The position numbers and the translations under genes were made by a program. A DNA stretch of 64,000 nucleotides from IMG/VR virus record IMGVR_UViG_3300034071_001405, positions 1 through 64,000 of that record; one strand, 5' to 3'. The notes beneath the pieces were generated by a model. It saw only the letters and a program-made list of their open reading frames with translations, did not search any database and was not told the DNA's origin. Below are positions 1-64,000 of the stretch, in pieces (the stretch's first letter is position 1; every line of letters begins with the position of its first letter). The stretch comes from a virus.

Positions 1-107
1 TTTGCAACAAGGTGGAATTGCAGCATCTTGACCCGCAGTGTCAATAAATGTAAGAGTGTTCAGGTGAAAATCCTGAGTGATAAGTACAAATAAAAAAAAT
101 AAAAACC
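1..107 (+). other. Left-edge non-coding stretch with tRNA-like hairpins
   Basis: No convincing gene covers this stretch, which is visibly richer in G/C than the DNA after it. Three short hairpins follow one another: TGCAA/TTGCA (3-7 with 18-22), TTGAC/GTCAA with a 7-nt loop (28-32 with 40-44), and TCAGG/CCTGA with a 7-nt loop (60-64 with 72-76). The last two have the size of an anticodon arm and a T arm. A true tRNA is doubtful: the loop at 33-39 has C where U33 is expected, the second loop lacks TTC, no CCA follows, and the 5' acceptor strand would lie outside the window. Positions 91-107 are an A-rich leader for the first gene. Confidence 0.25.
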
Positions 108-503
108 ATGGAAGTAAACAGAGTACAAAAAAAAATCAGAGTCACACCTTATGACTTGGTTAAGTACCAAATCATAACAGATTTGATATTCTTTAAAAAA
201 GAACACCTTATTCCATCAGACATTGAAATTCTTACAATGCTGGCTCTATGGGGCCCTGTTGAGTTAAGTAAGTTTTGCAATACTGCTGCCAAAAAGATGT
301 ATGGCCAAGTAGAACCAGAAGAGTTTTCCATAAGAGCACAGAACATTAGGAATCGTATTAGCAAACTTGAGAAACGTCACATAGTTACAAAAGCAGCAAG
401 TAATAAAAAGCTGATACAAATAACACCTGCTATAGACATTCATCGCAAAGGAAACATACTGTTAGACTATAATATTTTATCCCTTGAACCCAACAAAGCG
501 TAA
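108..503 (+). CDS. Small basic protein, winged-helix-like
   Basis: A 131-residue basic protein that I do not recognise by name. The middle (about residues 35-105) reads like a winged helix-turn-helix: a helix containing IEILTMLALWG, a second helix, a charged recognition-like helix (RNIRNRISKLEKRHIV), then a short beta wing ending ITPAI. The N-terminus has a lysine/arginine-rich stretch that would suit nucleic-acid binding. The ATG at 108 follows an A-rich leader with no Shine-Dalgarno sequence. The last 20 nt overlap the next gene, so the two are probably translated together. Its place beside an IHF-like protein and a nuclease suggests a role in DNA handling. That function is inference, and only the gene itself is well supported. 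Confidence 0.7.
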   Translation: MEVNRVQKKIRVTPYDLVKYQIITDLIFFKKEHLIPSDIEILTMLALWGPVELSKFCNTAAKKMYGQVEPEEFSIRAQNIRNRISKLEKRHIVTKAASNKKLIQITPAIDIHRKGNILLDYNILSLEPNKA

Positions 504-864
504 AGAAATATCAAAGCTTACAGCAGAGAAACTTGGCAAAGATGTAGCCATGGTAGATGAAATAGTTACTTTCTTTTACAGAAATGTTCAGAAAAAACTA
601 AGTTCAATGGAACACATTGCTGTAAACGTTCCTAATTTGGGAACCTTTGTATTAAAAAAACGCAGAGTTGAAAGTAAACTTGAAAGATGTAAGCGTTTCG
701 TAGATGCTGTGGATGAGACAGTATCCATTAGAGCTTTTGAAACTAAACAGAGTGTAAAGAAAGATATTGAAAAATATAGCGCTTCATTGAAGATAATTGA
801 AATTGAAGCAGAAAGAAAACAACAAGTACGTAAACTAAAAAAAGAACAAGAAGATGATATTTAA
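484..864 (+). CDS. IHF/HU-like DNA-bending protein
   Basis: A 126-residue protein resembling one IHF/HU subunit. The N-terminal helices match the family's dimerisation helices (KLTAEKLGKDVAMVDEIVTFF, about residues 10-30). Residues 47-59 (VNVPNLGTFVLKK) correspond to the family signature that reads roughly 'PGFGTF...R', which leads into the DNA-binding arm. A lysine/arginine-rich helical tail follows (about 95-126). IHF-like proteins are recurrent in crAss-like phages and may shape DNA for packaging or replication. The chosen start is TTG at 484: the next in-frame ATG (residue 23) would remove the first helix of the fold. The gene overlaps its upstream neighbour by 20 nt and the next gene by 11 nt, which suggests translational coupling. 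Confidence 0.7.
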   Translation: MNPTKRKEISKLTAEKLGKDVAMVDEIVTFFYRNVQKKLSSMEHIAVNVPNLGTFVLKKRRVESKLERCKRFVDAVDETVSIRAFETKQSVKKDIEKYSASLKIIEIEAERKQQVRKLKKEQEDDI

Positions 865-1159
865 AATTTGGAAAGAACGTAACAAAATTCTAGAAGGAAT
901 TGCAAACAGTGTTTTTAAAAAAGAACATGTTGAACAAGTTGCTGCACACAGAAAAGCAATATGTACGACATGTCCATCATTTGATCTCACTGGAGAAAAA
1001 TGTGCTGTAATAGCAACACAACCTTGTTGTGGAGAATGTGGCTGCTCTCTTAACTTAAAGACACGCTCATTATCCTCATCTTGTCCTAAAGGACATTGGG
1101 ATGCTTTAGTAACAGAGCAAGAGGAAGACCTAATTAAAGATAGTATAAACAAACAATAA
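854..1159 (+). CDS. Small cysteine-rich (putative zinc-binding) protein
   Basis: A 101-residue protein with eight cysteines at residues 37, 40, 50, 58, 59, 62, 64 and 77. They form CxxC and CCGECGC clusters and a final CPKGHW motif, a pattern suggesting a metal site with one or two zinc ions. The first 30 residues are a basic amphipathic helix. Small Cys-rich proteins of this kind are common near the packaging genes of Bacteroidota phages, but I know of no defined function. It overlaps the IHF-like gene by 11 nt and ends 3 nt before the nuclease gene, so it belongs to the same tight operon. A zinc-ribbon role in DNA or protein binding is inference from the cysteine pattern alone. Confidence 0.65.
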   Translation: MIFKIWKERNKILEGIANSVFKKEHVEQVAAHRKAICTTCPSFDLTGEKCAVIATQPCCGECGCSLNLKTRSLSSSCPKGHWDALVTEQEEDLIKDSINKQ

Positions 1160-1162
1160 CCT

Positions 1163-2005
1163 ATGAGTTTAATATTTGAACCTAACTCCCATACTTATAC
1201 TTCATTAGACCCACAAGATCAAACCAGTTGGATTAGTGTAACAACATTACTTGGTGTTTTAAAACAACCTTTTGATAGTAAAAACATTGCTAAGAAAAGT
1301 GCTGTAAATAAAAAGAGCAAGTGGTTTGGTATGAAACCTGAACAGATACAGGAAGTGTGGAAAAAGGAAGCTGATAGAGCATGCACCCTTGGTAACTGGT
1401 ATCATGACCAACGTGAAAAAGACATACTTGGATGTAACACTATTGTCAGATACAATACTGAGTTGCCGGTTATTAGGCCTATGCAAGATGAGGAAGGTCG
1501 CAAAGTTGCTCCTTCTCAGAAACTTATTCCTGGTATTTACCCTGAACACATGGTGTATTTACGCTCAGCCGGTATATGTGGCCAGAGTGACTTGGTTGAA
1601 GTGGCCAATGGTGAAGTACATATCTTAGACCACAAAACAAACAAAGAAATCAAGACTGAAAGTTTTAAAAACTGGGAAGGCATTTCACAAAAGATGCTGT
1701 CACCTGTATCTCATTTGGATGATTGTAACCTTAATCACTACACCCTGCAGCTTTCTATTTATATGTACATGATACTCAAGCACAACCCTCAGTTAAAACC
1801 AGGAAAGCTTGTTATTAACCACATACAATTTGAGGAAGAGGATGAGAAGGATGAGTACGGTTACCCAAAAACAAAACTTGACAGCAACGGTGAACCAATG
1901 ATAAAAGCAATCATACCATATGAAATACCATACTTGAAGGATGAAGTTCTAAGCATAATGAGATGGTACAAAGAAAATCCTAGCAAAGTTCAAAAGAAAA
2001 AATAA
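1163..2005 (+). CDS. RecB/Cas4-type PD-(D/E)XK nuclease
   Basis: A 280-residue protein carrying the full RecB-family nuclease motif set in the right order: GNWYH (G77, H81), GQSD (D143) at the end of the second strand, DHKTN (D156, K158) in the catalytic strand, and QLSIY (Q196, Y200) matching the QxxxY motif. These residues bind Mg2+ and cut DNA in RecB, AddB, Cas4 and lambda-exonuclease-like enzymes. The length suits a stand-alone Cas4-like exonuclease. No iron-sulphur cysteine cluster typical of Cas4 is obvious. PD-(D/E)XK nucleases occur in crAss-like phages and could process replication intermediates or degrade host DNA. The ATG lies in the context TAACCTATG, and the stop overlaps the next start (TAATG), a sign of translational coupling. 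Confidence 0.8.
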   Translation: MSLIFEPNSHTYTSLDPQDQTSWISVTTLLGVLKQPFDSKNIAKKSAVNKKSKWFGMKPEQIQEVWKKEADRACTLGNWYHDQREKDILGCNTIVRYNTELPVIRPMQDEEGRKVAPSQKLIPGIYPEHMVYLRSAGICGQSDLVEVANGEVHILDHKTNKEIKTESFKNWEGISQKMLSPVSHLDDCNLNHYTLQLSIYMYMILKHNPQLKPGKLVINHIQFEEEDEKDEYGYPKTKLDSNGEPMIKAIIPYEIPYLKDEVLSIMRWYKENPSKVQKKK

Positions 2006-2697
2006 TGAAAGTTTGTTTTGACCACATAGAAGGTTTTGGAAAAGTAAAAGATACTGACTTTATCTACTCAAATCCTTATGGTGTTTTAGAACATGAAGAA
2101 TCTGCAGCAGATGCATTAAAGTCTGGATGGATTCCATGGGGCCAATACTGGTACAACTTGCGTAGTGTGCGCATAGACTTAAAATTATACCAACCAACAG
2201 AAACTGTTAAAAAGCTTTCTAAGAAAATAACGTATCTTTCAGGTAACTTAGAAACAAAGTTAGATGTTTATTTAGAACTATATGAAAGCTACTGCAAACA
2301 TCACAAGTTTGAGAGAAACATTGAGTGGGATAATTTCAAAAACTGCAAGGTAATTGAATATCACTTTGAAGAAAAACTTGTAGGGATTAGTCTTTACAAA
2401 ATTATTGAAAATCAATTTGTGGCTATGCAGTTTATATGGAACTATGCTGACCCAAAACTTTCTTTAGGAAATATAGCACAAATGATAGAATGCAAGTTGG
2501 CAAAACTAAATGGATGCCACCATGTTTACATACTTGGTGGATATGAACACTGTTGTATATACAAGTCTTCTTTTAAAGGTTTTGAATTTTGGACAGGAAA
2601 AAAATGGAGTCAAGATGTACAATTATACAAAGCATTAACAATGCGTGATGAAAAAGTAGTTGTTATAATACCTGAATTAGAGTATGAAAATATTTGA
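2005..2697 (+). CDS. Ate1/Bpt-like aminoacyl-tRNA-protein transferase homologue
   Basis: A 230-residue protein whose motif order follows the arginyl/leucyl-tRNA-protein transferase family (Ate1, Bpt), which adds an amino acid to protein N-termini using a GNAT-like fold. N-terminal part: LKSGWIPWGQYWYNLRSVRID (about residues 38-58) resembles the family's 'L..GfRRsG...Y...R..RV'. Middle: LELYESYCKHH resembles 'lY.rY...rH'. C-terminal part: EEKLVGISLYKI, then DPKLSLG (149-155), then VYILGGYEHCCIYKSSFKGF (174-193), which resembles the family's 'DP...SLG' and 'YLGY.i..c..m.YKa.f.P.E'. The cysteine cluster of cellular Ate1/Bpt N-terminal domains is missing. The substrate is unknown. It starts inside the nuclease stop codon and ends overlapping the next gene. 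Confidence 0.6.
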   Translation: MKVCFDHIEGFGKVKDTDFIYSNPYGVLEHEESAADALKSGWIPWGQYWYNLRSVRIDLKLYQPTETVKKLSKKITYLSGNLETKLDVYLELYESYCKHHKFERNIEWDNFKNCKVIEYHFEEKLVGISLYKIIENQFVAMQFIWNYADPKLSLGNIAQMIECKLAKLNGCHHVYILGGYEHCCIYKSSFKGFEFWTGKKWSQDVQLYKALTMRDEKVVVIIPELEYENI

Positions 2698-2881
2698 ACC
2701 ACAAAACAGAATTGAAGTAGAAACACCAAAAGGAAATGGTATAATTTGGTTAGTAATAGATTATGGTCATGAAACAGATACTATATACACAGTAATCTTA
2801 GATGACTCTGGAGAAATGTGGCAATACACCCACAAAGAAATTAAAGTAAAAAAGAACATAACATTTGGAAGAAAATGGTAA
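2684..2881 (+). CDS. Small beta-rich hypothetical protein
   Basis: A 65-residue protein with no family I recognise. Alternating hydrophobic and charged residues (for example GIIWLVIDYG and IYTVILDDSGEMWQYTHKEI) predict a small all-beta fold such as an SH3-like barrel. It overlaps the gene before it by 14 nt and the gene after it by 7 nt. Tight overlap on both sides supports it as a real gene in the pre-packaging operon. Function unknown. Confidence 0.65.
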   Translation: MKIFEPQNRIEVETPKGNGIIWLVIDYGHETDTIYTVILDDSGEMWQYTHKEIKVKKNITFGRKW

Positions 2882-3390
2882 AATTATTTGACATCGCAAA
2901 TGGGACCATCGTCCCAACAGAACACTGCTATACACTAGCCTTTCTGAAAAGAATCATGGAAGACTATCCTGACAGTTATTTGAACATCTATGCGTATTTG
3001 TTTTACATGACCTGTCCTAATCCTGACTTTAATCCTTTCTTTGATGTGCCGGAGAATGACAAAGAAGAACTCATACTATCACAACTTGATGTTGATTTTT
3101 CAACTGAAGATGATGCTATTGTGTCTGCTTTAGAACTGTGTAAAAAACTTTATGAGACACCAACTTACAGAGCATTTATGGGAATCAAACACATGGTTGA
3201 TAGACTTGCCAAATACATGGAAACAACAGCTATTGAACATGGAAGAGATGGTAATATAAACTCACTTGTAAATGTTGCAGCTAAGTTTGAACAAATAAGA
3301 CTGTCTTACAAAGGTTCTTTTAAAGATTTACAGGAAGAACAAAAAAGTTCAGTAAGAGGTGGACAACACGTTGCTTATGACCAAATGTAA
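2875..3390 (+). CDS. Hypothetical protein upstream of terminase
   Basis: A 171-residue, mostly helical, acidic protein. The first 60 residues look like a compact helical domain (YPDSYLNIYAYLFYMTCP). A second helical block (about 100-150) holds AFMGIKHMVDRLAKYMETTA and a conserved-looking NSLVNVAAKFEQIRLSYKG. Its place two genes before the large terminase, with a helical composition, makes a small-terminase-like or terminase-accessory role possible. Small terminases of crAss-like phages are poorly defined, so this is a guess from position. It starts within the end of the previous gene and is followed after 6 nt by the next. Confidence 0.65.
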   Translation: MVKLFDIANGTIVPTEHCYTLAFLKRIMEDYPDSYLNIYAYLFYMTCPNPDFNPFFDVPENDKEELILSQLDVDFSTEDDAIVSALELCKKLYETPTYRAFMGIKHMVDRLAKYMETTAIEHGRDGNINSLVNVAAKFEQIRLSYKGSFKDLQEEQKSSVRGGQHVAYDQM

Positions 3391-3396
3391 AATTTT

Positions 3397-3615
3397 ATGG
3401 ATGAAATTGTAAAAAACCCACAAGAAGCAAGACATGTGAGAGTAATTGTCAATCATGTAATTGATGGTAACATTATTACTAGAGACATGTATCAAGCACC
3501 ACACAAAGGTGATTGGATATCTTTAGGACGTAACACCTATGTTGTTAAGCAAGTAATCTGGAATTATTCAGATGCTTGTACAGTTAAAGTGATTGTTGAA
3601 GACCCAAAAGACTAA
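3397..3615 (+). CDS. Small beta-rich protein, SH3-like by pattern
   Basis: A 72-residue protein rich in predicted beta strands (HVRVIVNHVIDGN, DWISLGRNTYVVKQVIWNY, TVKVIVED). The pattern suggests a small beta barrel with a 'kGDwI.lg...Y.V..v.w' core. Many Bacteroidota phages keep small proteins of this style, but I cannot name a function. Its stop overlaps the terminase start (TAATG at 3613-3617), so it is coupled to TerL translation and may be a packaging accessory. Confidence 0.65.
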   Translation: MDEIVKNPQEARHVRVIVNHVIDGNIITRDMYQAPHKGDWISLGRNTYVVKQVIWNYSDACTVKVIVEDPKD

Positions 3616-5816
3616 TGTACATAAAAGTACCTACATACGATGCGTTGACTGATGCCTGGTCACATACTGAGTTTGCCACAAGAGAAGATTTTGTTGCATT
3701 TCTGTACACTGTATTTAAAGAACCTGGCAAATACAACTTTGATGTAACCTCTTTCAAATTTAATGAAGAGGGTAGACGTTTTAACAGAGACAAAATGTTT
3801 TGCAGTGCACCAAGTAGAAGTAAAGACTTTGTTTACTACTGGGACATGCAAAAAGACCGTTGCAGAAATGGTGCTATTTTTAAAGGGCTCAAAGACACTT
3901 GGTTTTTGTCACGTGATTACTACATGTGGTTGAACTTTTTACCTATCTATAACAAAGAGGTTGGAAGATTTACTTTTGCTGATGTGCGTGATGCACAGTA
4001 TCACATGTCTTTATATGAAGAAATTGCAAAGCACAAATACAAACATGGTGCAATACTTAAAAAACGTCAGATTGCATCTTCTTACTATCATGCTGCAAAG
4101 ATGATAAACATCTTCTATTTCGAAGAAGGAGCTGTGAATAAGATGGCAGGTTCATTAAAAGATTACATAAATGAAAAAGGAACTTGGAGATTCTTAGAAG
4201 AATATAGAAACTTTCTAAATACACATACAGCATGGTATCGTCCATGTAACCCAGACAAAGTTCTTAACTGGGAACAAAAGATAGAAGTTAACCAGGGAGG
4301 TAAAAAACGTGACGTAGGTTTGAAGTCAGTTATCTTTGGTCTAGCGCTTGAAAAAGATCCTACCAATGGTGTTGGTGGACCTTGTACTTTTTTCTTCCAC
4401 GAGGAGGCTGGTATTGCTCCTAAGATGAATGAAACCTTAGAATACTTACTACCAGCAATGAAATCAGGTATGATATACACTGGTATGTTTGTGGTAGCCG
4501 GTTCTGTGGGTGATTTGGAACAATGTGAACCATTAAGAGAATTGATAATGAATCCTGACTCTAAAGATGTTCTTGCTGTAGAAACTAATTTGATTAACGC
4601 AGAAGGGCAAATTGGAGAGTGTGGTTTGTTTATTCCTGAGCAATGGAGTATGCAACCTTGCATAGATGAGTTTGGAAATTCACAAGTAGAAAAAGCACTT
4701 GAGATGATTTTAGCAGAAAGAGAAATCTGGAAAAAAACACTTAAACCTGAAGATTATCAGTTAAGGATTTCTCAGAAACCTATTAACATAGAAGAAGCGT
4801 TTGCATACAGAAAAGTATCTAAGTTCCCATTACATCTTGTCACAAAACAGTTGAGAAGAATTGAAGACAAAGAATACTTTACAGAATATGTTGAACTGGA
4901 TAGAGATGACAAAGGTGGCATTGTTACTCGTGAATCAAGAAAGCTTCCTATCATGGAATTTCCTATATCACCTAAAACTGAAAACAAAGAAGGTGTGGTA
5001 GTTATATATGAAAGGCCAGTAAAAGACCCTCAGTTTGGAATGTACTATGGTTCTGTCGATCCAGTGTCTGAGGGTAAGACAACTACCTCAGATTCATTGT
5101 GTTCCATATTTATATACAAGACCATGCAAGAAATTACCAAACATAAAATGGATGGTACAATAGAACAACACATTGAACGTGATAAACTTGTTGCTAGTTG
5201 GTGTGGTCGTTTTGATGATTTGAACAAAACACATCAACGTTTAGAAATGTTGATTGAATACTATAATGCATGGACAATTGTAGAGAATAACATAAGTTTG
5301 TTCATACAGTACATGATATCAAGACGCAAGCAAAGATACTTAGTTCCTAAAAGTCAAATTCTATTCTTAAAGGAATTACAAAGTAATAACAATGTCTTCC
5401 AAGAATATGGTTGGAGAAACGTAGGAACTATCTTTAAGACAAACTTAATTTCTTATGCAATACAGTTCTTAGAAGAACACTTAGATGTTGAAACAAAACC
5501 TAATGGTGAAATTGTTAAAACAACATATGGTATTGAAAGAATCCCAGATATAATGCTACTAAAAGAAATGGCAGCATACAGAGATGGATTAAACGTGGAT
5601 AGACTGGTGGCATTCTGTGCGCTAGTCGCATTTGCAAAAGTACAAGAGTCAAACAGAGGTTACTCAAAACGTGTAGAACGTGAAGATAGTAATTTGGATA
5701 ACTCTAAAAAAATAGGTAAATTAACTATGAGCCCTTTTAAGAATATGGGAAGAACAAACTCATCCTCTATTACTGGATTGAAAGCTACTAGAAATCCTTT
5801 TAAAAATTACAAGTAA
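3615..5816 (+). CDS. terL: Terminase large subunit (TerL)
   Basis: A 733-residue DNA-packaging motor subunit with an ATPase and a nuclease domain. ATPase: the Walker A position holds KKRQIASSYY (about 149-158), which lines up with the usual 'RQlGKT' but lacks the glycine and the lysine after it. Walker B is FFFHEEA, with E263 and E264. Nuclease (RNase H fold): D482 in SVDPVSEGKTTT, E557 in TIVENN and D662 in GLNVDRLVAF, the expected D-E-D set. Length and position before the portal fit crAss-like TerL proteins. The basic, serine-rich C-terminus (about 685-733) may contact the portal or DNA. The gene starts inside the stop codon of the gene before it and lies 19 nt before the portal gene. Confidence 0.92.
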   Translation: MYIKVPTYDALTDAWSHTEFATREDFVAFLYTVFKEPGKYNFDVTSFKFNEEGRRFNRDKMFCSAPSRSKDFVYYWDMQKDRCRNGAIFKGLKDTWFLSRDYYMWLNFLPIYNKEVGRFTFADVRDAQYHMSLYEEIAKHKYKHGAILKKRQIASSYYHAAKMINIFYFEEGAVNKMAGSLKDYINEKGTWRFLEEYRNFLNTHTAWYRPCNPDKVLNWEQKIEVNQGGKKRDVGLKSVIFGLALEKDPTNGVGGPCTFFFHEEAGIAPKMNETLEYLLPAMKSGMIYTGMFVVAGSVGDLEQCEPLRELIMNPDSKDVLAVETNLINAEGQIGECGLFIPEQWSMQPCIDEFGNSQVEKALEMILAEREIWKKTLKPEDYQLRISQKPINIEEAFAYRKVSKFPLHLVTKQLRRIEDKEYFTEYVELDRDDKGGIVTRESRKLPIMEFPISPKTENKEGVVVIYERPVKDPQFGMYYGSVDPVSEGKTTTSDSLCSIFIYKTMQEITKHKMDGTIEQHIERDKLVASWCGRFDDLNKTHQRLEMLIEYYNAWTIVENNISLFIQYMISRRKQRYLVPKSQILFLKELQSNNNVFQEYGWRNVGTIFKTNLISYAIQFLEEHLDVETKPNGEIVKTTYGIERIPDIMLLKEMAAYRDGLNVDRLVAFCALVAFAKVQESNRGYSKRVEREDSNLDNSKKIGKLTMSPFKNMGRTNSSSITGLKATRNPFKNYK

Positions 5817-5835
5817 GGACATAAAATAAAACAAC

Positions 5836-8562
5836 ATGAAGATATATAATGCACTACAGCTGAAAAACGGTGCTAAGGCTGAAAATAACAGAATGGGTAC
5901 ACTGACTCAACCTGTCCAATTCCTAAGTAGAAAGGAAAAAGATGATGCGTGGGGTGCTTGGTGTATGGACTGGTTAGAGATGCAAGGTCTAAAACAAATT
6001 AGAAGAAATGCAAAACGTCTTTTAAAGAACTACAAGCTTGCTAATGGTATCATTGACAAAACAGATTACATTGTTGAAGAAAACAATGAAGCTGCAGAAC
6101 TTATTGATATTTTAACAAAAGCTGATGAAAGTGCTTTTGAGCTAAAATTTTTTCCTATCATACCTAATGTTATAAATGTTCTTACTGGTGAGTTTGCAAA
6201 ACGCAATGACAAAATTACTTACCGTGCAGTTGATGATATTTCATATAATGAAATGTTAGAAGCAAAACGTGCAATGGTAGAAGAAGTTCTTGTAACAGAC
6301 GCAGAAAGAAAAATGCAACAAACCATAGAAGCTATGGGATTAAATCTTGAAGATGAAGAACAAGCAGCTCAAGCTCAGCAAATGATGTCACCAGAAAATC
6401 TGAAAACATTACCTGAGATAGAAGAGTTCTTCCGCAAAGACTATCGTTCTCTTGTTGAAGAGTGGGCAACACATCAGCATGAAGTTGACGAAGAAAGGTT
6501 TACCATGAAAGAAATGGAAAACATGGCATTCAAAGACATGCTTATTTCAGACCGTGAGTTCTGGCATTTCAAAATGAATGAGGATGATTATGAGATAGAG
6601 TTGTGGAACCCTGTTCTTACTTTTTACCACAAATCTCCAGAAGCAAAATACATTTCACAATCTAACTGGGCCGGACGTGTAGACCTTATGACTATTGCAG
6701 ACGTAGTAGATAAATATGGTTACATGATGGATGCTGACCAACTTGAATCTTTAGAAGCTATTTATCCTGTACATTCTGCAGGTTACATTATACCGGGACA
6801 ACAAAATGATGGTTCTTTCTATGATGCAACACGTTCACATGAGTGGAATACGCAAGGGCCTTCTCTTGGTATGCGTCAATTTTTAACAGCACGTGATACT
6901 TTTGTAAATACAGGAGATGATATCATCATGCAGATTGTTAACCAATCTGAAAGTGTTCAAGACTTTAATGACGTTTCTCTTTTGAGAGTAACAAATTGCT
7001 ATTGGAAGTCACAACGTATGGTTGGCCACTTGAGTAAGATTGATGAGCAAGGTCAACTTATTGACATGATTGTTGATGAGAACTATAAAGTTACAACAAA
7101 ACCTATTTATGATACTACAGTACTTAAAAATAAAAATCGCGAAACACTTGTCTATGGTGAACACATTGATTGGATATGGATCAATGAAGTTTGGGGAGGT
7201 ACAAAGATTGGCCCAAATAGACCAGCTTTCTTTGGTAATAATGATATACTTGGATTCCAACCACTCTATCTAAATGTAAAACCTGTAAAGTTTCAGTTTA
7301 AAGGTGACTTTACACTGTATGGTTGCAAGTTGCCGGTTGAAGGTGCAGTGTTTACAGAACGTAATACCAAGTCAATGTCTCTTGTTGACAAGATGAAACC
7401 ATATCAAATTGGTTACAACTTAGTAAACAATCAGATTGCTGACATCCTTATTGATGAATTAGGAACTGTAATAATGCTTGACCAAAATGCTTTACCAAGA
7501 CATTCAATGGGTGAAGACTGGGGTAAGAACAATTACGCAAATGCTTTTGTGGCAATGAAGAATTTTCAAATGTTGCCATTGGATACTTCCATTACAAATA
7601 CAGAAAACGCATTAAACTTTCAACACTATCAAGTTTTAAATCTTGAGCAGACTAATCGTTTGATGTCTAGAATACAACTGTCTAATTATTTCAAAAGTCA
7701 ATGCTTTGAAACAATTGGTATATCTCCACAACGTATGGGAGCTGTGAATGCACAAGAAACAGCACAAGGAATTGAACAAGCAATAAACATGAGTTATTCT
7801 CAGACAGAGGTTTACTTTATTCAACACAGTGAGTATCTTATGCCACGCGTTCATCAAATGAGAACTGACCTTGCTCAATACTATAATTCAACAAAACCTT
7901 CTCTTCGTTTACAGTACATGACATCAATGGATGAGAAAGTAAACTTTGAAATAAATGGTACTGAACTTTTAGCTCGTGACTTGAACATCTTTATTTCTAC
8001 AAAAGTAAATCAGCGTCAAGTAATAGAACAAATACGTGGGTTAGCTCTTTCTAATAATACTTCAGGTGCTTCTATATATGACTTAGGTAACATTATCAAA
8101 AGTGATTCAATGGCAGAGATTACACATGCAATGAAAGGCATTGAAGAAAAAACTAACAAAGCTAAACAGCAAGAAATGCAAGCAATGCAAGAAGCTGAAA
8201 AAATGCGTCAAGAAGGTGAGTCTGCTCGTTTGGAAGCTAAGTTGAGATATGAAGCTGAACAAAAACAGTTAGATCGTGATAGTCAAGTTGAAATAGCTCA
8301 AATACGTTCAGCAGGTTATGCAGCAATGAACGACCGTGATGAGAACAAGCAAAACGACTACATAGACACTCTTGAGTATCTTGACAAAAAGAACATGAAA
8401 GAGGCTGACCAAGCTATTGCGCGTGACCGCGAGTTAAATCGTACTATTACAGAACAGAAAAAACTTGAGCTTCAACGTCAAGAATTATTGTCAAAAGAGA
8501 GAATTGCTGAAAAACAATTGCAGATAGCACGTACAAACAAAAATAAATATGACAAGAAGTAA
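5836..8562 (+). CDS. Portal protein
   Basis: A 908-residue protein directly after TerL with the layout of crAss-like portals. The N-terminal quarter is helical and charged (WCMDWLEMQGLKQIRRNAKR near residue 40). The central part is mixed and includes a conserved-looking GISPQRMGAVNAQETAQG block (about 627-645), comparable to a region found before the stem in large phage portals. The last about 140 residues (from roughly 770) form a long glutamine/glutamate/arginine-rich coiled coil (KAKQQEMQAMQEAEKMRQEG onward). The portal forms the ring at the special capsid vertex through which TerL pumps DNA and on which the tail is built. It is followed by a 123-nt gap containing a hairpin. Confidence 0.85.
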   Translation: MKIYNALQLKNGAKAENNRMGTLTQPVQFLSRKEKDDAWGAWCMDWLEMQGLKQIRRNAKRLLKNYKLANGIIDKTDYIVEENNEAAELIDILTKADESAFELKFFPIIPNVINVLTGEFAKRNDKITYRAVDDISYNEMLEAKRAMVEEVLVTDAERKMQQTIEAMGLNLEDEEQAAQAQQMMSPENLKTLPEIEEFFRKDYRSLVEEWATHQHEVDEERFTMKEMENMAFKDMLISDREFWHFKMNEDDYEIELWNPVLTFYHKSPEAKYISQSNWAGRVDLMTIADVVDKYGYMMDADQLESLEAIYPVHSAGYIIPGQQNDGSFYDATRSHEWNTQGPSLGMRQFLTARDTFVNTGDDIIMQIVNQSESVQDFNDVSLLRVTNCYWKSQRMVGHLSKIDEQGQLIDMIVDENYKVTTKPIYDTTVLKNKNRETLVYGEHIDWIWINEVWGGTKIGPNRPAFFGNNDILGFQPLYLNVKPVKFQFKGDFTLYGCKLPVEGAVFTERNTKSMSLVDKMKPYQIGYNLVNNQIADILIDELGTVIMLDQNALPRHSMGEDWGKNNYANAFVAMKNFQMLPLDTSITNTENALNFQHYQVLNLEQTNRLMSRIQLSNYFKSQCFETIGISPQRMGAVNAQETAQGIEQAINMSYSQTEVYFIQHSEYLMPRVHQMRTDLAQYYNSTKPSLRLQYMTSMDEKVNFEINGTELLARDLNIFISTKVNQRQVIEQIRGLALSNNTSGASIYDLGNIIKSDSMAEITHAMKGIEEKTNKAKQQEMQAMQEAEKMRQEGESARLEAKLRYEAEQKQLDRDSQVEIAQIRSAGYAAMNDRDENKQNDYIDTLEYLDKKNMKEADQAIARDRELNRTITEQKKLELQRQELLSKERIAEKQLQIARTNKNKYDKK

Positions 8563-8602
8563 AGCGTTATAGCAATATAGTGCTAATAAATTTATTATAT
8601 AC

Positions 8603-8641
8603 ATCTACAGAATGTAAATCTTCAAGGTTTATTCTGTAGAT
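8603..8641 (+). repeat. 11-bp inverted repeat (hairpin) between portal and scaffold genes
   Basis: ATCTACAGAAT (8603-8613) and ATTCTGTAGAT (8631-8641) are perfect inverted copies. The loop can form a further short helix (AAATC with GGTTT, one G-U pair), giving about 16 bp with a 2-nt bulge. No T-run follows, so a classical intrinsic terminator is unlikely. It may be an mRNA processing or stability element, or part of a promoter, because the 3' arm shares TTTATTCTGTAGA with 13660-13672. Confidence 0.6.
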
Positions 8642-8685
8642 TATATATGAACAAGAACAAAAAAACAAACCAACAACATTAACTT

Positions 8686-9933
8686 ATGAGTACGGAAAAC
8701 CAACAAACATCTGTGTCTAATGTAACACTTGACAACATAGATGATTTTTTACCAATGCCAGGAGCAGAAAGCATTGTTACATCAGATGGAGATGACAAAC
8801 CAGGGTTCTTTGCAAAAGAACATAAAGTAGATCTTTCATTTCTTGATTCTGAAAATGAAAATTCAGCAGAAAACAAAGGTGAAGCTAAACCAAACTCTGC
8901 AACAACAGCAGCTGCATTAGCTGACCTAGATGCTGAGTTAGAAGCTGAAGACGACCAAACCATTGAAAAACAAAAAGGTGGTCGTAAGAAGATAGACAAA
9001 AGTGGTCTAGTAGAAACATTCTCAAAACTATTTGAAGATGGTTTACTTGCACCATTTGAAGATGAGAAACCGCTTGAAGAGTATTCTGTAAAAGATTGGC
9101 AGGATTTAATATCTGCTAACATAGAAGAAAAAGAAAAAGCTTTAAGAGAGCAAACACCAAAAGAGTTCTTTGAATCATTACCTCAAGAATTACAGTACGC
9201 TGCAGAATATGTAGCAAAAGGTGGAACAGACATAAAAGGTTTGTTCAGAGCACTTTCTCAAGTTGAGGAAGTACGTCAACTAGACCCTGCTGTACCAGAA
9301 CATCACGAGTATATTGTAAGACAGTACATGCAAGCTACCAATTTTGGTAATGGAGATGCTGACTTATTAGAAGACCAAGTGCAAGAATGGATTGAATCAG
9401 GCTTACTTGGAAAAAAAGCACAACAGTTTAAACCAAAACTGGACGCTATGCAAGAAGAAGTCATTCAAGGTAAGCTAGAACAGCAAGAACAATTTCGTGC
9501 AGAACAACAAAAGAAAAAAGAAGAGTACATGGACAACATCTACAACACTTTGAAACCTGCAGAAATAAATGGTATTAAGATAGATGCAAAACGTCAAAAA
9601 TTCTTATGGGAAGAATTGACATCTGTAAAATATCAAAGCATGACAGGACGTCCAACAAACTTATTGGGCAAATTGTTAGAAGACCATCAGTTCAGCAAAA
9701 CACCTAGATATGACCTGATTGCTGAAACACTTTGGTTGTTATCTGACCCAGAAGACTATAAAGAGTCTATCAGAAAACAGGCCAAGAATGAAGTAACTCA
9801 AGAAACAGTGAGAAAATTAAAAACAGAAGAGGCAAGAAAAATTGCATCAACTGTAAAAGATGAAGAAGAAGAGGAACAAAAAACAACAAGAAAGATACCT
9901 CGCCCTGCTGCAAACATTTTCAAACGTAATTAA
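8686..9933 (+). CDS. Putative capsid scaffolding protein
   Basis: A 415-residue protein between portal and major capsid genes, the usual place of a scaffold. The first about 95 residues are acidic and disordered-looking (serine, aspartate and glutamate-rich). A helical middle follows, with a coiled-coil-like glutamine/lysine stretch (LEQQEQFRAEQQKKKEEY, about 265-285). The tail is charged, changing from glutamate-rich to a basic end (RKIPRPAANIFKRN), as in many scaffolds that bind capsid through a basic helix. I see no protease motif. The function rests on position and composition rather than sequence identity. A head-vertex or minor capsid role is the alternative. Confidence 0.6.
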   Translation: MSTENQQTSVSNVTLDNIDDFLPMPGAESIVTSDGDDKPGFFAKEHKVDLSFLDSENENSAENKGEAKPNSATTAAALADLDAELEAEDDQTIEKQKGGRKKIDKSGLVETFSKLFEDGLLAPFEDEKPLEEYSVKDWQDLISANIEEKEKALREQTPKEFFESLPQELQYAAEYVAKGGTDIKGLFRALSQVEEVRQLDPAVPEHHEYIVRQYMQATNFGNGDADLLEDQVQEWIESGLLGKKAQQFKPKLDAMQEEVIQGKLEQQEQFRAEQQKKKEEYMDNIYNTLKPAEINGIKIDAKRQKFLWEELTSVKYQSMTGRPTNLLGKLLEDHQFSKTPRYDLIAETLWLLSDPEDYKESIRKQAKNEVTQETVRKLKTEEARKIASTVKDEEEEEQKTTRKIPRPAANIFKRN

Positions 9934-9982
9934 CACAACAAACAACAATAACACATATAATCACTTAATAACAATTTAACCT

Positions 9983-11632
9983 ATGAGCACACCTGTTTTA
10001 AACAATGGTCTCTTCTTACGCGACACTAGCTACAAAGTTAGTTCACACGTAGACAGCTACCACTTAGTCAACATGATGAAAGGCACTGAACCTATGGATT
10101 TAGGTCCGGTTGACCTTTGGGCAATGACCCAAAAAGTAGAAATGCCGCTTTACCAAATGGCATCCTTTGGTGGTAAAAACACTATTTCTGTAGACAACCC
10201 TCGTGGTGAATACAAATGGCAAACTCCAATCGTACAGGATCTTCCTTACGTTGTGGAAGATGTTGAACCTGCAATTTTAGTACTTGGACAAGATGGTACA
10301 ACTTTCAAAATCAAATTGAACAAACGTTCTTTTGGTCATGGAGACATTATCACTTATGACAAATACAAAGGAGCAGAGTTATACATCACTGCTGAAGATA
10401 TTCTTCCTTCTGGAGATGGTTTCGTTTACACTGTTCAGTTAGTGAACAATGACAACTTAAAAGCACTTGACAAAAAGTACTTAAAACCTGGAACTAAATT
10501 CTTCAGAAAAGGTTCTGCCCGTGGAGAATATGGAGAAAGATTTTCTGACATTGGTGAATTGAGTGCTGGTTTCCGTGAGTACTACAACTTCGTTGGTGGT
10601 GCTGAAGCTCACGTACATTACTCAGTTTCTTCTAGAGCAGAGTTAATGATGAAAGGTGGAATGAACGCAGATGGTACAGTTCCGGTAACTGAAATCTGGA
10701 GATCATTTGACGCTAACATATCTAGTGATCCTTCTTTAACAAACATTGATGCAATGGTTGCTAAAATGGGTAAAGACTACATCAAAAAAGCATATGACAA
10801 TGGTACATTGACTCGTTCATTTGTAACTAAAATGGAATCTGCTCACTTGACCAAAATTGCAAACGACATTGAAACCTACTTAATGTGGGGACAAGGTGGA
10901 CGTATTAAACAAGATGGTCCAGATGATTTACGTTTATCAGTGGGTCTTTGGTCACAGTTAGATAACTCTTTCAAAAGAATCTACAACAAAAGCTCATTTA
11001 GTTTGGAATTATTCCGTTCTGAGATCTTCAACTTCTACAATGGTAAAGTTGACTTCAAAGGTCCAGATCCTCAACGTCAAATAATTGTTCAAACTGGTAT
11101 GGCTGGTATGAGAATGGTTAACGAAGGTATTAAAAAAGAAGCGTTTGGTACAGCTGGTACTGGTACTTCATTGACTGCTGACATGAGTAAATCAGGTTTA
11201 GGAGCAATTAGTGGTTCTAACGCTATGGATTTAAACTTTGGTTTTGCATTCACTAGCTACACTATTCCGTTCTTAGCAAACGTTAAGTTTGTATTGAACC
11301 CTGCTTTTGACAACGTTCACACAAATGATATTGAAAACCCAATCATTGATGGTTTCCCATTATCTTCTTACAACTTCATTGTATTTGACATCACTGACAA
11401 CACAAATGACAACATCTACTTGTTGAAATTGAAATGGGACAGTGAGTTGAAATGGTTCTACCAAAACGGAACTATGGACTACATGGGTCGTACACAAGGC
11501 TTTGCATCTTCTGGTAACTTCAACGGTTATCGTGTAATGATGACGCAAACTATGCCTTCTATCTGGGTTAAAGACCCAACTAAAGTTCTAAAAATTGTGA
11601 TGCGTAATCCTATCACAGGTGGATCATTCTAA
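9983..11632 (+). CDS. Major capsid protein (HK97 fold expected)
   Basis: A 549-residue protein placed after portal and scaffold candidate. The N-terminal region (RDTSYKVSSHVDSYHLVNMM, then PMDLGPVDLWAMTQKVEMPL) and the later EYGERFSDIGELSAGFREYY block are what I expect of crAss-like major capsid proteins, which use the HK97 fold. Codon use is visibly richer in C-ending codons than in neighbouring genes (for example AAC and TTC), which fits high expression. The gene has a 49-nt leader rich in A and C with no Shine-Dalgarno sequence and the start context TAACCTATGAG, as expected for Bacteroidota translation. The stop is followed by an unusual structured non-coding region. Confidence 0.85.
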   Translation: MSTPVLNNGLFLRDTSYKVSSHVDSYHLVNMMKGTEPMDLGPVDLWAMTQKVEMPLYQMASFGGKNTISVDNPRGEYKWQTPIVQDLPYVVEDVEPAILVLGQDGTTFKIKLNKRSFGHGDIITYDKYKGAELYITAEDILPSGDGFVYTVQLVNNDNLKALDKKYLKPGTKFFRKGSARGEYGERFSDIGELSAGFREYYNFVGGAEAHVHYSVSSRAELMMKGGMNADGTVPVTEIWRSFDANISSDPSLTNIDAMVAKMGKDYIKKAYDNGTLTRSFVTKMESAHLTKIANDIETYLMWGQGGRIKQDGPDDLRLSVGLWSQLDNSFKRIYNKSSFSLELFRSEIFNFYNGKVDFKGPDPQRQIIVQTGMAGMRMVNEGIKKEAFGTAGTGTSLTADMSKSGLGAISGSNAMDLNFGFAFTSYTIPFLANVKFVLNPAFDNVHTNDIENPIIDGFPLSSYNFIVFDITDNTNDNIYLLKLKWDSELKWFYQNGTMDYMGRTQGFASSGNFNGYRVMMTQTMPSIWVKDPTKVLKIVMRNPITGGSF

Positions 11633-11648
11633 GATCTACTGAAGGCCT

Positions 11649-11810
11649 TGCAAACTAGGGGGTGTAAAAACCTCCTAGTTATTGCATCAAAGAACTCCAC
11701 CCCCTCCCCTGTCAAAGTAGTACTTTGGCAATATGCCTGGGATAAAACCCAGGTACTCCTGAGAAGCAACAACCGTGACGTGGTTCAGGAGCTTTAAACT
11801 AAGAGTTGCT
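11649..11810 (+). ncRNA. Candidate structured RNA downstream of the capsid gene
   Basis: This stretch between the capsid stop (11632) and the next start (11848) holds four consecutive hairpins. H1 pairs 11653-11662 with 11671-11680 (one G-U), extended by TGCA/TGCA (11649-11652 with 11683-11686) across a 2-nt bulge. H2 pairs 11710-11717 with 11723-11730 around a 5-nt loop. H3 pairs 11734-11741 with 11748-11755. H4 pairs CTCCTGA (11756-11762) with TCAGGAG (11785-11791). Loop residues AGCAAC (11765-11770) can also pair with GTTGCT (11805-11810), which would make an H-type pseudoknot. AGGGGGTG (11657-11664) can pair instead with CACCCCCT (11698-11705), which would break H1. No protein reading is convincing. 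It could be a transcript-end stabiliser, an attenuator, or a separate RNA. Confidence 0.55.
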
Positions 11811-11847
11811 AAAACAGAACAAGAACAAACCAAACCAACAAAATCAA

Positions 11848-12864
11848 ATGGAAGTATCAATTATTGAGAAGCACCAAGCTTTTAAAAAATCAAGCACTTT
11901 AGCAGTGCGACCGTATGTAGACAATGCAACAGCAAACATGGGCCTTGAAAAATACCAGATGGTAGTTTTTGAAGGAGTAGTTCATGAGGAGCAATTAGCA
12001 TGTTTAGAGTACAATGGAATCAAACGTTATGTAACTGGTCTAAATGAATTTGCACCAGAAGTTAAAATGTTATCTGAAGATGACAGAGAAGCAGTTGTAA
12101 AACAGATACGTATTACAGTATCACAACTTGAAAAAGAACTAGCTTCAAACGTTGTTGACCCTGATGACAAAGAATTCTGGAACAAGGTTAGATTATTAAG
12201 ACCAGACAATGATGACTTCTGGGGTAAAATTGTAATGCGTTTTGGCAATGAGCCTATTTTCTTAGACCCATCCAAAGACCCTTATGACCTTATAAAACTT
12301 AAAGCAATTGAGGCAGGTGGATTTTCTACAGTATGTAAATCATTGGAAGAAGCGCGTGTACAACCAGTTCCACCAAAGTTTTACTTAGATAAGTTTGAAG
12401 AAACTGCTTCAATAAGAACTGAGGTTAAAAAATTACGTAACAAAGCTTTGGCTGAATTACAGAAGTTTTTTGACAAGAACTCAAACAAACTGTTCTATGT
12501 ATGTAAAGTTATTGATGCAAACAGCACTCAATATAAAAAATCAACTCCACTTGACATCTTGTATGACAACATGGATAAGTACATAAATGGTGAAACAGTT
12601 GACAAAGACAAACGCAAAACTGCACAACGTTTCTTAGAAATTGCAGCTTTGGATATGGAAACTTTAAAATTACGCTCTTTAGTTAAAGATGCTAATTTTT
12701 ACAAAATAATTGCAACACGTGGTGATGGTTTTATATATCACATGAAGAGTACCTCAATGATGGGTAAAAATTCATCTGATGTTGTAGAATTCTTAAAGAA
12801 CCCTTTGAATGAAGAAGTTCTTTCAGACATCACAAAGAATGTAGAAACTTTTTGGAATCAATAA
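11848..12864 (+). CDS. Conserved structural-module protein, unassigned
   Basis: A 338-residue protein starting at the ATG at 11848. An upstream in-frame TTG at 11806 would add 14 residues, but it sits inside the pairing 3' end of the structured RNA, so I prefer the ATG, which follows an A/C-rich leader. The protein is charged and helical in its second half (about 190-320: TEVKKLRNKALAELQKFF, KDKRKTAQRFLEIAALDMET). It lacks catalytic motifs that I recognise. Its position directly after the capsid gene suggests a head-completion, vertex or internal structural protein. No signal peptide or membrane segment is visible. It is followed by a 13-bp hairpin and then an adaptor-like gene. Confidence 0.7.
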   Translation: MEVSIIEKHQAFKKSSTLAVRPYVDNATANMGLEKYQMVVFEGVVHEEQLACLEYNGIKRYVTGLNEFAPEVKMLSEDDREAVVKQIRITVSQLEKELASNVVDPDDKEFWNKVRLLRPDNDDFWGKIVMRFGNEPIFLDPSKDPYDLIKLKAIEAGGFSTVCKSLEEARVQPVPPKFYLDKFEETASIRTEVKKLRNKALAELQKFFDKNSNKLFYVCKVIDANSTQYKKSTPLDILYDNMDKYINGETVDKDKRKTAQRFLEIAALDMETLKLRSLVKDANFYKIIATRGDGFIYHMKSTSMMGKNSSDVVEFLKNPLNEEVLSDITKNVETFWNQ

Positions 12865-12876
12865 TTACATCCTAAC

Positions 12877-12912
12877 GCATATAAAATGGTCAATATCAGC
12901 CATTTTATATGC
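12877..12912 (+). repeat. Perfect 13-bp inverted repeat (hairpin)
   Basis: GCATATAAAATGG (12877-12889) and CCATTTTATATGC (12900-12912) are perfect inverted copies around a 10-nt loop, 18 nt before the next start codon. There is no downstream T-run, so it is not a standard intrinsic terminator. Possible roles are an mRNA stability or processing element, or a protein-binding operator for the gene at 12930. Confidence 0.7.
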
Positions 12913-12929
12913 AATAAGATATAAACACT

Positions 12930-13628
12930 ATGAATAATAATCTGCTACAAATCAAAATTAAAGAGCGTCTAAACAAGCTTGCATCTCTAGATTATGACAA
13001 TCTTGAGTGTTGGCAGATTGTAGAAGCTTTTAACAAAGCACAATTAGAATGGGTGAGACGTCAAGTTCATGGTAACAACTTGCGTAAAGAAGGAGATGAA
13101 TCAACAAAGATGTTAATTGATGATTTGCAAATATTACTTGTAGAACAAAACATAACTGGTACTAATCAACCTAAGTTTTTACAAACAGCTTTATTACCAA
13201 ATGATTATCTATATTTTAAAAAGTTATCTGCAGAATCAAATACAGAGTGTTGTCCTAACAGATTTTTAGTTTGTTACCTAGCTGAAGTTGCTGATACAGA
13301 TAATCTTTTAGTAGATCTTTTCAGAAAACCTAGCGCAGAGTGGGGAGAAACTTTCTTTACACTACAAGGTAACCGCATTAGAATTTATCACAATGATGAG
13401 TTTGAAATTCAGAATCCTAAGTTGACATACTATCGCAATCCAAGAACAATAAGTTTTGCGGGTTGTGTTAACCCTGCAGACGGAACTGCTACAGTGAATG
13501 TAGAATCTGAATTCAAAGATGACATTGTTGAGTTAATTGTTGATGAAACAGCTGCAATACTTGCAGGTGACATGGAACTATTTAACCAATATCAAAGAGG
13601 TAAAACTAACGCTCAAAACAATAACTAA
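12930..13628 (+). CDS. Probable head-tail adaptor or ring protein
   Basis: A 232-residue protein. The helical N-terminal third (IKIKERLNKLASLDYDNLEC, then WQIVEAFNKAQLEWVRRQVH) is followed by a beta-rich middle (NRIRIYHNDEFEI, LTYYRNPRTISF) and a C-terminal helix (DIVELIVDETAAILAGDMEL). This helix-beta-helix layout, with the terminal 'deta.ilagd.e..nqyq', is the pattern I associate with adaptor proteins that dock under the portal in crAss-like and other short-tailed phages. Position after the head genes agrees. The exact ring tier cannot be told from sequence. The 112-nt gap after it holds AT-rich DNA and a copy of a 13-nt repeat. Confidence 0.6.
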   Translation: MNNNLLQIKIKERLNKLASLDYDNLECWQIVEAFNKAQLEWVRRQVHGNNLRKEGDESTKMLIDDLQILLVEQNITGTNQPKFLQTALLPNDYLYFKKLSAESNTECCPNRFLVCYLAEVADTDNLLVDLFRKPSAEWGETFFTLQGNRIRIYHNDEFEIQNPKLTYYRNPRTISFAGCVNPADGTATVNVESEFKDDIVELIVDETAAILAGDMELFNQYQRGKTNAQNNN

Positions 13629-13659
13629 AAAAAATTGACAAAAACTAACACATAAATTT

Positions 13660-13672
13660 TTTATTCTGTAGA
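13660..13672 (+). repeat. Copy of 13-nt TTTATTCTGTAGA element
   Basis: This 13-nt word also occurs at 8628-8640, where it overlaps the 3' arm of a hairpin. Both copies lie in gaps in front of structural genes, 45 nt and 68 nt before the start codons at 8686 and 13741. A shared phage promoter or processing element is possible. With only two copies, chance or RNA structure remain alternatives. Confidence 0.35.
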
Positions 13673-13740
13673 AGAATGCTTAAATTATTAATAAACACAA
13701 AACACTAAACTTATATTTTTAACCCCTAATCTTTTAAAAA

Positions 13741-15348
13741 ATGGCTTATTTTCCACACGCTTTCCAGAAAATGTTAGTTGGAACCACAGGTTTCAATTCA
13801 ACTCCAGGCAGCACTCTTACTTTGACTGCTGGCCAAATCGGTGTTATTAGCGCTGCTAACAACACAATTCAAAATTTAGCAACTACTCCAACGTATGCTG
13901 CTACTCCTTTAGTTTATGTTGCACAAGGTAGTTTTTACGCTACAGACAAGATTGGTCCTTTTCACGGTGGATACAAAGAAACTGTAAAAACAAAAGGAAT
14001 CAATCCAAAGTATGTTAGTGCATTCTACGTAACACAACCTTCTGCACCAATTCAAACTGTAGTTCAAGTTTCATCAGGTCTTAACTGTACATCAGTTGCT
14101 TGTGACACTACTTACAGATTGCGTTTAGACATTAAAGGTTCTCCTGCGTTGAGATTCTTAACTCACAACTTGTACAACACTTTGGATGCATACAGCGGAT
14201 GTTGCGATGCAAACAAAAGCAATGTTGACCCAACATCTGTACTAGCTTTATGGTTAGATCAAATCAACAACAGTCCTTACTTAAACGAGTTTGTTTCTGC
14301 TAGACTTTGGGCTAAAGTTAACCCTGCTGTAACTGTAACTGCTACTGCAACTGCTGCTTCTTCATTGACAGTTTCTGCAAGAGATTTTATTACAGCTGGT
14401 AACAGAGTAAGCTTCACTCCAACAACTGCAACTTCTGCAACTGGTTGTACAATCACAGGTAACACATTAACTATTGGTACTGCAACTAACACGATTTTCT
14501 CTGTTGGTCAAGTAATCTCTGGTACTGGTGTTGCTGCAGGTACTAAAATTGTTAGATTGGTTACAGGTGGTGGTGGTACAGGTAGTACATTTTTGGTTGA
14601 TAAACCACAAGAAGTAGCTTCTACTACAATCAGTTCTACAAGTCCTGTAATTGCATTCGTTGCTGCAGCTCACACTCCTGCAACTGGTGCCGGTACTGTA
14701 GCTTTAGTAGCTGCTCAAACTTTAGGTGTTCCAACAACTACTGCAATTGGTGTTGTTACAACAACTTCTGTAACTGTAAAATTCTTTGCTCCACACAGCA
14801 CTGCATCTTCTTACACAGCATTTACTGGTGCAACTGCTCCTGATACTACTGAGCCAATCTTAGAATTAACTGGTGCATACACTGATACTACATTTGGTGA
14901 TTGTTCATTCTCTCCAATGGACCATGTTGAATACCAACCAATTGAAATCTATGCGTCTATAGTAGATGATTCTGGTGAAACATGTGTTAGTTCTTGCTTC
15001 GGTGCAACTGAAGTTCAAAGCACTTACCAAGGTAAAGGATTTGGTGAAACTTTAGTTAGAGAGTTAATCTTATCTAAAAGATATGCTCAAGAGCCTTGGC
15101 AACAAGATCCACGCATGCGTGAGGTATTAAAAGATACAACTCTTACTGAGTTAACTCGTACAAGTTCATACTTTGTATACCACATATTACACAGTGTTCC
15201 ACGTAAAAGCAATCCGTCTTCAACAATGGATTCAGATCAATACTTGGTAAAAATTGTTGTTAACAGTAGAAATACCAACTTTGAAACTTATTTGAACACA
15301 TTGTTGACCAGCTCTGGTAACCACGTTCAATTGACAGTTCAACTTTAA
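13741..15348 (+). CDS. Virion structural protein with inserted phage Ig-like decoration domain
   Basis: A 535-residue protein. The first about 195 and last about 150 residues form what looks like a conserved core (start MAYFPHAFQKML; end with repeated hydrophobic strands and LVKIVVNSRNTNFETYL). Between them lies a threonine/alanine-rich insertion. Residues about 234-299 match a mobile surface domain often seen in phage tail and capsid proteins: CTITGNTLTIG, GQVISGTGVAAGTKIV, then GGGGTGSTFLVD and VASTTIS. Its place between the adaptor candidate and the fibres suggests an auxiliary capsid or head-decoration protein. That exact role is inference. A strong terminator follows the stop codon. Confidence 0.65.
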   Translation: MAYFPHAFQKMLVGTTGFNSTPGSTLTLTAGQIGVISAANNTIQNLATTPTYAATPLVYVAQGSFYATDKIGPFHGGYKETVKTKGINPKYVSAFYVTQPSAPIQTVVQVSSGLNCTSVACDTTYRLRLDIKGSPALRFLTHNLYNTLDAYSGCCDANKSNVDPTSVLALWLDQINNSPYLNEFVSARLWAKVNPAVTVTATATAASSLTVSARDFITAGNRVSFTPTTATSATGCTITGNTLTIGTATNTIFSVGQVISGTGVAAGTKIVRLVTGGGGTGSTFLVDKPQEVASTTISSTSPVIAFVAAAHTPATGAGTVALVAAQTLGVPTTTAIGVVTTTSVTVKFFAPHSTASSYTAFTGATAPDTTEPILELTGAYTDTTFGDCSFSPMDHVEYQPIEIYASIVDDSGETCVSSCFGATEVQSTYQGKGFGETLVRELILSKRYAQEPWQQDPRMREVLKDTTLTELTRTSSYFVYHILHSVPRKSNPSSTMDSDQYLVKIVVNSRNTNFETYLNTLLTSSGNHVQLTVQL

Positions 15349-15370
15349 TCTAAAATCTCTTATATACATC

Positions 15371-15408
15371 AAAGGAGGATTGAGCAAAAAACTCTTTCCT
15401 CCTTTTTT
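15371..15408 (+). terminator. Rho-independent terminator
   Basis: AAAGGAGGA (15371-15379) pairs perfectly with TCCTCCTTT (15397-15405), and the 3' arm runs into six T residues (15403-15408), then G and another T-run. It sits 22 nt after the stop of the 535-residue structural protein, so it should end or reduce transcripts from the capsid region. Confidence 0.85.
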
Positions 15409-15455
15409 GTTTTTGTAGTAAAAATATTGTAAATTATATTGTAAAGGTTAAAATT

Positions 15456-16037
15456 ATGGGAACAATAAAACATAGACTTGCGCTGGATATTCCTGATACA
15501 GCATGTGATACCATTTTGAGAATATGGGATGCATCTTTGTACGGTGAAGGTCTAGAAATAGACTGTCAACGTTTAGACATTTTTCTACCAGGTTTTACAA
15601 TACCTGTATACTATACAGATTTGACAGAAGGATTTATTAAAAATATTACTGCATCAGATTTACAATTGCAACATCCACAAGCTGAAGTACCTGTAATTTT
15701 ACCAGATGGTCTTTACACTATACGTTATAGTGTTTCGCCAAACACAGAAGTATTTGTTGAGTATTACCATTTGAGAACTACAACTTTGATGAATACTTAC
15801 TATCAAGAAATTTGCAAAGTACAACTTGAAGCTTGTGAACCAGATGCAGAACAACATCAAAAACTTCATGACTTACGCTATATCAAAATGTATATAGATG
15901 CTGCAAAAGCAAAAGCAGAATACTGTCATGCTCCATCTGAAGGAGTTGAAATGCTTGCTTATGCAGAAAGACTATTAAGAAAATATTTAACAGGTTGTTG
16001 CGTTTCATGTCCTAGTGGAACGGTTCATTCACATTAA
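15456..16037 (+). CDS. Small virion-module protein, unassigned
   Basis: A 193-residue protein. The N-terminal about 105 residues look all-beta (HRLALDIPDTACDTILRIWD, then GFTIPVYYTDL and DGLYTIRYSVSPNTEVFVEY). The C-terminal part is helical (RYIKMYIDAAKAKAEYC, MLAYAERLLRKYL) and ends with a CCVSC cluster and a histidine tail. This beta-head plus helical-tail layout recurs in structural modules of Bacteroidota phages, next to small cysteine-bearing proteins. I cannot assign a ring or fibre role. It is the first gene after the terminator at 15371-15408. The three genes that follow are coupled (20-nt gap, then TAATG overlaps), so these four probably form one unit. Confidence 0.65.
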   Translation: MGTIKHRLALDIPDTACDTILRIWDASLYGEGLEIDCQRLDIFLPGFTIPVYYTDLTEGFIKNITASDLQLQHPQAEVPVILPDGLYTIRYSVSPNTEVFVEYYHLRTTTLMNTYYQEICKVQLEACEPDAEQHQKLHDLRYIKMYIDAAKAKAEYCHAPSEGVEMLAYAERLLRKYLTGCCVSCPSGTVHSH

Positions 16038-16057
16038 CATAATAAATCAAATAAAAT

Positions 16058-16207
16058 ATGTGCCCAAATTGCAATACCCATTTATCATGCGGATGTCAAA
16101 AACGTACCGCTTCAGACGGAAAACAAGTTTGTAACAACTGCCTTGTCCAGTATGAGGCAGAAATAGCTAAAGCAAAAGAAAACTTGAATAATCAAACACA
16201 ACAGTAA
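16058..16207 (+). CDS. 49-residue cysteine-rich mini-protein
   Basis: A very short gene (ATG at 16058, TAA at 16205-16207) that could be missed by length filters. The protein begins MCPNC, continues with CGCQKRT and then VCNNC, and ends in a glutamine/asparagine-rich helix. Three cysteine pairs (2/5, 11/13, 25/28) suggest one small zinc-binding knuckle. Its stop overlaps the next start codon (TAATG), a signature of translational coupling, and the next gene is joined to the fibre gene in the same way. That coupling is the best evidence that it is real. A fibre-assembly or virion-bound role is a guess. Confidence 0.7.
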   Translation: MCPNCNTHLSCGCQKRTASDGKQVCNNCLVQYEAEIAKAKENLNNQTQQ

Positions 16208-16434
16208 TGTATTACAATCCTACAGTTCGTATTAACAAACTTTTTGCAGATGCTGTTTTTTCTAATTACAGAAAAAAAAGATATGGTCTAAAAAAATGTA
16301 AAACTACATATGAACCTGAGTACCTTAATGACATGAGAGAACTTTTAAAACGTAATACAGAATTGAAACAGTGCAACAAAGTACTTGGTAGTTGTAGCAT
16401 TTTAAAAATTGAAGAAACCATAAAAACATTATAA
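16207..16434 (+). CDS. Small basic protein coupled to the fibre gene
   Basis: A 75-residue basic protein (MYYNPTVRINKLFADAVFSN at the start, then YRKKRYGLKKCK), helical in the second half (YLNDMRELLKRNTELKQCNK). No known domain is recognised. It starts in the stop codon of the 49-residue Cys protein and its own stop overlaps the start of the fibre gene (TAATG), so three successive genes are coupled. It may be a fibre chaperone or a small structural protein. Function unknown. Confidence 0.65.
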   Translation: MYYNPTVRINKLFADAVFSNYRKKRYGLKKCKTTYEPEYLNDMRELLKRNTELKQCNKVLGSCSILKIEETIKTL

Positions 16435-18002
16435 TGATTCCTGTAAGTACAAACACAACAACAAACCACAACGACGCATGTACACCTTTGTCATCTTCTT
16501 GTGTTATTTGGAATGGTCCAGATATTCCTTGCATAGACTTATGTAGAGGTGATTCCATTGAAAAGGTTGTTTATAATCTTGCAACTGTTTTATGTGAAAT
16601 TACAGAAGGAGTTCTTGACGTAACAACATTGGATTTTAAATGTTTAGTATTATCAGGTCAAAGCGAACCAACTACACTTCTTGCAACAATACAGAAAATT
16701 ATTGACAAGGTTTGTGAAACACCTACTAGTGGTGGCACAGGTGGAGTAGTTGTTCCACCAACTCCTATTCCTTTACCAACCTGTTTATATTATACACAAG
16801 GTGGTGACACAATTACACAACTTTTACCAAATGATTATAGCCAATATTTAGCAACTAAAATCTGTGCAATACTATCAACTATAACCACTGTCAATTTAGC
16901 AATTTCTACATTAAACACAAGATTGACAACTTTGGAAAATACTGTAGACGCAATTGAAAGTGGAGGAACTAGTGGATTAACAATTCAAACACAATGTGCT
17001 AGCGGACCAACTCCAGGTCAAACACTGCCAATACAAACAGCATTTTTTAACTTTGAAGAAAAATTTTGTGAATTAAGAACTTTATTGGGAAGTAACACTG
17101 CACTATCTACTGCAATCGCAAGAGAATGTGCAGGACTTGATAGTGCTCCACAAATAAGTAATCAATTAGCAATAATGTCTGCACTATCAGGATGGGTTAG
17201 TACACCAACTAATCTTTCTCAGACAATAGTTAACATGTGGATTACACTTTGTGATATGCGTTCTGCTCTACAATCAATTGTTGCAGCAGGAGCATTACCA
17301 TGTGCAATTGTATCTCCTTACAACGTACAAATTACAAATTTGACAACAAACGGTTGTAAAGTTACTTGGAATGCTCCTCCTATATCGCTAACACAAAATC
17401 CTACAGGATACACTATAAATGTTTTTGAATGGAATGGTACAACAACTGTTGGTACAGCTATTGCAACTGTAGCAAAAACATTTCCATCAATTGACCATAC
17501 ATTTTCAAGTTTAGGGACTGCAGGTAAAACTTATATTGTTTATGTTACTGCACAATATAGTTGTGGAGAATCTTTACAAGCTTCTGCAATTGGTAAAACT
17601 CGTATTAGTCCTGTGACACATTTGATAACTGTTTCTGATACTACAAAATCTAGTCCTGCAATTACTACAGTAACATGTAGTTCTGTTGTTTATCCTGCTG
17701 TTGAAAGATTAACCACAATTACACTTGTTGATCCTACAACAGGAACTCCTGTAACAAATATAGGTGCAACAATAGATGTAGTTTTAAGATATGGATTTAT
17801 TGGAGATTGTGTTACAGCAGCACAACAAAATATTACAATAAGTATCCTTACAGGACAAAGCACAGGAACGTATAATTATCTAGGTCAAAAACCAAAACTT
17901 TGTGCATCTCCTCCATGTACTCCAGAATATCAATCATATACTTGTGGTGTTTCTGTAAGTACTTCATCAGCGGCATTTGCACCATCAGTAACAATCTGTT
18001 AA
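16434..18002 (+). CDS. Fibre protein with FN3 domain (head or tail fibre)
   Basis: A 522-residue protein. Residues 23-35 carry CVIWNGPDIPCID, a motif shared with the next protein and probably the virion-anchoring part. Residues about 40-250 are helical repeats separated by proline/glycine linkers (TPTSGGTGGVVVPPTPIPL), as in trimeric fibre shafts. Residues about 292-388 fit a fibronectin type III domain (PYNVQITNLTTNGCKVTWNA, then YIVYVTAQYSCGES). The last about 130 residues are another beta-rich domain. Fibronectin and other Ig-like domains are common on phage fibres, where they may bind surface glycans. Many cysteines are present, which is odd for a cytoplasmically assembled protein and could mean metal sites. 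Confidence 0.7.
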   Translation: MIPVSTNTTTNHNDACTPLSSSCVIWNGPDIPCIDLCRGDSIEKVVYNLATVLCEITEGVLDVTTLDFKCLVLSGQSEPTTLLATIQKIIDKVCETPTSGGTGGVVVPPTPIPLPTCLYYTQGGDTITQLLPNDYSQYLATKICAILSTITTVNLAISTLNTRLTTLENTVDAIESGGTSGLTIQTQCASGPTPGQTLPIQTAFFNFEEKFCELRTLLGSNTALSTAIARECAGLDSAPQISNQLAIMSALSGWVSTPTNLSQTIVNMWITLCDMRSALQSIVAAGALPCAIVSPYNVQITNLTTNGCKVTWNAPPISLTQNPTGYTINVFEWNGTTTVGTAIATVAKTFPSIDHTFSSLGTAGKTYIVYVTAQYSCGESLQASAIGKTRISPVTHLITVSDTTKSSPAITTVTCSSVVYPAVERLTTITLVDPTTGTPVTNIGATIDVVLRYGFIGDCVTAAQQNITISILTGQSTGTYNYLGQKPKLCASPPCTPEYQSYTCGVSVSTSSAAFAPSVTIC

Positions 18003-18025
18003 ACTTAAAAAAAAAATAAAATATA

Positions 18026-18550
18026 ATGTATCCAAGTCAAAACTGTGAACCATGTAACCCTGAATGTCCAGAGGTAGTAGTACCTGCACCACCAGCGTGT
18101 ATTGGTGAACCATGTGCTGAAATGATGTCAGGCCAGTGTGTAAAATATACAGGACCTGCTATTCCATGCTTAGACATAGCTGTTAATGAAAACATAAATT
18201 CTGTTTTGCAAAAATTAATTGCAAATGTTTGTGGTTTATGTCCAGTACCTGTAATTACAACTTCAACTACATGCGGTGTAGGAAATACAACTTTTATCAT
18301 TAAAGTTTCCTCTGATCACCTTACTGTAGGAACAATTATTGAAGTACAATTTAAAACTCCTACTGCAACTGTATGGACATCTGCAACAAACATTGTGACA
18401 ACAGGTGTTGTATTGAATGACTTTACAAATATTACTATACCTTTAAACGGTACACAAACTGCTACATATCAAGTAAGAGCAAGACGTAGATGTGTTGATG
18501 CTTTCACTGGTTGGGCAACTGCAACAGTAACTACTCCTGCGTGCGTTTGA
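18026..18550 (+). CDS. Short fibre-type protein with FN3-like domain
   Basis: A 174-residue protein that looks like a reduced relative of the fibre before it. The first 30 residues are rich in Cys and Pro. Residues 38-50 hold CVKYTGPAIPCLD, matching the CVxWxGPxIPCxD motif of the longer fibre. The rest (about 75-172) is a single beta-sandwich with FN3-like features (TIIEVQFKTP, YQVRARRRCVDAFTGWATAT). The pair may share a docking site on the capsid or collar. It ends the operon: a terminator follows 60 nt later. Confidence 0.65.
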   Translation: MYPSQNCEPCNPECPEVVVPAPPACIGEPCAEMMSGQCVKYTGPAIPCLDIAVNENINSVLQKLIANVCGLCPVPVITTSTTCGVGNTTFIIKVSSDHLTVGTIIEVQFKTPTATVWTSATNIVTTGVVLNDFTNITIPLNGTQTATYQVRARRRCVDAFTGWATATVTTPACV

Positions 18551-18610
18551 TAAACTTTAATCAGCACATAAAAAGACTATTAACCTGGTTTATTGGTTTT
18601 CCAGGAAGAT

Positions 18611-18648
18611 AAGAGATGCCCCTGGTGAAAGCTGGGGGTGTTCTTTTT
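18611..18648 (+). terminator. Rho-independent terminator
   Basis: A stem of about 14 bp, with one bulged G and several G-U pairs, forms between 18611-18625 and 18632-18645 around a UGAAAG loop. Its core is four G-C pairs (CCCC with GGGG). The 3' arm runs into TTTTT (18644-18648). It lies after the short fibre gene and just before a host-type promoter, so it marks a transcription-unit boundary. Confidence 0.8.
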
Positions 18649-18658
18649 AAACCATTAT

Positions 18659-18697
18659 TTTGTAAAGTAGTATAATAACAACTAACTTTGCAAAGTT
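18659..18697 (+). promoter_or_regulatory. Bacteroidota-type promoter with overlapping palindrome
   Basis: TTTG at 18659-18662 and TAACTTTG at 18683-18690 are separated by 20 nt, matching the Bacteroides primary-sigma consensus (TTTG, about 19-21 nt, TAnnTTTG). AACTTTGCAAAGTT (18684-18697) is a perfect 14-nt palindrome covering most of the -7 box and the expected start-site region, so it could be an operator. The leader to the ATG at 18731 is about 35 nt, A-rich and without a Shine-Dalgarno sequence. Confidence 0.75.
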
Positions 18698-18730
18698 CAC
18701 TTACATGTTTACAAAACACATAATAAACAA

Positions 18731-20065
18731 ATGAATATAATTTCAGCAGTGTATCAAGGCTTAAAACGCAAAAAGTCAGCTGAGGCAGAAGCCCAAAGAC
18801 TAGGCATCACAGTTTCTTACTATCATAAAATTAAAACAGAAATTGTAAATGTAATTGAACAAGTTGGTGACAAAGTAGACCATGTAATTTTAAAGCTTGT
18901 TGAAGCAAACGTTTCAGGAAAGAAAACTTTAGCGTCAGAAGAGGAGGTCATGTTCGAATTGGAACAAGAACTAGACAGACTGCACAACAAAGAAGAAGAG
19001 TCAAGTGTAGTAGAAATACATGAAAATCTTGAAGCAGGCACATCAAAAATTACAGGCATTACATCTAGTGAGCCACGTAGTCCAGAAGAAATTATAAGAG
19101 TTTTAAAGATAGACACAACAAAGTGGAAACTATCACAGTTCTGGAATAAAGAAAAAGGTAGTAGATGGATTGTTTCAGCATTAGTAACTAGAATATCATC
19201 TGAAGAAAAAACACAACATAGTTTTTTAGAACTGCTTGAAGAATACAAAATACCTAAAATTGAACCATTGGATCCTGCTAAACATTGGTTAAATGCAACA
19301 GCAACAGAAAAAGTTTGTGGTGTTATGTCATTACAAGATTTGCATTTTGGTAAACCAGGTAATGAAGATATGGGTAAAATACTAAATGACTCTATCAGTT
19401 ACTTGATTGGAAAAGCTCACAAGAATTACTTTATGGAAAAGATAGTTCTTGTAGTTGGACCAGATACTTTGAACATGGATACTTTTGATGGAACAACAAC
19501 AAAAGGAACACCGGTAGAAAACTCTGAGGTAGCTACTGTTGCTTATATGAAAGCTTTTGAAGCATTGCTTGAAGCTATAGGAACCATTAGACAGTTTTGT
19601 GAGAAACTAGAAGTTGTGTTTATCCCAGGTAATCATGACAGACTTAGCTCGTTTCACTTGTTACATGCTCTTTCTCAAGCATTTAGAGAATGGACAAACA
19701 TAGAGTTTAATGTCAAATACTCAGAACGTAAAGTTTTACTTTATGGTAAAAACATGTTATGCTTTGAGCATGGAGATGTTAGTACAAAAAACAACCCTGT
19801 TGTTTATGCTATTGAGTTTCCAAATGAATGGGGAACAACAAAACACAGAATGCTTTATACTGGACATTACCATGGTCGTAAAACCACAAACGTTGTAACT
19901 GAAAATGAAGAGCATGGATTTGTAACTAGAATTCTTCCAGCACTTACAAATTCAGATTACTATCACTATCATCATAAATATGTAGGCAACAAGCGTTCAG
20001 CTATACTTCATATTCATGATAAAGACATGGGTTTAGTGTCAGAATTCATCTATAACATCAATTAA
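18731..20065 (+). CDS. Calcineurin-like metallophosphoesterase (Mre11/SbcD-like)
   Basis: A 444-residue protein with the metallophosphoesterase motif series: D203 and H205 in QDLHFG, D245 in VVGPDTLN (where most family members read GD), GNHD (300-303), H347 in EHGD and GHYH (378-381). These bind two metal ions and hydrolyse phosphodiester or phosphoester bonds. The N-terminal about 185 residues carry a helical, HTH-like start (AEAQRLGITVSYYHKIK), a charged linker and a conserved-looking block (EEIIRVLKIDTTKWKLSQFW). Such enzymes in large phages are usually compared with the DNA-repair nuclease Mre11/SbcD, but no SbcC partner is visible here. It is the first gene after the host-type promoter, inside a structural region, which is unusual. 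Confidence 0.8.
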   Translation: MNIISAVYQGLKRKKSAEAEAQRLGITVSYYHKIKTEIVNVIEQVGDKVDHVILKLVEANVSGKKTLASEEEVMFELEQELDRLHNKEEESSVVEIHENLEAGTSKITGITSSEPRSPEEIIRVLKIDTTKWKLSQFWNKEKGSRWIVSALVTRISSEEKTQHSFLELLEEYKIPKIEPLDPAKHWLNATATEKVCGVMSLQDLHFGKPGNEDMGKILNDSISYLIGKAHKNYFMEKIVLVVGPDTLNMDTFDGTTTKGTPVENSEVATVAYMKAFEALLEAIGTIRQFCEKLEVVFIPGNHDRLSSFHLLHALSQAFREWTNIEFNVKYSERKVLLYGKNMLCFEHGDVSTKNNPVVYAIEFPNEWGTTKHRMLYTGHYHGRKTTNVVTENEEHGFVTRILPALTNSDYYHYHHKYVGNKRSAILHIHDKDMGLVSEFIYNIN

Positions 20066-20123
20066 TACAAGTAGTTCTTTATAATGTCCAAAATTTTTAG
20101 TAAATTCTTATAGTAGGCCAACA

Positions 20124-20702
20124 ATGAAAAATGCAAAAAAACTAGATCTACACGCACCACGTTTCAGAAGAATTGCTGAAGGAACGCTTAACAATGAATT
20201 TGTCAAGTTAATAAAAGAGCAAATACCTTCTACAAAAGAACTCACAGCTGCTGAAATCAAAACGATAATCAGTACTTTTAATGGAGAACTTTGGCAGAAT
20301 GCTGTAGACAAACGTGATGGTGTTGAAATACCAGAACAGATAGGGCATATTTTTATTGGAACATGTCCACCAAAGAAAAAGAATGTAGATTTTAAAAGCA
20401 CTCTGCAATACATGAAGGTAATACAGCACCGTAATTGGGAAAGTGACCAACATCTTGCAAAGATATTTTACACTACATTTGGGACAAAGTATCGTTTTAA
20501 AAACAACGAGCTTTGGGGATTTGTACCTACAAGAGATTTCAAAAGAATGGTAGGTAAAACTTACCCTAAGAAATGGAAACAATATGTGCAAGTTGACCCT
20601 ACAATGAAAATGTCTGGATTCTACAGAAGCATGATGAACAAGATGAGAACTGAAGAAGCAGCTAAGGAGCTAATTGAGACATATAACGAATTTGAACTTT
20701 AA
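20124..20702 (+). CDS. Conserved hypothetical protein
   Basis: A 192-residue basic protein that I do not recognise. Noted features: RFRRIAEGTLNNEFVKLIKE near the start, an ELWQNAVDKRDGVEIPEQIG block with a beta strand IGHIFIGTC (about 55-82), then a lysine-rich second half. It contains no obvious catalytic motif. It lies between the phosphoesterase and two ring-type proteins, 58 nt after the former and 5 nt before the latter, so it is probably expressed with them. It may be an assembly factor, or it may act with the phosphoesterase. This is not resolved by sequence. Confidence 0.65.
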   Translation: MKNAKKLDLHAPRFRRIAEGTLNNEFVKLIKEQIPSTKELTAAEIKTIISTFNGELWQNAVDKRDGVEIPEQIGHIFIGTCPPKKKNVDFKSTLQYMKVIQHRNWESDQHLAKIFYTTFGTKYRFKNNELWGFVPTRDFKRMVGKTYPKKWKQYVQVDPTMKMSGFYRSMMNKMRTEEAAKELIETYNEFEL

Positions 20703-20707
20703 CTGAG

Positions 20708-21379
20708 ATGATAACAATATTAGAAGCTACATCAAGAATAAGAAACTTAATTAAGTCTGTAAAGCAAGATGCTTTTTTGACAGATAGGTTTTTGTATTCT
20801 GTAATAATGAAGCACGCAAAACTATTAATGCGTAGACAGGACAACCTGCATCGTATTATGAAATTTAACTCTGTGTTTCAAACACTTGACTTTGTAGAAC
20901 TTATAGATGTTGACAGAGCTCAAGCAGAGTGTCGTTGTATTTCTACAGGATGTACTTTTAAACGCACAAAAGAAAAACTTCCTCAGATGATAGATGGATA
21001 CTGGGGCCCTTTGATTAGAGCTGTGACTTCATTAGATTTGTCAGAAGAATTGACACCTACATTTCCAACTACTTTTGAGCAGATGAGTCGCCAAAAAACT
21101 TTTAAGTACAACAAGAAAAAGTATTACTGGTATTTGAATGGTTATCTTTACTTTCCAAACTTGGAGTGGGATGCTATTCGTTTAGAAGGAGTTTTTGAAG
21201 GTGATATTTCACAATACAACTGTGACCCTGCTGATAACTGTGAATACATACAAGACAAAACAATAAACATACCTGAGTACTTGTTTACAGAAATTGAGCA
21301 ATTGGTGATGAGAGATTTAGGTGTTTTATTACAAATACCACAAGATATTCAACATGACAATAAACATGTTGTTAGATAA
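20708..21379 (+). CDS. Probable tail-ring or adaptor protein
   Basis: A 223-residue protein with a helical N-terminus (ITILEATSRIRNLIKSVKQD, then FLYSVIMKHAKLLMRRQDNL) followed by a beta-rich centre (FVELIDVDRAQAECRC, KYYWYLNGYLYFPNLEWDAI) and a C-terminal helix (EYLFTEIEQLVMRDLGVLLQ). This layout is seen in the ring proteins below the portal of short-tailed phages. It is immediately followed by a larger protein of the same general type, so the two may form consecutive rings. The assignment rests on architecture and context. Confidence 0.6.
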   Translation: MITILEATSRIRNLIKSVKQDAFLTDRFLYSVIMKHAKLLMRRQDNLHRIMKFNSVFQTLDFVELIDVDRAQAECRCISTGCTFKRTKEKLPQMIDGYWGPLIRAVTSLDLSEELTPTFPTTFEQMSRQKTFKYNKKKYYWYLNGYLYFPNLEWDAIRLEGVFEGDISQYNCDPADNCEYIQDKTINIPEYLFTEIEQLVMRDLGVLLQIPQDIQHDNKHVVR

Positions 21380-21398
21380 AATTAAAACAAGATAAACA

Positions 21399-22487
21399 AT
21401 GTTGACTGAAGTACAATATAGAAACTTTGATGAGCTGATAGACAGTATCAAAATTGATTTGAGGCACTTTGACCTTGAAGGAATGATAGAGCCTCAACAG
21501 CTAATTAAAGTGGCAATTAAGGCTAACTATGAACTAGGGTTGAAAGTAAATCCATCACGTTCTAAAGCTATTGAGATTCATAAAGGTAAAGGTAGACTAC
21601 CTATAGATTTTTATGTTCTTAACTTTGCACTTTTATGTGAAGGTCATAAAGCTCACTACCAAAGACAAGAGGATATGAAAACATATACTCAAGGATTACT
21701 TGAAGGAGCTTTATTAGCACAAAAGCTAAATCAATTAGGTACAGGTAGTTCAGTAAGACAATATAATGTTACGCTTGATATTGTTCCCGGAGTAAATACC
21801 ATAACTCACAATCTTGGATCTACTGATATCATGGTGCAAGCATTAGCAACTGATGGACAAATTCTTTCATACATTTTAGGAATAGTTTCTGAAAATGCTA
21901 TAACAATAAATTCACCAGCAAATGTCACTATTACAGATGTTAGAGTTGTTGTTATGGGAGCTATAAGAGCTTACACAGGTGAAAGTGCAGAAATAACTGC
22001 AACACCTGCAGGTACGACAATGGTTCATTATAATGTTCATGGCAAACGTCATGAATATACATCACTTATACCTATGCGTATTGACAAAAGCAAATCAGTT
22101 TCTGCAGATTGTTTTAACTTAAACAGTAAAGACTATCATGCTGCAGTAATTAAAAATGGTTTTCTTGTTACAAATTTTGATGAAGGGGTTGTTTATATAA
22201 ACTACCAATCTTTGATGGAAGATGATGAAGGTAACTTATTAGTTATGGATCATCCACTTGTCAATGAGTATTATGAGTATGCGCTAAAGCAACGTATTTA
22301 TGAGAACCTTTTTATGAGTGGTGAAAATGTAGCAAACTACTTACAACTTGTAGAACAAAGACTTAGATCTGCACGTAACAACGCATTATCATTTGTGAAT
22401 ACTCCAGACTTTAGAGAACTGAAAGAAGTTTGGGAGATGAACCGCAAAGCACAATATCACAATTACTATTCAATGTTTAAAGGTTAA
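21399..22487 (+). CDS. Probable tail-ring protein with inserted beta domain
   Basis: A 362-residue protein. Residues 1-110 and about 210-362 look like one helical/beta core (start VQYRNFDELIDSIKIDLRHF; end YYEYALKQRIYENLFMSGEN). Residues about 125-192 form an inserted domain of the style 'Y.vtl...pG.ntitHnLgs.dimVq', with NTITHNLGSTDIMVQAL and ending VTITDVRVVVMGA. Such small beta domains recur in receptor-binding and other exposed tail proteins. Gene order places it between another ring protein and the muzzle-type protein, so a lower ring of the tail barrel is the best reading. Confidence 0.6.
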   Translation: MLTEVQYRNFDELIDSIKIDLRHFDLEGMIEPQQLIKVAIKANYELGLKVNPSRSKAIEIHKGKGRLPIDFYVLNFALLCEGHKAHYQRQEDMKTYTQGLLEGALLAQKLNQLGTGSSVRQYNVTLDIVPGVNTITHNLGSTDIMVQALATDGQILSYILGIVSENAITINSPANVTITDVRVVVMGAIRAYTGESAEITATPAGTTMVHYNVHGKRHEYTSLIPMRIDKSKSVSADCFNLNSKDYHAAVIKNGFLVTNFDEGVVYINYQSLMEDDEGNLLVMDHPLVNEYYEYALKQRIYENLFMSGENVANYLQLVEQRLRSARNNALSFVNTPDFRELKEVWEMNRKAQYHNYYSMFKG

Positions 22488-22491
22488 ATAG

Positions 22492-22857
22492 ATGGCAGAC
22501 AAGTTTTATAAATGTAAAATTAATGTTCCTATCTACAACACAAATGCAATGCTTTGTGTTGTAAAAGATATGGAAGACATGCAGATTTATCTTGACAAAA
22601 AGGTAAAAGGAACTATTGATGTAATTGGAGCAGATGGATGTGTTTTTGATATCTATACAACAAAGGGTTTAGAATACTACATTGTTTTAGTTGAAGATAG
22701 ACTTTCTCACAACTTGATTGCGCATGAAATTTACCATCTTGGTGTAAAAATTACCACTGATGTAAACATAGTAGATGAAGAATCTACTGCTTGGTTGATA
22801 GGTTTTTTAACAGAGAACATTTACAAAGTTCTTGAGAAAAAAGAATTTAAAATATAA
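22492..22857 (+). CDS. Small HExxH metallopeptidase-like protein
   Basis: A 121-residue protein with a zinc-peptidase signature: HEIYH at residues 78-82 and a downstream acidic helix DEESTAWLIGFLTENI (E96/E97), matching the third-ligand pattern 'EexaAylig'. The first 75 residues are beta-rich and likely form the edge sheet. Such minimal HExxH proteins occur in many phages, often annotated as metallopeptidases with unknown target. It sits between a ring protein (4 nt after it) and the muzzle-type protein (6 nt before it), so possible roles are virion-protein maturation or a purely structural use of the fold. All expected metal ligands are present. Confidence 0.65.
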   Translation: MADKFYKCKINVPIYNTNAMLCVVKDMEDMQIYLDKKVKGTIDVIGADGCVFDIYTTKGLEYYIVLVEDRLSHNLIAHEIYHLGVKITTDVNIVDEESTAWLIGFLTENIYKVLEKKEFKI

Positions 22858-22863
22858 GATACT

Positions 22864-25800
22864 ATGAGTGAGAACTTTACAAATACTAGTTCTGTAAAAA
22901 CCAATACCTTTAATAAAGGTATGGTTAAAGACAATACTGAAATTTACATGTCAGAAGGTCTTTGGACTAATGCTATAAATGCAATTAACAATTCTCATCA
23001 TGGTGAGTCAGGTTCTATAGGAAATGAACCTTCAAACAGATTATGTGCCAGTGCTCCTTACACAATCATTGGTTTTGCAAACATCTCACAAACAAGATGG
23101 GTTATATTTTCTACAAATGACACTGATTCTGAAATTGGAATTTTTGATGAAAGTGATTGCACTTATACTTTAACAGTTAATGACCCATGCTTAGGTTTTA
23201 AAAGAACACATTTGATTACAGCTGTAGTTAAAGGAAACTATGACTGTACAGACTCTGCATATTTTGCAGACAATCTAAATCCTGATCGTGTACTAAACTT
23301 GAACAGAGTACCTTACAAAGTAATAGGAGATACTAATCCAGATCCTGATTGCTATGAACCAGAATATTCTACTGACCTTGATTGCGATGCTTTAAGACTT
23401 CATCCTTTGGTAGACCAACCTTGCGTAAGCGTTATAAAATCACAAGGTGCTGGCCAATTAAACAATGGTAGTTACATGGCGGTTGTAGCGTACTCTGAAA
23501 ATGGTGTACGTTTAACAGACTATAGTATTCCTAGCGTGCCACAACCTCTTTGGGACCATACTGGTATAGGTGGTTCACTTGAAGTAACAGTTGACAGATT
23601 AGACCAAAACTTTGAAGAATATGAGTTAGTTATTATTGCAACTGTAAATCAGCAAACTATCGCTAAGAAAATTGGCTACTATTCAATTCGTCAAAAAACA
23701 GTAACAGTTGATTTATTTCAACAGTCTTTGATCACTGTTGACATAACACAAATTCCATTACGCTCTGTTGTTTATGAAAAGAGTGAAAAGTTATTTGATG
23801 TTAATGGTTATTTGATAAGAACAGGTGTAACAACTCAACCTTACTTTAATTATCAAGAATTAGCAAACAAAATAAAATCACAATGGGTTGCAGTTGAATA
23901 TCCAGTAGATTATTACTGGGGTAGTGGAAACAAAACAGGTTACATGAGAGATGAAGTATATTCATTCTTTATAAGATGGGTGTATAAAACAGGAGCACGT
24001 TCTGCATCATTCCACATACCCGGTAGAATTGCAAATCCTACAGATCTTCAAGCAGTAGCAACACCAGATGTATTATATCCAAATGAAACACAAGTGTGGC
24101 AGGTTTATGATACAGCAACAAAGTTTAATGCTACAGGTACACTTCCTGATGGAGGTGTTATAATTGCAAAAGGTGACATGGCCTTTTGGCAATCAACAGA
24201 ACGTTACCCTGATGACAGAGAATCAGTTTGGGGAGTACTATGTGGTAAACCAATACGTCATCACAAAATGCCATCAAATGAAACAACACACATACACAAT
24301 CAAGGTGGTGACAAAATAGTATTGTTAGGTGTTGAGTTTTCAAACATTGAACATCCTATTGATGAAAATGGCCTGCCTATTGTAGATGTTGTTGGATATG
24401 AAATACTAAGAGGCTCCCGTGAAGGTAACCGTTCAATTGTAGCAAAAGGCATGTTTAACAACATGTTGGAATATGACTTGCCAGGCAACACAACAAAAAA
24501 AGGTCTTATACAAAACTATCCTTATAATGACTTAAGACCTGACAATTTCTTAACTGATGATTTTAGTGTTCTTGATTCAGGTTCTGGGAGTCCTGGTAAC
24601 ATAGAAGAAACATCTAAACTTAACAAATACAAGAATAACATTTTTTCATTTCACTCTGTTGAAACAAGTTTTGTCAAACCTTATTTAGGAACAAACCACA
24701 TTAAAATTTACACAGAGGAAAGAGGTGTTGTGAATGGCAAATTTGAATTTCCACATAAACATCCAAAACACATTATTATAACTAATTTTGCATTTACTGT
24801 TGCTGCTTTGGTTGGTGCAGGTATAGCAGCGGTAGCATCAATTGGTAAAACTACTGTAACAGGTGGACAATATCCATTGGTTGCTGCTTCAGGTAGCCCT
24901 TTTGGTTCTGCAACTAGAGAATCAGGTACAGGTTCAATTACAGCAGATTTAATAGGTGCAAATGCTTTACAACTTTCATCAGGTTTTGCTGCTGCTGGTA
25001 CTTTAGGTACTGCAGCAGGTATAGCAGCTTTAGGTGTTTCTTATGCTTACTATTGGGGACAAGGTTTAGACCAAGCATTAGAAGTTATAAGAAACTTTTC
25101 TAAACCACGTCAGTACATGTTACAGTATAACTCACATGGTTTTTATTCTAATTATTCAAACGTTTCAAACAGCAATGTGCCATCAGGTCTGTCTCAATCT
25201 ATAAGAAGAGCAGTATCTGATTCAGGTGCAAAATATATTGGTTCAGGACTTCATGACCTTGATGCTACATTCCGTATCAACAATCTTAATCGTAATAAAT
25301 ATGTTGCACTAAAGTTACAAGGAACAGTACCAAACCCTTCAAGTTCTGTTGACAAAACTAAACACAGAATAAAAGATGGTGGTGTTACTTATGAAGAACC
25401 AACAAAAAATGAAGTTAGAAATGATACAGTTGCATATTATGGTGCAGTAAAAGTAGATTTTCAAAATCAATATGGCCAGCTATCATCAATTGTTCAACTT
25501 CCAACTGACTCATGTGTTTACAATACTGTTCCACAGTTGTTAGTTAAAAATACAACAGGTGTACTATTTGGAGGAGATGTTTACATTAATCGTTACACAG
25601 AAAAGAACCCTTACATGTTTTTTAATACATGGATGTTTGACATGCCAGAAAATACTGAGTATGACTATCGCAACTATGTTAATGGTCCTGCTCCACGTTA
25701 TTGGGTAAACTATGAAAGATTTGATGGGCAAGATTTTAACGTATCAATTTTACCTAATTTTCCTTCAGGTCCACTTGTTGATTTTACAACACCAAGTGAC

Positions 25801-28800
25801 CAACATAGATTAGATAGACCAAGTTCTGTTACTGGAACACTGGTTGTTAAAAATAGTTATGTGTATTTATTTCACAATGGTGTAAGAGATTTTTTTACAG
25901 AATCTGAACTAAACATGGCATTTCGTGATTATGGTGAAAATGACTATGAGAAATTCTATGATGTTTATGGAAACTCCTTTAGTGACTTACCAACAATGTT
26001 TAGGTCAGACCTAATTACAAAACCAATTTACCACAAATATGATTTATCACTTAGCAGCTCAAAACTCTTCAACAACTTTGCATCCTGGGGGTCTATTCTT
26101 CCAAGGGACTATGACCCAAGACTATACTCAACTTGTTTTGAATACTTCCCTGACAGAGCAATATATTCACTTCAGCAACAAGACGGTCTCAAGAGAGATA
26201 ATTGGAGAAATTTCTTACCGCTTAACTACAAAGACTTCTCAGGAAAAATAAACACAATTAAAAATCTAAACGCTACTGGCGCAATGATTTTGTTTGAAAA
26301 TGCTGAGCCTTTAATGTTTGTTGGCGTTGACCAATTACAAACGCAAGGAGGTGTAAAAGTATCTATAGGAGATGGTGGATTATTCCAAGGTAACATGCAA
26401 GCATTAGTTAATGCAGATGATACTATTGGTTATGCAAGTAGTATATCCTCAAGAGCAGCAGTAAACACACCTTTTGGTTTATTCTTTGTATCACAGCAAT
26501 CAGGTAAAATAATGCAGAATGCTGGAGGTATACAGGAAATATCACGTAATGGTATGAAGCATTGGTTTAATGAAAACCTACCTTCAAAAATGTTGGAACA
26601 ATATCCTGATTTTCCATTGTATGACAACCCTGTTGTTGGCATTGGAGTGCAGGCTATTTATGATCCACAATATGAACTTGTTTACTTTACAAAACGTGAC
26701 TATGTACCTTTAAGAGATGATTTGTTCTTTGATGCACCTAATGGTATTCCTTACTATCTTTGTGGTAACACTGGCGGTGAAGTACTTCCCCCTAGTTGTG
26801 TAGCACGTGCGACAGGAAGAATAAGTTCTAATGCATATAGTGAAAGTGGCATTACATTGTCATGGATACCACCGTCATTATTATCAGGTGAAGATCAGCC
26901 AACATCATATCAAATTGTTTTTGCTGTGCAGTTAACACCAGGTGTTTTTACATCGTTGGGAACACCATCACCTGTTGTAGTAGCAGGTAACGTAACAAGT
27001 AGAAGTTATCCAATGTTATTAACTTATTCTGGTGGAACACATTCTCTTAATACATCAGATGTATATAGAATAACTGTAACAACAGTATATCCCTGTGGCG
27101 AAATTATTGCTTATGTTACAGGTACATTGGCACAAATTACAGCAGGTACAGCTACTATGACATATCCTGATGGTATGGTTGGTTCTGTGATGAATTTTAC
27201 TCCATTGAATGAACCAGAGTATTGTGTAGCTCCTATAGACATAGCTTTTGTGCTTGATGTTACAGGTACTATGGGTTCCGTTTTAACAAACTTGCAAAGT
27301 AGCATGTCTGCTATTGCTGCAGATATTGCTTTAAAGTCTAACAATAACTATCAATTGGGATTACTAACAGTTAATGAATTACCTGGTGGTCCTGAAGCTA
27401 ACTTTCCAAGAGTAATGTTTTCATTAAACAACATTACAGCATTTCAAAGTACATTAAACACTTTGACAGTTTGTTGTGGTGGAAATGATCCTGAACCTAC
27501 TGACATTGGTATTTTAAATGTGTTTGATGGAGCACTTGGAGCTTTTAGACCAAATGCTGTAAAGATGATCATCATGATAACAGATGCTTTACCTTCTGGT
27601 GGTGATGATACATATACAACAGGTGTTGATAACGTTGCAGTTACTGACATTGCAAATGAAGCTGCTTCACTAGGTATAAAAATATATCCTATTGCTACAG
27701 GTGTTGGTGTTACTGGTCCATCTGCAGCAACTATAGCAACATTACATAATATTTACGCATCTATAAGCGGAGGAGTTTCAAATACTTCAACTACAGGTGA
27801 AATTGGTTTTATAATACAAGATGAAATAATAAACGTTCCTTGCCCACCACCACAGTTAAACTGCTTAATATCTGCATCAATTCTTAGAATTACAGTAGGT
27901 CAAAGTACAACACTTTCATGGGATGCAGGTGATTCTATCAACACAACCATTACTGGAATTGGAGCAGTGGCTTCAACAGGAACAAGGGTTGTGTCTCCAA
28001 CAGTAACAACAACTTATACTTTAATATCAAATGGTTCAAACGGTCTTAGTTTTAGTTGTTCTGTTACTATTGTTGTAGTACCAGTAACAACAGTAAAGTG
28101 CCCATGTGAATTCAATGACCCTGCTTGTTTTACACCTTGTAACTGGACTATTAGTTATGACCCTAAAAATAAACAATGGATAAGTTTCCATGATTGGAAA
28201 CCTACACTTGTGATGCCATCATACAAACACTTTTTTACCATAAATGGTAATTCACTATGGAGACACAATGACCGTTGGGATGACTTTTGTAACTACTATG
28301 GTGTTGATTATCCATGGGAAGTAGAGTTTCCAGTAGTAACTCCAAACAACATTACTACATTAAGAAGTATAGAATACACTCTTGATGTTTATAAGTTTTT
28401 CAATGATGGTAAGGATTTTCATCATATATTAGATGAGAATTTTGATAGAGCAGTGTTGTACAACTCAGAACAAATATCAGGTCTTCTCAGACTTAGGTTA
28501 AAGGGTAAGAATGCTCCTTTAGACTTAGTAAATTATCCTCAACTTTCTGCAAATGGTATTGATATCTTATACAGCAAAGAAGAGAACAAGTTTCGCTTCA
28601 ACCAGTTTTGGGACATTACAAGAGACCGTAGTGAATTCAACACTACACGTAATCCTATGTTTAATACAATATGTGCAGGATACCAAAAAGACATTAACCC
28701 AAATTACATAGACTACTTTAAATCAACACTTGAACGCAAGAAGTTCAGACACTATGGTAACAGTATCATATTGCGTAAAAACCTAAGCGAAGATAAGAAG

Positions 28801-28848
28801 TTCATACTTAAACTTTCTAACACAAAACAATTGAACAGTTCCAGATAA
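22864..28848 (+). CDS. Giant muzzle-type tail protein with FN3-vWA-Ig insertion
   Basis: A 1994-residue tail protein. The start (TNTFNKGMVKDNTEIYMSEG), the SYMAVVAYSENGVRLTDYS block and the C-terminal WISFHDWKPTLVMPSYKHFF region look like the conserved core of crAss-like muzzle (tail nozzle) proteins, beta-rich throughout. A Gly/Ala-rich hydrophobic segment lies at about 640-735. Between YFTKRDY (about 1278-1284) and ISYDPKNKQW an insertion of about 430 residues holds an FN3-like domain (about 1308-1405), a von Willebrand A domain (about 1455-1655; D1465, T1467 and T1469 in DVTGTM, T1546, D1574 in TDALPSGG), and an Ig-like domain (about 1665-1742, ending TTTYTL...). The vWA metal site appears intact, so it could bind a surface ligand. 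The stop overlaps the next start (TAATG). Confidence 0.7.
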   Translation: MSENFTNTSSVKTNTFNKGMVKDNTEIYMSEGLWTNAINAINNSHHGESGSIGNEPSNRLCASAPYTIIGFANISQTRWVIFSTNDTDSEIGIFDESDCTYTLTVNDPCLGFKRTHLITAVVKGNYDCTDSAYFADNLNPDRVLNLNRVPYKVIGDTNPDPDCYEPEYSTDLDCDALRLHPLVDQPCVSVIKSQGAGQLNNGSYMAVVAYSENGVRLTDYSIPSVPQPLWDHTGIGGSLEVTVDRLDQNFEEYELVIIATVNQQTIAKKIGYYSIRQKTVTVDLFQQSLITVDITQIPLRSVVYEKSEKLFDVNGYLIRTGVTTQPYFNYQELANKIKSQWVAVEYPVDYYWGSGNKTGYMRDEVYSFFIRWVYKTGARSASFHIPGRIANPTDLQAVATPDVLYPNETQVWQVYDTATKFNATGTLPDGGVIIAKGDMAFWQSTERYPDDRESVWGVLCGKPIRHHKMPSNETTHIHNQGGDKIVLLGVEFSNIEHPIDENGLPIVDVVGYEILRGSREGNRSIVAKGMFNNMLEYDLPGNTTKKGLIQNYPYNDLRPDNFLTDDFSVLDSGSGSPGNIEETSKLNKYKNNIFSFHSVETSFVKPYLGTNHIKIYTEERGVVNGKFEFPHKHPKHIIITNFAFTVAALVGAGIAAVASIGKTTVTGGQYPLVAASGSPFGSATRESGTGSITADLIGANALQLSSGFAAAGTLGTAAGIAALGVSYAYYWGQGLDQALEVIRNFSKPRQYMLQYNSHGFYSNYSNVSNSNVPSGLSQSIRRAVSDSGAKYIGSGLHDLDATFRINNLNRNKYVALKLQGTVPNPSSSVDKTKHRIKDGGVTYEEPTKNEVRNDTVAYYGAVKVDFQNQYGQLSSIVQLPTDSCVYNTVPQLLVKNTTGVLFGGDVYINRYTEKNPYMFFNTWMFDMPENTEYDYRNYVNGPAPRYWVNYERFDGQDFNVSILPNFPSGPLVDFTTPSDQHRLDRPSSVTGTLVVKNSYVYLFHNGVRDFFTESELNMAFRDYGENDYEKFYDVYGNSFSDLPTMFRSDLITKPIYHKYDLSLSSSKLFNNFASWGSILPRDYDPRLYSTCFEYFPDRAIYSLQQQDGLKRDNWRNFLPLNYKDFSGKINTIKNLNATGAMILFENAEPLMFVGVDQLQTQGGVKVSIGDGGLFQGNMQALVNADDTIGYASSISSRAAVNTPFGLFFVSQQSGKIMQNAGGIQEISRNGMKHWFNENLPSKMLEQYPDFPLYDNPVVGIGVQAIYDPQYELVYFTKRDYVPLRDDLFFDAPNGIPYYLCGNTGGEVLPPSCVARATGRISSNAYSESGITLSWIPPSLLSGEDQPTSYQIVFAVQLTPGVFTSLGTPSPVVVAGNVTSRSYPMLLTYSGGTHSLNTSDVYRITVTTVYPCGEIIAYVTGTLAQITAGTATMTYPDGMVGSVMNFTPLNEPEYCVAPIDIAFVLDVTGTMGSVLTNLQSSMSAIAADIALKSNNNYQLGLLTVNELPGGPEANFPRVMFSLNNITAFQSTLNTLTVCCGGNDPEPTDIGILNVFDGALGAFRPNAVKMIIMITDALPSGGDDTYTTGVDNVAVTDIANEAASLGIKIYPIATGVGVTGPSAATIATLHNIYASISGGVSNTSTTGEIGFIIQDEIINVPCPPPQLNCLISASILRITVGQSTTLSWDAGDSINTTITGIGAVASTGTRVVSPTVTTTYTLISNGSNGLSFSCSVTIVVVPVTTVKCPCEFNDPACFTPCNWTISYDPKNKQWISFHDWKPTLVMPSYKHFFTINGNSLWRHNDRWDDFCNYYGVDYPWEVEFPVVTPNNITTLRSIEYTLDVYKFFNDGKDFHHILDENFDRAVLYNSEQISGLLRLRLKGKNAPLDLVNYPQLSANGIDILYSKEENKFRFNQFWDITRDRSEFNTTRNPMFNTICAGYQKDINPNYIDYFKSTLERKKFRHYGNSIILRKNLSEDKKFILKLSNTKQLNSSR

Positions 28849-31800
28849 TGAAGACCAATAGAGAAATACTGATGAAATTTATATCCACAGAAGGATACAA
28901 GCGTAATAGCCCTGACAAAAACAGGCCCTTTAACGTAATTCCTTCTGGTAATATAACTATGCAGGATGTAGACTTTCCTGTGAAAGGAGTTGATAACTTA
29001 GGTAATGAGATGATAATGATGCCAGGTGAAGAGTACACTTTCCCTGGAGACTACGTAGTTGAAACACCAATGGCTCAATTAGGAGGTAATACATTTGATT
29101 TTGTAAGAAATCAAAACAATCAAGGTTTATTTGAAGATTATAATTTCAATAAGTTTAGAGAAACATTACCAGACAATCTCAAAAACACAAATCCTAGTAC
29201 TTATAACATGAAAGGTTATTGGGAAGCTTTGGGCAAACCTGCAAATTTTGATTATTCTCAACCAACTGAAGAAGATGGATATTATCACGCTTTTTCAAGA
29301 AACCCTAAAACAGGTGAAATATTAAAATCACCAAATCACCCTACTTTTAAAACAGCAATAGAAAGAGACATACAGTCAGGTTATACTCCTTATGTTTCTC
29401 CAGAAGGAAAAGTTTTTACATTTGGTAAAGAAGATAAAGTACCAGAAGGATATAGAAAATATCAAGCAGGAGGAACAAGACGTCCTATTTTTACATCTAA
29501 CCCTAATGATCCTAGGATACAAAATTATGGTGACAGTTTAAATTTGTACAACTACTCTAAAAATTTATCAAGATCCTTTCCCAATTTACCAGAAGTAACT
29601 GAACAACAATACAAACAGTTACAAGAAAAAGATAATAACTTGTTAAATTATGAATTTGACCAAGTTGCATATAAAAAAGATAAAAATGAAGGAAAAGTTA
29701 AAAACTTTGATGATTACATTTATAGTGGTAAAAAATCTGAAATACATAACACACCTCAATATTTAAAAAATAATCAAATAGAATTAGACAAGTACTCTAG
29801 TGATGAAACAGGTAAATATAACATTGAATTACCTGATGGTACAATAAAAAGTCCTGGTTATTTATATAATGGAAAACCTCAATGGGATGATTATAGTATT
29901 TGGAATCCAAATACAAAAACATCTTCACATTACACAAAAAATTTCAGTACTGGCAAATATGAATTGAGTCATGTTTTATCAGATAACATAAAACCTATAA
30001 AAACAAAATATTTTGGAGAAGATAAAACATTCAAAGGTGATGTTATTAGTACATCATCTAAATCAACAGGCTGGTATAAAAAAGGAGAAAAACCAGTTTT
30101 TAAAACTGATTCTAAGAAAGAATATGTAGATACACACATACCACTTGAAACACTTGATGTTTACAAAAAACCTGTTCAACCTGTAATATATAAAAAACAA
30201 AAACTTGCAAATAATGCTACACCAACAGAAACACTCGTAGTCACAAAAGCAGAACTTACACCTACACCTAAAGTAGAAAGAAAAGTAGTTAGTGTTGCAC
30301 CAGAAGAAGTTAAAGCAGGAACTAAAACTACATCAGGTAAACAAATAGGAAGTGGTACAGCAGGAGGTAGAATATACAGAGTAAAATATGATAATGGTGA
30401 AACTGAAATTCTCAATGAATTTGAATACAGAAGTAGAGGTTTAAAAATGCAAGAAGGAGGACAAACAGGATGGTTGGATAACTATCAAGATGGTGGACCC
30501 CAAATGTACCCGGGGCCTAGCTTGCAATTTCAACAACAAGTACAGAACTTTGTTAACAAAACACCTAATACCTTTGTAAGACGCGAACCTATAACTGTAA
30601 GTCAATCAGACAACACAAGAACAAATGCTGTAGAGAATGCAAAAAGAGATTTAGAATCATACACGCCACAAGAAAGAGCATACTTTGCACAAAACAATAT
30701 ACCTAGAGACCAATGGTTTTCTGCAAAAACTAAAATGCAAAATGATGCTGTTCTAAAAAGAAGAGAGGAAGTAAGAAAACAAGCTCAAGTAGATGTAGAA
30801 AACAATTTTTTCAAAAGCACAAAAGCAACCAACGAACAACTAAGAAATGAATTTAGGTTGTTTCCAAATGACCCTAACAGTTTCTTTGATGAGTATTTAA
30901 ATGTCCCTAATCACATAGGTAATTTTGCTGCAAGTTTAGGAGAAAATTTTACAGGTGAGCAACCTTTTGATCCTTGGAAACTGGCCACAGATATTGTAAC
31001 ACCTGCTTTTGTAGGAATGACAGCAGGAATAGGTGCACAAAATACTGGACAGTTTGTTAATAATTTGATAAATCCTTTAGCAGGAATAGGCAACCCTTTA
31101 AAACGTTCTGTCAATATAACTTCTTCAGTAGATAATGTTATTCAACCAGCTACTCCAAAACCATGGCAAATGCAAGAACTTCCAGGATTACATTTAAAAT
31201 CTACAATGGAAGGAGAAGCTATTTCTAAAATAATAGAACCTAAAACTGGACTGATAAATACAGAACAAGCTCTTGCAATTATAGGAAAAGAATCAGGAGG
31301 TGCTGATAAAGTTGCTTTGATAAGACAAGGATTAGGGGATAATATTCCACAAAAGATGGATTATAATGATTTTAGAAAAACTGTACAAGACCAACTTATT
31401 CCTTTAGAAAAACAGTTCTCTACAAGAAAAAGTGATTATGGAATAGACAGACTTGGGTATAATTATGGTACAGTAGAAGAAAATATTGGAGGTACTTTTA
31501 ATGTTTATGGTAATCCTACAAAATTCAAAACAAGAAAAGAAGCTGAAGAATTTTTAAAACTTAATAGTCCTATTGAAAACCAAACTCTTATATTAGGAAA
31601 CAAAAATAAATTTGGTAGAGGTTCTGATGCTCATGGTAATCCTGAAGAAACACTAGGTCACGCTCATTTTTTAAGAGATGCTGAAACTCCTGATGTATTA
31701 ACAGTAACACAAATACAATCTGATGCTTTTCAAGGTACACATAGAATAATGCCTAAAGATTCTAAAAACTTAACAGCTTTAGAAAAACAACAAAACTCTT

Positions 31801-34733
31801 TAGCAAGAATGGAAGAATTACAAGAACGTAATAAATCTATTCTTAATAAAATGAAAACAGAAGGTGTTGATGAAGCAGGATTACCAGTTCAAGATTATCA
31901 AATAAGACAATTTGAAGATATAGTAAAAGCACAAGAAAACGCTAACATATTTAAAAAAGCGGATATTGAAAACTTTACTCAAAAACAACTACTTGATAAA
32001 AATCATCAAGAAAGATACTTGCAAGAACTTGTAGACTATGCAGGTAAAAGAGGTGATGTAAATAAAATGAGAGTGCCTACAAGTGAAACTGCTGCTAAAG
32101 TTCAAGGGTACAATCCTATTCAAGAATCAACACTAGGCCCTATAACAAAAAAACAACTTGATGAATCATCTACATTTGAAGAATTTTTTACACTAAAGGA
32201 CGAAGAAATAAAGAAAGAAATAGGTGATTATGAATTAAACAGTGAAGAAATAAATACAATTAAAAAAATATACAATGATTATAAAGCTGGTAAGTTAGGA
32301 AAAGTGTATGACCCAGCTCATACTACCATCCTTAAAAAATATGAGGAACAACCTAAGACTATAAAAAAACTTTTTGGTAAAGAACCTACAATAGTAACAG
32401 ATAGTAAAGGCAATACTTGGTATGAGTTTGACATTCCTGAAAAATTTAAAAAAGGAAAAGGTGAAATTAAAGCATTTAGTATGTTACCTGCGATACCTGC
32501 AGCAGGAGCTGTGGCAGGTTCAGTAAATAATGAAAAACGTGATGGAGGTGAAATTGGATGGTTAGAACAATATCAAGAGGGAGGACCACAAATGTATCCT
32601 AGACCAAGTTTAGAATTTCAACAGAAAGTACAAAATTTTATCAAAAATGAACCAAACAAGTTTTACAGACGTTCTCCTGTACAAGTAAGTCAGAGTGATA
32701 ATACAAGAACTAATTATGTAAATGAAGCAAAAAAACAAATAGAATCTTATTCTGAAGATGAAATCAAATACTTTTTAGATAACAAAATACCAAAAGATAA
32801 ATGGGGCATAGAAAAAGTTAAATTACAACAACAAAATGAACTGCGTGCTAGAGAGTCTGCAAAAAAACAATCTATTGAAGATGTAAAAAACAATCCTTTT
32901 GCCATTACTAGAGCAACTAATGAAAATCTTAGAAATGAGTTTAGACTATTTCCAAATCAAACTGACAGTTTTTTTGATGAGTATCTAAACCCTGCACAGA
33001 TGATAGGTAATTTGGCAGCTAGCATAGGAGACAACTTTACAGGTGAAGGACCAATAGATCCTTGGAAATTAGCTACTGATATTGTAACACCTGCGTTTGT
33101 AGGAATGACGGCTGGTATTGGAGCACAAAACACAGGACAATTTGCAAATAACTTAATTAACCCTTTAGCAGGAATGAGAAATCCTTTGTCTAGAGTAAGC
33201 TCAAAAATTGAACCTATTGATAATGTTTTAGATAAAGGTGTACTAGAAGAAATTAGATATGCTTTCCATAATAATCAAAGAAGATTGTCAGCTGATGAAC
33301 GTAAAATTTTATATCAATATGGAACTGGACAACCTTCAGACTATTTTGATGAAAATTTACAAAGTTTATCTTCTCAATTTATGCAAGAGCGTGCATCACC
33401 AAGGTATAAGCCTCATCTTTTAGCAGATGACTGGCATAAAATGGCAAATGGTTTAAGACCTATTAATTACCCTCATTTAACAAGAGAAAGTAATGAGGTT
33501 AAACAACATTTGCTAAATAGTAGACGTAACCAATTGCCACCACCACCATCAGAAATACAGTTTATGCCTGATGGTACAACACGTGATATATATACTCAAC
33601 AACCGCAACCTGTAATGCCTACCATGCTTGGAGGTATTGATATAAGAAGACCTATTAATGGACATGCTCCAGGTACTGATGAATGGAACAGATTAAATAA
33701 TCTTCTTCACAGCAGAGCACGTAACAATTATAAACCAAAAAGTGTAAACAAGTCTGGGTTAACCAAAGAAGAAACATTGCAGAAAGTTACAGGTAAAGAT
33801 AAAGATGCCATATCTAAAATGTCAGAAACTGAATTTGAAAATACTGTTCTTAAACCTGATGGTCAACTTGCAGAATATAGAGCTGATCCATTTGTTGAAC
33901 AAATGACGTTTGATAGAAGTACAGGAAGGAATGTACTTAAAGACCAAACTGTTTTGACAGAACAAGAATATGTTGATGCTTTTAACAGTAATTTAGATTT
34001 GCTGAACGATATTATAAAAAGAAGAAATAAATCAGGAGTAGAGTATAGAGTGAAAGGTTTAAACCCTAATGGCAGCTTAACATTTTATACACCAGAACAA
34101 ACTATAGCTAACGCAAACAATCCTGTACCAAAACATTATTTAGATGCACTTAATAAAATAGATGAACCTGATTTTTTATATAAAAAAACAAGTGATGATA
34201 AATTTTATTTTTCTAATATGTCAGGTTCTCCTGGATTTACATCAAAAGAGGAAGCAAAAAAATGGATTTCTGACTTGATAGATAAAAGAAAAGGAGTAAA
34301 AATAAATAGTGGAGAAAGTAATTGGGGTGTAAGACTAAATCCTGGCAAATGGAAAGGAAATGTTGAAGACCTTGCTAACACAGAATACTTAAGAAGCATA
34401 CCTGGTATAGAAATGAGTAATACAACAGCAGGTGTATTTTCAGACCGTGTGGCAAGAAAAGGAACAGGTGCGTATGAATCAATCAATGAGTATCTTAAAG
34501 CTTTAGACTTAGGTAGAGTAAAACCAGGATTTAATTCACAAACAGACTATTCAAGAGGAGCTTGGGAAAACTTTATAAAGTCAGGTAGAGGTGTTGGTTT
34601 TTATGCTAATCCTAGAACTGTATATGGTTCAATGAAAACTCTAGCTCCTATAGGAGTAGGAATAGGTGCAGGTGCTGCATTAAAGACAAAAGAAAAAGGT
34701 GGTCAAACTGGATGGTTAGATAAATACAAATAA
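28848..34733 (+). CDS. Giant modular virion/cargo protein with internal duplication
   Basis: A 1961-residue protein. The start (NITMQDVDFPVKGVDNLGNE, MMPGEEYTFPGD) is of a type common in large virion proteins of Bacteroidota phages. Two copies of a 217-residue module (537-753 and 1233-1449) are about 67% identical with no gaps. Between them, at about 780-1205, is a region resembling the 'QSD' domain of phage polyvalent proteins: LGHAHFLRD (936-944), then TVTQIQSDAFQ (952-962), then YDPAHTTILKKYEE. The 500 residues after copy 2 are unfamiliar and end with a Gly/Ala-rich hydrophobic stretch and the motif GGQTGWLDKYK. Possible role: an injected protein with effector or membrane-active domains. 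It follows the muzzle gene by TAATG overlap. Confidence 0.65.
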   Translation: MKTNREILMKFISTEGYKRNSPDKNRPFNVIPSGNITMQDVDFPVKGVDNLGNEMIMMPGEEYTFPGDYVVETPMAQLGGNTFDFVRNQNNQGLFEDYNFNKFRETLPDNLKNTNPSTYNMKGYWEALGKPANFDYSQPTEEDGYYHAFSRNPKTGEILKSPNHPTFKTAIERDIQSGYTPYVSPEGKVFTFGKEDKVPEGYRKYQAGGTRRPIFTSNPNDPRIQNYGDSLNLYNYSKNLSRSFPNLPEVTEQQYKQLQEKDNNLLNYEFDQVAYKKDKNEGKVKNFDDYIYSGKKSEIHNTPQYLKNNQIELDKYSSDETGKYNIELPDGTIKSPGYLYNGKPQWDDYSIWNPNTKTSSHYTKNFSTGKYELSHVLSDNIKPIKTKYFGEDKTFKGDVISTSSKSTGWYKKGEKPVFKTDSKKEYVDTHIPLETLDVYKKPVQPVIYKKQKLANNATPTETLVVTKAELTPTPKVERKVVSVAPEEVKAGTKTTSGKQIGSGTAGGRIYRVKYDNGETEILNEFEYRSRGLKMQEGGQTGWLDNYQDGGPQMYPGPSLQFQQQVQNFVNKTPNTFVRREPITVSQSDNTRTNAVENAKRDLESYTPQERAYFAQNNIPRDQWFSAKTKMQNDAVLKRREEVRKQAQVDVENNFFKSTKATNEQLRNEFRLFPNDPNSFFDEYLNVPNHIGNFAASLGENFTGEQPFDPWKLATDIVTPAFVGMTAGIGAQNTGQFVNNLINPLAGIGNPLKRSVNITSSVDNVIQPATPKPWQMQELPGLHLKSTMEGEAISKIIEPKTGLINTEQALAIIGKESGGADKVALIRQGLGDNIPQKMDYNDFRKTVQDQLIPLEKQFSTRKSDYGIDRLGYNYGTVEENIGGTFNVYGNPTKFKTRKEAEEFLKLNSPIENQTLILGNKNKFGRGSDAHGNPEETLGHAHFLRDAETPDVLTVTQIQSDAFQGTHRIMPKDSKNLTALEKQQNSLARMEELQERNKSILNKMKTEGVDEAGLPVQDYQIRQFEDIVKAQENANIFKKADIENFTQKQLLDKNHQERYLQELVDYAGKRGDVNKMRVPTSETAAKVQGYNPIQESTLGPITKKQLDESSTFEEFFTLKDEEIKKEIGDYELNSEEINTIKKIYNDYKAGKLGKVYDPAHTTILKKYEEQPKTIKKLFGKEPTIVTDSKGNTWYEFDIPEKFKKGKGEIKAFSMLPAIPAAGAVAGSVNNEKRDGGEIGWLEQYQEGGPQMYPRPSLEFQQKVQNFIKNEPNKFYRRSPVQVSQSDNTRTNYVNEAKKQIESYSEDEIKYFLDNKIPKDKWGIEKVKLQQQNELRARESAKKQSIEDVKNNPFAITRATNENLRNEFRLFPNQTDSFFDEYLNPAQMIGNLAASIGDNFTGEGPIDPWKLATDIVTPAFVGMTAGIGAQNTGQFANNLINPLAGMRNPLSRVSSKIEPIDNVLDKGVLEEIRYAFHNNQRRLSADERKILYQYGTGQPSDYFDENLQSLSSQFMQERASPRYKPHLLADDWHKMANGLRPINYPHLTRESNEVKQHLLNSRRNQLPPPPSEIQFMPDGTTRDIYTQQPQPVMPTMLGGIDIRRPINGHAPGTDEWNRLNNLLHSRARNNYKPKSVNKSGLTKEETLQKVTGKDKDAISKMSETEFENTVLKPDGQLAEYRADPFVEQMTFDRSTGRNVLKDQTVLTEQEYVDAFNSNLDLLNDIIKRRNKSGVEYRVKGLNPNGSLTFYTPEQTIANANNPVPKHYLDALNKIDEPDFLYKKTSDDKFYFSNMSGSPGFTSKEEAKKWISDLIDKRKGVKINSGESNWGVRLNPGKWKGNVEDLANTEYLRSIPGIEMSNTTAGVFSDRVARKGTGAYESINEYLKALDLGRVKPGFNSQTDYSRGAWENFIKSGRGVGFYANPRTVYGSMKTLAPIGVGIGAGAALKTKEKGGQTGWLDKYK
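30456..31106 (+). repeat. Copy 1 of 217-residue coding duplication
   Basis: Encodes residues 537-753 of the 1961-residue protein. It aligns without gaps to copy 2 at 32544-33194. Counting by eye gives 145 of 217 identical residues, with the last 60 residues most conserved (DPWKLATDIVTPAFVGMTAG shared exactly). Confidence 0.85.
32544..33194 (+). repeat. Copy 2 of 217-residue coding duplication
   Basis: Encodes residues 1233-1449 of the 1961-residue protein, 2088 nt downstream of copy 1. It begins with GGEIGWLEQYQEGG, parallel to GGQTGWLDNYQDGG in copy 1. Codon choices differ between copies, so the duplication is not recent. Confidence 0.85.
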
Positions 34734-34744
34734 CAATAAAGAAA

Positions 34745-36985
34745 ATGAAAAGTCAATTTTTAAAAATAGCTGGTGTGAATTCTGAGAAAGAGTTTTACCA
34801 AAAATATCCTTCAGAAGATGTATTTTTTGCAGAACATCCTGAAGCAATGAACTTCATGCGCAAAGGTGGAGAAATGATAAAACGTGCTGATGGTTCTTAC
34901 TCTAAGCGTGGCTTATGGGACAACATTAGAGCAAACGCTGGTTCAGGTAAAAAACCAACAAAGGAAATGCTTGAGCAAGAAAGAAAGATTAGAAAGCAAG
35001 AAGGTGGTGAAAGTTTCGAAATGATGCAACAACCTCAAACACAACAAGCTCAACCGGACATAAGTGCAGCAATTGCAGAAATAAGCAAACTTATAATGCA
35101 AGGTGAAGACCCTGCTTCAATCTATGGTGTGATGTTAGAAAGTGGCATACCTGAAGATTATGCAAAAGACATTTTAGATGAAGCAATGAGCATGTTGCAA
35201 GAGTCTGATATAGAAGAAGAAGATGTTCCATTTGACAATGATGAAATGTCTGAGTATGAAGAAGAGGATAATTATGAAGAAGAGGAAGAAGAATTTGATT
35301 TTGCTGAACCTGATGAAATGAAAAGAGGTGGTTCTATTAAAATAAACCCAGCCAAAAAAGGAACATTCAAAGCACAAGCTACTAAAATGGGAATGAGTGT
35401 AAGAGAGGCTGCTGATTACATATTACGTCATAAAGATGAATACTCACCTGTAATGGTTAAGAAAGCAAATTTTGCAAACAACTTTGCTAAAGAACTTGGT
35501 GGAGAAATATATGACCTTGAGCAATACAAAGATGGTGGAGGAATTCCTGATCGCTACCGCAACATGGGTTTCTCAAAAGTAGGAGCAAAAAAGCAATCTA
35601 CACGCGAAGGTAAGAAATGGATGGTACTTGCTAAAAAAGGTGACCAGTACAAAGTTGTCCATGGTGGATGGGAAGGCATGAAAGATTTTAAACAACATGG
35701 TTCTGAGAAAAGACGTGAGAGATTTTGGGATAGAATGGGTGGTAAAGACTCAGCTAAAGCTAAAGATCCATTCTCACCATTGTATTGGCATAAAAGATTT
35801 GGCACATGGCAACAAGGTGGAGAAACACCAGACATGTTTGATTATGAAAACTTCAAAGAAGGAGATTTTAGAACTGACATAACTACATCAAACACTCTTG
35901 CTAATCTTAAAAATACAAACTTAAATAAAGGCCTTATTGCAGCTAACACTTTAGGTGACCCACGTAACATGATGTGGGCACTTCCTGATAGAGGATTTTT
36001 AGGAGCATTGAAAGGAGTAGCTGGTGCAGCTGCAGGTCTTTCAGGAACAGCTTTAGGATATCAAAAGATGTTTTCTGGTAAAAATGAAAATACAGATTCT
36101 TATATATCAAACTATGATACAAATGAGTATGGTACTATGGAAGATGTGTTAAAGAAAAGACAACCTCAAACACCAATGCCTAAACCTACACCAGTTGCTT
36201 CTGGACCTTTGACAGGTGGTTCTGGTATGGGTAGTTTATATCTTAATCAGCAAAAAGAAGATGCTATGCTTGAAGAACTTGGCTTAGATACTTATGAGTG
36301 GGCAGGTGTTGTCTTACCGTACATGGTAGCAGGTGGTGTACCAAGAGTTAATAGTCAACCTGAGTATCCTACTTTTGAAGAATGGCTTGCTCAAAACGCA
36401 ACACGTTTTGATGTTATGCAAAACTCAGCTAACCAGCAAATGTTGATGGACATATGGAAGCGTGAAACAGGACAGAACTTGTTTCCTGCAGCATTTACAC
36501 CTCAAGCAAATCAGACAGCTACAGTCCCGGCATCAACAGCATCAACAACTGGTACTAATGCAGGTACAACTACAACAGAACCTCAAAGAGAATTCAAATC
36601 ATGGACAAGCACAACTCGTGGTGATGCTGCAGGTCAAATAGCAGCAAACAATGCTCTTGCAGGTTTTGGTATGCTCAACACTGTTCGTTCAACTATGAAC
36701 AATGAAAGAGAATATGAAGACATGTTACGTAGAGTTGGCAACACTGACGAAAGATACAATGCTTACAATCCTGCAAATCCATTTGGAAATTACACTCCTA
36801 ATGCTGGACCAGCTTCTAACTTTGCTTTAGTAACAAACACACCTATACAAGATTTTGGTACTAGAATGGCTGGAGCAAAATATGGTGGAACAGCACAATA
36901 CACAGAAGGAGGAGAATACTACGTTTCAGATGAAGAAGTGAAAATGATTCTGGCAATGGGAGGTCAGATAGAATACCTAGACTAA
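34745..36985 (+). CDS. Large virion/cargo protein with acidic linker
   Basis: A 746-residue protein that I read as a virion cargo protein. In order: a helical start (FYQKYPSEDVFFAEHPEA), a basic GLWDNIRANAGSGKKPTKEM segment of a kind shared by several phage virion proteins, a glutamate/aspartate run (about 155-195), a small helical domain (KKGTFKAQATKMGMSVREAA), then KWMVLAKKGDQYKVVHGGWE with RRERFWDRMGG and PLYWHKRFGTW (about 290-360), a block I expect in crAss-like injected proteins. A Gly/Ala segment and threonine-rich linkers follow. Double-glycine motifs (LGGEIYDLEQYKDGGG; YGGTAQYTEGGEYYV near the end) echo those of the neighbouring giants. No enzyme motif is visible. Confidence 0.65.
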   Translation: MKSQFLKIAGVNSEKEFYQKYPSEDVFFAEHPEAMNFMRKGGEMIKRADGSYSKRGLWDNIRANAGSGKKPTKEMLEQERKIRKQEGGESFEMMQQPQTQQAQPDISAAIAEISKLIMQGEDPASIYGVMLESGIPEDYAKDILDEAMSMLQESDIEEEDVPFDNDEMSEYEEEDNYEEEEEEFDFAEPDEMKRGGSIKINPAKKGTFKAQATKMGMSVREAADYILRHKDEYSPVMVKKANFANNFAKELGGEIYDLEQYKDGGGIPDRYRNMGFSKVGAKKQSTREGKKWMVLAKKGDQYKVVHGGWEGMKDFKQHGSEKRRERFWDRMGGKDSAKAKDPFSPLYWHKRFGTWQQGGETPDMFDYENFKEGDFRTDITTSNTLANLKNTNLNKGLIAANTLGDPRNMMWALPDRGFLGALKGVAGAAAGLSGTALGYQKMFSGKNENTDSYISNYDTNEYGTMEDVLKKRQPQTPMPKPTPVASGPLTGGSGMGSLYLNQQKEDAMLEELGLDTYEWAGVVLPYMVAGGVPRVNSQPEYPTFEEWLAQNATRFDVMQNSANQQMLMDIWKRETGQNLFPAAFTPQANQTATVPASTASTTGTNAGTTTTEPQREFKSWTSTTRGDAAGQIAANNALAGFGMLNTVRSTMNNEREYEDMLRRVGNTDERYNAYNPANPFGNYTPNAGPASNFALVTNTPIQDFGTRMAGAKYGGTAQYTEGGEYYVSDEEVKMILAMGGQIEYLD

Positions 36986-37092
36986 AAGTTCTACAATTTA
37001 CTTCTACAAAAATAGGAAAAATCAAATTAAATTTGTAACTTCTAAATGTAGGAGATTTAACATTTTAAAAGTTTAAACTCTATAAGTTTATC

Positions 37093-40086
37093 ATGCAAAA
37101 AATACGCATAACCAAAACACCAAAAACAGGAGACCAACGTGATTTTTCACTGGTTCACAAACAAGCACATTATATCAATGATGGCGAAACAGTAAATCCT
37201 GTAAAAAACACCATGGGTGCAGTTCCCATAGAACAAGCTAACATAGAAGTAGAAGGAGGAGAAACAGTTGTAGGTGATGTTAACCGCGATGGTTTCTTAG
37301 AACACATGACTTTTGTTGGCAAGCGTCACTCACAAGGTGGAATGCCTGTAAACATACCTGAAGGTTCTTTTATCTTCTCAGATACTAAAAAGCTTAAAAT
37401 CAAGGATAAAGAAATACTTGGTAAAGTGTTTGGCTTGTCTGCAAAAAAAGGAGGTTATACACCTGCTGAAATTGCAAAGAAGTATCAAATAAACAACTAC
37501 ATTCATGATTTGAAAAGTGAAAGCACTGACCCTATTACTAAACGTTCTGCAACACAGATGTTAGCGAACAACATGGAAAAGTTAGGAATGCTTGCTTTAG
37601 TACAAGAATCAATGAAAGGATTTCCTGATGGCATACCTGCTATTGCTGAATCTGTCATGGCCGGTTTACAAGGAGGTGGTGCTGAAGAAATGCCACAAGG
37701 TAAATTTGGTGGACTTATGAAGGCTCAAGCTGGTGGGACTTTACTTCCAGGTACATCTTTAAATATTAACGGTAAGACCGTTAAAGTCAAATCTGTTTAC
37801 AGTGGTATAACAGGTAAAGACTGGGTTAAATTTGAAAAACCAATAATTTTAAAAAACTCAAGAGGAGAAAATGTTAAAATTGAAGAGTTAACTTTAGAAG
37901 ACATTCAAAAAGCGCAATCACAAGATGTTCAACTTGGGGCTGACAAAGGTTGGTTTAACAGCGGTTACAGAAACATTCAATCATTGAGTGGAAGTGACGT
38001 AAGTGCTGCTCCTTTATCAGGCATAGAAAAACTTGGTGATAAAATTTTTAATTATGGATATCCAACTGTAGCTTTAAGAATTGGAACATTGCCAAAGCAA
38101 TCAACATATAAAGTAGGAGACATTCTTTATAAAAATAACGTAAAGTACAAAGTTGTAGATCCTGCTGTACATAATTATTCAGGAAAACCATTGTTAGAAT
38201 TGGAAGAATTGGATGATCCAAATACATTTATTCAAAGTTGGGGAAATGCTACAGGAAAAAGAAAAACAGTTTCTTATGATCAGATTGGAACTTTCACGTC
38301 ATTAACCAAATCAGGTGTATCAAATACAAGTCAAAAAGAAGAGAAAGTTCCCAATGATTTAAATCAACAGTCAATATACACAAATAAACAAAAGGCACAA
38401 ACAAGAGATGGTGAACCATTAACTGTTGGACAATATAAAGATAACAAATGGTACAACGTGTACACAGGTCTACCTGTTGACTGGAAGCCACAAGGTTTTG
38501 AAACTGATACAAATAAAGCTAAACCTGCTGTAAAACAAACAGCTACAAAACCTGCAACTCCAAAACCAGCAGTAAAACCTAAAACGTATTCTGAGGTTTT
38601 ATCTTTATTTGCAATGGGTGGTCAATTACCAGAATATCAACAAGGTGCAGAAGCTAAAACTACCCAGCCTGAAACAGAAACTCTTGCTGGCACATACACA
38701 CTACCAGATGGTAAAGTAGCTTATGTTTATTACACAGCAACAGAAAAGATTGTAAAAGATGTAAACGGTAACGTTCAAGATCGTGCACCAAGAACTGATA
38801 AAGCAGCATATGCTCCACACAAAGGTGATGTAAACCCTTCAACAAATCCTATCACTGGTCAAAAAGAAACAGGATGGAACAAGTCTAAATATACTGCTGA
38901 CCAAATAGATGCACTTGCTAGAGAAAGAGGATATACTGGTCCTAAAAATAACAAAGCTCTTCAACAATGGATTTTGTCCAAACCAGAATTTTCAAAAGTT
39001 GTAGAGGAATTGCATGCCAAATACAAAATTCCAGCAGCAGGTATAAAAGATGATGGTTTCTGGGGTGTTAGATGGGATGATATTTTAGAAAAGATTCCTT
39101 CAGTACCTAGCACAACTACAACACCTGCACCTGTGACGGGAGCTCAACAACCTGTAACTCCTAAAGAAGATTTTGTAGTTCCTGAACCTGCAATGCCACA
39201 AGCTCCTAAAACTGGGCCATGGTGGTTACAAGACATTACCAACTTTGTGGGAACTCTGACAGATGATATAAATCGTTATGAGCCAACACAAGGAAGAGTA
39301 GCATTACAAACTCCAGGTTATGTAACTCTTGACCCTACCAGACGTTTAGCTGCAAATCAAGAGCAGTTTGCTAGAATGCAACAAATGACAGAAAATACTG
39401 TTGACGGTAATGTTGGATTAGCATCAATGACTGGTACACAAGGACAATCATTTGCAAATGCTGCCAATGTTCTTGGAGATGTTGAAAATGCAAATGTTGG
39501 AATTGTTAACCAAGCATACAATACAAATGCACAGATAATGAATCAAGAAGCTGCTGCAAATGAAGTAGGTAGACAAAAATATGTTGAGGACATGGCTACA
39601 TTAAATCAACAGTTGGACAACTCTGAACAGCAAAATAAATGGCGTCAAATTGCTGCTTTCAACAATGGTACTACAAACTGGTTTAGAAAAAAACAAATGG
39701 AACAAATATTGTTTCCAGATGTGTATGTTGACCCAATCTTAGGAGATGTATCTATTGACCCTAGTGGAAGAAGTTTATTTGGACCTGACACATATTCACC
39801 AAGTTATATGGATAACAGAGGTGGTAATAACATGATGTCAGGTAATGCAGGAATTGAAGAATGGAATGCAATAGTTCAAGAAGCAACACCTATAATGGGG
39901 CCAGAAGAAGCTAAAAAATATGCTACAATGTATATGGGTAATCAAATGAGAGCACAAAATAGAGCAGTTACAGGCTTGACTCCACGTCAACAATATAATC
40001 AAATGGCAATTCAAGGATTAACATTACCTTTGCCTCCTAGAGAATTTGGTGGTGTGGTATATTTTCCTTGGTCAGATATAGAATAA
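37093..40086 (+). CDS. Large virion/cargo protein
   Basis: A 997-residue protein. The N-terminal about 200 residues (NIEVEGGETVVGDVNRDGFL, then KRHSQGGMPVNIPEGSFIFS) form a domain found widely in injected or structural giants of Bacteroidota phages. Double-glycine segments follow (KFGGLMKAQAGGT), then a beta-rich region, a lysine/alanine/proline linker (about 475-495), MGGQLPEYQQGAEA, and a small domain with KNNKALQQWILSKPEF and KDDGFWGVRWDDIL (about 615-680). The last 280 residues are glutamine/asparagine-rich helices. No membrane segment or enzyme motif is obvious. Its place between other giants suggests the internal cargo that leaves the capsid with the DNA. The 107-nt gap before it holds only AT-rich DNA with a small CAAATT/AATTTG inverted repeat. 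Confidence 0.65.
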   Translation: MQKIRITKTPKTGDQRDFSLVHKQAHYINDGETVNPVKNTMGAVPIEQANIEVEGGETVVGDVNRDGFLEHMTFVGKRHSQGGMPVNIPEGSFIFSDTKKLKIKDKEILGKVFGLSAKKGGYTPAEIAKKYQINNYIHDLKSESTDPITKRSATQMLANNMEKLGMLALVQESMKGFPDGIPAIAESVMAGLQGGGAEEMPQGKFGGLMKAQAGGTLLPGTSLNINGKTVKVKSVYSGITGKDWVKFEKPIILKNSRGENVKIEELTLEDIQKAQSQDVQLGADKGWFNSGYRNIQSLSGSDVSAAPLSGIEKLGDKIFNYGYPTVALRIGTLPKQSTYKVGDILYKNNVKYKVVDPAVHNYSGKPLLELEELDDPNTFIQSWGNATGKRKTVSYDQIGTFTSLTKSGVSNTSQKEEKVPNDLNQQSIYTNKQKAQTRDGEPLTVGQYKDNKWYNVYTGLPVDWKPQGFETDTNKAKPAVKQTATKPATPKPAVKPKTYSEVLSLFAMGGQLPEYQQGAEAKTTQPETETLAGTYTLPDGKVAYVYYTATEKIVKDVNGNVQDRAPRTDKAAYAPHKGDVNPSTNPITGQKETGWNKSKYTADQIDALARERGYTGPKNNKALQQWILSKPEFSKVVEELHAKYKIPAAGIKDDGFWGVRWDDILEKIPSVPSTTTTPAPVTGAQQPVTPKEDFVVPEPAMPQAPKTGPWWLQDITNFVGTLTDDINRYEPTQGRVALQTPGYVTLDPTRRLAANQEQFARMQQMTENTVDGNVGLASMTGTQGQSFANAANVLGDVENANVGIVNQAYNTNAQIMNQEAAANEVGRQKYVEDMATLNQQLDNSEQQNKWRQIAAFNNGTTNWFRKKQMEQILFPDVYVDPILGDVSIDPSGRSLFGPDTYSPSYMDNRGGNNMMSGNAGIEEWNAIVQEATPIMGPEEAKKYATMYMGNQMRAQNRAVTGLTPRQQYNQMAIQGLTLPLPPREFGGVVYFPWSDIE

Positions 40087-40108
40087 TAAAATAAAGTAAG
40101 AAACTTAC

Positions 40109-42769
40109 ATGGCAACATTTATAAAAGGTGTCAGCGACCAACTTGGTCCAATGCAATTGTACAGACCTGATTATCAGTTTCTGACTCAGGTGTATGGAAC
40201 AAAACAAGCTCAATATGACCGTGGGTTTAACATGGTCAAATCACTGTACAACTCAGTGTTAAATACTAACTTGACAAATGCTAACAATCAGTCTTATAGA
40301 CAAGAGGCATTTAAAAGATTACAAGGTTCCTTACAAAGCATGTCTAATGTGGATTTATCTAATCCAACAAACATAACACGTGCACAAGGTATGATTGACC
40401 CTATTAGTAGAGATCCAGAATTAGCTTATGACATGGCAGTAACTAGCTTTCATTCAAAGCAAAAACAACTGATGGAATCTTATCGTAACAGTCAAGACCC
40501 TAAAATGCGTGGGATGTACAATGAATATTCACGTATGGATATTAACTTTGCTGAAGAAGACTTGCGTAATGCTAAACGTGGAGATGGTAGTATTACTTCT
40601 GTACAACCAAGAGAGTTTACACCTTTTGAAGATGTAAACGAGTTTCTCAGAAAAGCAGCTAAAGACCAAGGGCTAGAAATTAAACAGTCTAGTCCAGATG
40701 GACGTGGTTATATTCTAACTCGTACCAATGGTCCAGGTGCTGTACCAATTTATAACAGTTGGGCAACAGCAACAATGGGCAATCAGTTTGACCGTCAGTT
40801 CAGTGTGATAGGCAGAGTAAATGCTGAGTCTGCTATTAGAAGTGAAATGGCTAATAAAAATGTTGGAAGAGAAGAAGCTACTAGAATGGTAGCAGAAAAA
40901 CTTCTACCACAATTAAATGTGAAGCAGTCTGTTGCAGGTATTGCTGCTCAAGAAGAATATAGAAAGCTAGATGAAAAAGTTACCTTTTATGAAAAACAAT
41001 TTCCAAATGGATTTCCTACAGCTAAACCAGAAATAGCTCAAGAATATCAACGTTTAGTTAAAGAAAGAGATGAGCAAAAAACAGAATTTGAAAATGCTCG
41101 TAGTGAAGTAGGAAGACTTCAATCAGAAGGAAGTGCTTACATTGCTAGTAATTTATACAACATATATTCACAAGCTGCAAAAGACCAAACTGCACTAGCT
41201 TTTGCATCAACATTTGCAACAGCAAAACAATCTGTTGAAGTACGTCCTGATACAACATGGGCTACTAAAGTAAGTATTGCGTCAAGAGAAAGAATAGCCG
41301 GTGCACAAATGGCAATGGCACAAAAGAAAATGGAGTTTGAGCAGTACAAGCTTGATGTAAATACAAAACTTAAAATACAGGAAATGCAAGGTAAAGGACT
41401 TATTCCAAGTACTGAATTTACAGGAGTTGGTTTTTCTGATACTCCATCTTATGCTTCTGATATGAATAGTGCGTCATTACAATTAAATAGAGATGAAGCA
41501 TATTCAAGTGCATTTAATGCTGAGAATGGTTTAATAAAACTTGTAGTAGATGATGATTCTGAATATGGTAAAGTATTTTCTTCCATAGCTAAAATAAAAC
41601 AAATGGCCAATGGACAACAAGTTACATTGTCAAATGAAGAATTGAACAACTTAAAATCTTATGGAAATAAGGTAGGTATGAACATTGATGTACCTACAAA
41701 TAGTTCTGATGCAAATAATTTTCTTGATAGAATGGCTGGATACACTTTTAATAAAGCAACAGAACGTTTACAACTTTATAGCGACACACACAAGACTGGT
41801 GATACTAACCCTTATTTTAAGTCGTTTAGAAGTGGAGCAGGAGCTTTTCAAAACATGGTATCTCAACGTGAAGCTATAAACAAAGATATGAAACGTGTGT
41901 CACAAGAAGTTTTAGACGCAAATGGTAATATAAAACCCCTTTATGAAGGTGCTGTAATAAAATCTAAAATAAGTGATGGTGTTTATGACTTTGATTTTAG
42001 TAAAGTTTCTGAAGCTGCAAAAACTAGAGTAAGCAGTTTGATTACAGGTTTCAAAGACAGACAAGTTCCTGTAAGTAACCAATATACTATTTCAAAACTT
42101 ACTGGTGCAGAAATAGACTTACTTGTTAAAAATCCTTATGGTGTATCTTCTGTTACAACTTCTGAGGGTGCAACTCTTGATATAAACGTTTTAAGAAATA
42201 TGAATCCTGTTGACATTTCTGCATTATTTGCTGACAAAAGTAAAGTGTTTTATGACCCTGTTAGAAAGCAGGTTAAAGTTGAAATGAATGTTAGTGAAAA
42301 AGATGGTATTGCAAAGAAGTTTAATCTTAAAGGTGGACAAGCTCTTTATCTTACAATCCCTTATGAAACTATTCAATCATCAAGAGGAGCATTAGGAAGA
42401 TTAGAAGAGTATATTCCTTTTAACACATTGAACGTTTCTTCTTTAGGTGTACTTACTCCATTGCTTACAAATGCAAATGCTAGAGTTGTTGGCGAATCTT
42501 ACATGAATGGAATTGGTTTTGATTATGCAGTTACAGGTGTTCCTGGTCAAAATGGTTCTAATTTACTTCAGTTTGACTATAAATATTTAGACCCACAAAC
42601 AGGAAAAACAGGAACAGGAAGTCAAATGATTCCTTTTAGTCCAGGTGACCCAGCGTCACTTGAAAAAGCTTCTGAGATTATTCAACAAGTTTTTTATAAC
42701 TACAAAATAACTAGATCAAAGTACCAAGACTATATAAACAGTAACGATACACAAACCAACAATGATTGA
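40109..42769 (+). CDS. Large virion/cargo protein, helical
   Basis: An 886-residue protein with a conserved-looking start (LGPMQLYRPDYQFLTQVYGT, then KQAQYDRGFNMVKSLYNSVL) that I associate with ejection-type proteins in crAss-like phages. Residues about 240-450 are long charged helices with glutamine-rich stretches. The last third is mixed alpha/beta. It has no cysteine-rich or catalytic motif. The final 8 nt overlap the start of the next gene (ATGATTGA), so the two are coupled. Inferred role: part of the internal cargo that forms a channel or accompanies the RNA polymerase on entry. Confidence 0.65.
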   Translation: MATFIKGVSDQLGPMQLYRPDYQFLTQVYGTKQAQYDRGFNMVKSLYNSVLNTNLTNANNQSYRQEAFKRLQGSLQSMSNVDLSNPTNITRAQGMIDPISRDPELAYDMAVTSFHSKQKQLMESYRNSQDPKMRGMYNEYSRMDINFAEEDLRNAKRGDGSITSVQPREFTPFEDVNEFLRKAAKDQGLEIKQSSPDGRGYILTRTNGPGAVPIYNSWATATMGNQFDRQFSVIGRVNAESAIRSEMANKNVGREEATRMVAEKLLPQLNVKQSVAGIAAQEEYRKLDEKVTFYEKQFPNGFPTAKPEIAQEYQRLVKERDEQKTEFENARSEVGRLQSEGSAYIASNLYNIYSQAAKDQTALAFASTFATAKQSVEVRPDTTWATKVSIASRERIAGAQMAMAQKKMEFEQYKLDVNTKLKIQEMQGKGLIPSTEFTGVGFSDTPSYASDMNSASLQLNRDEAYSSAFNAENGLIKLVVDDDSEYGKVFSSIAKIKQMANGQQVTLSNEELNNLKSYGNKVGMNIDVPTNSSDANNFLDRMAGYTFNKATERLQLYSDTHKTGDTNPYFKSFRSGAGAFQNMVSQREAINKDMKRVSQEVLDANGNIKPLYEGAVIKSKISDGVYDFDFSKVSEAAKTRVSSLITGFKDRQVPVSNQYTISKLTGAEIDLLVKNPYGVSSVTTSEGATLDINVLRNMNPVDISALFADKSKVFYDPVRKQVKVEMNVSEKDGIAKKFNLKGGQALYLTIPYETIQSSRGALGRLEEYIPFNTLNVSSLGVLTPLLTNANARVVGESYMNGIGFDYAVTGVPGQNGSNLLQFDYKYLDPQTGKTGTGSQMIPFSPGDPASLEKASEIIQQVFYNYKITRSKYQDYINSNDTQTNND

Positions 42770-45700
42770 TAATACTTTTGACTTTGGAATGGAGAATGCT
42801 GCAGGATTAGGGAATAAACCTGTTCCAATGAACGACTTTAGTGCAGCATTTAACCAAATGAATTCTGAGACATCAGATAGGATGCTTAGTGACAACTCAC
42901 GTCCTATGTCATTAATGGAAAGTTTAAATGCACCGGTAGGACCTAAGACAATGACTTATGTGCCTAATAGTGCGGTTGACATGTTCAGATATCAGGAAGG
43001 TTTTAAAAGTCAGTATTTTAACCCACTTGATACAAGCAATTATGAAAAATGGGCAGACAAAGAAACATTTGGTTCTGCCTTAAATAAAGGTTTTGATAGT
43101 TTTGGTCACAAGTTTGGTAACACATTCATAGACTACTGGAAAGGTTATGGTCGTATGGCTGATGCTTTAGTGCACATGGACTGGGATAGAATGCGTCCAG
43201 ATGAAGCAACATTGGCAGATCAGTATTACAAAGACCAGATAGACATGAACAAGAACTTTGTATTTGAGAAACCAGAAAACGAAGACAGCATATTATCTAA
43301 ACGTACAATGAGTGAGTTTATAGGAAACGCTGGTTTTGCTCTTGGAACATTTGCAGGTATTGGTCTTGAGATTGCAGCAGACGTTGCCATTACATTTTTA
43401 TCTGGTGGTGCAGGTGTTGTTAGTTTTGGAGGAACAGCTGCAAAGCTTGCTGCTACCCAGACAGCAAAACAAGCTGCAAAAAGTGGTTTTAGATTTGCTG
43501 ATGCTTTAACAGATATTGGAAAAGGATTTAGTTATGGTAACAAATCTGCAGAAGAAATTTCTGCTGCAAGTAAAGTAATTGCAAACATGGATGAAGCTTC
43601 TGCTATAGCAAATGGCAGTAGAAGTGCTTTGCGTGATTCTATGGGAGAAACGTTTTCTGTTTTTACAAATCACTTATTTAACATTACAAAATCTAAAAAC
43701 TTTTCAGAAGTTTCTGCAAACTTGTTAAAAAGTACACCTTTACTAGGAACAGGAATACGTTCTGCTGAAAAACTTGCTGCTGCTTCTAGAGCCGGAGCAA
43801 CTACTGGTGAACTGATTGGTGTTGGACTACAAGGTGCTAGACGTGTGGCTCAAGAGTTAAACATGTCTGCAACAGAAGCTAGTTTTGAAGCTGTTACATC
43901 TTATGGTGATACACTAGATAAGATGGCCCAACAGTACAAGATAGACAATAATGGTGCTGTACCATCTCCAGAAGAATTTGAAGAAATGCGTAAACTTGCA
44001 ATCAGTGCAAGTTCTGCCAACTATAATACAAACATGGCCTTGTTATTGGCCACAAACAAAATACAGTTTGGAAACTTGTTTAATCGCTTTGTGCCTGCAA
44101 ACAAATACATGAACGAAGTTGCTGAAAATTTACTTGTAGTAGAAGGTAAAGCTGGTACAGGAATTTTTAGAAAAGATGGTTTCCTTGGTGCGTATGGACT
44201 AATTGGTAAAGTAGGAAAAGAGTTTGGAAAGAAAGAAGCAGCATATCAATTTAGCAAAGCATTTGCAAAAGACTTTTTGAAGTTTCAAGTTTCTGAAGGT
44301 ATTCAAGAAAACATGCAAGAAACATCTGCTGCAGCTTGGAAAGATTATTATGCTGGTCAGTTTAACAGTACAGAAATGTCTTTGTCTGAAGCATTTGGAG
44401 AAGGAGCTTCACAACAATTTACTAAACAAGGTTTAAAGACTTTCTTAATGGGAGCTTTAACAGGTTCTTTAATCAGTATTCCAACATCAATAACAAGTAA
44501 GTCATTAGAAGCAGCTAACAGAGCTGTAATAAATAGACAGTACGCAAACAATCCTGGTTCTAATCCTTTAATTGCAGCAGAAGCTCAATTGGATAAAAAC
44601 TTAGATATATTAAACACAAGTCTAAAACAGTTAAAAGAAGGTAAATTTAAAGACAAAGTATTTAATTTTAGTGCACAGATTGATGCTGCACAAGAACAAG
44701 CTGAATCTGCATCAAAAGGTTTACGTTATGAATTTGAAAATGGTAAAGATAACGCACTACTTGCTGCGGTAGCGTCTGCACAAAAAACTAACTCTATTGA
44801 TGTGTTGTATCGTGCTGTTAAAAGCATGGGACAAGACATGACAAATGAGGATTTTGAAAAAAGCTTTGGTGTAAAACTTGAAGATACTAAGTACAGAACA
44901 CCATCTGAATTCTCAGAAGCTGTAGCAAAGGATATTAAAAAGTATTCTGACACTATGGAAGGAATCAGAACAAAGGTAAAATCACAACTAGCTGACCCTT
45001 TTGAATTTGCTGAAGGTAGTAGAAATAGATATGTTGCTACATTATTGCGTAGCGCTCAGGAAGATGCCATACAGGTGCTTTCAATGAACGCTATAAAAGG
45101 TGACATGTCAGCAAAACGTGCAAAGCAAGTAGCAGATGATTTACTTTCTATACCAGGCATGTCAAGGTCTTCTGACTTTGCTTTAAGAGTATTGACTAAT
45201 CCTGGTTCTATTGAAGGTGAAATAGGAAATCTACTAGGTGAAATAAAAATTCTACGTGAGAACATTGAAGCAGAAGGAATTGAAGCTCAAACAAAAAAAG
45301 AATTAAAAGAACAATTGAGCTTGAAATTAGAAGAATATGAGCTAATTGAAAAATGGAAAGGATATTGGGAAAACCGTCAAGTTGTTGTTGGAACAAATGA
45401 AGATGATGAAGAAGTAACTAAAGAAAGTATATTAGACATCTTTAAAGGAAAGACAATAGAAAAAACTCAAACAGTTAAAGATGAGAATGGAAATGATGTA
45501 GAAACAGTAGATAGAACTTATGACCCCACAGACCCTGAAGTCATAGAAACATTTAGACAACTGATGAACATCAAAAATAGACAGTCAGGTTCTAATGAGG
45601 TAATATCTGAGGCTTCTATGAGAGATGGTTTTCAAAAGATATATGACTATATCAGACTTGACCGTGACACCAAAGACTATATGCGTTCTGTTGATGTTTT

Positions 45701-47690
45701 GTCAAATCCTGAAAACTTAAGAATAACATTGGGTAGAATGGCAGATGGCAAGTTTAAACATAACCTTATCAATCATGTGGACCCTTTGTTAAAACAAGCT
45801 GAACTTGCAGCTGAATTGATAATTATAAAACTAGGAATTGTTAATGAAAATGATAGAAGAGAACTGTTTAATGAGATGCTAAACACTGTGTATGAAAGTG
45901 AAAATTGGAAAAATCTAACAACTCTCATAAGTAATCCTGATTTAGGTGTAGCAAACGAAGATTACGCTCAAAAGACATACTCTGCATTGATTAAAGAAAT
46001 CTTAAAAAAAGAGCAAGAGTTAACACTAAAGTATAGTCCTAAAGAATACAACAATGATATTTCTCAAGAAGACTATGACAAAATCATTGTTGAAGGAAAG
46101 ATTGACACAACAACAAAATATCTAATTGCAGCCAAGTTATCAAATGGAACTAAGTTGTCAGAACTTGAACAAAAGGTATATGATATACATAAGTTGGAAA
46201 TTGACAAAGAAGTAGATTTACCATCAGATGCTAATACACCTATTGCAGCAGACACAACAACCATAGAAAGTGGAGTTACCGCTGAAACAATAATAGAAGA
46301 TGAAATTCCTGAAGCTATTATACCTATTCCTTATATAGATGAGAATGGTGAGATTTCAGAAGACCCTGCTGAAACTGCAAATGCACTAAAAGCTGATATA
46401 GAAAGAAGAAGAAAAGAAGAATACGCTAAAATTGATGCAAAATATTCAGAACAAATAGAAGCATGGGAAAAGAAAAGAAAAGAAAATATTGAAAGAACTG
46501 GATTAGCAGGTGATACTAGAGCCTTGGATGCTCTAAAAGGACTAGTCTATAATGCTAAACAAAAAGTAGATGAAATCTTAAATAAAGAATTAGATGAATT
46601 AGATACTATTGAAGATAAAAAAGAAGATATAAAAAACGCATTAGATTATATTTTAACTGGTAGATATAACGGTAAAGCTGGAAGAAAGAGACAATCCACT
46701 GAAGTAGGAGAAAAGATAGCACAAAAAATAGCAACAGGCTTAAGTAATCAAGGATTAATAAAACAAGACGGAAAGTTGTTTTCAACTTTAGAGGGGGACA
46801 ATCTAGGGGTAGCTTGGTCGGTAGGTAAGTATTTTGCTGAAGAATTTAAAAATGGATTTGAAGCAGAATTAGCAGCTTTAAACACACCTGGACTAAGTGT
46901 CCAAGCTTCTACAGAAACAATACCATCAACAACTACAACAAACATGGTGGATGTCATAAGTGAAAATGAAAATTTACCTGGGGAATTTGTTGATGAATCA
47001 TTTTTTGGTATTACACCTACTGAACCTGTTATAGAAGAAGAACCTGTAGTTACTCAACAAGAAACACCATTTGCACCTCAAGGAAATTTAGAAGAAGGAT
47101 ACGATGTAGTTGACATAAATAACAATAGTGTTAACCCTGAAAAGTTTAAATCTGAAGAAGAAGCTGCTGTACTTGCAGAAAGTTTAAATTCTACACGTGT
47201 TGATTTGGATTTTGTAAAATCATTCTTAGGAGCATTACCTGTAGGAACAGAAACTGAGATGACTAATAAAATGCTAGAGATTGGACTAAAGTCAATGAAC
47301 GCTTACAACAAACGTAAAGGTACTAGTCATGCTACATTAGAAGAATACTACAACACAGGAGATGGCAGATTTTTACTAGAAGCAAACAGAGAGGCTTTAC
47401 TCACTGGTAAACCTGTAAACTACAATAGAAAAAAAGCTAAAGTTTCTGGATTAGTCATATCAGAAACACAAGTACCGTTGTTTGAAACACCATCAACAGG
47501 TAGAGCTACAAGTTTAACTCTGCAAAGTTTAGAAACACTGTATGCTAAAGTTTTAGAATTTAGAAAAGAAGCAGCAGAAAATTCAAATAATTTTAGTAAA
47601 TTTGTAGAGACGGAAAAGGTGGCTCAAACTCCAGTGACAGAATCCTCTATAATAAACAAGCTTCAAGAGATTTCTAACTGTTTCTCTTAA
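42762..47690 (+). CDS. Giant cargo protein with hydrophobic segments
   Basis: A 1642-residue protein just before the RNA polymerase gene. Residues about 187-225 form a long hydrophobic Gly/Ala stretch (FALGTFAGIGLEIAADVAIT), and another lies near 557-572 (FLMGALTGSLISIP). Both could insert into or cross a membrane during DNA entry. The region around 500-560 is rich in alanine and glutamine (FQVSEGIQENMQETSAAAWK). The second half is charged coiled coil, then acidic proline-containing linkers (about 1150-1190 and 1390-1440), then a small C-terminal domain (KSFLGALPVGTETEMTNKML). No enzyme motif is recognised. In crAss-like phages the gene before the polymerase usually encodes a virion protein, which agrees. 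Confidence 0.65.
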   Translation: MIDNTFDFGMENAAGLGNKPVPMNDFSAAFNQMNSETSDRMLSDNSRPMSLMESLNAPVGPKTMTYVPNSAVDMFRYQEGFKSQYFNPLDTSNYEKWADKETFGSALNKGFDSFGHKFGNTFIDYWKGYGRMADALVHMDWDRMRPDEATLADQYYKDQIDMNKNFVFEKPENEDSILSKRTMSEFIGNAGFALGTFAGIGLEIAADVAITFLSGGAGVVSFGGTAAKLAATQTAKQAAKSGFRFADALTDIGKGFSYGNKSAEEISAASKVIANMDEASAIANGSRSALRDSMGETFSVFTNHLFNITKSKNFSEVSANLLKSTPLLGTGIRSAEKLAAASRAGATTGELIGVGLQGARRVAQELNMSATEASFEAVTSYGDTLDKMAQQYKIDNNGAVPSPEEFEEMRKLAISASSANYNTNMALLLATNKIQFGNLFNRFVPANKYMNEVAENLLVVEGKAGTGIFRKDGFLGAYGLIGKVGKEFGKKEAAYQFSKAFAKDFLKFQVSEGIQENMQETSAAAWKDYYAGQFNSTEMSLSEAFGEGASQQFTKQGLKTFLMGALTGSLISIPTSITSKSLEAANRAVINRQYANNPGSNPLIAAEAQLDKNLDILNTSLKQLKEGKFKDKVFNFSAQIDAAQEQAESASKGLRYEFENGKDNALLAAVASAQKTNSIDVLYRAVKSMGQDMTNEDFEKSFGVKLEDTKYRTPSEFSEAVAKDIKKYSDTMEGIRTKVKSQLADPFEFAEGSRNRYVATLLRSAQEDAIQVLSMNAIKGDMSAKRAKQVADDLLSIPGMSRSSDFALRVLTNPGSIEGEIGNLLGEIKILRENIEAEGIEAQTKKELKEQLSLKLEEYELIEKWKGYWENRQVVVGTNEDDEEVTKESILDIFKGKTIEKTQTVKDENGNDVETVDRTYDPTDPEVIETFRQLMNIKNRQSGSNEVISEASMRDGFQKIYDYIRLDRDTKDYMRSVDVLSNPENLRITLGRMADGKFKHNLINHVDPLLKQAELAAELIIIKLGIVNENDRRELFNEMLNTVYESENWKNLTTLISNPDLGVANEDYAQKTYSALIKEILKKEQELTLKYSPKEYNNDISQEDYDKIIVEGKIDTTTKYLIAAKLSNGTKLSELEQKVYDIHKLEIDKEVDLPSDANTPIAADTTTIESGVTAETIIEDEIPEAIIPIPYIDENGEISEDPAETANALKADIERRRKEEYAKIDAKYSEQIEAWEKKRKENIERTGLAGDTRALDALKGLVYNAKQKVDEILNKELDELDTIEDKKEDIKNALDYILTGRYNGKAGRKRQSTEVGEKIAQKIATGLSNQGLIKQDGKLFSTLEGDNLGVAWSVGKYFAEEFKNGFEAELAALNTPGLSVQASTETIPSTTTTNMVDVISENENLPGEFVDESFFGITPTEPVIEEEPVVTQQETPFAPQGNLEEGYDVVDINNNSVNPEKFKSEEEAAVLAESLNSTRVDLDFVKSFLGALPVGTETEMTNKMLEIGLKSMNAYNKRKGTSHATLEEYYNTGDGRFLLEANREALLTGKPVNYNRKKAKVSGLVISETQVPLFETPSTGRATSLTLQSLETLYAKVLEFRKEAAENSNNFSKFVETEKVAQTPVTESSIINKLQEISNCFS

Positions 47691-47722
47691 CTGCTTTTTC
47701 CTCAACAAATATACATAATATA

Positions 47723-50700
47723 ATGGCATGTCAAATTCAAACTGACAAGTACACTGATGTTGTACTAGATCTAATTAAGTTAGACTCTTCACTATACACT
47801 AACTTTGATAACGCAGCAGCGTTCATCTTGAAGAGCGGATTATCACCTGAACAAAAAATGATGGCAGTGCATAACATTGCACATATCTACAATGGTTTAG
47901 CAGACTTGGACCCTGAATACTTTAAAAAGGGTAAGGTAGCAGATGTAATTAACATTGTAACCATGATGGAAAATCCACAAGAGTATGTGCAAACAGCATC
48001 TGAATTTTTCAATGTGAAAAAAACTGCACCTCTTAAAGTATCTTCAATCATTGACAAAATTGATGCACTTGGTGGTATGACTTCTGTAAATCGTATGGAC
48101 TTGAATGGGCCAGACGGTGTGTTAAACACTATAAAGAATTATTTTGCTGTTACTACTTTTGAGAATCTTGATGAAAGAACTAAGTTACTAGAATCTCTAT
48201 CTGCATCATTGCGTGGTCAAATAATTGACAGAGCTGATGAACAAGACCATAAAGATTTCTTATTGGGACTTATTGATGATACAATGGCAGGACTTGATAA
48301 GAAGTCATTCTTTATTCCTATTTCTGAAATAGCAGATGTTGCTGGTCTTGACAATGTACTTGTTATTTTAAAGTCAGAACAAATGGTAGAAGCTTTAAGA
48401 GAAAACGATAAACTCTACAAGTTAAATCCTGACAACTCTCTTGAAGAGATTCCTGCAGACCAAATTGTTTCTGTAAAGGACGCACGTTTGTCAGATCGTT
48501 CTACAAGTAATGCCGGTGAGCATGTGTTCTATGAAGACACAATGCTTTCTAATTTTAAAGTTGTTGCTGTTAACCCTGAAGAGTCTGGTATTGTATTAAA
48601 CAAACTAGATGAAATGCGTTCACCTTCATCAGCTATAAGAATTAAAGCTGTACGTATTAGTGATGTTGCTGACAAACGTATTGAGCGTATTCAAAACGTA
48701 GATGCCTCTAACAAAGAAATGAGAATGTTGGCAAACCGTCAGCATGAGACTTTTGAGAATTCAACACAGGTTGCATACTTACAGTCAACATCAAATGGTA
48801 AAGTGTTAACACTATCACGTCCAAAAGCATCAGAACAAACATTTGTCATTGTTGGAGAGATTATAGGTTCAGGTGAATTGTTTTATTTGTATTCAACTGA
48901 AAACATGACATTTGTAAATTCAGATAATTCTACAGAACTAGTTGATTTTACAAACCCTGTACATTTAAAAGAAGTACAACGTTTGAGCGTCAAAGACAAC
49001 TTAGGTGTAAAATCACAACTAAGCGAACTTGACTTAGAACACATGTCTAATGCTGCGTCAATATATAAAGGATTTAAAGACTCTTTATTACCTCAGTTAC
49101 AAGCTCAGTTTGATGCAGGTGCAACTTCTGTTGATATAACTACTGATTTCAAAAATGTCTATGACATAAATCAAACACGTGGTAAAAAATCAAAAACTGT
49201 TTTAAGTTCAGAAATGGTTACTGACCCTACACTTTCTAAAACTTTAACTATTTTCAATAGAGACACAAAGCAAAGAGAAGAACGTAAGATACCTTTTATA
49301 TACAGTGCAGTAGAAGAAAAAGAATTTTCTTTAATAAATATGTTGCGCTCAAATGAATTAATTGAGTACACAAACACTGAAGGTAAAGTAAGACAAGTTT
49401 CTCAACTTACTTATGCTGAATTGCTAGGCTTAAAAGACAATGCTGTAAAAGAAATACTAAAAACCACAGACCCTAATCAAAAAAACTTAATGATTAAGTT
49501 TCGTCCTGATGGTACTATGACGTATCGCATTCTTGAGAATGTGCGTCAGTTAGACCAGATGGAAGAGTTTGCAAATTTTATAACATCGTTGAATGATGTA
49601 TTGTTATCAGGCAAACAACGTAACCAAGAAGTTGAGTCATTTGAAAAAACTCAATTTACATTTAGACCACAAACTTCTGGTAAGTTTGGAGACCGTCCAC
49701 TTTATGTTTCTTTTTCAACAAGTGCCCAAGGACGTCTTCAAGTAGAAATTAGACCAACATCTCCAACCAACAGATATGGGTTCATAAAAGAAAAAGATCC
49801 TATTACAAACAAGTATAAAAATCAAGGTCAGTTTAATTTTGTGCTTGATGAAACTCTTATTGTCAATACTGCGCGTGCATTAAAAGGTGAGGGTAAACTT
49901 ATAGGTAAAATTAAAAGTGAATTTCCTGCACTAGCAAACTTTGACTTAAACAAACCTGAAGAACTTTTTGAGTTTTACAGAACTGTAAATAACATGACCA
50001 GGTTTACTTCTCCTCATCCTTTATTGCAAGAGCTTGCAAACAAAGTAACAGAAGTACAGGCAGGTTTTGCTCAAAGTTTAATTGACAATGTTATAAACAA
50101 GTTAGAAGAAAAAACAGCAATGTTTCCTCAGTTTATGAAAAATTTACGTGAGGATTTAACATATGATGGTGAATTTAGACCATACTATTTAGTTGCACGA
50201 AAATCAGATGATGGAACATTTAGAACTAATATTACATACTCACGTGGTTATACAAAACCTAAAGATGGTGTTGACTCATTGCAACGTTTTAAAACAAACT
50301 ATGACAACTATCTACTTGTTAATGCTGGTTTTTTAAGAATGAACATTACACCAAAAGAGGTTATTAGCATGAGTACTCCTGCTCCGGCTGTTGTAACTGC
50401 GGTGCAAATGGAACCTGTTGAAAAGGTGCATGTAAACAATCCTGCACAAAACATAACATCTACTGAAATTATAACTGATGAATCAGATATACCTGAAATT
50501 GAGTTGTTTAGTATTGCTGATGGAGAAATAGAATTAGAAACAGAACAAGAAAGATTACAAGCTGCAGAATGGTTGTCACAAACCTATTCACAACTTGGTG
50601 TATCAAAAGAAGAACTTTCTGATGCTATAGATTTATCTAAAGTAGAAGGTACTGTTCTTGGTGCAATAAAAGATCGTGTTATTTACTTGAACGACAAGAT

Positions 50701-53700
50701 AAAAAGTAAAGGTGTTATTTATCATGAAGCGTTTCACGGTGTGTTCAGATATTTAATGTCAGCTCCACAAAGAGAAGAACTGATAAACTTTGTCAGAAAC
50801 AATAAGACATATTCAAGTAAATTTACAGATACTGCTTTGCAAGAATTTGCAAAACAACGTAACTATGTTTATGACAAAGAACGTATGGCCAATTTGCAAG
50901 CAGAAGAAATCCTTGCTGATGGTTTTCAAAACTACATGAATGAAGGAGGTAAACCAAGAGGTATTATTGCCAAGTTCATGCAGATGTTAAAACGTATAAT
51001 AGAATTCTTTACAAAACATAGTAACTATATTGACAATGTTTATGGACGTGTTAAACGTGGTTACTATTCAACAGATGTAATTAATTCAGGTATTTATGAA
51101 AATGAAACTGCATTTGTACTTATACCTGGACTTAAAGAGATTATACCTAATACTGAAGGTACAGGTGTAGCACAAAATGTATCTTTTCTTAGCACAGAAG
51201 ATGCTAATCAGTTAGTGTACATGATGGCTCACTATTTTGTAAAAGACAATGCTGGCTTTCAAGGTGAAACATTTGAACAAAAATTTGACCGTATAGCAAA
51301 GACTGTTCTTGACTATGAATTTAACATGGACAAACTTATTGCTAAAAAACCAGAAATGCGTGATGAAATCATAAAGCGTTTTGGTAATACGTACAAGCAA
51401 TATAGATTTGCATTAGGTGCTAGAATGCTTGGCGAAACTATTCATGACATTAACCTTTCTGGTTTAGACCAGTATGATAAAAGAGAACTAGTCAACACAG
51501 TTGATAAAACTATTGAAAATGGTAAAGGAGAAGAGTCTAAAAAAATATTGATGAAGCTTGTTAAAAAAGAATACCAGTCTATAATGGCAATTCTTGATGG
51601 TAAAGAAGTAGATGAAGATGAAATGTCTCCTGAACTAGTTGAAGAAATGTTTGATGAAGATGGTGCACCTGTTGTTAGAGATAATGATGAAACAGGAACT
51701 GTTGAAGAAGAAACAGAATCTGAAGATTATGACAGTGGTCTTGGAGAACACAATCGTTTAGAGTCACAGTCAAGACAAATAAGACAGTTTTTCTCATCTA
51801 TAAGATACGAACAATATATTCCTGAGTTGGGTATTACAATACCAAGAATGATATCTGGCAACAAGATGTATTCATTACTGTTAAAACTTAATTCTGATAT
51901 AGATACTGACAAAAGCATTCAGCATATAAAAACAACAGCTGAAACTCAGCGTATGGATGGATTCTTAAGTACAGCAGATGATTTAGATGCTATATATAAA
52001 CAAATTGTCAATGACACTAAAATGGTGAATGGTGTTCCACAATCAAATCTACAGTTATACAATATGCTAGTAGATGTGTTTGATGGTACTGAAATTGACT
52101 ATATGATGACTGACGTCAAAACTAGAGAAAATACAAGTGATGGTATAACTACAGTTGAAACATATGATTACACTATAAAAGACAAAGTATTGTTTTCTGA
52201 CGTTAACAAACGTAAAAAAGATATTGTAGCTTCTATAATTACTAAACATGCTGAAATGGGTGGTACTAAAGAATATAAAGCTGCTGTACAAAAACTTATT
52301 ACTGGCATAAATAAAATTACAACAGATACCAAGTTTATTTTAAGTGATGACATTAGTCAAGGAGACCGTTTAAACAAACTTACTGAAGAATTACATGCAA
52401 GTATGGCAGCAGTAGGTGTTAATGTTCCTAAGTCACTTGTGAGATTATCTATTTTAGCAATAGATAAAACAGAAAACATGGTTACACATAATCCTGATGA
52501 GTTTCAACCAAGTGTGTTAGAACATTATGAAAATCATTCTAAGTTTGTTAGTGAAAAAAAATACCTTGAAAAAGAGTTTTTTACTGACATGGCAGTAATA
52601 TTTACTAAAGCTGCAAAAGATTCTCATACTAAATTTGCACAAACGTTAGATGATAAAAATATTTCTGACACAAACGTTAATCGTTTCAACTCCATATTAG
52701 GTAAAGCATCAGTTTACATTATAAAGTATGACCCAACTGAATTACAATCAACTGTGTTAAATGCTGAAGGCAAACCTATATATCGTTATATAAAGCATAC
52801 GCCTGCTACAACAGTTGCTCAACTTTTAAGAAGTAAAGGTTTAGAAAAAACTTTAGCAGAAGATCCATACTTTAAATCACAGTTAGAAGACTTCTTTAAG
52901 GCTAATCCAATGATGGGTGGCATTTTAGAAAAGGATGATTCTGAATTAACTAAAAAAGTAGAAGTAATGCTAAACAACTTCAAGTTTGGTTTATATGGAG
53001 GTGTTGCACAAACGTTTAACAGCAAATTCAAACAAGGTAAAAGTTTTAAAAACATTGATGATAAAACAATGTACATTGTGCATCTTTTATCTTTCTTAAA
53101 TAGAACTACTTACAGACAAGTTGTAACTGACAAAGACGGTGTTGAAAAAGAAGTTGAAGTAGAAACTTTCATGCGTTCTTTTACTCAGCTTGAGGCATCA
53201 CAAACAAACTTTTTAATGACAGCAATGTATGAAAATTATTCTGACACAAAAGGTTTAGTTAAAGATGCTGCAGGTCGTATTAAAATCACAGGTCTTCTAG
53301 AAGGAGTTGTTAAACAGGAGTATAAACGTATTGCACGTGAATGGGCAAACAGAGAACAAAACAAAAAAGATTTTGACAGTCGTGCAAGTAACAAGTTGCT
53401 GTTGAAATACAATGGTGTACTTTCTAAAGAAGATGTTACTAAGTCTGATGTAGAAGACAAAGACTTAAGAGCTTATAAATTCAACAAGCTAGCAGATTTC
53501 TTCAAAGCAAATCCTGAATTATATGCTAACACAGATCAAAATGGATTGTTTGATTTTGCCAAAGAAAATACACCTTATGAAGACATACCTGTTGAAGTTA
53601 AAAATGCTTTATTAGATGGTTTAAACCAATATGCTTTAAAATCTTTAGAAACACACATAGATAAGTTAACTGACCTTCAAGTAATAAACAAAAGAACAAC

Positions 53701-56700
53701 TCCAAAATTTGTTAAAAAAACAGTACTTGACCCTGCAACAGGACTACCTGCAAAAGTAAATGGTAAAATAGAATACTATTATGGTCCAAAAACAGATGCT
53801 GAAGGAAATGTTGAAAGTCCTTTTGAATATTACGATTCTTCATTGATTGCCCCATTGTTAAAAAAAGACAGCAGACCTTCTGTTAACATTATTGACAGTT
53901 ATCAGAAAGTAGGTGTTGGTAGTTTTAATCAAGTTGGCGGTGTACAATCTGGATTTTCTAATCTTGAAGGTTTAGTACAAGACGCGTTCTTTAACTTCTG
54001 GGCTAACTCGCTTGTGTTTAATGATTTGCTTGATGGTGACTCAGCAATGAACGTAAAGGATTCTGTTGATTATTTCAAACGTCAAAAGAAGAATTTAGCA
54101 ACTGGTAGTAATATGAAACAAGGCACACACCGTGTTGCTGTAATGAATACTATTACAGGTTACATAAACAACAGATATCCTGAGTATGGGCCTTTCTATT
54201 CAGTTGATGAAATAAAAGAGTTTTTTGCAGATAGAACTGATATTTCTGATGAGGTAAAAGAAGAAGTCATAAATGCTTATGGTACTAAAGGAATGATGCA
54301 TTACATTTTTGATGGACAAAGTACATCTTCTATAATGCACCAAATGGACATGTATGAAACTCTTGGTAGATTAACTCCTGAAATTAAAGAATTGCTTATT
54401 GAAAAACATTATCGCAAACTAAATGAAGAAGAAGTAAAGTTGATGCAAAGCTATAAAATAGTAAACAACCCTAAGAAAACTGTGACTGCATCACGTAACT
54501 CATATCACAAACAATCTGAAAACTACATTGATCGTAATGATGTGAGCTATATGGAAATACCAAAAGACATTCTTAGTCAGGGTAGTGAAGCTATAAAAGA
54601 TTACAGAAATCAACTTCATGATGTTTTTAAAGGACTGTACAATGAAATATATACTCTGAGAAAAAAGATACAAGATGCTAAGTCTATTGGTGAAGACCCA
54701 TCAGAATATGTTGATGCTATTCAGAAAAAAACAATTACTATTCACTCGTTCTATAAGCCAATGGCTCATCGTGAAATATTGCACAACTTGTTAAATGCAA
54801 TGGAGTATCATCAAATAGATCAGCTAATGGACACTGAAGCGTCTAAAAATGCTACAATGCTACCTATAGATTATTTTGCAGAAAGCAAAGAACTTGGAGC
54901 TACTAAACCATATATTGACTTAGCGTTTTCTTCTTTTGAAGTAGAAAACAGATACAAATACTTGCAAGTAGAAACTTCAGGTGTCAAAGACATTGTCAAA
55001 TTTTCTGTTCAAAGTAAAGCTTTGATAGCTGCGGATTTGATAAATTTATTGGATATTGCTAACGCTTCAAATAAAGAAGTAACAGAAAGTGACATAAAAG
55101 CAATAGAAAAAGTAGCAGAAGCTTTAGTTGAATATCAAGAAACACTGAAAGAATTAGGTGTATCTAACTTAGCCAACTTGAAAACTATATTAAGAAAAGA
55201 TGGTGACTTTGATATTGGAAAAGTGTTTAACCTTATAAGAGAATCTTTAGAAAGTCAAGGGGCCCCTTCTTCTACATTAAAGTTGTTTGATGTTACTCCA
55301 GAAGGAACACCGGTGCATTCACCTAACCTTCCTGGTATTCGTAATATGTTAGAATACTACTTCTTCTCACAATACTCAAAACATATTACTGATGAAAAAG
55401 GTTCAGGATTCAAACACATCCACATGTCATCACTAGGTTACAATGTATTAACTGATGAAAATGGAAAAACCTTATTAGATAAAGAAGGTAACATAGTTAC
55501 AACAGATATATACAGACGTAATCCTGCAAAGTATCCAAATGCAAAATTTAGACCGCTAGGTGTTACAACAGAAGTAAAAGATGGAATAACTACATACTAT
55601 GTAGAAGCTATAGTTCCTCTACCGTTTTTCAAAAGTGATGAGCATAGAGCTTTTTACATGAAGAACTTATCAAAAATGTTTGGTGTACGTATTCCAACTG
55701 AGGATAAACGTTCAATGATTGCAATGAAAGTTGTAGACTTTATTGACAGTTCAAACCTTACTGGTGTCATTGTACCTCACATTGCACACTTACTTGCAGG
55801 TTCTGACTTTGACGTTGATGCGCTCTATGGTCAAACATACGCTCACTATTTTAATGCAGATAATAAACCTGTTCTTTATGGTGATTACAGTGCATATAAA
55901 TCTGAGTCAATTGGTAAATTTGTAGAGTTTGTTCAATACATGGCCAGTGACAAAGACATGAAAAAAGCAGTTGATGCTGAAAGAGAAAAGATTAGTGAAA
56001 TAAAAGTTGATGACTATGTTGGTTCTACAAATGCAAGACTTCTTGCTGGTTATGTTTCTGAGAGACTAGTTGATGATGAAGACACGTTAAGAGAATTTGA
56101 TGCAATACTAGATGCATTTGAAAAATATGGTTTACCTGTAAACTTAGAAAACTTTGTAGCTAAACCTGAGTATGCTAAGTCAGTACGTCCTGTATATCAA
56201 AACGCAAACCTTGCTGCCAAACTGAAAATCCTAACAAATGAAGCTGTGTACAAATTCTTGTACATAAGTGAACGTTCATCAGTTGACCGTTTTATCAGCA
56301 TTGCTCAAGCATTTGGAAATGAAGTAGAAGAGTATTCAGGTCAACATAATCAGTACACTATTGATGGCGTTGTTACTACAAAGAAAACAACCAGCATGAA
56401 TAAAGATGGTATTGGAATTACAGCAAGAATAAACAAGTTTCTTGCATTAGCATCACAATATGGTCTAGAGTTAAAAAGTGAACAAGTTATATGGGCTTTT
56501 CAAAATGTTACATCTACTGAAGGTGACAACATAGATTTTCAAATGAAAAAGTACAATACCTTTGGTACACTTAATGACAATGATGAACGTGTTATTGAAC
56601 TAATAGGTAATATACTTGGGATGTTTGCTGATGGTGCTAAGAAACCTATTCCTGCAGCTTTATACATGAATCAAGTAAACGCAGGTGTAACTCTTGCAAT

Positions 56701-59700
56701 GGTAGGTGTAGGTTTACAACCTGAGTTTGCATTTGGTTTTAACTTCATACCTGAAATAAGAAACGCTGTAGATTCAGTATTGGCAGTACGTTCTGCTGTT
56801 AGTGAAAGCAATGGTAATAACTTTACATTCTTAAACAATGAAGTTAAGAATGAACTTAATGATTTAATTAGAAAAAATCCTAAAGAATTTGAAGCATTAA
56901 AACAACTAGGTGTTATCACAAACCAGTCACAAGCATATCGTGTAGTAGTTCAACGTGAAAATATCTCAATGGAGTTTGAAGCAAACAAACTTGATAAAGA
57001 AAAACTAAACAACAACACACTTACTAGTGGTGACATTGGATACAAAATTAAAGCTGTTGTAAAAACAGGAAGCATGGATCCTGCAACAAATAAAAAAGCA
57101 GATAAAAACAGCACTATTGATTTAACTGAAGTACAACAGCGTATGGTATTGTTGCAGATGTATGCAGACCAAGCACAACAAACATTTGCTATTGGACGTG
57201 CCGGTTCATTGTTAGACATGTTCAAAAAGTTAAATCCTAAATTCACAACTTTTGACAAGTTGTTAAACAACATTAAAGAGTTAAAAGATTCTACAGACAA
57301 AAGCATATTTACTGAAGAAAGCACTAAAAGAATTTTTGAAGAAAATCAAGTATGGCCACAGTTGCTTGCAGCGATGGAAGACTTGTATGAACAAGCTGGC
57401 AAATTATTTTTAGAACGTACAGAGTTTTTTGCACCAATCAAAAATCTTTTTGAGTCTGTATTTACAGATCATTCGCAAATTGCAAAAATTATCACTAGCT
57501 TTGTAGCAATACGTAAATATCAGATGTCAATGCCTGGAAGCAGAACATCTTCAAATGAAGCAATGAACAATCTGATAGCACAAGATGATAACAATCTCAT
57601 TGAAACATTCACAGCTGAATATCCTTTTACTAACACTCTTGGTAAAGAGTTAGAAGAAATGCAGAAGAAATATCCTACAAACAAGTTCTTACAAGTACTT
57701 CGTGTTGATAAAACAGAGAATACTGCAGTAACACCTTCTGGTAGAAATGTTAATGAGTCAATGATAAAGATGATTTCTAAAAGCAAAGCTAAAGGTAAAT
57801 ATGCAGATGAAATATCTGATGATGCTTATATGCTGATGTTAAAAGAAAACATGTTTATGAAAAAGTTGTTTTATCATGAAATGTTAAGAACAGGCCTTCA
57901 GTACACACCGGGTTCATTCTTGCAATTACTGAGTCCAGATTTACAACTTCCATTTTCTAAATACATCACTGAGTTTATCAGTAACTTAGAAGAAACAAAA
58001 GGTAACAGGTACAAACTTGTTGGTGCTATAAAAAATTCAATGGGCCCTGAGTTTACAGACCAAGATGTTTACAGCATGTTTGATGAATTGTTTTTACAAA
58101 TGGCACATGCAGCTACAAAAGAAATAGGTAATAACAGAATAAAAATTGTTGACAGATTTAGTTTCAAAGATAGCACTTTATTGATGCAGTCTTTCAAATT
58201 TCAAAAAGAAAATCCTAAAGAAAAATTTGATGTTGTTGCTGAAACTTTAAGACGTTTCATGGGACAAGCACCAGTATCTAAAGCTGAAGCATATACTGCA
58301 ACAAGTACAGACCCTAAAACAAAAAAGGCATATGAAGAAATTTTGATTGATATGTCAGTGCCGGGTCCTACATTACCACAAGTTACTGAAACAACAATGG
58401 CCGAGTTAGGTAAAAAACTTGGTGTTAGACCTGCGTTTGACGACCCAGGAAACTACATGTTCCCATTAATGTTTACCTTGGGTAAAAACACATATATGTT
58501 GCAAGGTGTTGGTGACCAAATGAATAACAAAAGCTTTGGTGAGTCAATGATTAAGTCTATTGTAGGTACTGGTAAATACATCAATGTTGGTCAAAAAGCT
58601 AAGTACACACTTGTACCAGATAAACTAACTACAGGTACAATAAGTTCAATAGGTCTTAATAAAGATGTTTCTGAGAAGTACATTGCATATTCTAACAAAA
58701 AAGCACGTCTTCCTTTTGAACCAGCCATTGAAGAAGTTGAAGTAGTTGAAAGAGAAGTAACAAGTTTTGGTGAAAGAATTATTGATGGTGTATATTTAAG
58801 AAAAGATAGTTTAACAAAAGAAGAACAGTTAGAAATGTTCCAATTGTTAAAACCTTATCTTGAACAACAAGCTACTAAATCAAACAAAGGAACTTTTGCA
58901 AATAAAATGATAGGTCTAGGTTTGAGATGGGATTACTTAAGTAACAATCCTGGAAGAACTGCAGTTAATATACCAAACATAATTGATCCAAAAAGTAAAA
59001 CTAAATATGGATATTTTACAGTTGCTGCTAACGGTGAACCTTTAGGAGCAATTCCTGCAAGGTTGAAACAACTCATGTCAAAAGCAACTGGTATAGATGC
59101 TACAAACTATGATGGTGCAATTATTAACATATATGATGACAAGACTTTTATATCTTCTCACAACGATGTTGATGAAAGTATAGATGCTGTAAAGTATCCT
59201 GTAATTGTTGCAAACATTGGTGGGCCTGGAAACTTTGCAATAGAAAGAGTAGGAATACAAAAACCTTTAGAGCTTAATGCAGGAGATTCTTACGTGTTTG
59301 GCTTAGATGGAAGTAATAGATCAGTATATCATAGAACATTTGCAAATGCACAAAAAGGATTTTTACCAGAAATTATTACCTCAAGTGATGGTAAAACTTA
59401 CAATGCTGGTTCTTATAGAATATCAATAACCTTAAGAAGAGTCATGCCATTAAGTGAAGGAATGCCTAAAACTCCTGCTAAAACAATTGTACCTTCTCAA
59501 GTTGAAACAACACCTGCTACTCAACCATCTACAACTGCTGAAATAGTTGAAGATGCACCAATAGAAGTAGAACAAACTGATACAGCAAATGAAATGGTAG
59601 GTACTGAAGATGCTACATCAATGCTTGGAGCAATGTTTGCTCAAATGCAAGAACAAGCTCAGACTACAACTTCTCAAGTAAATGATGCCACAATAAAACT

Positions 59701-60415
59701 GTCAACACCTGAAAAACCTATTTTTGTATACTCAGATGGTTCTGATATTAAAGGTACAGGTAGATTAGGATTTGGGGCAGTGTTTGAAAATGGTGGTGTA
59801 ATTTATGATTTATCAGGTACTGAAGAATCTGCTGAAGTTAAACGTTTAGCACAAATGCATCCAGATGCTAAGTTCTCAAATCCTACAATGGAAATGCTGG
59901 CTTTAGTGTCAGTGTTAAACACTTTCAAAAACAAAGCTGAACACATTGTTATCAATCAAGACTATACAGGTGCTGTAAACTATGATGGTTTATGGCAAAA
60001 AGCAGAAGGTTCTGCACAACGTCAACCTAAACCATGGAAGGCAAAAGAGGCCTATATTAAAACATTAGTTGATGCTGGTGTAAGAATCATAGACCAAATT
60101 GAAAAGAACGGTGGCAGTGTTAGAATTAACTGGGTCAAAGGACACTCTGGAAACAGAATGAACGACTTAGCTGATAGAGCTGCAAAAAGTAGAGAAATAT
60201 TTAACAATATTCCTAAAGCTTATGACAATGCAAACAAAACAATACTTGACATGCAAAATCTAAACATGACAGCTGCAGTACTTGATACATTGTATGAACA
60301 AAGTAGTAAGCGTATGACAAAAGATGCTTTTAGTAAAGCAGCTACAGAAATGGTAATCAACATGAGAGCAACAACAACCCCAGAAAATATCCTAGAAAAA
60401 ATTAAGTGTCTATAA
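47723..60415 (+). CDS. 4230-residue virion RNA polymerase polyprotein (peptidase-like, RNAP, AlkB-like and RNase H domains)
   Basis: A single uninterrupted 4230-residue gene. (1) A zincin-like site at about 960-1090: HEAFH (1001-1005) plus E1061/E1062 in AEEILADGF. (2) An acidic linker, 1293-1345. (3) The RNA polymerase: GSDFDVDALYG with DFDVD at 2695-2699, the DxDxD metal motif of the crAss-like virion RNA polymerase family (such as phi14:2 gp66), preceded by FGVRIP (R2656), which resembles the 'NRAPTLH' part of cellular beta-prime. (4) An AlkB-like 2-oxoglutarate/Fe(II) oxygenase at about 3730-3910: IINIYDD, H3813 and D3815 in SHNDVDE, H3870, then R3899 and R3905. (5) RNase H1 at 4000-4160: D4005, E4057, D4080, H4141 and D4151. 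The protein is expected inside the virion, starting early transcription after injection. Confidence 0.85.
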   Translation: MACQIQTDKYTDVVLDLIKLDSSLYTNFDNAAAFILKSGLSPEQKMMAVHNIAHIYNGLADLDPEYFKKGKVADVINIVTMMENPQEYVQTASEFFNVKKTAPLKVSSIIDKIDALGGMTSVNRMDLNGPDGVLNTIKNYFAVTTFENLDERTKLLESLSASLRGQIIDRADEQDHKDFLLGLIDDTMAGLDKKSFFIPISEIADVAGLDNVLVILKSEQMVEALRENDKLYKLNPDNSLEEIPADQIVSVKDARLSDRSTSNAGEHVFYEDTMLSNFKVVAVNPEESGIVLNKLDEMRSPSSAIRIKAVRISDVADKRIERIQNVDASNKEMRMLANRQHETFENSTQVAYLQSTSNGKVLTLSRPKASEQTFVIVGEIIGSGELFYLYSTENMTFVNSDNSTELVDFTNPVHLKEVQRLSVKDNLGVKSQLSELDLEHMSNAASIYKGFKDSLLPQLQAQFDAGATSVDITTDFKNVYDINQTRGKKSKTVLSSEMVTDPTLSKTLTIFNRDTKQREERKIPFIYSAVEEKEFSLINMLRSNELIEYTNTEGKVRQVSQLTYAELLGLKDNAVKEILKTTDPNQKNLMIKFRPDGTMTYRILENVRQLDQMEEFANFITSLNDVLLSGKQRNQEVESFEKTQFTFRPQTSGKFGDRPLYVSFSTSAQGRLQVEIRPTSPTNRYGFIKEKDPITNKYKNQGQFNFVLDETLIVNTARALKGEGKLIGKIKSEFPALANFDLNKPEELFEFYRTVNNMTRFTSPHPLLQELANKVTEVQAGFAQSLIDNVINKLEEKTAMFPQFMKNLREDLTYDGEFRPYYLVARKSDDGTFRTNITYSRGYTKPKDGVDSLQRFKTNYDNYLLVNAGFLRMNITPKEVISMSTPAPAVVTAVQMEPVEKVHVNNPAQNITSTEIITDESDIPEIELFSIADGEIELETEQERLQAAEWLSQTYSQLGVSKEELSDAIDLSKVEGTVLGAIKDRVIYLNDKIKSKGVIYHEAFHGVFRYLMSAPQREELINFVRNNKTYSSKFTDTALQEFAKQRNYVYDKERMANLQAEEILADGFQNYMNEGGKPRGIIAKFMQMLKRIIEFFTKHSNYIDNVYGRVKRGYYSTDVINSGIYENETAFVLIPGLKEIIPNTEGTGVAQNVSFLSTEDANQLVYMMAHYFVKDNAGFQGETFEQKFDRIAKTVLDYEFNMDKLIAKKPEMRDEIIKRFGNTYKQYRFALGARMLGETIHDINLSGLDQYDKRELVNTVDKTIENGKGEESKKILMKLVKKEYQSIMAILDGKEVDEDEMSPELVEEMFDEDGAPVVRDNDETGTVEEETESEDYDSGLGEHNRLESQSRQIRQFFSSIRYEQYIPELGITIPRMISGNKMYSLLLKLNSDIDTDKSIQHIKTTAETQRMDGFLSTADDLDAIYKQIVNDTKMVNGVPQSNLQLYNMLVDVFDGTEIDYMMTDVKTRENTSDGITTVETYDYTIKDKVLFSDVNKRKKDIVASIITKHAEMGGTKEYKAAVQKLITGINKITTDTKFILSDDISQGDRLNKLTEELHASMAAVGVNVPKSLVRLSILAIDKTENMVTHNPDEFQPSVLEHYENHSKFVSEKKYLEKEFFTDMAVIFTKAAKDSHTKFAQTLDDKNISDTNVNRFNSILGKASVYIIKYDPTELQSTVLNAEGKPIYRYIKHTPATTVAQLLRSKGLEKTLAEDPYFKSQLEDFFKANPMMGGILEKDDSELTKKVEVMLNNFKFGLYGGVAQTFNSKFKQGKSFKNIDDKTMYIVHLLSFLNRTTYRQVVTDKDGVEKEVEVETFMRSFTQLEASQTNFLMTAMYENYSDTKGLVKDAAGRIKITGLLEGVVKQEYKRIAREWANREQNKKDFDSRASNKLLLKYNGVLSKEDVTKSDVEDKDLRAYKFNKLADFFKANPELYANTDQNGLFDFAKENTPYEDIPVEVKNALLDGLNQYALKSLETHIDKLTDLQVINKRTTPKFVKKTVLDPATGLPAKVNGKIEYYYGPKTDAEGNVESPFEYYDSSLIAPLLKKDSRPSVNIIDSYQKVGVGSFNQVGGVQSGFSNLEGLVQDAFFNFWANSLVFNDLLDGDSAMNVKDSVDYFKRQKKNLATGSNMKQGTHRVAVMNTITGYINNRYPEYGPFYSVDEIKEFFADRTDISDEVKEEVINAYGTKGMMHYIFDGQSTSSIMHQMDMYETLGRLTPEIKELLIEKHYRKLNEEEVKLMQSYKIVNNPKKTVTASRNSYHKQSENYIDRNDVSYMEIPKDILSQGSEAIKDYRNQLHDVFKGLYNEIYTLRKKIQDAKSIGEDPSEYVDAIQKKTITIHSFYKPMAHREILHNLLNAMEYHQIDQLMDTEASKNATMLPIDYFAESKELGATKPYIDLAFSSFEVENRYKYLQVETSGVKDIVKFSVQSKALIAADLINLLDIANASNKEVTESDIKAIEKVAEALVEYQETLKELGVSNLANLKTILRKDGDFDIGKVFNLIRESLESQGAPSSTLKLFDVTPEGTPVHSPNLPGIRNMLEYYFFSQYSKHITDEKGSGFKHIHMSSLGYNVLTDENGKTLLDKEGNIVTTDIYRRNPAKYPNAKFRPLGVTTEVKDGITTYYVEAIVPLPFFKSDEHRAFYMKNLSKMFGVRIPTEDKRSMIAMKVVDFIDSSNLTGVIVPHIAHLLAGSDFDVDALYGQTYAHYFNADNKPVLYGDYSAYKSESIGKFVEFVQYMASDKDMKKAVDAEREKISEIKVDDYVGSTNARLLAGYVSERLVDDEDTLREFDAILDAFEKYGLPVNLENFVAKPEYAKSVRPVYQNANLAAKLKILTNEAVYKFLYISERSSVDRFISIAQAFGNEVEEYSGQHNQYTIDGVVTTKKTTSMNKDGIGITARINKFLALASQYGLELKSEQVIWAFQNVTSTEGDNIDFQMKKYNTFGTLNDNDERVIELIGNILGMFADGAKKPIPAALYMNQVNAGVTLAMVGVGLQPEFAFGFNFIPEIRNAVDSVLAVRSAVSESNGNNFTFLNNEVKNELNDLIRKNPKEFEALKQLGVITNQSQAYRVVVQRENISMEFEANKLDKEKLNNNTLTSGDIGYKIKAVVKTGSMDPATNKKADKNSTIDLTEVQQRMVLLQMYADQAQQTFAIGRAGSLLDMFKKLNPKFTTFDKLLNNIKELKDSTDKSIFTEESTKRIFEENQVWPQLLAAMEDLYEQAGKLFLERTEFFAPIKNLFESVFTDHSQIAKIITSFVAIRKYQMSMPGSRTSSNEAMNNLIAQDDNNLIETFTAEYPFTNTLGKELEEMQKKYPTNKFLQVLRVDKTENTAVTPSGRNVNESMIKMISKSKAKGKYADEISDDAYMLMLKENMFMKKLFYHEMLRTGLQYTPGSFLQLLSPDLQLPFSKYITEFISNLEETKGNRYKLVGAIKNSMGPEFTDQDVYSMFDELFLQMAHAATKEIGNNRIKIVDRFSFKDSTLLMQSFKFQKENPKEKFDVVAETLRRFMGQAPVSKAEAYTATSTDPKTKKAYEEILIDMSVPGPTLPQVTETTMAELGKKLGVRPAFDDPGNYMFPLMFTLGKNTYMLQGVGDQMNNKSFGESMIKSIVGTGKYINVGQKAKYTLVPDKLTTGTISSIGLNKDVSEKYIAYSNKKARLPFEPAIEEVEVVEREVTSFGERIIDGVYLRKDSLTKEEQLEMFQLLKPYLEQQATKSNKGTFANKMIGLGLRWDYLSNNPGRTAVNIPNIIDPKSKTKYGYFTVAANGEPLGAIPARLKQLMSKATGIDATNYDGAIINIYDDKTFISSHNDVDESIDAVKYPVIVANIGGPGNFAIERVGIQKPLELNAGDSYVFGLDGSNRSVYHRTFANAQKGFLPEIITSSDGKTYNAGSYRISITLRRVMPLSEGMPKTPAKTIVPSQVETTPATQPSTTAEIVEDAPIEVEQTDTANEMVGTEDATSMLGAMFAQMQEQAQTTTSQVNDATIKLSTPEKPIFVYSDGSDIKGTGRLGFGAVFENGGVIYDLSGTEESAEVKRLAQMHPDAKFSNPTMEMLALVSVLNTFKNKAEHIVINQDYTGAVNYDGLWQKAEGSAQRQPKPWKAKEAYIKTLVDAGVRIIDQIEKNGGSVRINWVKGHSGNRMNDLADRAAKSREIFNNIPKAYDNANKTILDMQNLNMTAAVLDTLYEQSSKRMTKDAFSKAATEMVINMRATTTPENILEKIKCL

Positions 60416-60418
60416 CCT

Positions 60419-63400
60419 ATGAATGAAACATGTCCTAATATAAATACACCAGAGTGGAAAGCTCTAGTAAGTGCTGTTGGTGATGGTAATGCTAATACAG
60501 CATATGGCCTAAACAGTAATAAAATACCAACAGTTGAAAAAGCACGTGAAATTTTAAGCAAGTTGAAAACTGAAGAAAAAGATGAACAATTTACAAAGAG
60601 TTCAGATGCTTTTAAGTTAGAACGTGCAAGAGCTCAAATGACTGTTCTTGAACGTGCAAGTTTTTCTGCAAACGGATTGCAAAAAGAAACACTCAAAAAG
60701 CTGATTGTAATGAACAAAAACCAACAAGAGTTTTTAAAAAACAACCTAGAGTTGGCTAGAAAAGGTATGCCCACAATAAAAACACTTTCTACATCATCAT
60801 ACATTGGTTCTTCAGATTTTACAGGAGATGCAAAAGCTTATGAAGCATTTAAGTATTTTGGTACATTTGAGCATGAGGTCTTAGAGCTTGGTCAAATGGA
60901 AAGTTTAAAAACAGGTGTTAATATCATGCAAATTCTTACAAGAGAATATTTTGATAGTACACTTGAGAACTACAAAAAGAAAAATCCTTTCTTTATTGAA
61001 AACCTTAGTGAAGATGAAATGTATGATATGACCATAGGTCTTGCTAAGCACATTGATGTTTTAAATGACAAAGGGTATCTAATACTACCAGAGATTACAG
61101 TAACAGGAACAACACGTACAGGTACAACAGTTGTAGGACGTATAGACTTGTTGTTAATAGACAGTCAAGGAAGAGTTAGTATTTTTGACTTTAAAACAAA
61201 AAAGGTAAAAAACTTAGTTTACACTGATCAACTGACAGGTAAAAAAACAATCAATAAAGAATATGCCTTTAATCATCTAGCAATACAAACATTTGGTATA
61301 GATAACAAAACTCAAACTGTAATGACACTTAAAGGTCAAAATCGTACAGCTTATGACACATGGACATTACAAACTAAGGTTTATGAAAACATGCTAATAC
61401 AAAATGGTCTTAATGTAAAGGACCAAAACATCTTAGCTTTAATGTATCAAACAACAGATGAAGGTGTGTTTGAAGGTTCTGCAATTCACATGTTTGAAGA
61501 ATCAAATTATTATGATTATGCAAATACAGCAGCAATTCCTGACAATAATGGAAATTGGAAAAATGAACCAAATGCAAATTTTCAAAAAATAAAAAACTTG
61601 CGTGACACCGTAGATTATGAAATGCCAATAGCTGATGAATCTGTTGAAGAATCTAAAAAACGTTTTGATACGCGTAACTTAAAACTCAACTCAAAACAAG
61701 ATGTGATGTTGAAAAACAGACTTCAGGAATCAGTTAACTCAGAATTGCAACAAGTATTAGATAAGTTAAGTAGTGTCAAAAAAGAAGTTGACCCATTACA
61801 ATATGAAATACTATCAACTAGACGTGAAACATTGAGAAGATTTCAGGACGTTCTTAAACGTACTGAAAATGACAGCGATTTATCTTTAGCTATTAACTTT
61901 TCTCTTGCATTAGATGCTGTAGAGGATGACTTAATACAATTGTCAAATCTGGTAGACAAAGCAATGGAAAGTTTCAAATTAAACAAAGATTCTTATTCAT
62001 CAAAAGAAGGTGTTAAGATACGTGAAATTTATGAGAAAAGTCGTGGGATAGCTCAAGTATTCAGAACACTTCAAGAAATAGTAACAAGTGCAAAAGAAGA
62101 TCCAACTAATAAAACAATCATTGATGAAACACTTGAAAATCGTTTAACAAAAATTTATAGTGCACTTAGTGTAATAGAAGGTTCGTTTGTCCAAGTAGCT
62201 TTACCCACTGTTATACAAGTTCTTAAATCTCCTGGTGAAACAGTATTTGTTCAAGTAAATGCTGAAATGAAAGAAGGTCTTCAAACACGTTTACAAAAAT
62301 TAGAAAAAGAATTGACAAATCTTCAAGCTGGCAAACCTGCAAGTTTATTAAAAGGCTTAACACATAGAGCATTGCTTTTTGTTGATAAGGACTACAAAAT
62401 AAACATGGCTGAAAAAATGGCTGAAAAGTATGGTGAAGCTTCTGCAGATTTGATAGTTCAAATTCAAAGTAAGCAAAAAGAAATACTGAAAGTAAAATCT
62501 TTAATAGATGGTGGATTGCAATTTTCTGATGAAACATTAGAAAAATACATAAATGGTGTTACAGACCCAGCTTCTGATTTTTATGCTGGTAGTAGAGAAA
62601 CATTTACAGGAAGTTCATTATTGTCAGGTTTAGCACTTGACAAAGGTATTGCAGGTGCGTCAAATTCTGACTTAGCTATTTCTGCATTTACAATGATGCT
62701 TAAAAACGCTGAAGGTCAAGCACGTAACGCAATACAAAATTCTATTGCAGCAATGCAGTTTGACCAAAAACGTGATAAACTTTTACAGCGTTATTCAGTG
62801 AATGAGTTGAATGCTATGGTGAGTGAATCTAGAAAGTTTACGTTTATAGATAAAAAGACTGGAGAAAGAAGAACTATAAATCGTCTTTACATGAACAAAC
62901 CCTACAGTGAAGAATATGAGTCTACTTACAGAGAGTACAACATAAAACTAGGTGAGTTTAGAAAAGAAATTGCAGCTTTAAAAGTACAAAATCACACAAA
63001 GAAAAATACACCAGAAGGTGTAGCTGCAGAAAAAGCATACCTTGATAAAGTTTCTGAGAAAGAAAAATATCAAGATGAGTACATTCAGTGGATGTTAGAC
63101 AACGCAAGACTTCCTTATGTAGACAAGTTTTACTCTTTGCAAAAGTCTATGCCTAATGAAATACGTGACAAGTTACAAAAACGTTATTTAGAAATAGAAA
63201 CTATCACTTTCCAAGTGGGTAAAGGTAATGAGGTCTTGCTTGAAGAACATGACTTTGAACGTCTTGAAGAACTTGAACAAGAAATAAGAACATTAAGAAA
63301 AAATGCTAAAGACATTAATCCTGAGTATGCTGAATACATGGATGATTTTAATGAGCTGTTTGAGTGGGATACTAACTTTTCTTACTATGAACGTATGCGT

Positions 63401-64000
63401 AACAATGCTTTATCTAAATACAAGGACACGCATCCTGAAGAATGGGCAAAGTGGCAAAAGTCTAATGAGATAGTAAGACCAACTAAACGTCCAGAACTTC
63501 CAGAAAATCTTGTGCAAGGTAACAATGTTATGTATCAAGACCAAATAATGACTGTTAGATTTCAAAGACCTGAAGGTTCTGTAGAACTAGTAGATTCTGA
63601 TGGTGTATTGTTAGTTGCACAACGTAAAGATTTAGAGTCTCTTTCATGGTATGAACGTTTGAGTATTCTATATGAACAACGTGCTCAACTTTTATTAGGT
63701 GATCCTGAAGTTGAAGAGCTTGCAAAAGAACGTGGTAAAATACTTTCTCAATATAAAGTTGGAGGACGTCTTAGGCCTAAGTTTATGAGTGAAGATGATG
63801 TTACACGTCTTGATGAAATTGAAGGAATGCTTGAGATGATTTATGAAAGAAAGAAAAACTCAAGTAATGAATTTACAAAAGAACAACGTAAAGAGCTAGC
63901 ATTAATATCTACACAAATTAACAACTTAGTAGATAAAAAAGTATCTCAAGGATACATTGATGTATTTGAAAGTAATTTAAAAGTTCTTTACGGAGCACAA
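60419..64000 (+). CDS. Giant RNAP-associated protein with N-terminal RecB-like nuclease (partial)
   Basis: Starts at ATG 60419 in the context TATAACCTATGAA and is open to the window edge (1194 codons, no stop). Residues about 145-330 carry a full RecB-type PD-(D/E)XK site: G148 to H152 in GTFEHEV, GRIDLLL (D243), FDFKTKK (D257, K259) and QTKVY (Q318, Y322). The rest so far is long charged helices (about 400-1194), with EELEQEIRTLRKNAK as an example. It follows the polymerase by 3 nt. In crAss-like phages the RNA polymerase complex is encoded by consecutive giant genes, so this is probably a second polymerase-associated subunit with an added nuclease. The nuclease may process nucleic acids on entry; that is inference. 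Confidence 0.75.
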   Translation, partial: MNETCPNINTPEWKALVSAVGDGNANTAYGLNSNKIPTVEKAREILSKLKTEEKDEQFTKSSDAFKLERARAQMTVLERASFSANGLQKETLKKLIVMNKNQQEFLKNNLELARKGMPTIKTLSTSSYIGSSDFTGDAKAYEAFKYFGTFEHEVLELGQMESLKTGVNIMQILTREYFDSTLENYKKKNPFFIENLSEDEMYDMTIGLAKHIDVLNDKGYLILPEITVTGTTRTGTTVVGRIDLLLIDSQGRVSIFDFKTKKVKNLVYTDQLTGKKTINKEYAFNHLAIQTFGIDNKTQTVMTLKGQNRTAYDTWTLQTKVYENMLIQNGLNVKDQNILALMYQTTDEGVFEGSAIHMFEESNYYDYANTAAIPDNNGNWKNEPNANFQKIKNLRDTVDYEMPIADESVEESKKRFDTRNLKLNSKQDVMLKNRLQESVNSELQQVLDKLSSVKKEVDPLQYEILSTRRETLRRFQDVLKRTENDSDLSLAINFSLALDAVEDDLIQLSNLVDKAMESFKLNKDSYSSKEGVKIREIYEKSRGIAQVFRTLQEIVTSAKEDPTNKTIIDETLENRLTKIYSALSVIEGSFVQVALPTVIQVLKSPGETVFVQVNAEMKEGLQTRLQKLEKELTNLQAGKPASLLKGLTHRALLFVDKDYKINMAEKMAEKYGEASADLIVQIQSKQKEILKVKSLIDGGLQFSDETLEKYINGVTDPASDFYAGSRETFTGSSLLSGLALDKGIAGASNSDLAISAFTMMLKNAEGQARNAIQNSIAAMQFDQKRDKLLQRYSVNELNAMVSESRKFTFIDKKTGERRTINRLYMNKPYSEEYESTYREYNIKLGEFRKEIAALKVQNHTKKNTPEGVAAEKAYLDKVSEKEKYQDEYIQWMLDNARLPYVDKFYSLQKSMPNEIRDKLQKRYLEIETITFQVGKGNEVLLEEHDFERLEELEQEIRTLRKNAKDINPEYAEYMDDFNELFEWDTNFSYYERMRNNALSKYKDTHPEEWAKWQKSNEIVRPTKRPELPENLVQGNNVMYQDQIMTVRFQRPEGSVELVDSDGVLLVAQRKDLESLSWYERLSILYEQRAQLLLGDPEVEELAKERGKILSQYKVGGRLRPKFMSEDDVTRLDEIEGMLEMIYERKKNSSNEFTKEQRKELALISTQINNLVDKKVSQGYIDVFESNLKVLYGAQ

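Follow-up and report, generated by a model that had tools for sequence, protein, structure and literature searches.

A single gene of a crAss-like phage encodes what is, at a probability that we put at roughly 0.68, a virion-injected, polyvalent RNA polymerase of the crAss type, whose C-terminus forms an exchangeable slot for enzyme domains, filled here by an AlkB-like dioxygenase and an RNase HI. The gene lies on the plus strand at 47723..60415 of the window, as we call the whole 64,000-nucleotide stretch analysed here (positions 1 to 64,000 of IMG/VR record IMGVR_UViG_3300034071_001405, a linear record of 68,249 bases in which the phage genome may be incomplete). Its product, a giant virion-type RNA polymerase polyprotein, carries in order a zincin-like metalloprotease domain, a crAss-type RNA polymerase (RNAP) core, AlkB, RNase HI and a conserved tail; chance is excluded as the source of all four domains (zincin, RNAP, AlkB and RNase H).

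Results

An unbroken frame of ordinary length

The open reading frame (ORF) starts with ATG and translates into 4230 amino acids with no internal stop or frameshift, and its GC content is even from end to end. The initial annotation, drawn from the DNA letters, had described one unbroken 4230-codon gene combining an HExxH site, a DFDVD motif, an AlkB-like dioxygenase and an RNase H in one chain; frame and translation bear out the former statement, and motifs together with Pfam matches confirm the latter. Its remark that the length would be among the largest for phage proteins does not stand: crAss002 gp33 has 4245 and Fpv20 gp33 4419 amino acids, complete zincin-RNAP frames among relatives of the window protein reach 5243, and crAss-like polymerases attain ∼6000 (PMC10136315). 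For crAss-like polymerases, 4230 amino acids is an ordinary size. These relatives were collected from IMG/VR by two profile-guided scans and from GTDB genomes by a third, all of them pattern-based and not exhaustive.

A crAss-type polymerase core in a Crassvirales genome

The crAss-type RNAP region (residues ∼2080-3030; 53960..56812, plus strand) is supported by tblastn, BLASTP and alignments, and contains the DFDVD motif at residues 2695-2699 (55805-55819, plus strand). In alignments A1 and A2 the active-site context reads GSDFDVD, preceded by a RIPTE motif; the DxDxD active-site pattern is present in its conserved context. Matches of the core to crAss-like RNAPs reach E=2e-12 in tblastn, and BLASTP relates it to crAss002 gp33 (7e-17) and, over residues 2473-3017, to phi14:2 gp66 (E=4e-7), an active enzyme of solved structure. 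The link to the phi14:2 enzyme is pairwise only, and profile A2 matched no chain among PDB sequences; through this homology over residues 2473-3017, the protein is predicted to hold two double-psi beta-barrels in one chain. Pfam and PHROGs searches of the 4230-residue protein returned no match to a T7-type single-subunit RNAP. The terminase large subunit (TerL), portal and major capsid protein encoded in the window match crAss-type PHROGs, which places the phage in Crassvirales, and its TerL is ∼25% identical to those of crAss-like phages and Flavobacterium phages. The kinship of the core to crAss-like RNAPs supports the earlier reading of the protein as a crAss-type virion RNAP.

The next gene (60419..64000, plus strand, continuing to 66469 in the record) encodes 2016 amino acids and probably a second RNAP-associated subunit; its N-terminus resembles a PD-(D/E)XK domain (PDDEXK_1, E=6e-4, just below cut-off) and it matches the C-terminal part of crAss002 gp33 (BLASTP, E=6e-6). 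It is probably the third RNAP subunit of the crAss arrangement, kept separate. Upstream, the window also encodes a 1994-residue structural protein of the virion, in which a von Willebrand factor A domain lies internally (22864-28848; Pfam, E=4e-9), and four large late-block proteins of 1961, 997, 886 and 1642 amino acids (28848-34733 and 37093-47690), which have no Pfam or PHROG match and may be further virion cargo.

A zincin-like domain fused to the polymerase

The zincin-like metalloprotease domain (residues 921-1171; 50483..51235, plus strand) is supported by alignment, by its match to a crAss subunit and by an AlphaFold2 (AF2) model. Its HEAFH motif occupies residues 1001-1005 (50723-50737, plus strand), and an invariant Glu pair, E1061/E1062 (50903-50908, plus strand), provides candidates for the third ligand. 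In a 68-sequence alignment of polymerase relatives, the H, E, F and H of HE-x-FH never vary, nor does the Glu pair downstream, a pattern shared with zincins whose third ligand is a Glu, and the domain thus carries the HExxH-plus-Glu signature. The core of the model reaches a pLDDT of ∼90, and the best Foldseek match in the PDB, PprI, falls below significance (E=0.48). The HExxH region also matches crAss proteins annotated as an RNA-polymerase subunit (tblastn, E=5e-8), the type of crAss001 gp47, where the motif reads YHEAFH. Since this counterpart is a separate subunit, the window protein corresponds to a zincin protein of the gp47 type joined in one chain with the RNAP subunit. Zincin and RNAP are commonly joined in relatives: HE-x-FH occurs in 66 of the 106 frames with an RNAP motif, many of the remaining frames being fragments, and crAssphage gp45 is annotated as an RNAP-associated protein fused to a zincin protease.

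An AlkB relative and a polymerase-associated RNase HI

The AlkB-like 2OG-Fe(II) dioxygenase domain (residues 3689-3905; 58787..59437, plus strand) matches the whole of Pfam model PF13532, 2OG-FeII_Oxy_2 (positions 1-194 of 194), at E=1e-12, above cut-off, and the RNase HI domain (residues 3999-4156; 59717..60190, plus strand) matches positions 3-138 of the 141 in PF00075, RNase_H, at E=5.6e-11, likewise above cut-off; the missing profile matches that the initial annotation had named as grounds for its own dismissal are therefore found for both. Assigned by motif, the AlkB iron ligands (H3813/D3815/H3870) and 2OG-binding arginines (R3899/R3905, R-x5-R) are present, as is an intact RNase H DEDD set (D4005/E4057/D4080/D4151). 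The NCBIfam alkb model scores 22 bits (E=1e-4) against an equivalog cut-off of 231, and phmmer of the domain against E. coli AlkB structures gives a weak match (E∼0.02); judged by the equivalog score, the domain is a relative and not the AlkB orthologue. For the RNase H, a PHROG match (E=3e-16) accompanies an NCBIfam RNase HI match below the equivalog cut-off (E=2e-5). Single-sequence AlphaFold prediction of the AlkB-RNase H part gave a pLDDT of 35, and both folds are assigned from profiles and motifs.

Among the 38 records compared, only the window carries AlkB, which rules it out as a clade-wide feature; our scans, from which their pattern-based design may hide near-identical records, found no second AlkB-bearing contig, and tblastn of AlkB or of the joint C-terminus against named phages gave no match. 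Free-standing RNase H or AlkB genes were absent from 36 related virus records. The RNase H has a wider distribution, and its catalytic residues are kept across divergent virion RNAPs. A scan for its subtype returned eight viral loci, seven of them in the same frame as RNAP and the eighth a gene in broken pieces beside RNAP motifs, suggesting that, within the viral scan, the domain is one of a small family confined to such polymerases. It is missing from all of the ∼20 relatives nearer to the window and is 60-62% identical to the RNase H of two polymerases (L131 and L134) whose bodies are only 22-40% identical to that of the window; a similarity so far above that of the bodies points to module exchange. 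On the RNAP tree the trait requires at least five changes, a count that cannot separate gain from loss, and the deep branches L152 and L158 are long and of unsure placement. On contig L157 (L157:6909-9296) the polymerase gene is split into several frames around RNAP and RNase H, possibly by introns or frameshifts.

A C-terminal slot with fixed borders and variable contents

AlkB and RNase H lie between two conserved stretches. On the left, the polymerase body ends in a segment (residues 3566-3659; 58418..58699, plus strand) whose profile matches 47 non-redundant ORFs; on the right stands a 56-residue tail (residues 4175-4230; 60245..60412, plus strand), which ends in EKIKCL and whose profile is precisely C-terminal in ∼50 loci, with a near-invariant K-C-L at the exact C-terminus. 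The body is common to about 40 independent IMG/VR contigs, and relatives align to residues 1 to ∼3675 of the window protein at 36-54% identity, then break, and realign over the final ∼56 residues. The gap between body and tail spans 32-41 amino acids in six relatives (L013, L014, L096, L098, L100, L115), 163-233 in five (L093, L091, L015, L017, L022), 361 in L020, 515 in the window, 595 in L105 and 629 in L027. Two different contigs, L027 and L093, are 94-95% identical in DNA on either side of the slot, and L027 carries a clean in-frame insert of ∼460 amino acids without counterpart in L093, comprising an AAA_33/zeta-type P-loop kinase and a second domain without assignment; L174 and L178 form a second, smaller pair with and without insert.

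A DNA pattern scan for EKIKCL followed by a stop located the tail on polymerases or on tail-bearing C-terminal or neighbouring ORFs and nowhere else, and in one subgroup the tail ends a separate ORF immediately downstream of the polymerase (L019:12879-13472, L113:12713-13696, L120:12328-14265 and L144:12101-15772), the last of which carries a SprT-like domain by Pfam. The contig with this SprT-like domain belongs to a Spirochaetia MAG in GTDB and has a polymerase of the same clade, a hint to the host or a mis-binned phage. To the eye, the L113 ORF (the same as in L200) appears ART-like and that of L120 (L206) shows a nucleotidyltransferase-like GS...DFDIV motif, both without a Pfam match.

Other slot or C-terminal contents recognized by Pfam are an AAA_33/zeta-type P-loop kinase and DUF7831, and the C-termini of related polymerases beyond the clade carry NADAR, RecD-like helicase, PD-(D/E)XK and DprA-like domains, as well as ART-PolyVal at a sub-threshold score. 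Taken at the level of sequence, these comparisons show that slot contents have been gained, lost and swapped between phages while body and tail stayed. Further resemblances were seen by eye: an ASCH-like domain after the RNase H of L152, an FVFGSNPxG domain in L158 and L023, and in L021 a 2H-phosphoesterase-like pair of HxT/S motifs, with Pfam tRNA_lig_CPD below cut-off. In Fpv20 gp33 (L008:9569-22828), a tail-like stretch lies near the N-terminus, at residues 50-98 (E∼1e-8).

Discussion

Relation to known virion polymerases

The window protein shares with other crAss-like virion RNAPs (phi14:2 gp66; crAss001 gp47/gp49/gp50; crAssphage gp44/gp45) the G-S-D-F-D-x-D core, a zincin-bearing partner and a giant gene in the late block, and the next gene in the window resembles their third subunit. 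The zincin protein, RNAP and third subunit each have a gene of their own in crAss001, whereas zincin and RNAP are fused here; crAssphage joins RNAP to the third subunit, which the window keeps separate; and the window differs from both in its added AlkB and RNase H. A conceptual precedent is provided by the N4-like virion RNAPs, described as polyvalent proteins that unite an injected RNAP with a zincin MPTase, adjoining or fused, and variable enzymes (ART, lysozyme, RNase) (PMC5512222), and built on a T7-type RNAP unrelated to the two-barrel crAss type; the text of that study mentions neither AlkB nor RNase H nor crAss phages. With several unrelated enzyme domains and a zincin in one phage protein, the window protein is, as read from its sequence, a polyvalent protein as well. 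A virion RNAP of phage P23-45 (PMC10770324) is a comparably giant fusion, but joined to a tape-measure protein.

An injected RNAP with a zincin and extra enzymes is thus already published for N4-like phages, and what is unusual here is the C-terminus. Flexiviridae replicases carry AlkB on a polymerase polyprotein. So do Ty3/Gypsy elements of orchids (PMC9289625); these are a plant RNA virus group and a plant retroelement, and their polymerases are not known to be homologous to that of the window. The initial annotation had called a virion RNAP with dioxygenase and RNase H at its C-terminus a non-standard layout, and the C-terminal fusion is indeed unusual; zincin plus RNAP is common, and an RNase H on such polymerases is not unique. 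AlkB is unique in the set examined, and the exchangeable slot, as traced by sequence, is the more telling feature, one out of reach of the initial annotation.

A model for a putatively injected protein

Three crAss001 proteins, gp47, gp49 and gp50, were detected in virions by mass spectrometry (PMC10172136), the record annotation of phi14:2 g066 derives from MS/MS, and by analogy with these relatives the 4230-residue protein is expected to be present in the virion and delivered into the host. It would be synthesized late, taken up into the capsid and delivered together with the DNA, after which its RNAP would transcribe early genes. The zincin may process the chain or free parts of it. The tail may aid docking or packaging; encapsidation of the N4 enzyme depends on its C-terminal region (PMC5512222). 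The least certain steps concern the slot. RNase H would work beside the polymerase on its RNA:DNA hybrids, clearing R-loops or cutting transcripts down to primers, and action on the nucleic acids of the polymerase itself seems most likely because the subtype appears dedicated to polymerases. AlkB might dealkylate or demethylate the incoming template or the transcripts, and so reverse damage or erase methyl marks set by the host within the first minutes of infection; for this domain, either such repair or demethylation in cis or a role in counter-defence is considered most likely. AlkB requires O2 and would be sensible only in an aerobic host, which may count against our preferred explanation.

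Competing explanations

The most serious competitor, which we nevertheless hold to be tentative, regards the C-terminal enzymes as counter-defence cargo that rides in on the polymerase, is released by the zincin and acts on host immunity, with RNase H attacking RNA:DNA or guide hybrids and AlkB modified nucleic acids, as has been suggested for polyvalent proteins. It stays strong because the other cargo of the region is mixed and conflict-type in nature (NADAR, ART-PolyVal, DprA/SLOG-like, zeta/PNK-type kinase); the slot turns over quickly between sister phages, Iyer et al. propose such a role for polyvalent proteins (PMC5512222), and methyl-mark resetting has been suggested for phage AlkB (PMC7824862). 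Against it, the viral scan detected the RNase H subtype on polymerases alone, which favours work on the polymerase's products, and no linked host defence target is known. The recurrence of RNase H on several unrelated virion RNAPs could instead reflect replication start, with virion RNAP transcripts serving as primers that a tethered RNase H trims or removes, thereby linking early transcription to first replication, as proposed for group 1 jumbo phages, where phage RNAP priming is paired with primer removal by RNase H1 (PMC7824862). We consider this unlikely: most relatives have no RNase H and must begin replication otherwise, and the replication genes of the phage fall outside the record.

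It is more improbable still that the inserts are decaying fillers, kept only because the slot tolerates insertions. Fast turnover and the lack of any insert in some relatives would fit such decay, but AlkB and RNase H both retain their full sets of catalytic residues, and those of RNase H are conserved across divergent polymerases. Distinct genes run together by faulty assembly or sequencing, a danger the initial annotation had itself raised, would agree with AlkB being known from one contig only. We reject this as scarcely credible: the frame is continuous, the body is full length in many independent contigs, the conserved tail that follows RNase H recurs, in frame, as the very C-terminus of relatives, other contigs have this RNase H subtype fused at the corresponding position, and GC is uniform.

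The preferred reading, a polyvalent polymerase that is injected from the virion and bears an exchangeable slot, admits a bolder extension that we offer as a possibility, no firmer than the counter-defence proposal: the slot would be an effector-delivery port, with the tail as packaging or docking signal, into which each phage plugs enzymes of its own choice, to be carried into the cell on the first RNA polymerase. The window would then hold the first polymerase-tethered, virion-delivered AlkB demethylase, together with a polymerase-dedicated RNase H.

Biological implications

Few known viruses are as abundant as crAss-like phages, and to our knowledge almost nothing has been learned about what enters the cell with their DNA. 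Should the slot reading hold true, their polymerase doubles as a carrier of interchangeable enzymes, and sister phages with and without a given cassette make this reading testable. Tethering of RNase H or AlkB would also hint that the earliest transcription from an incoming genome is limited by R-loops or base modifications, and the slots of sequenced phages would amount to a list of early-infection needs, possibly including counter-defence.
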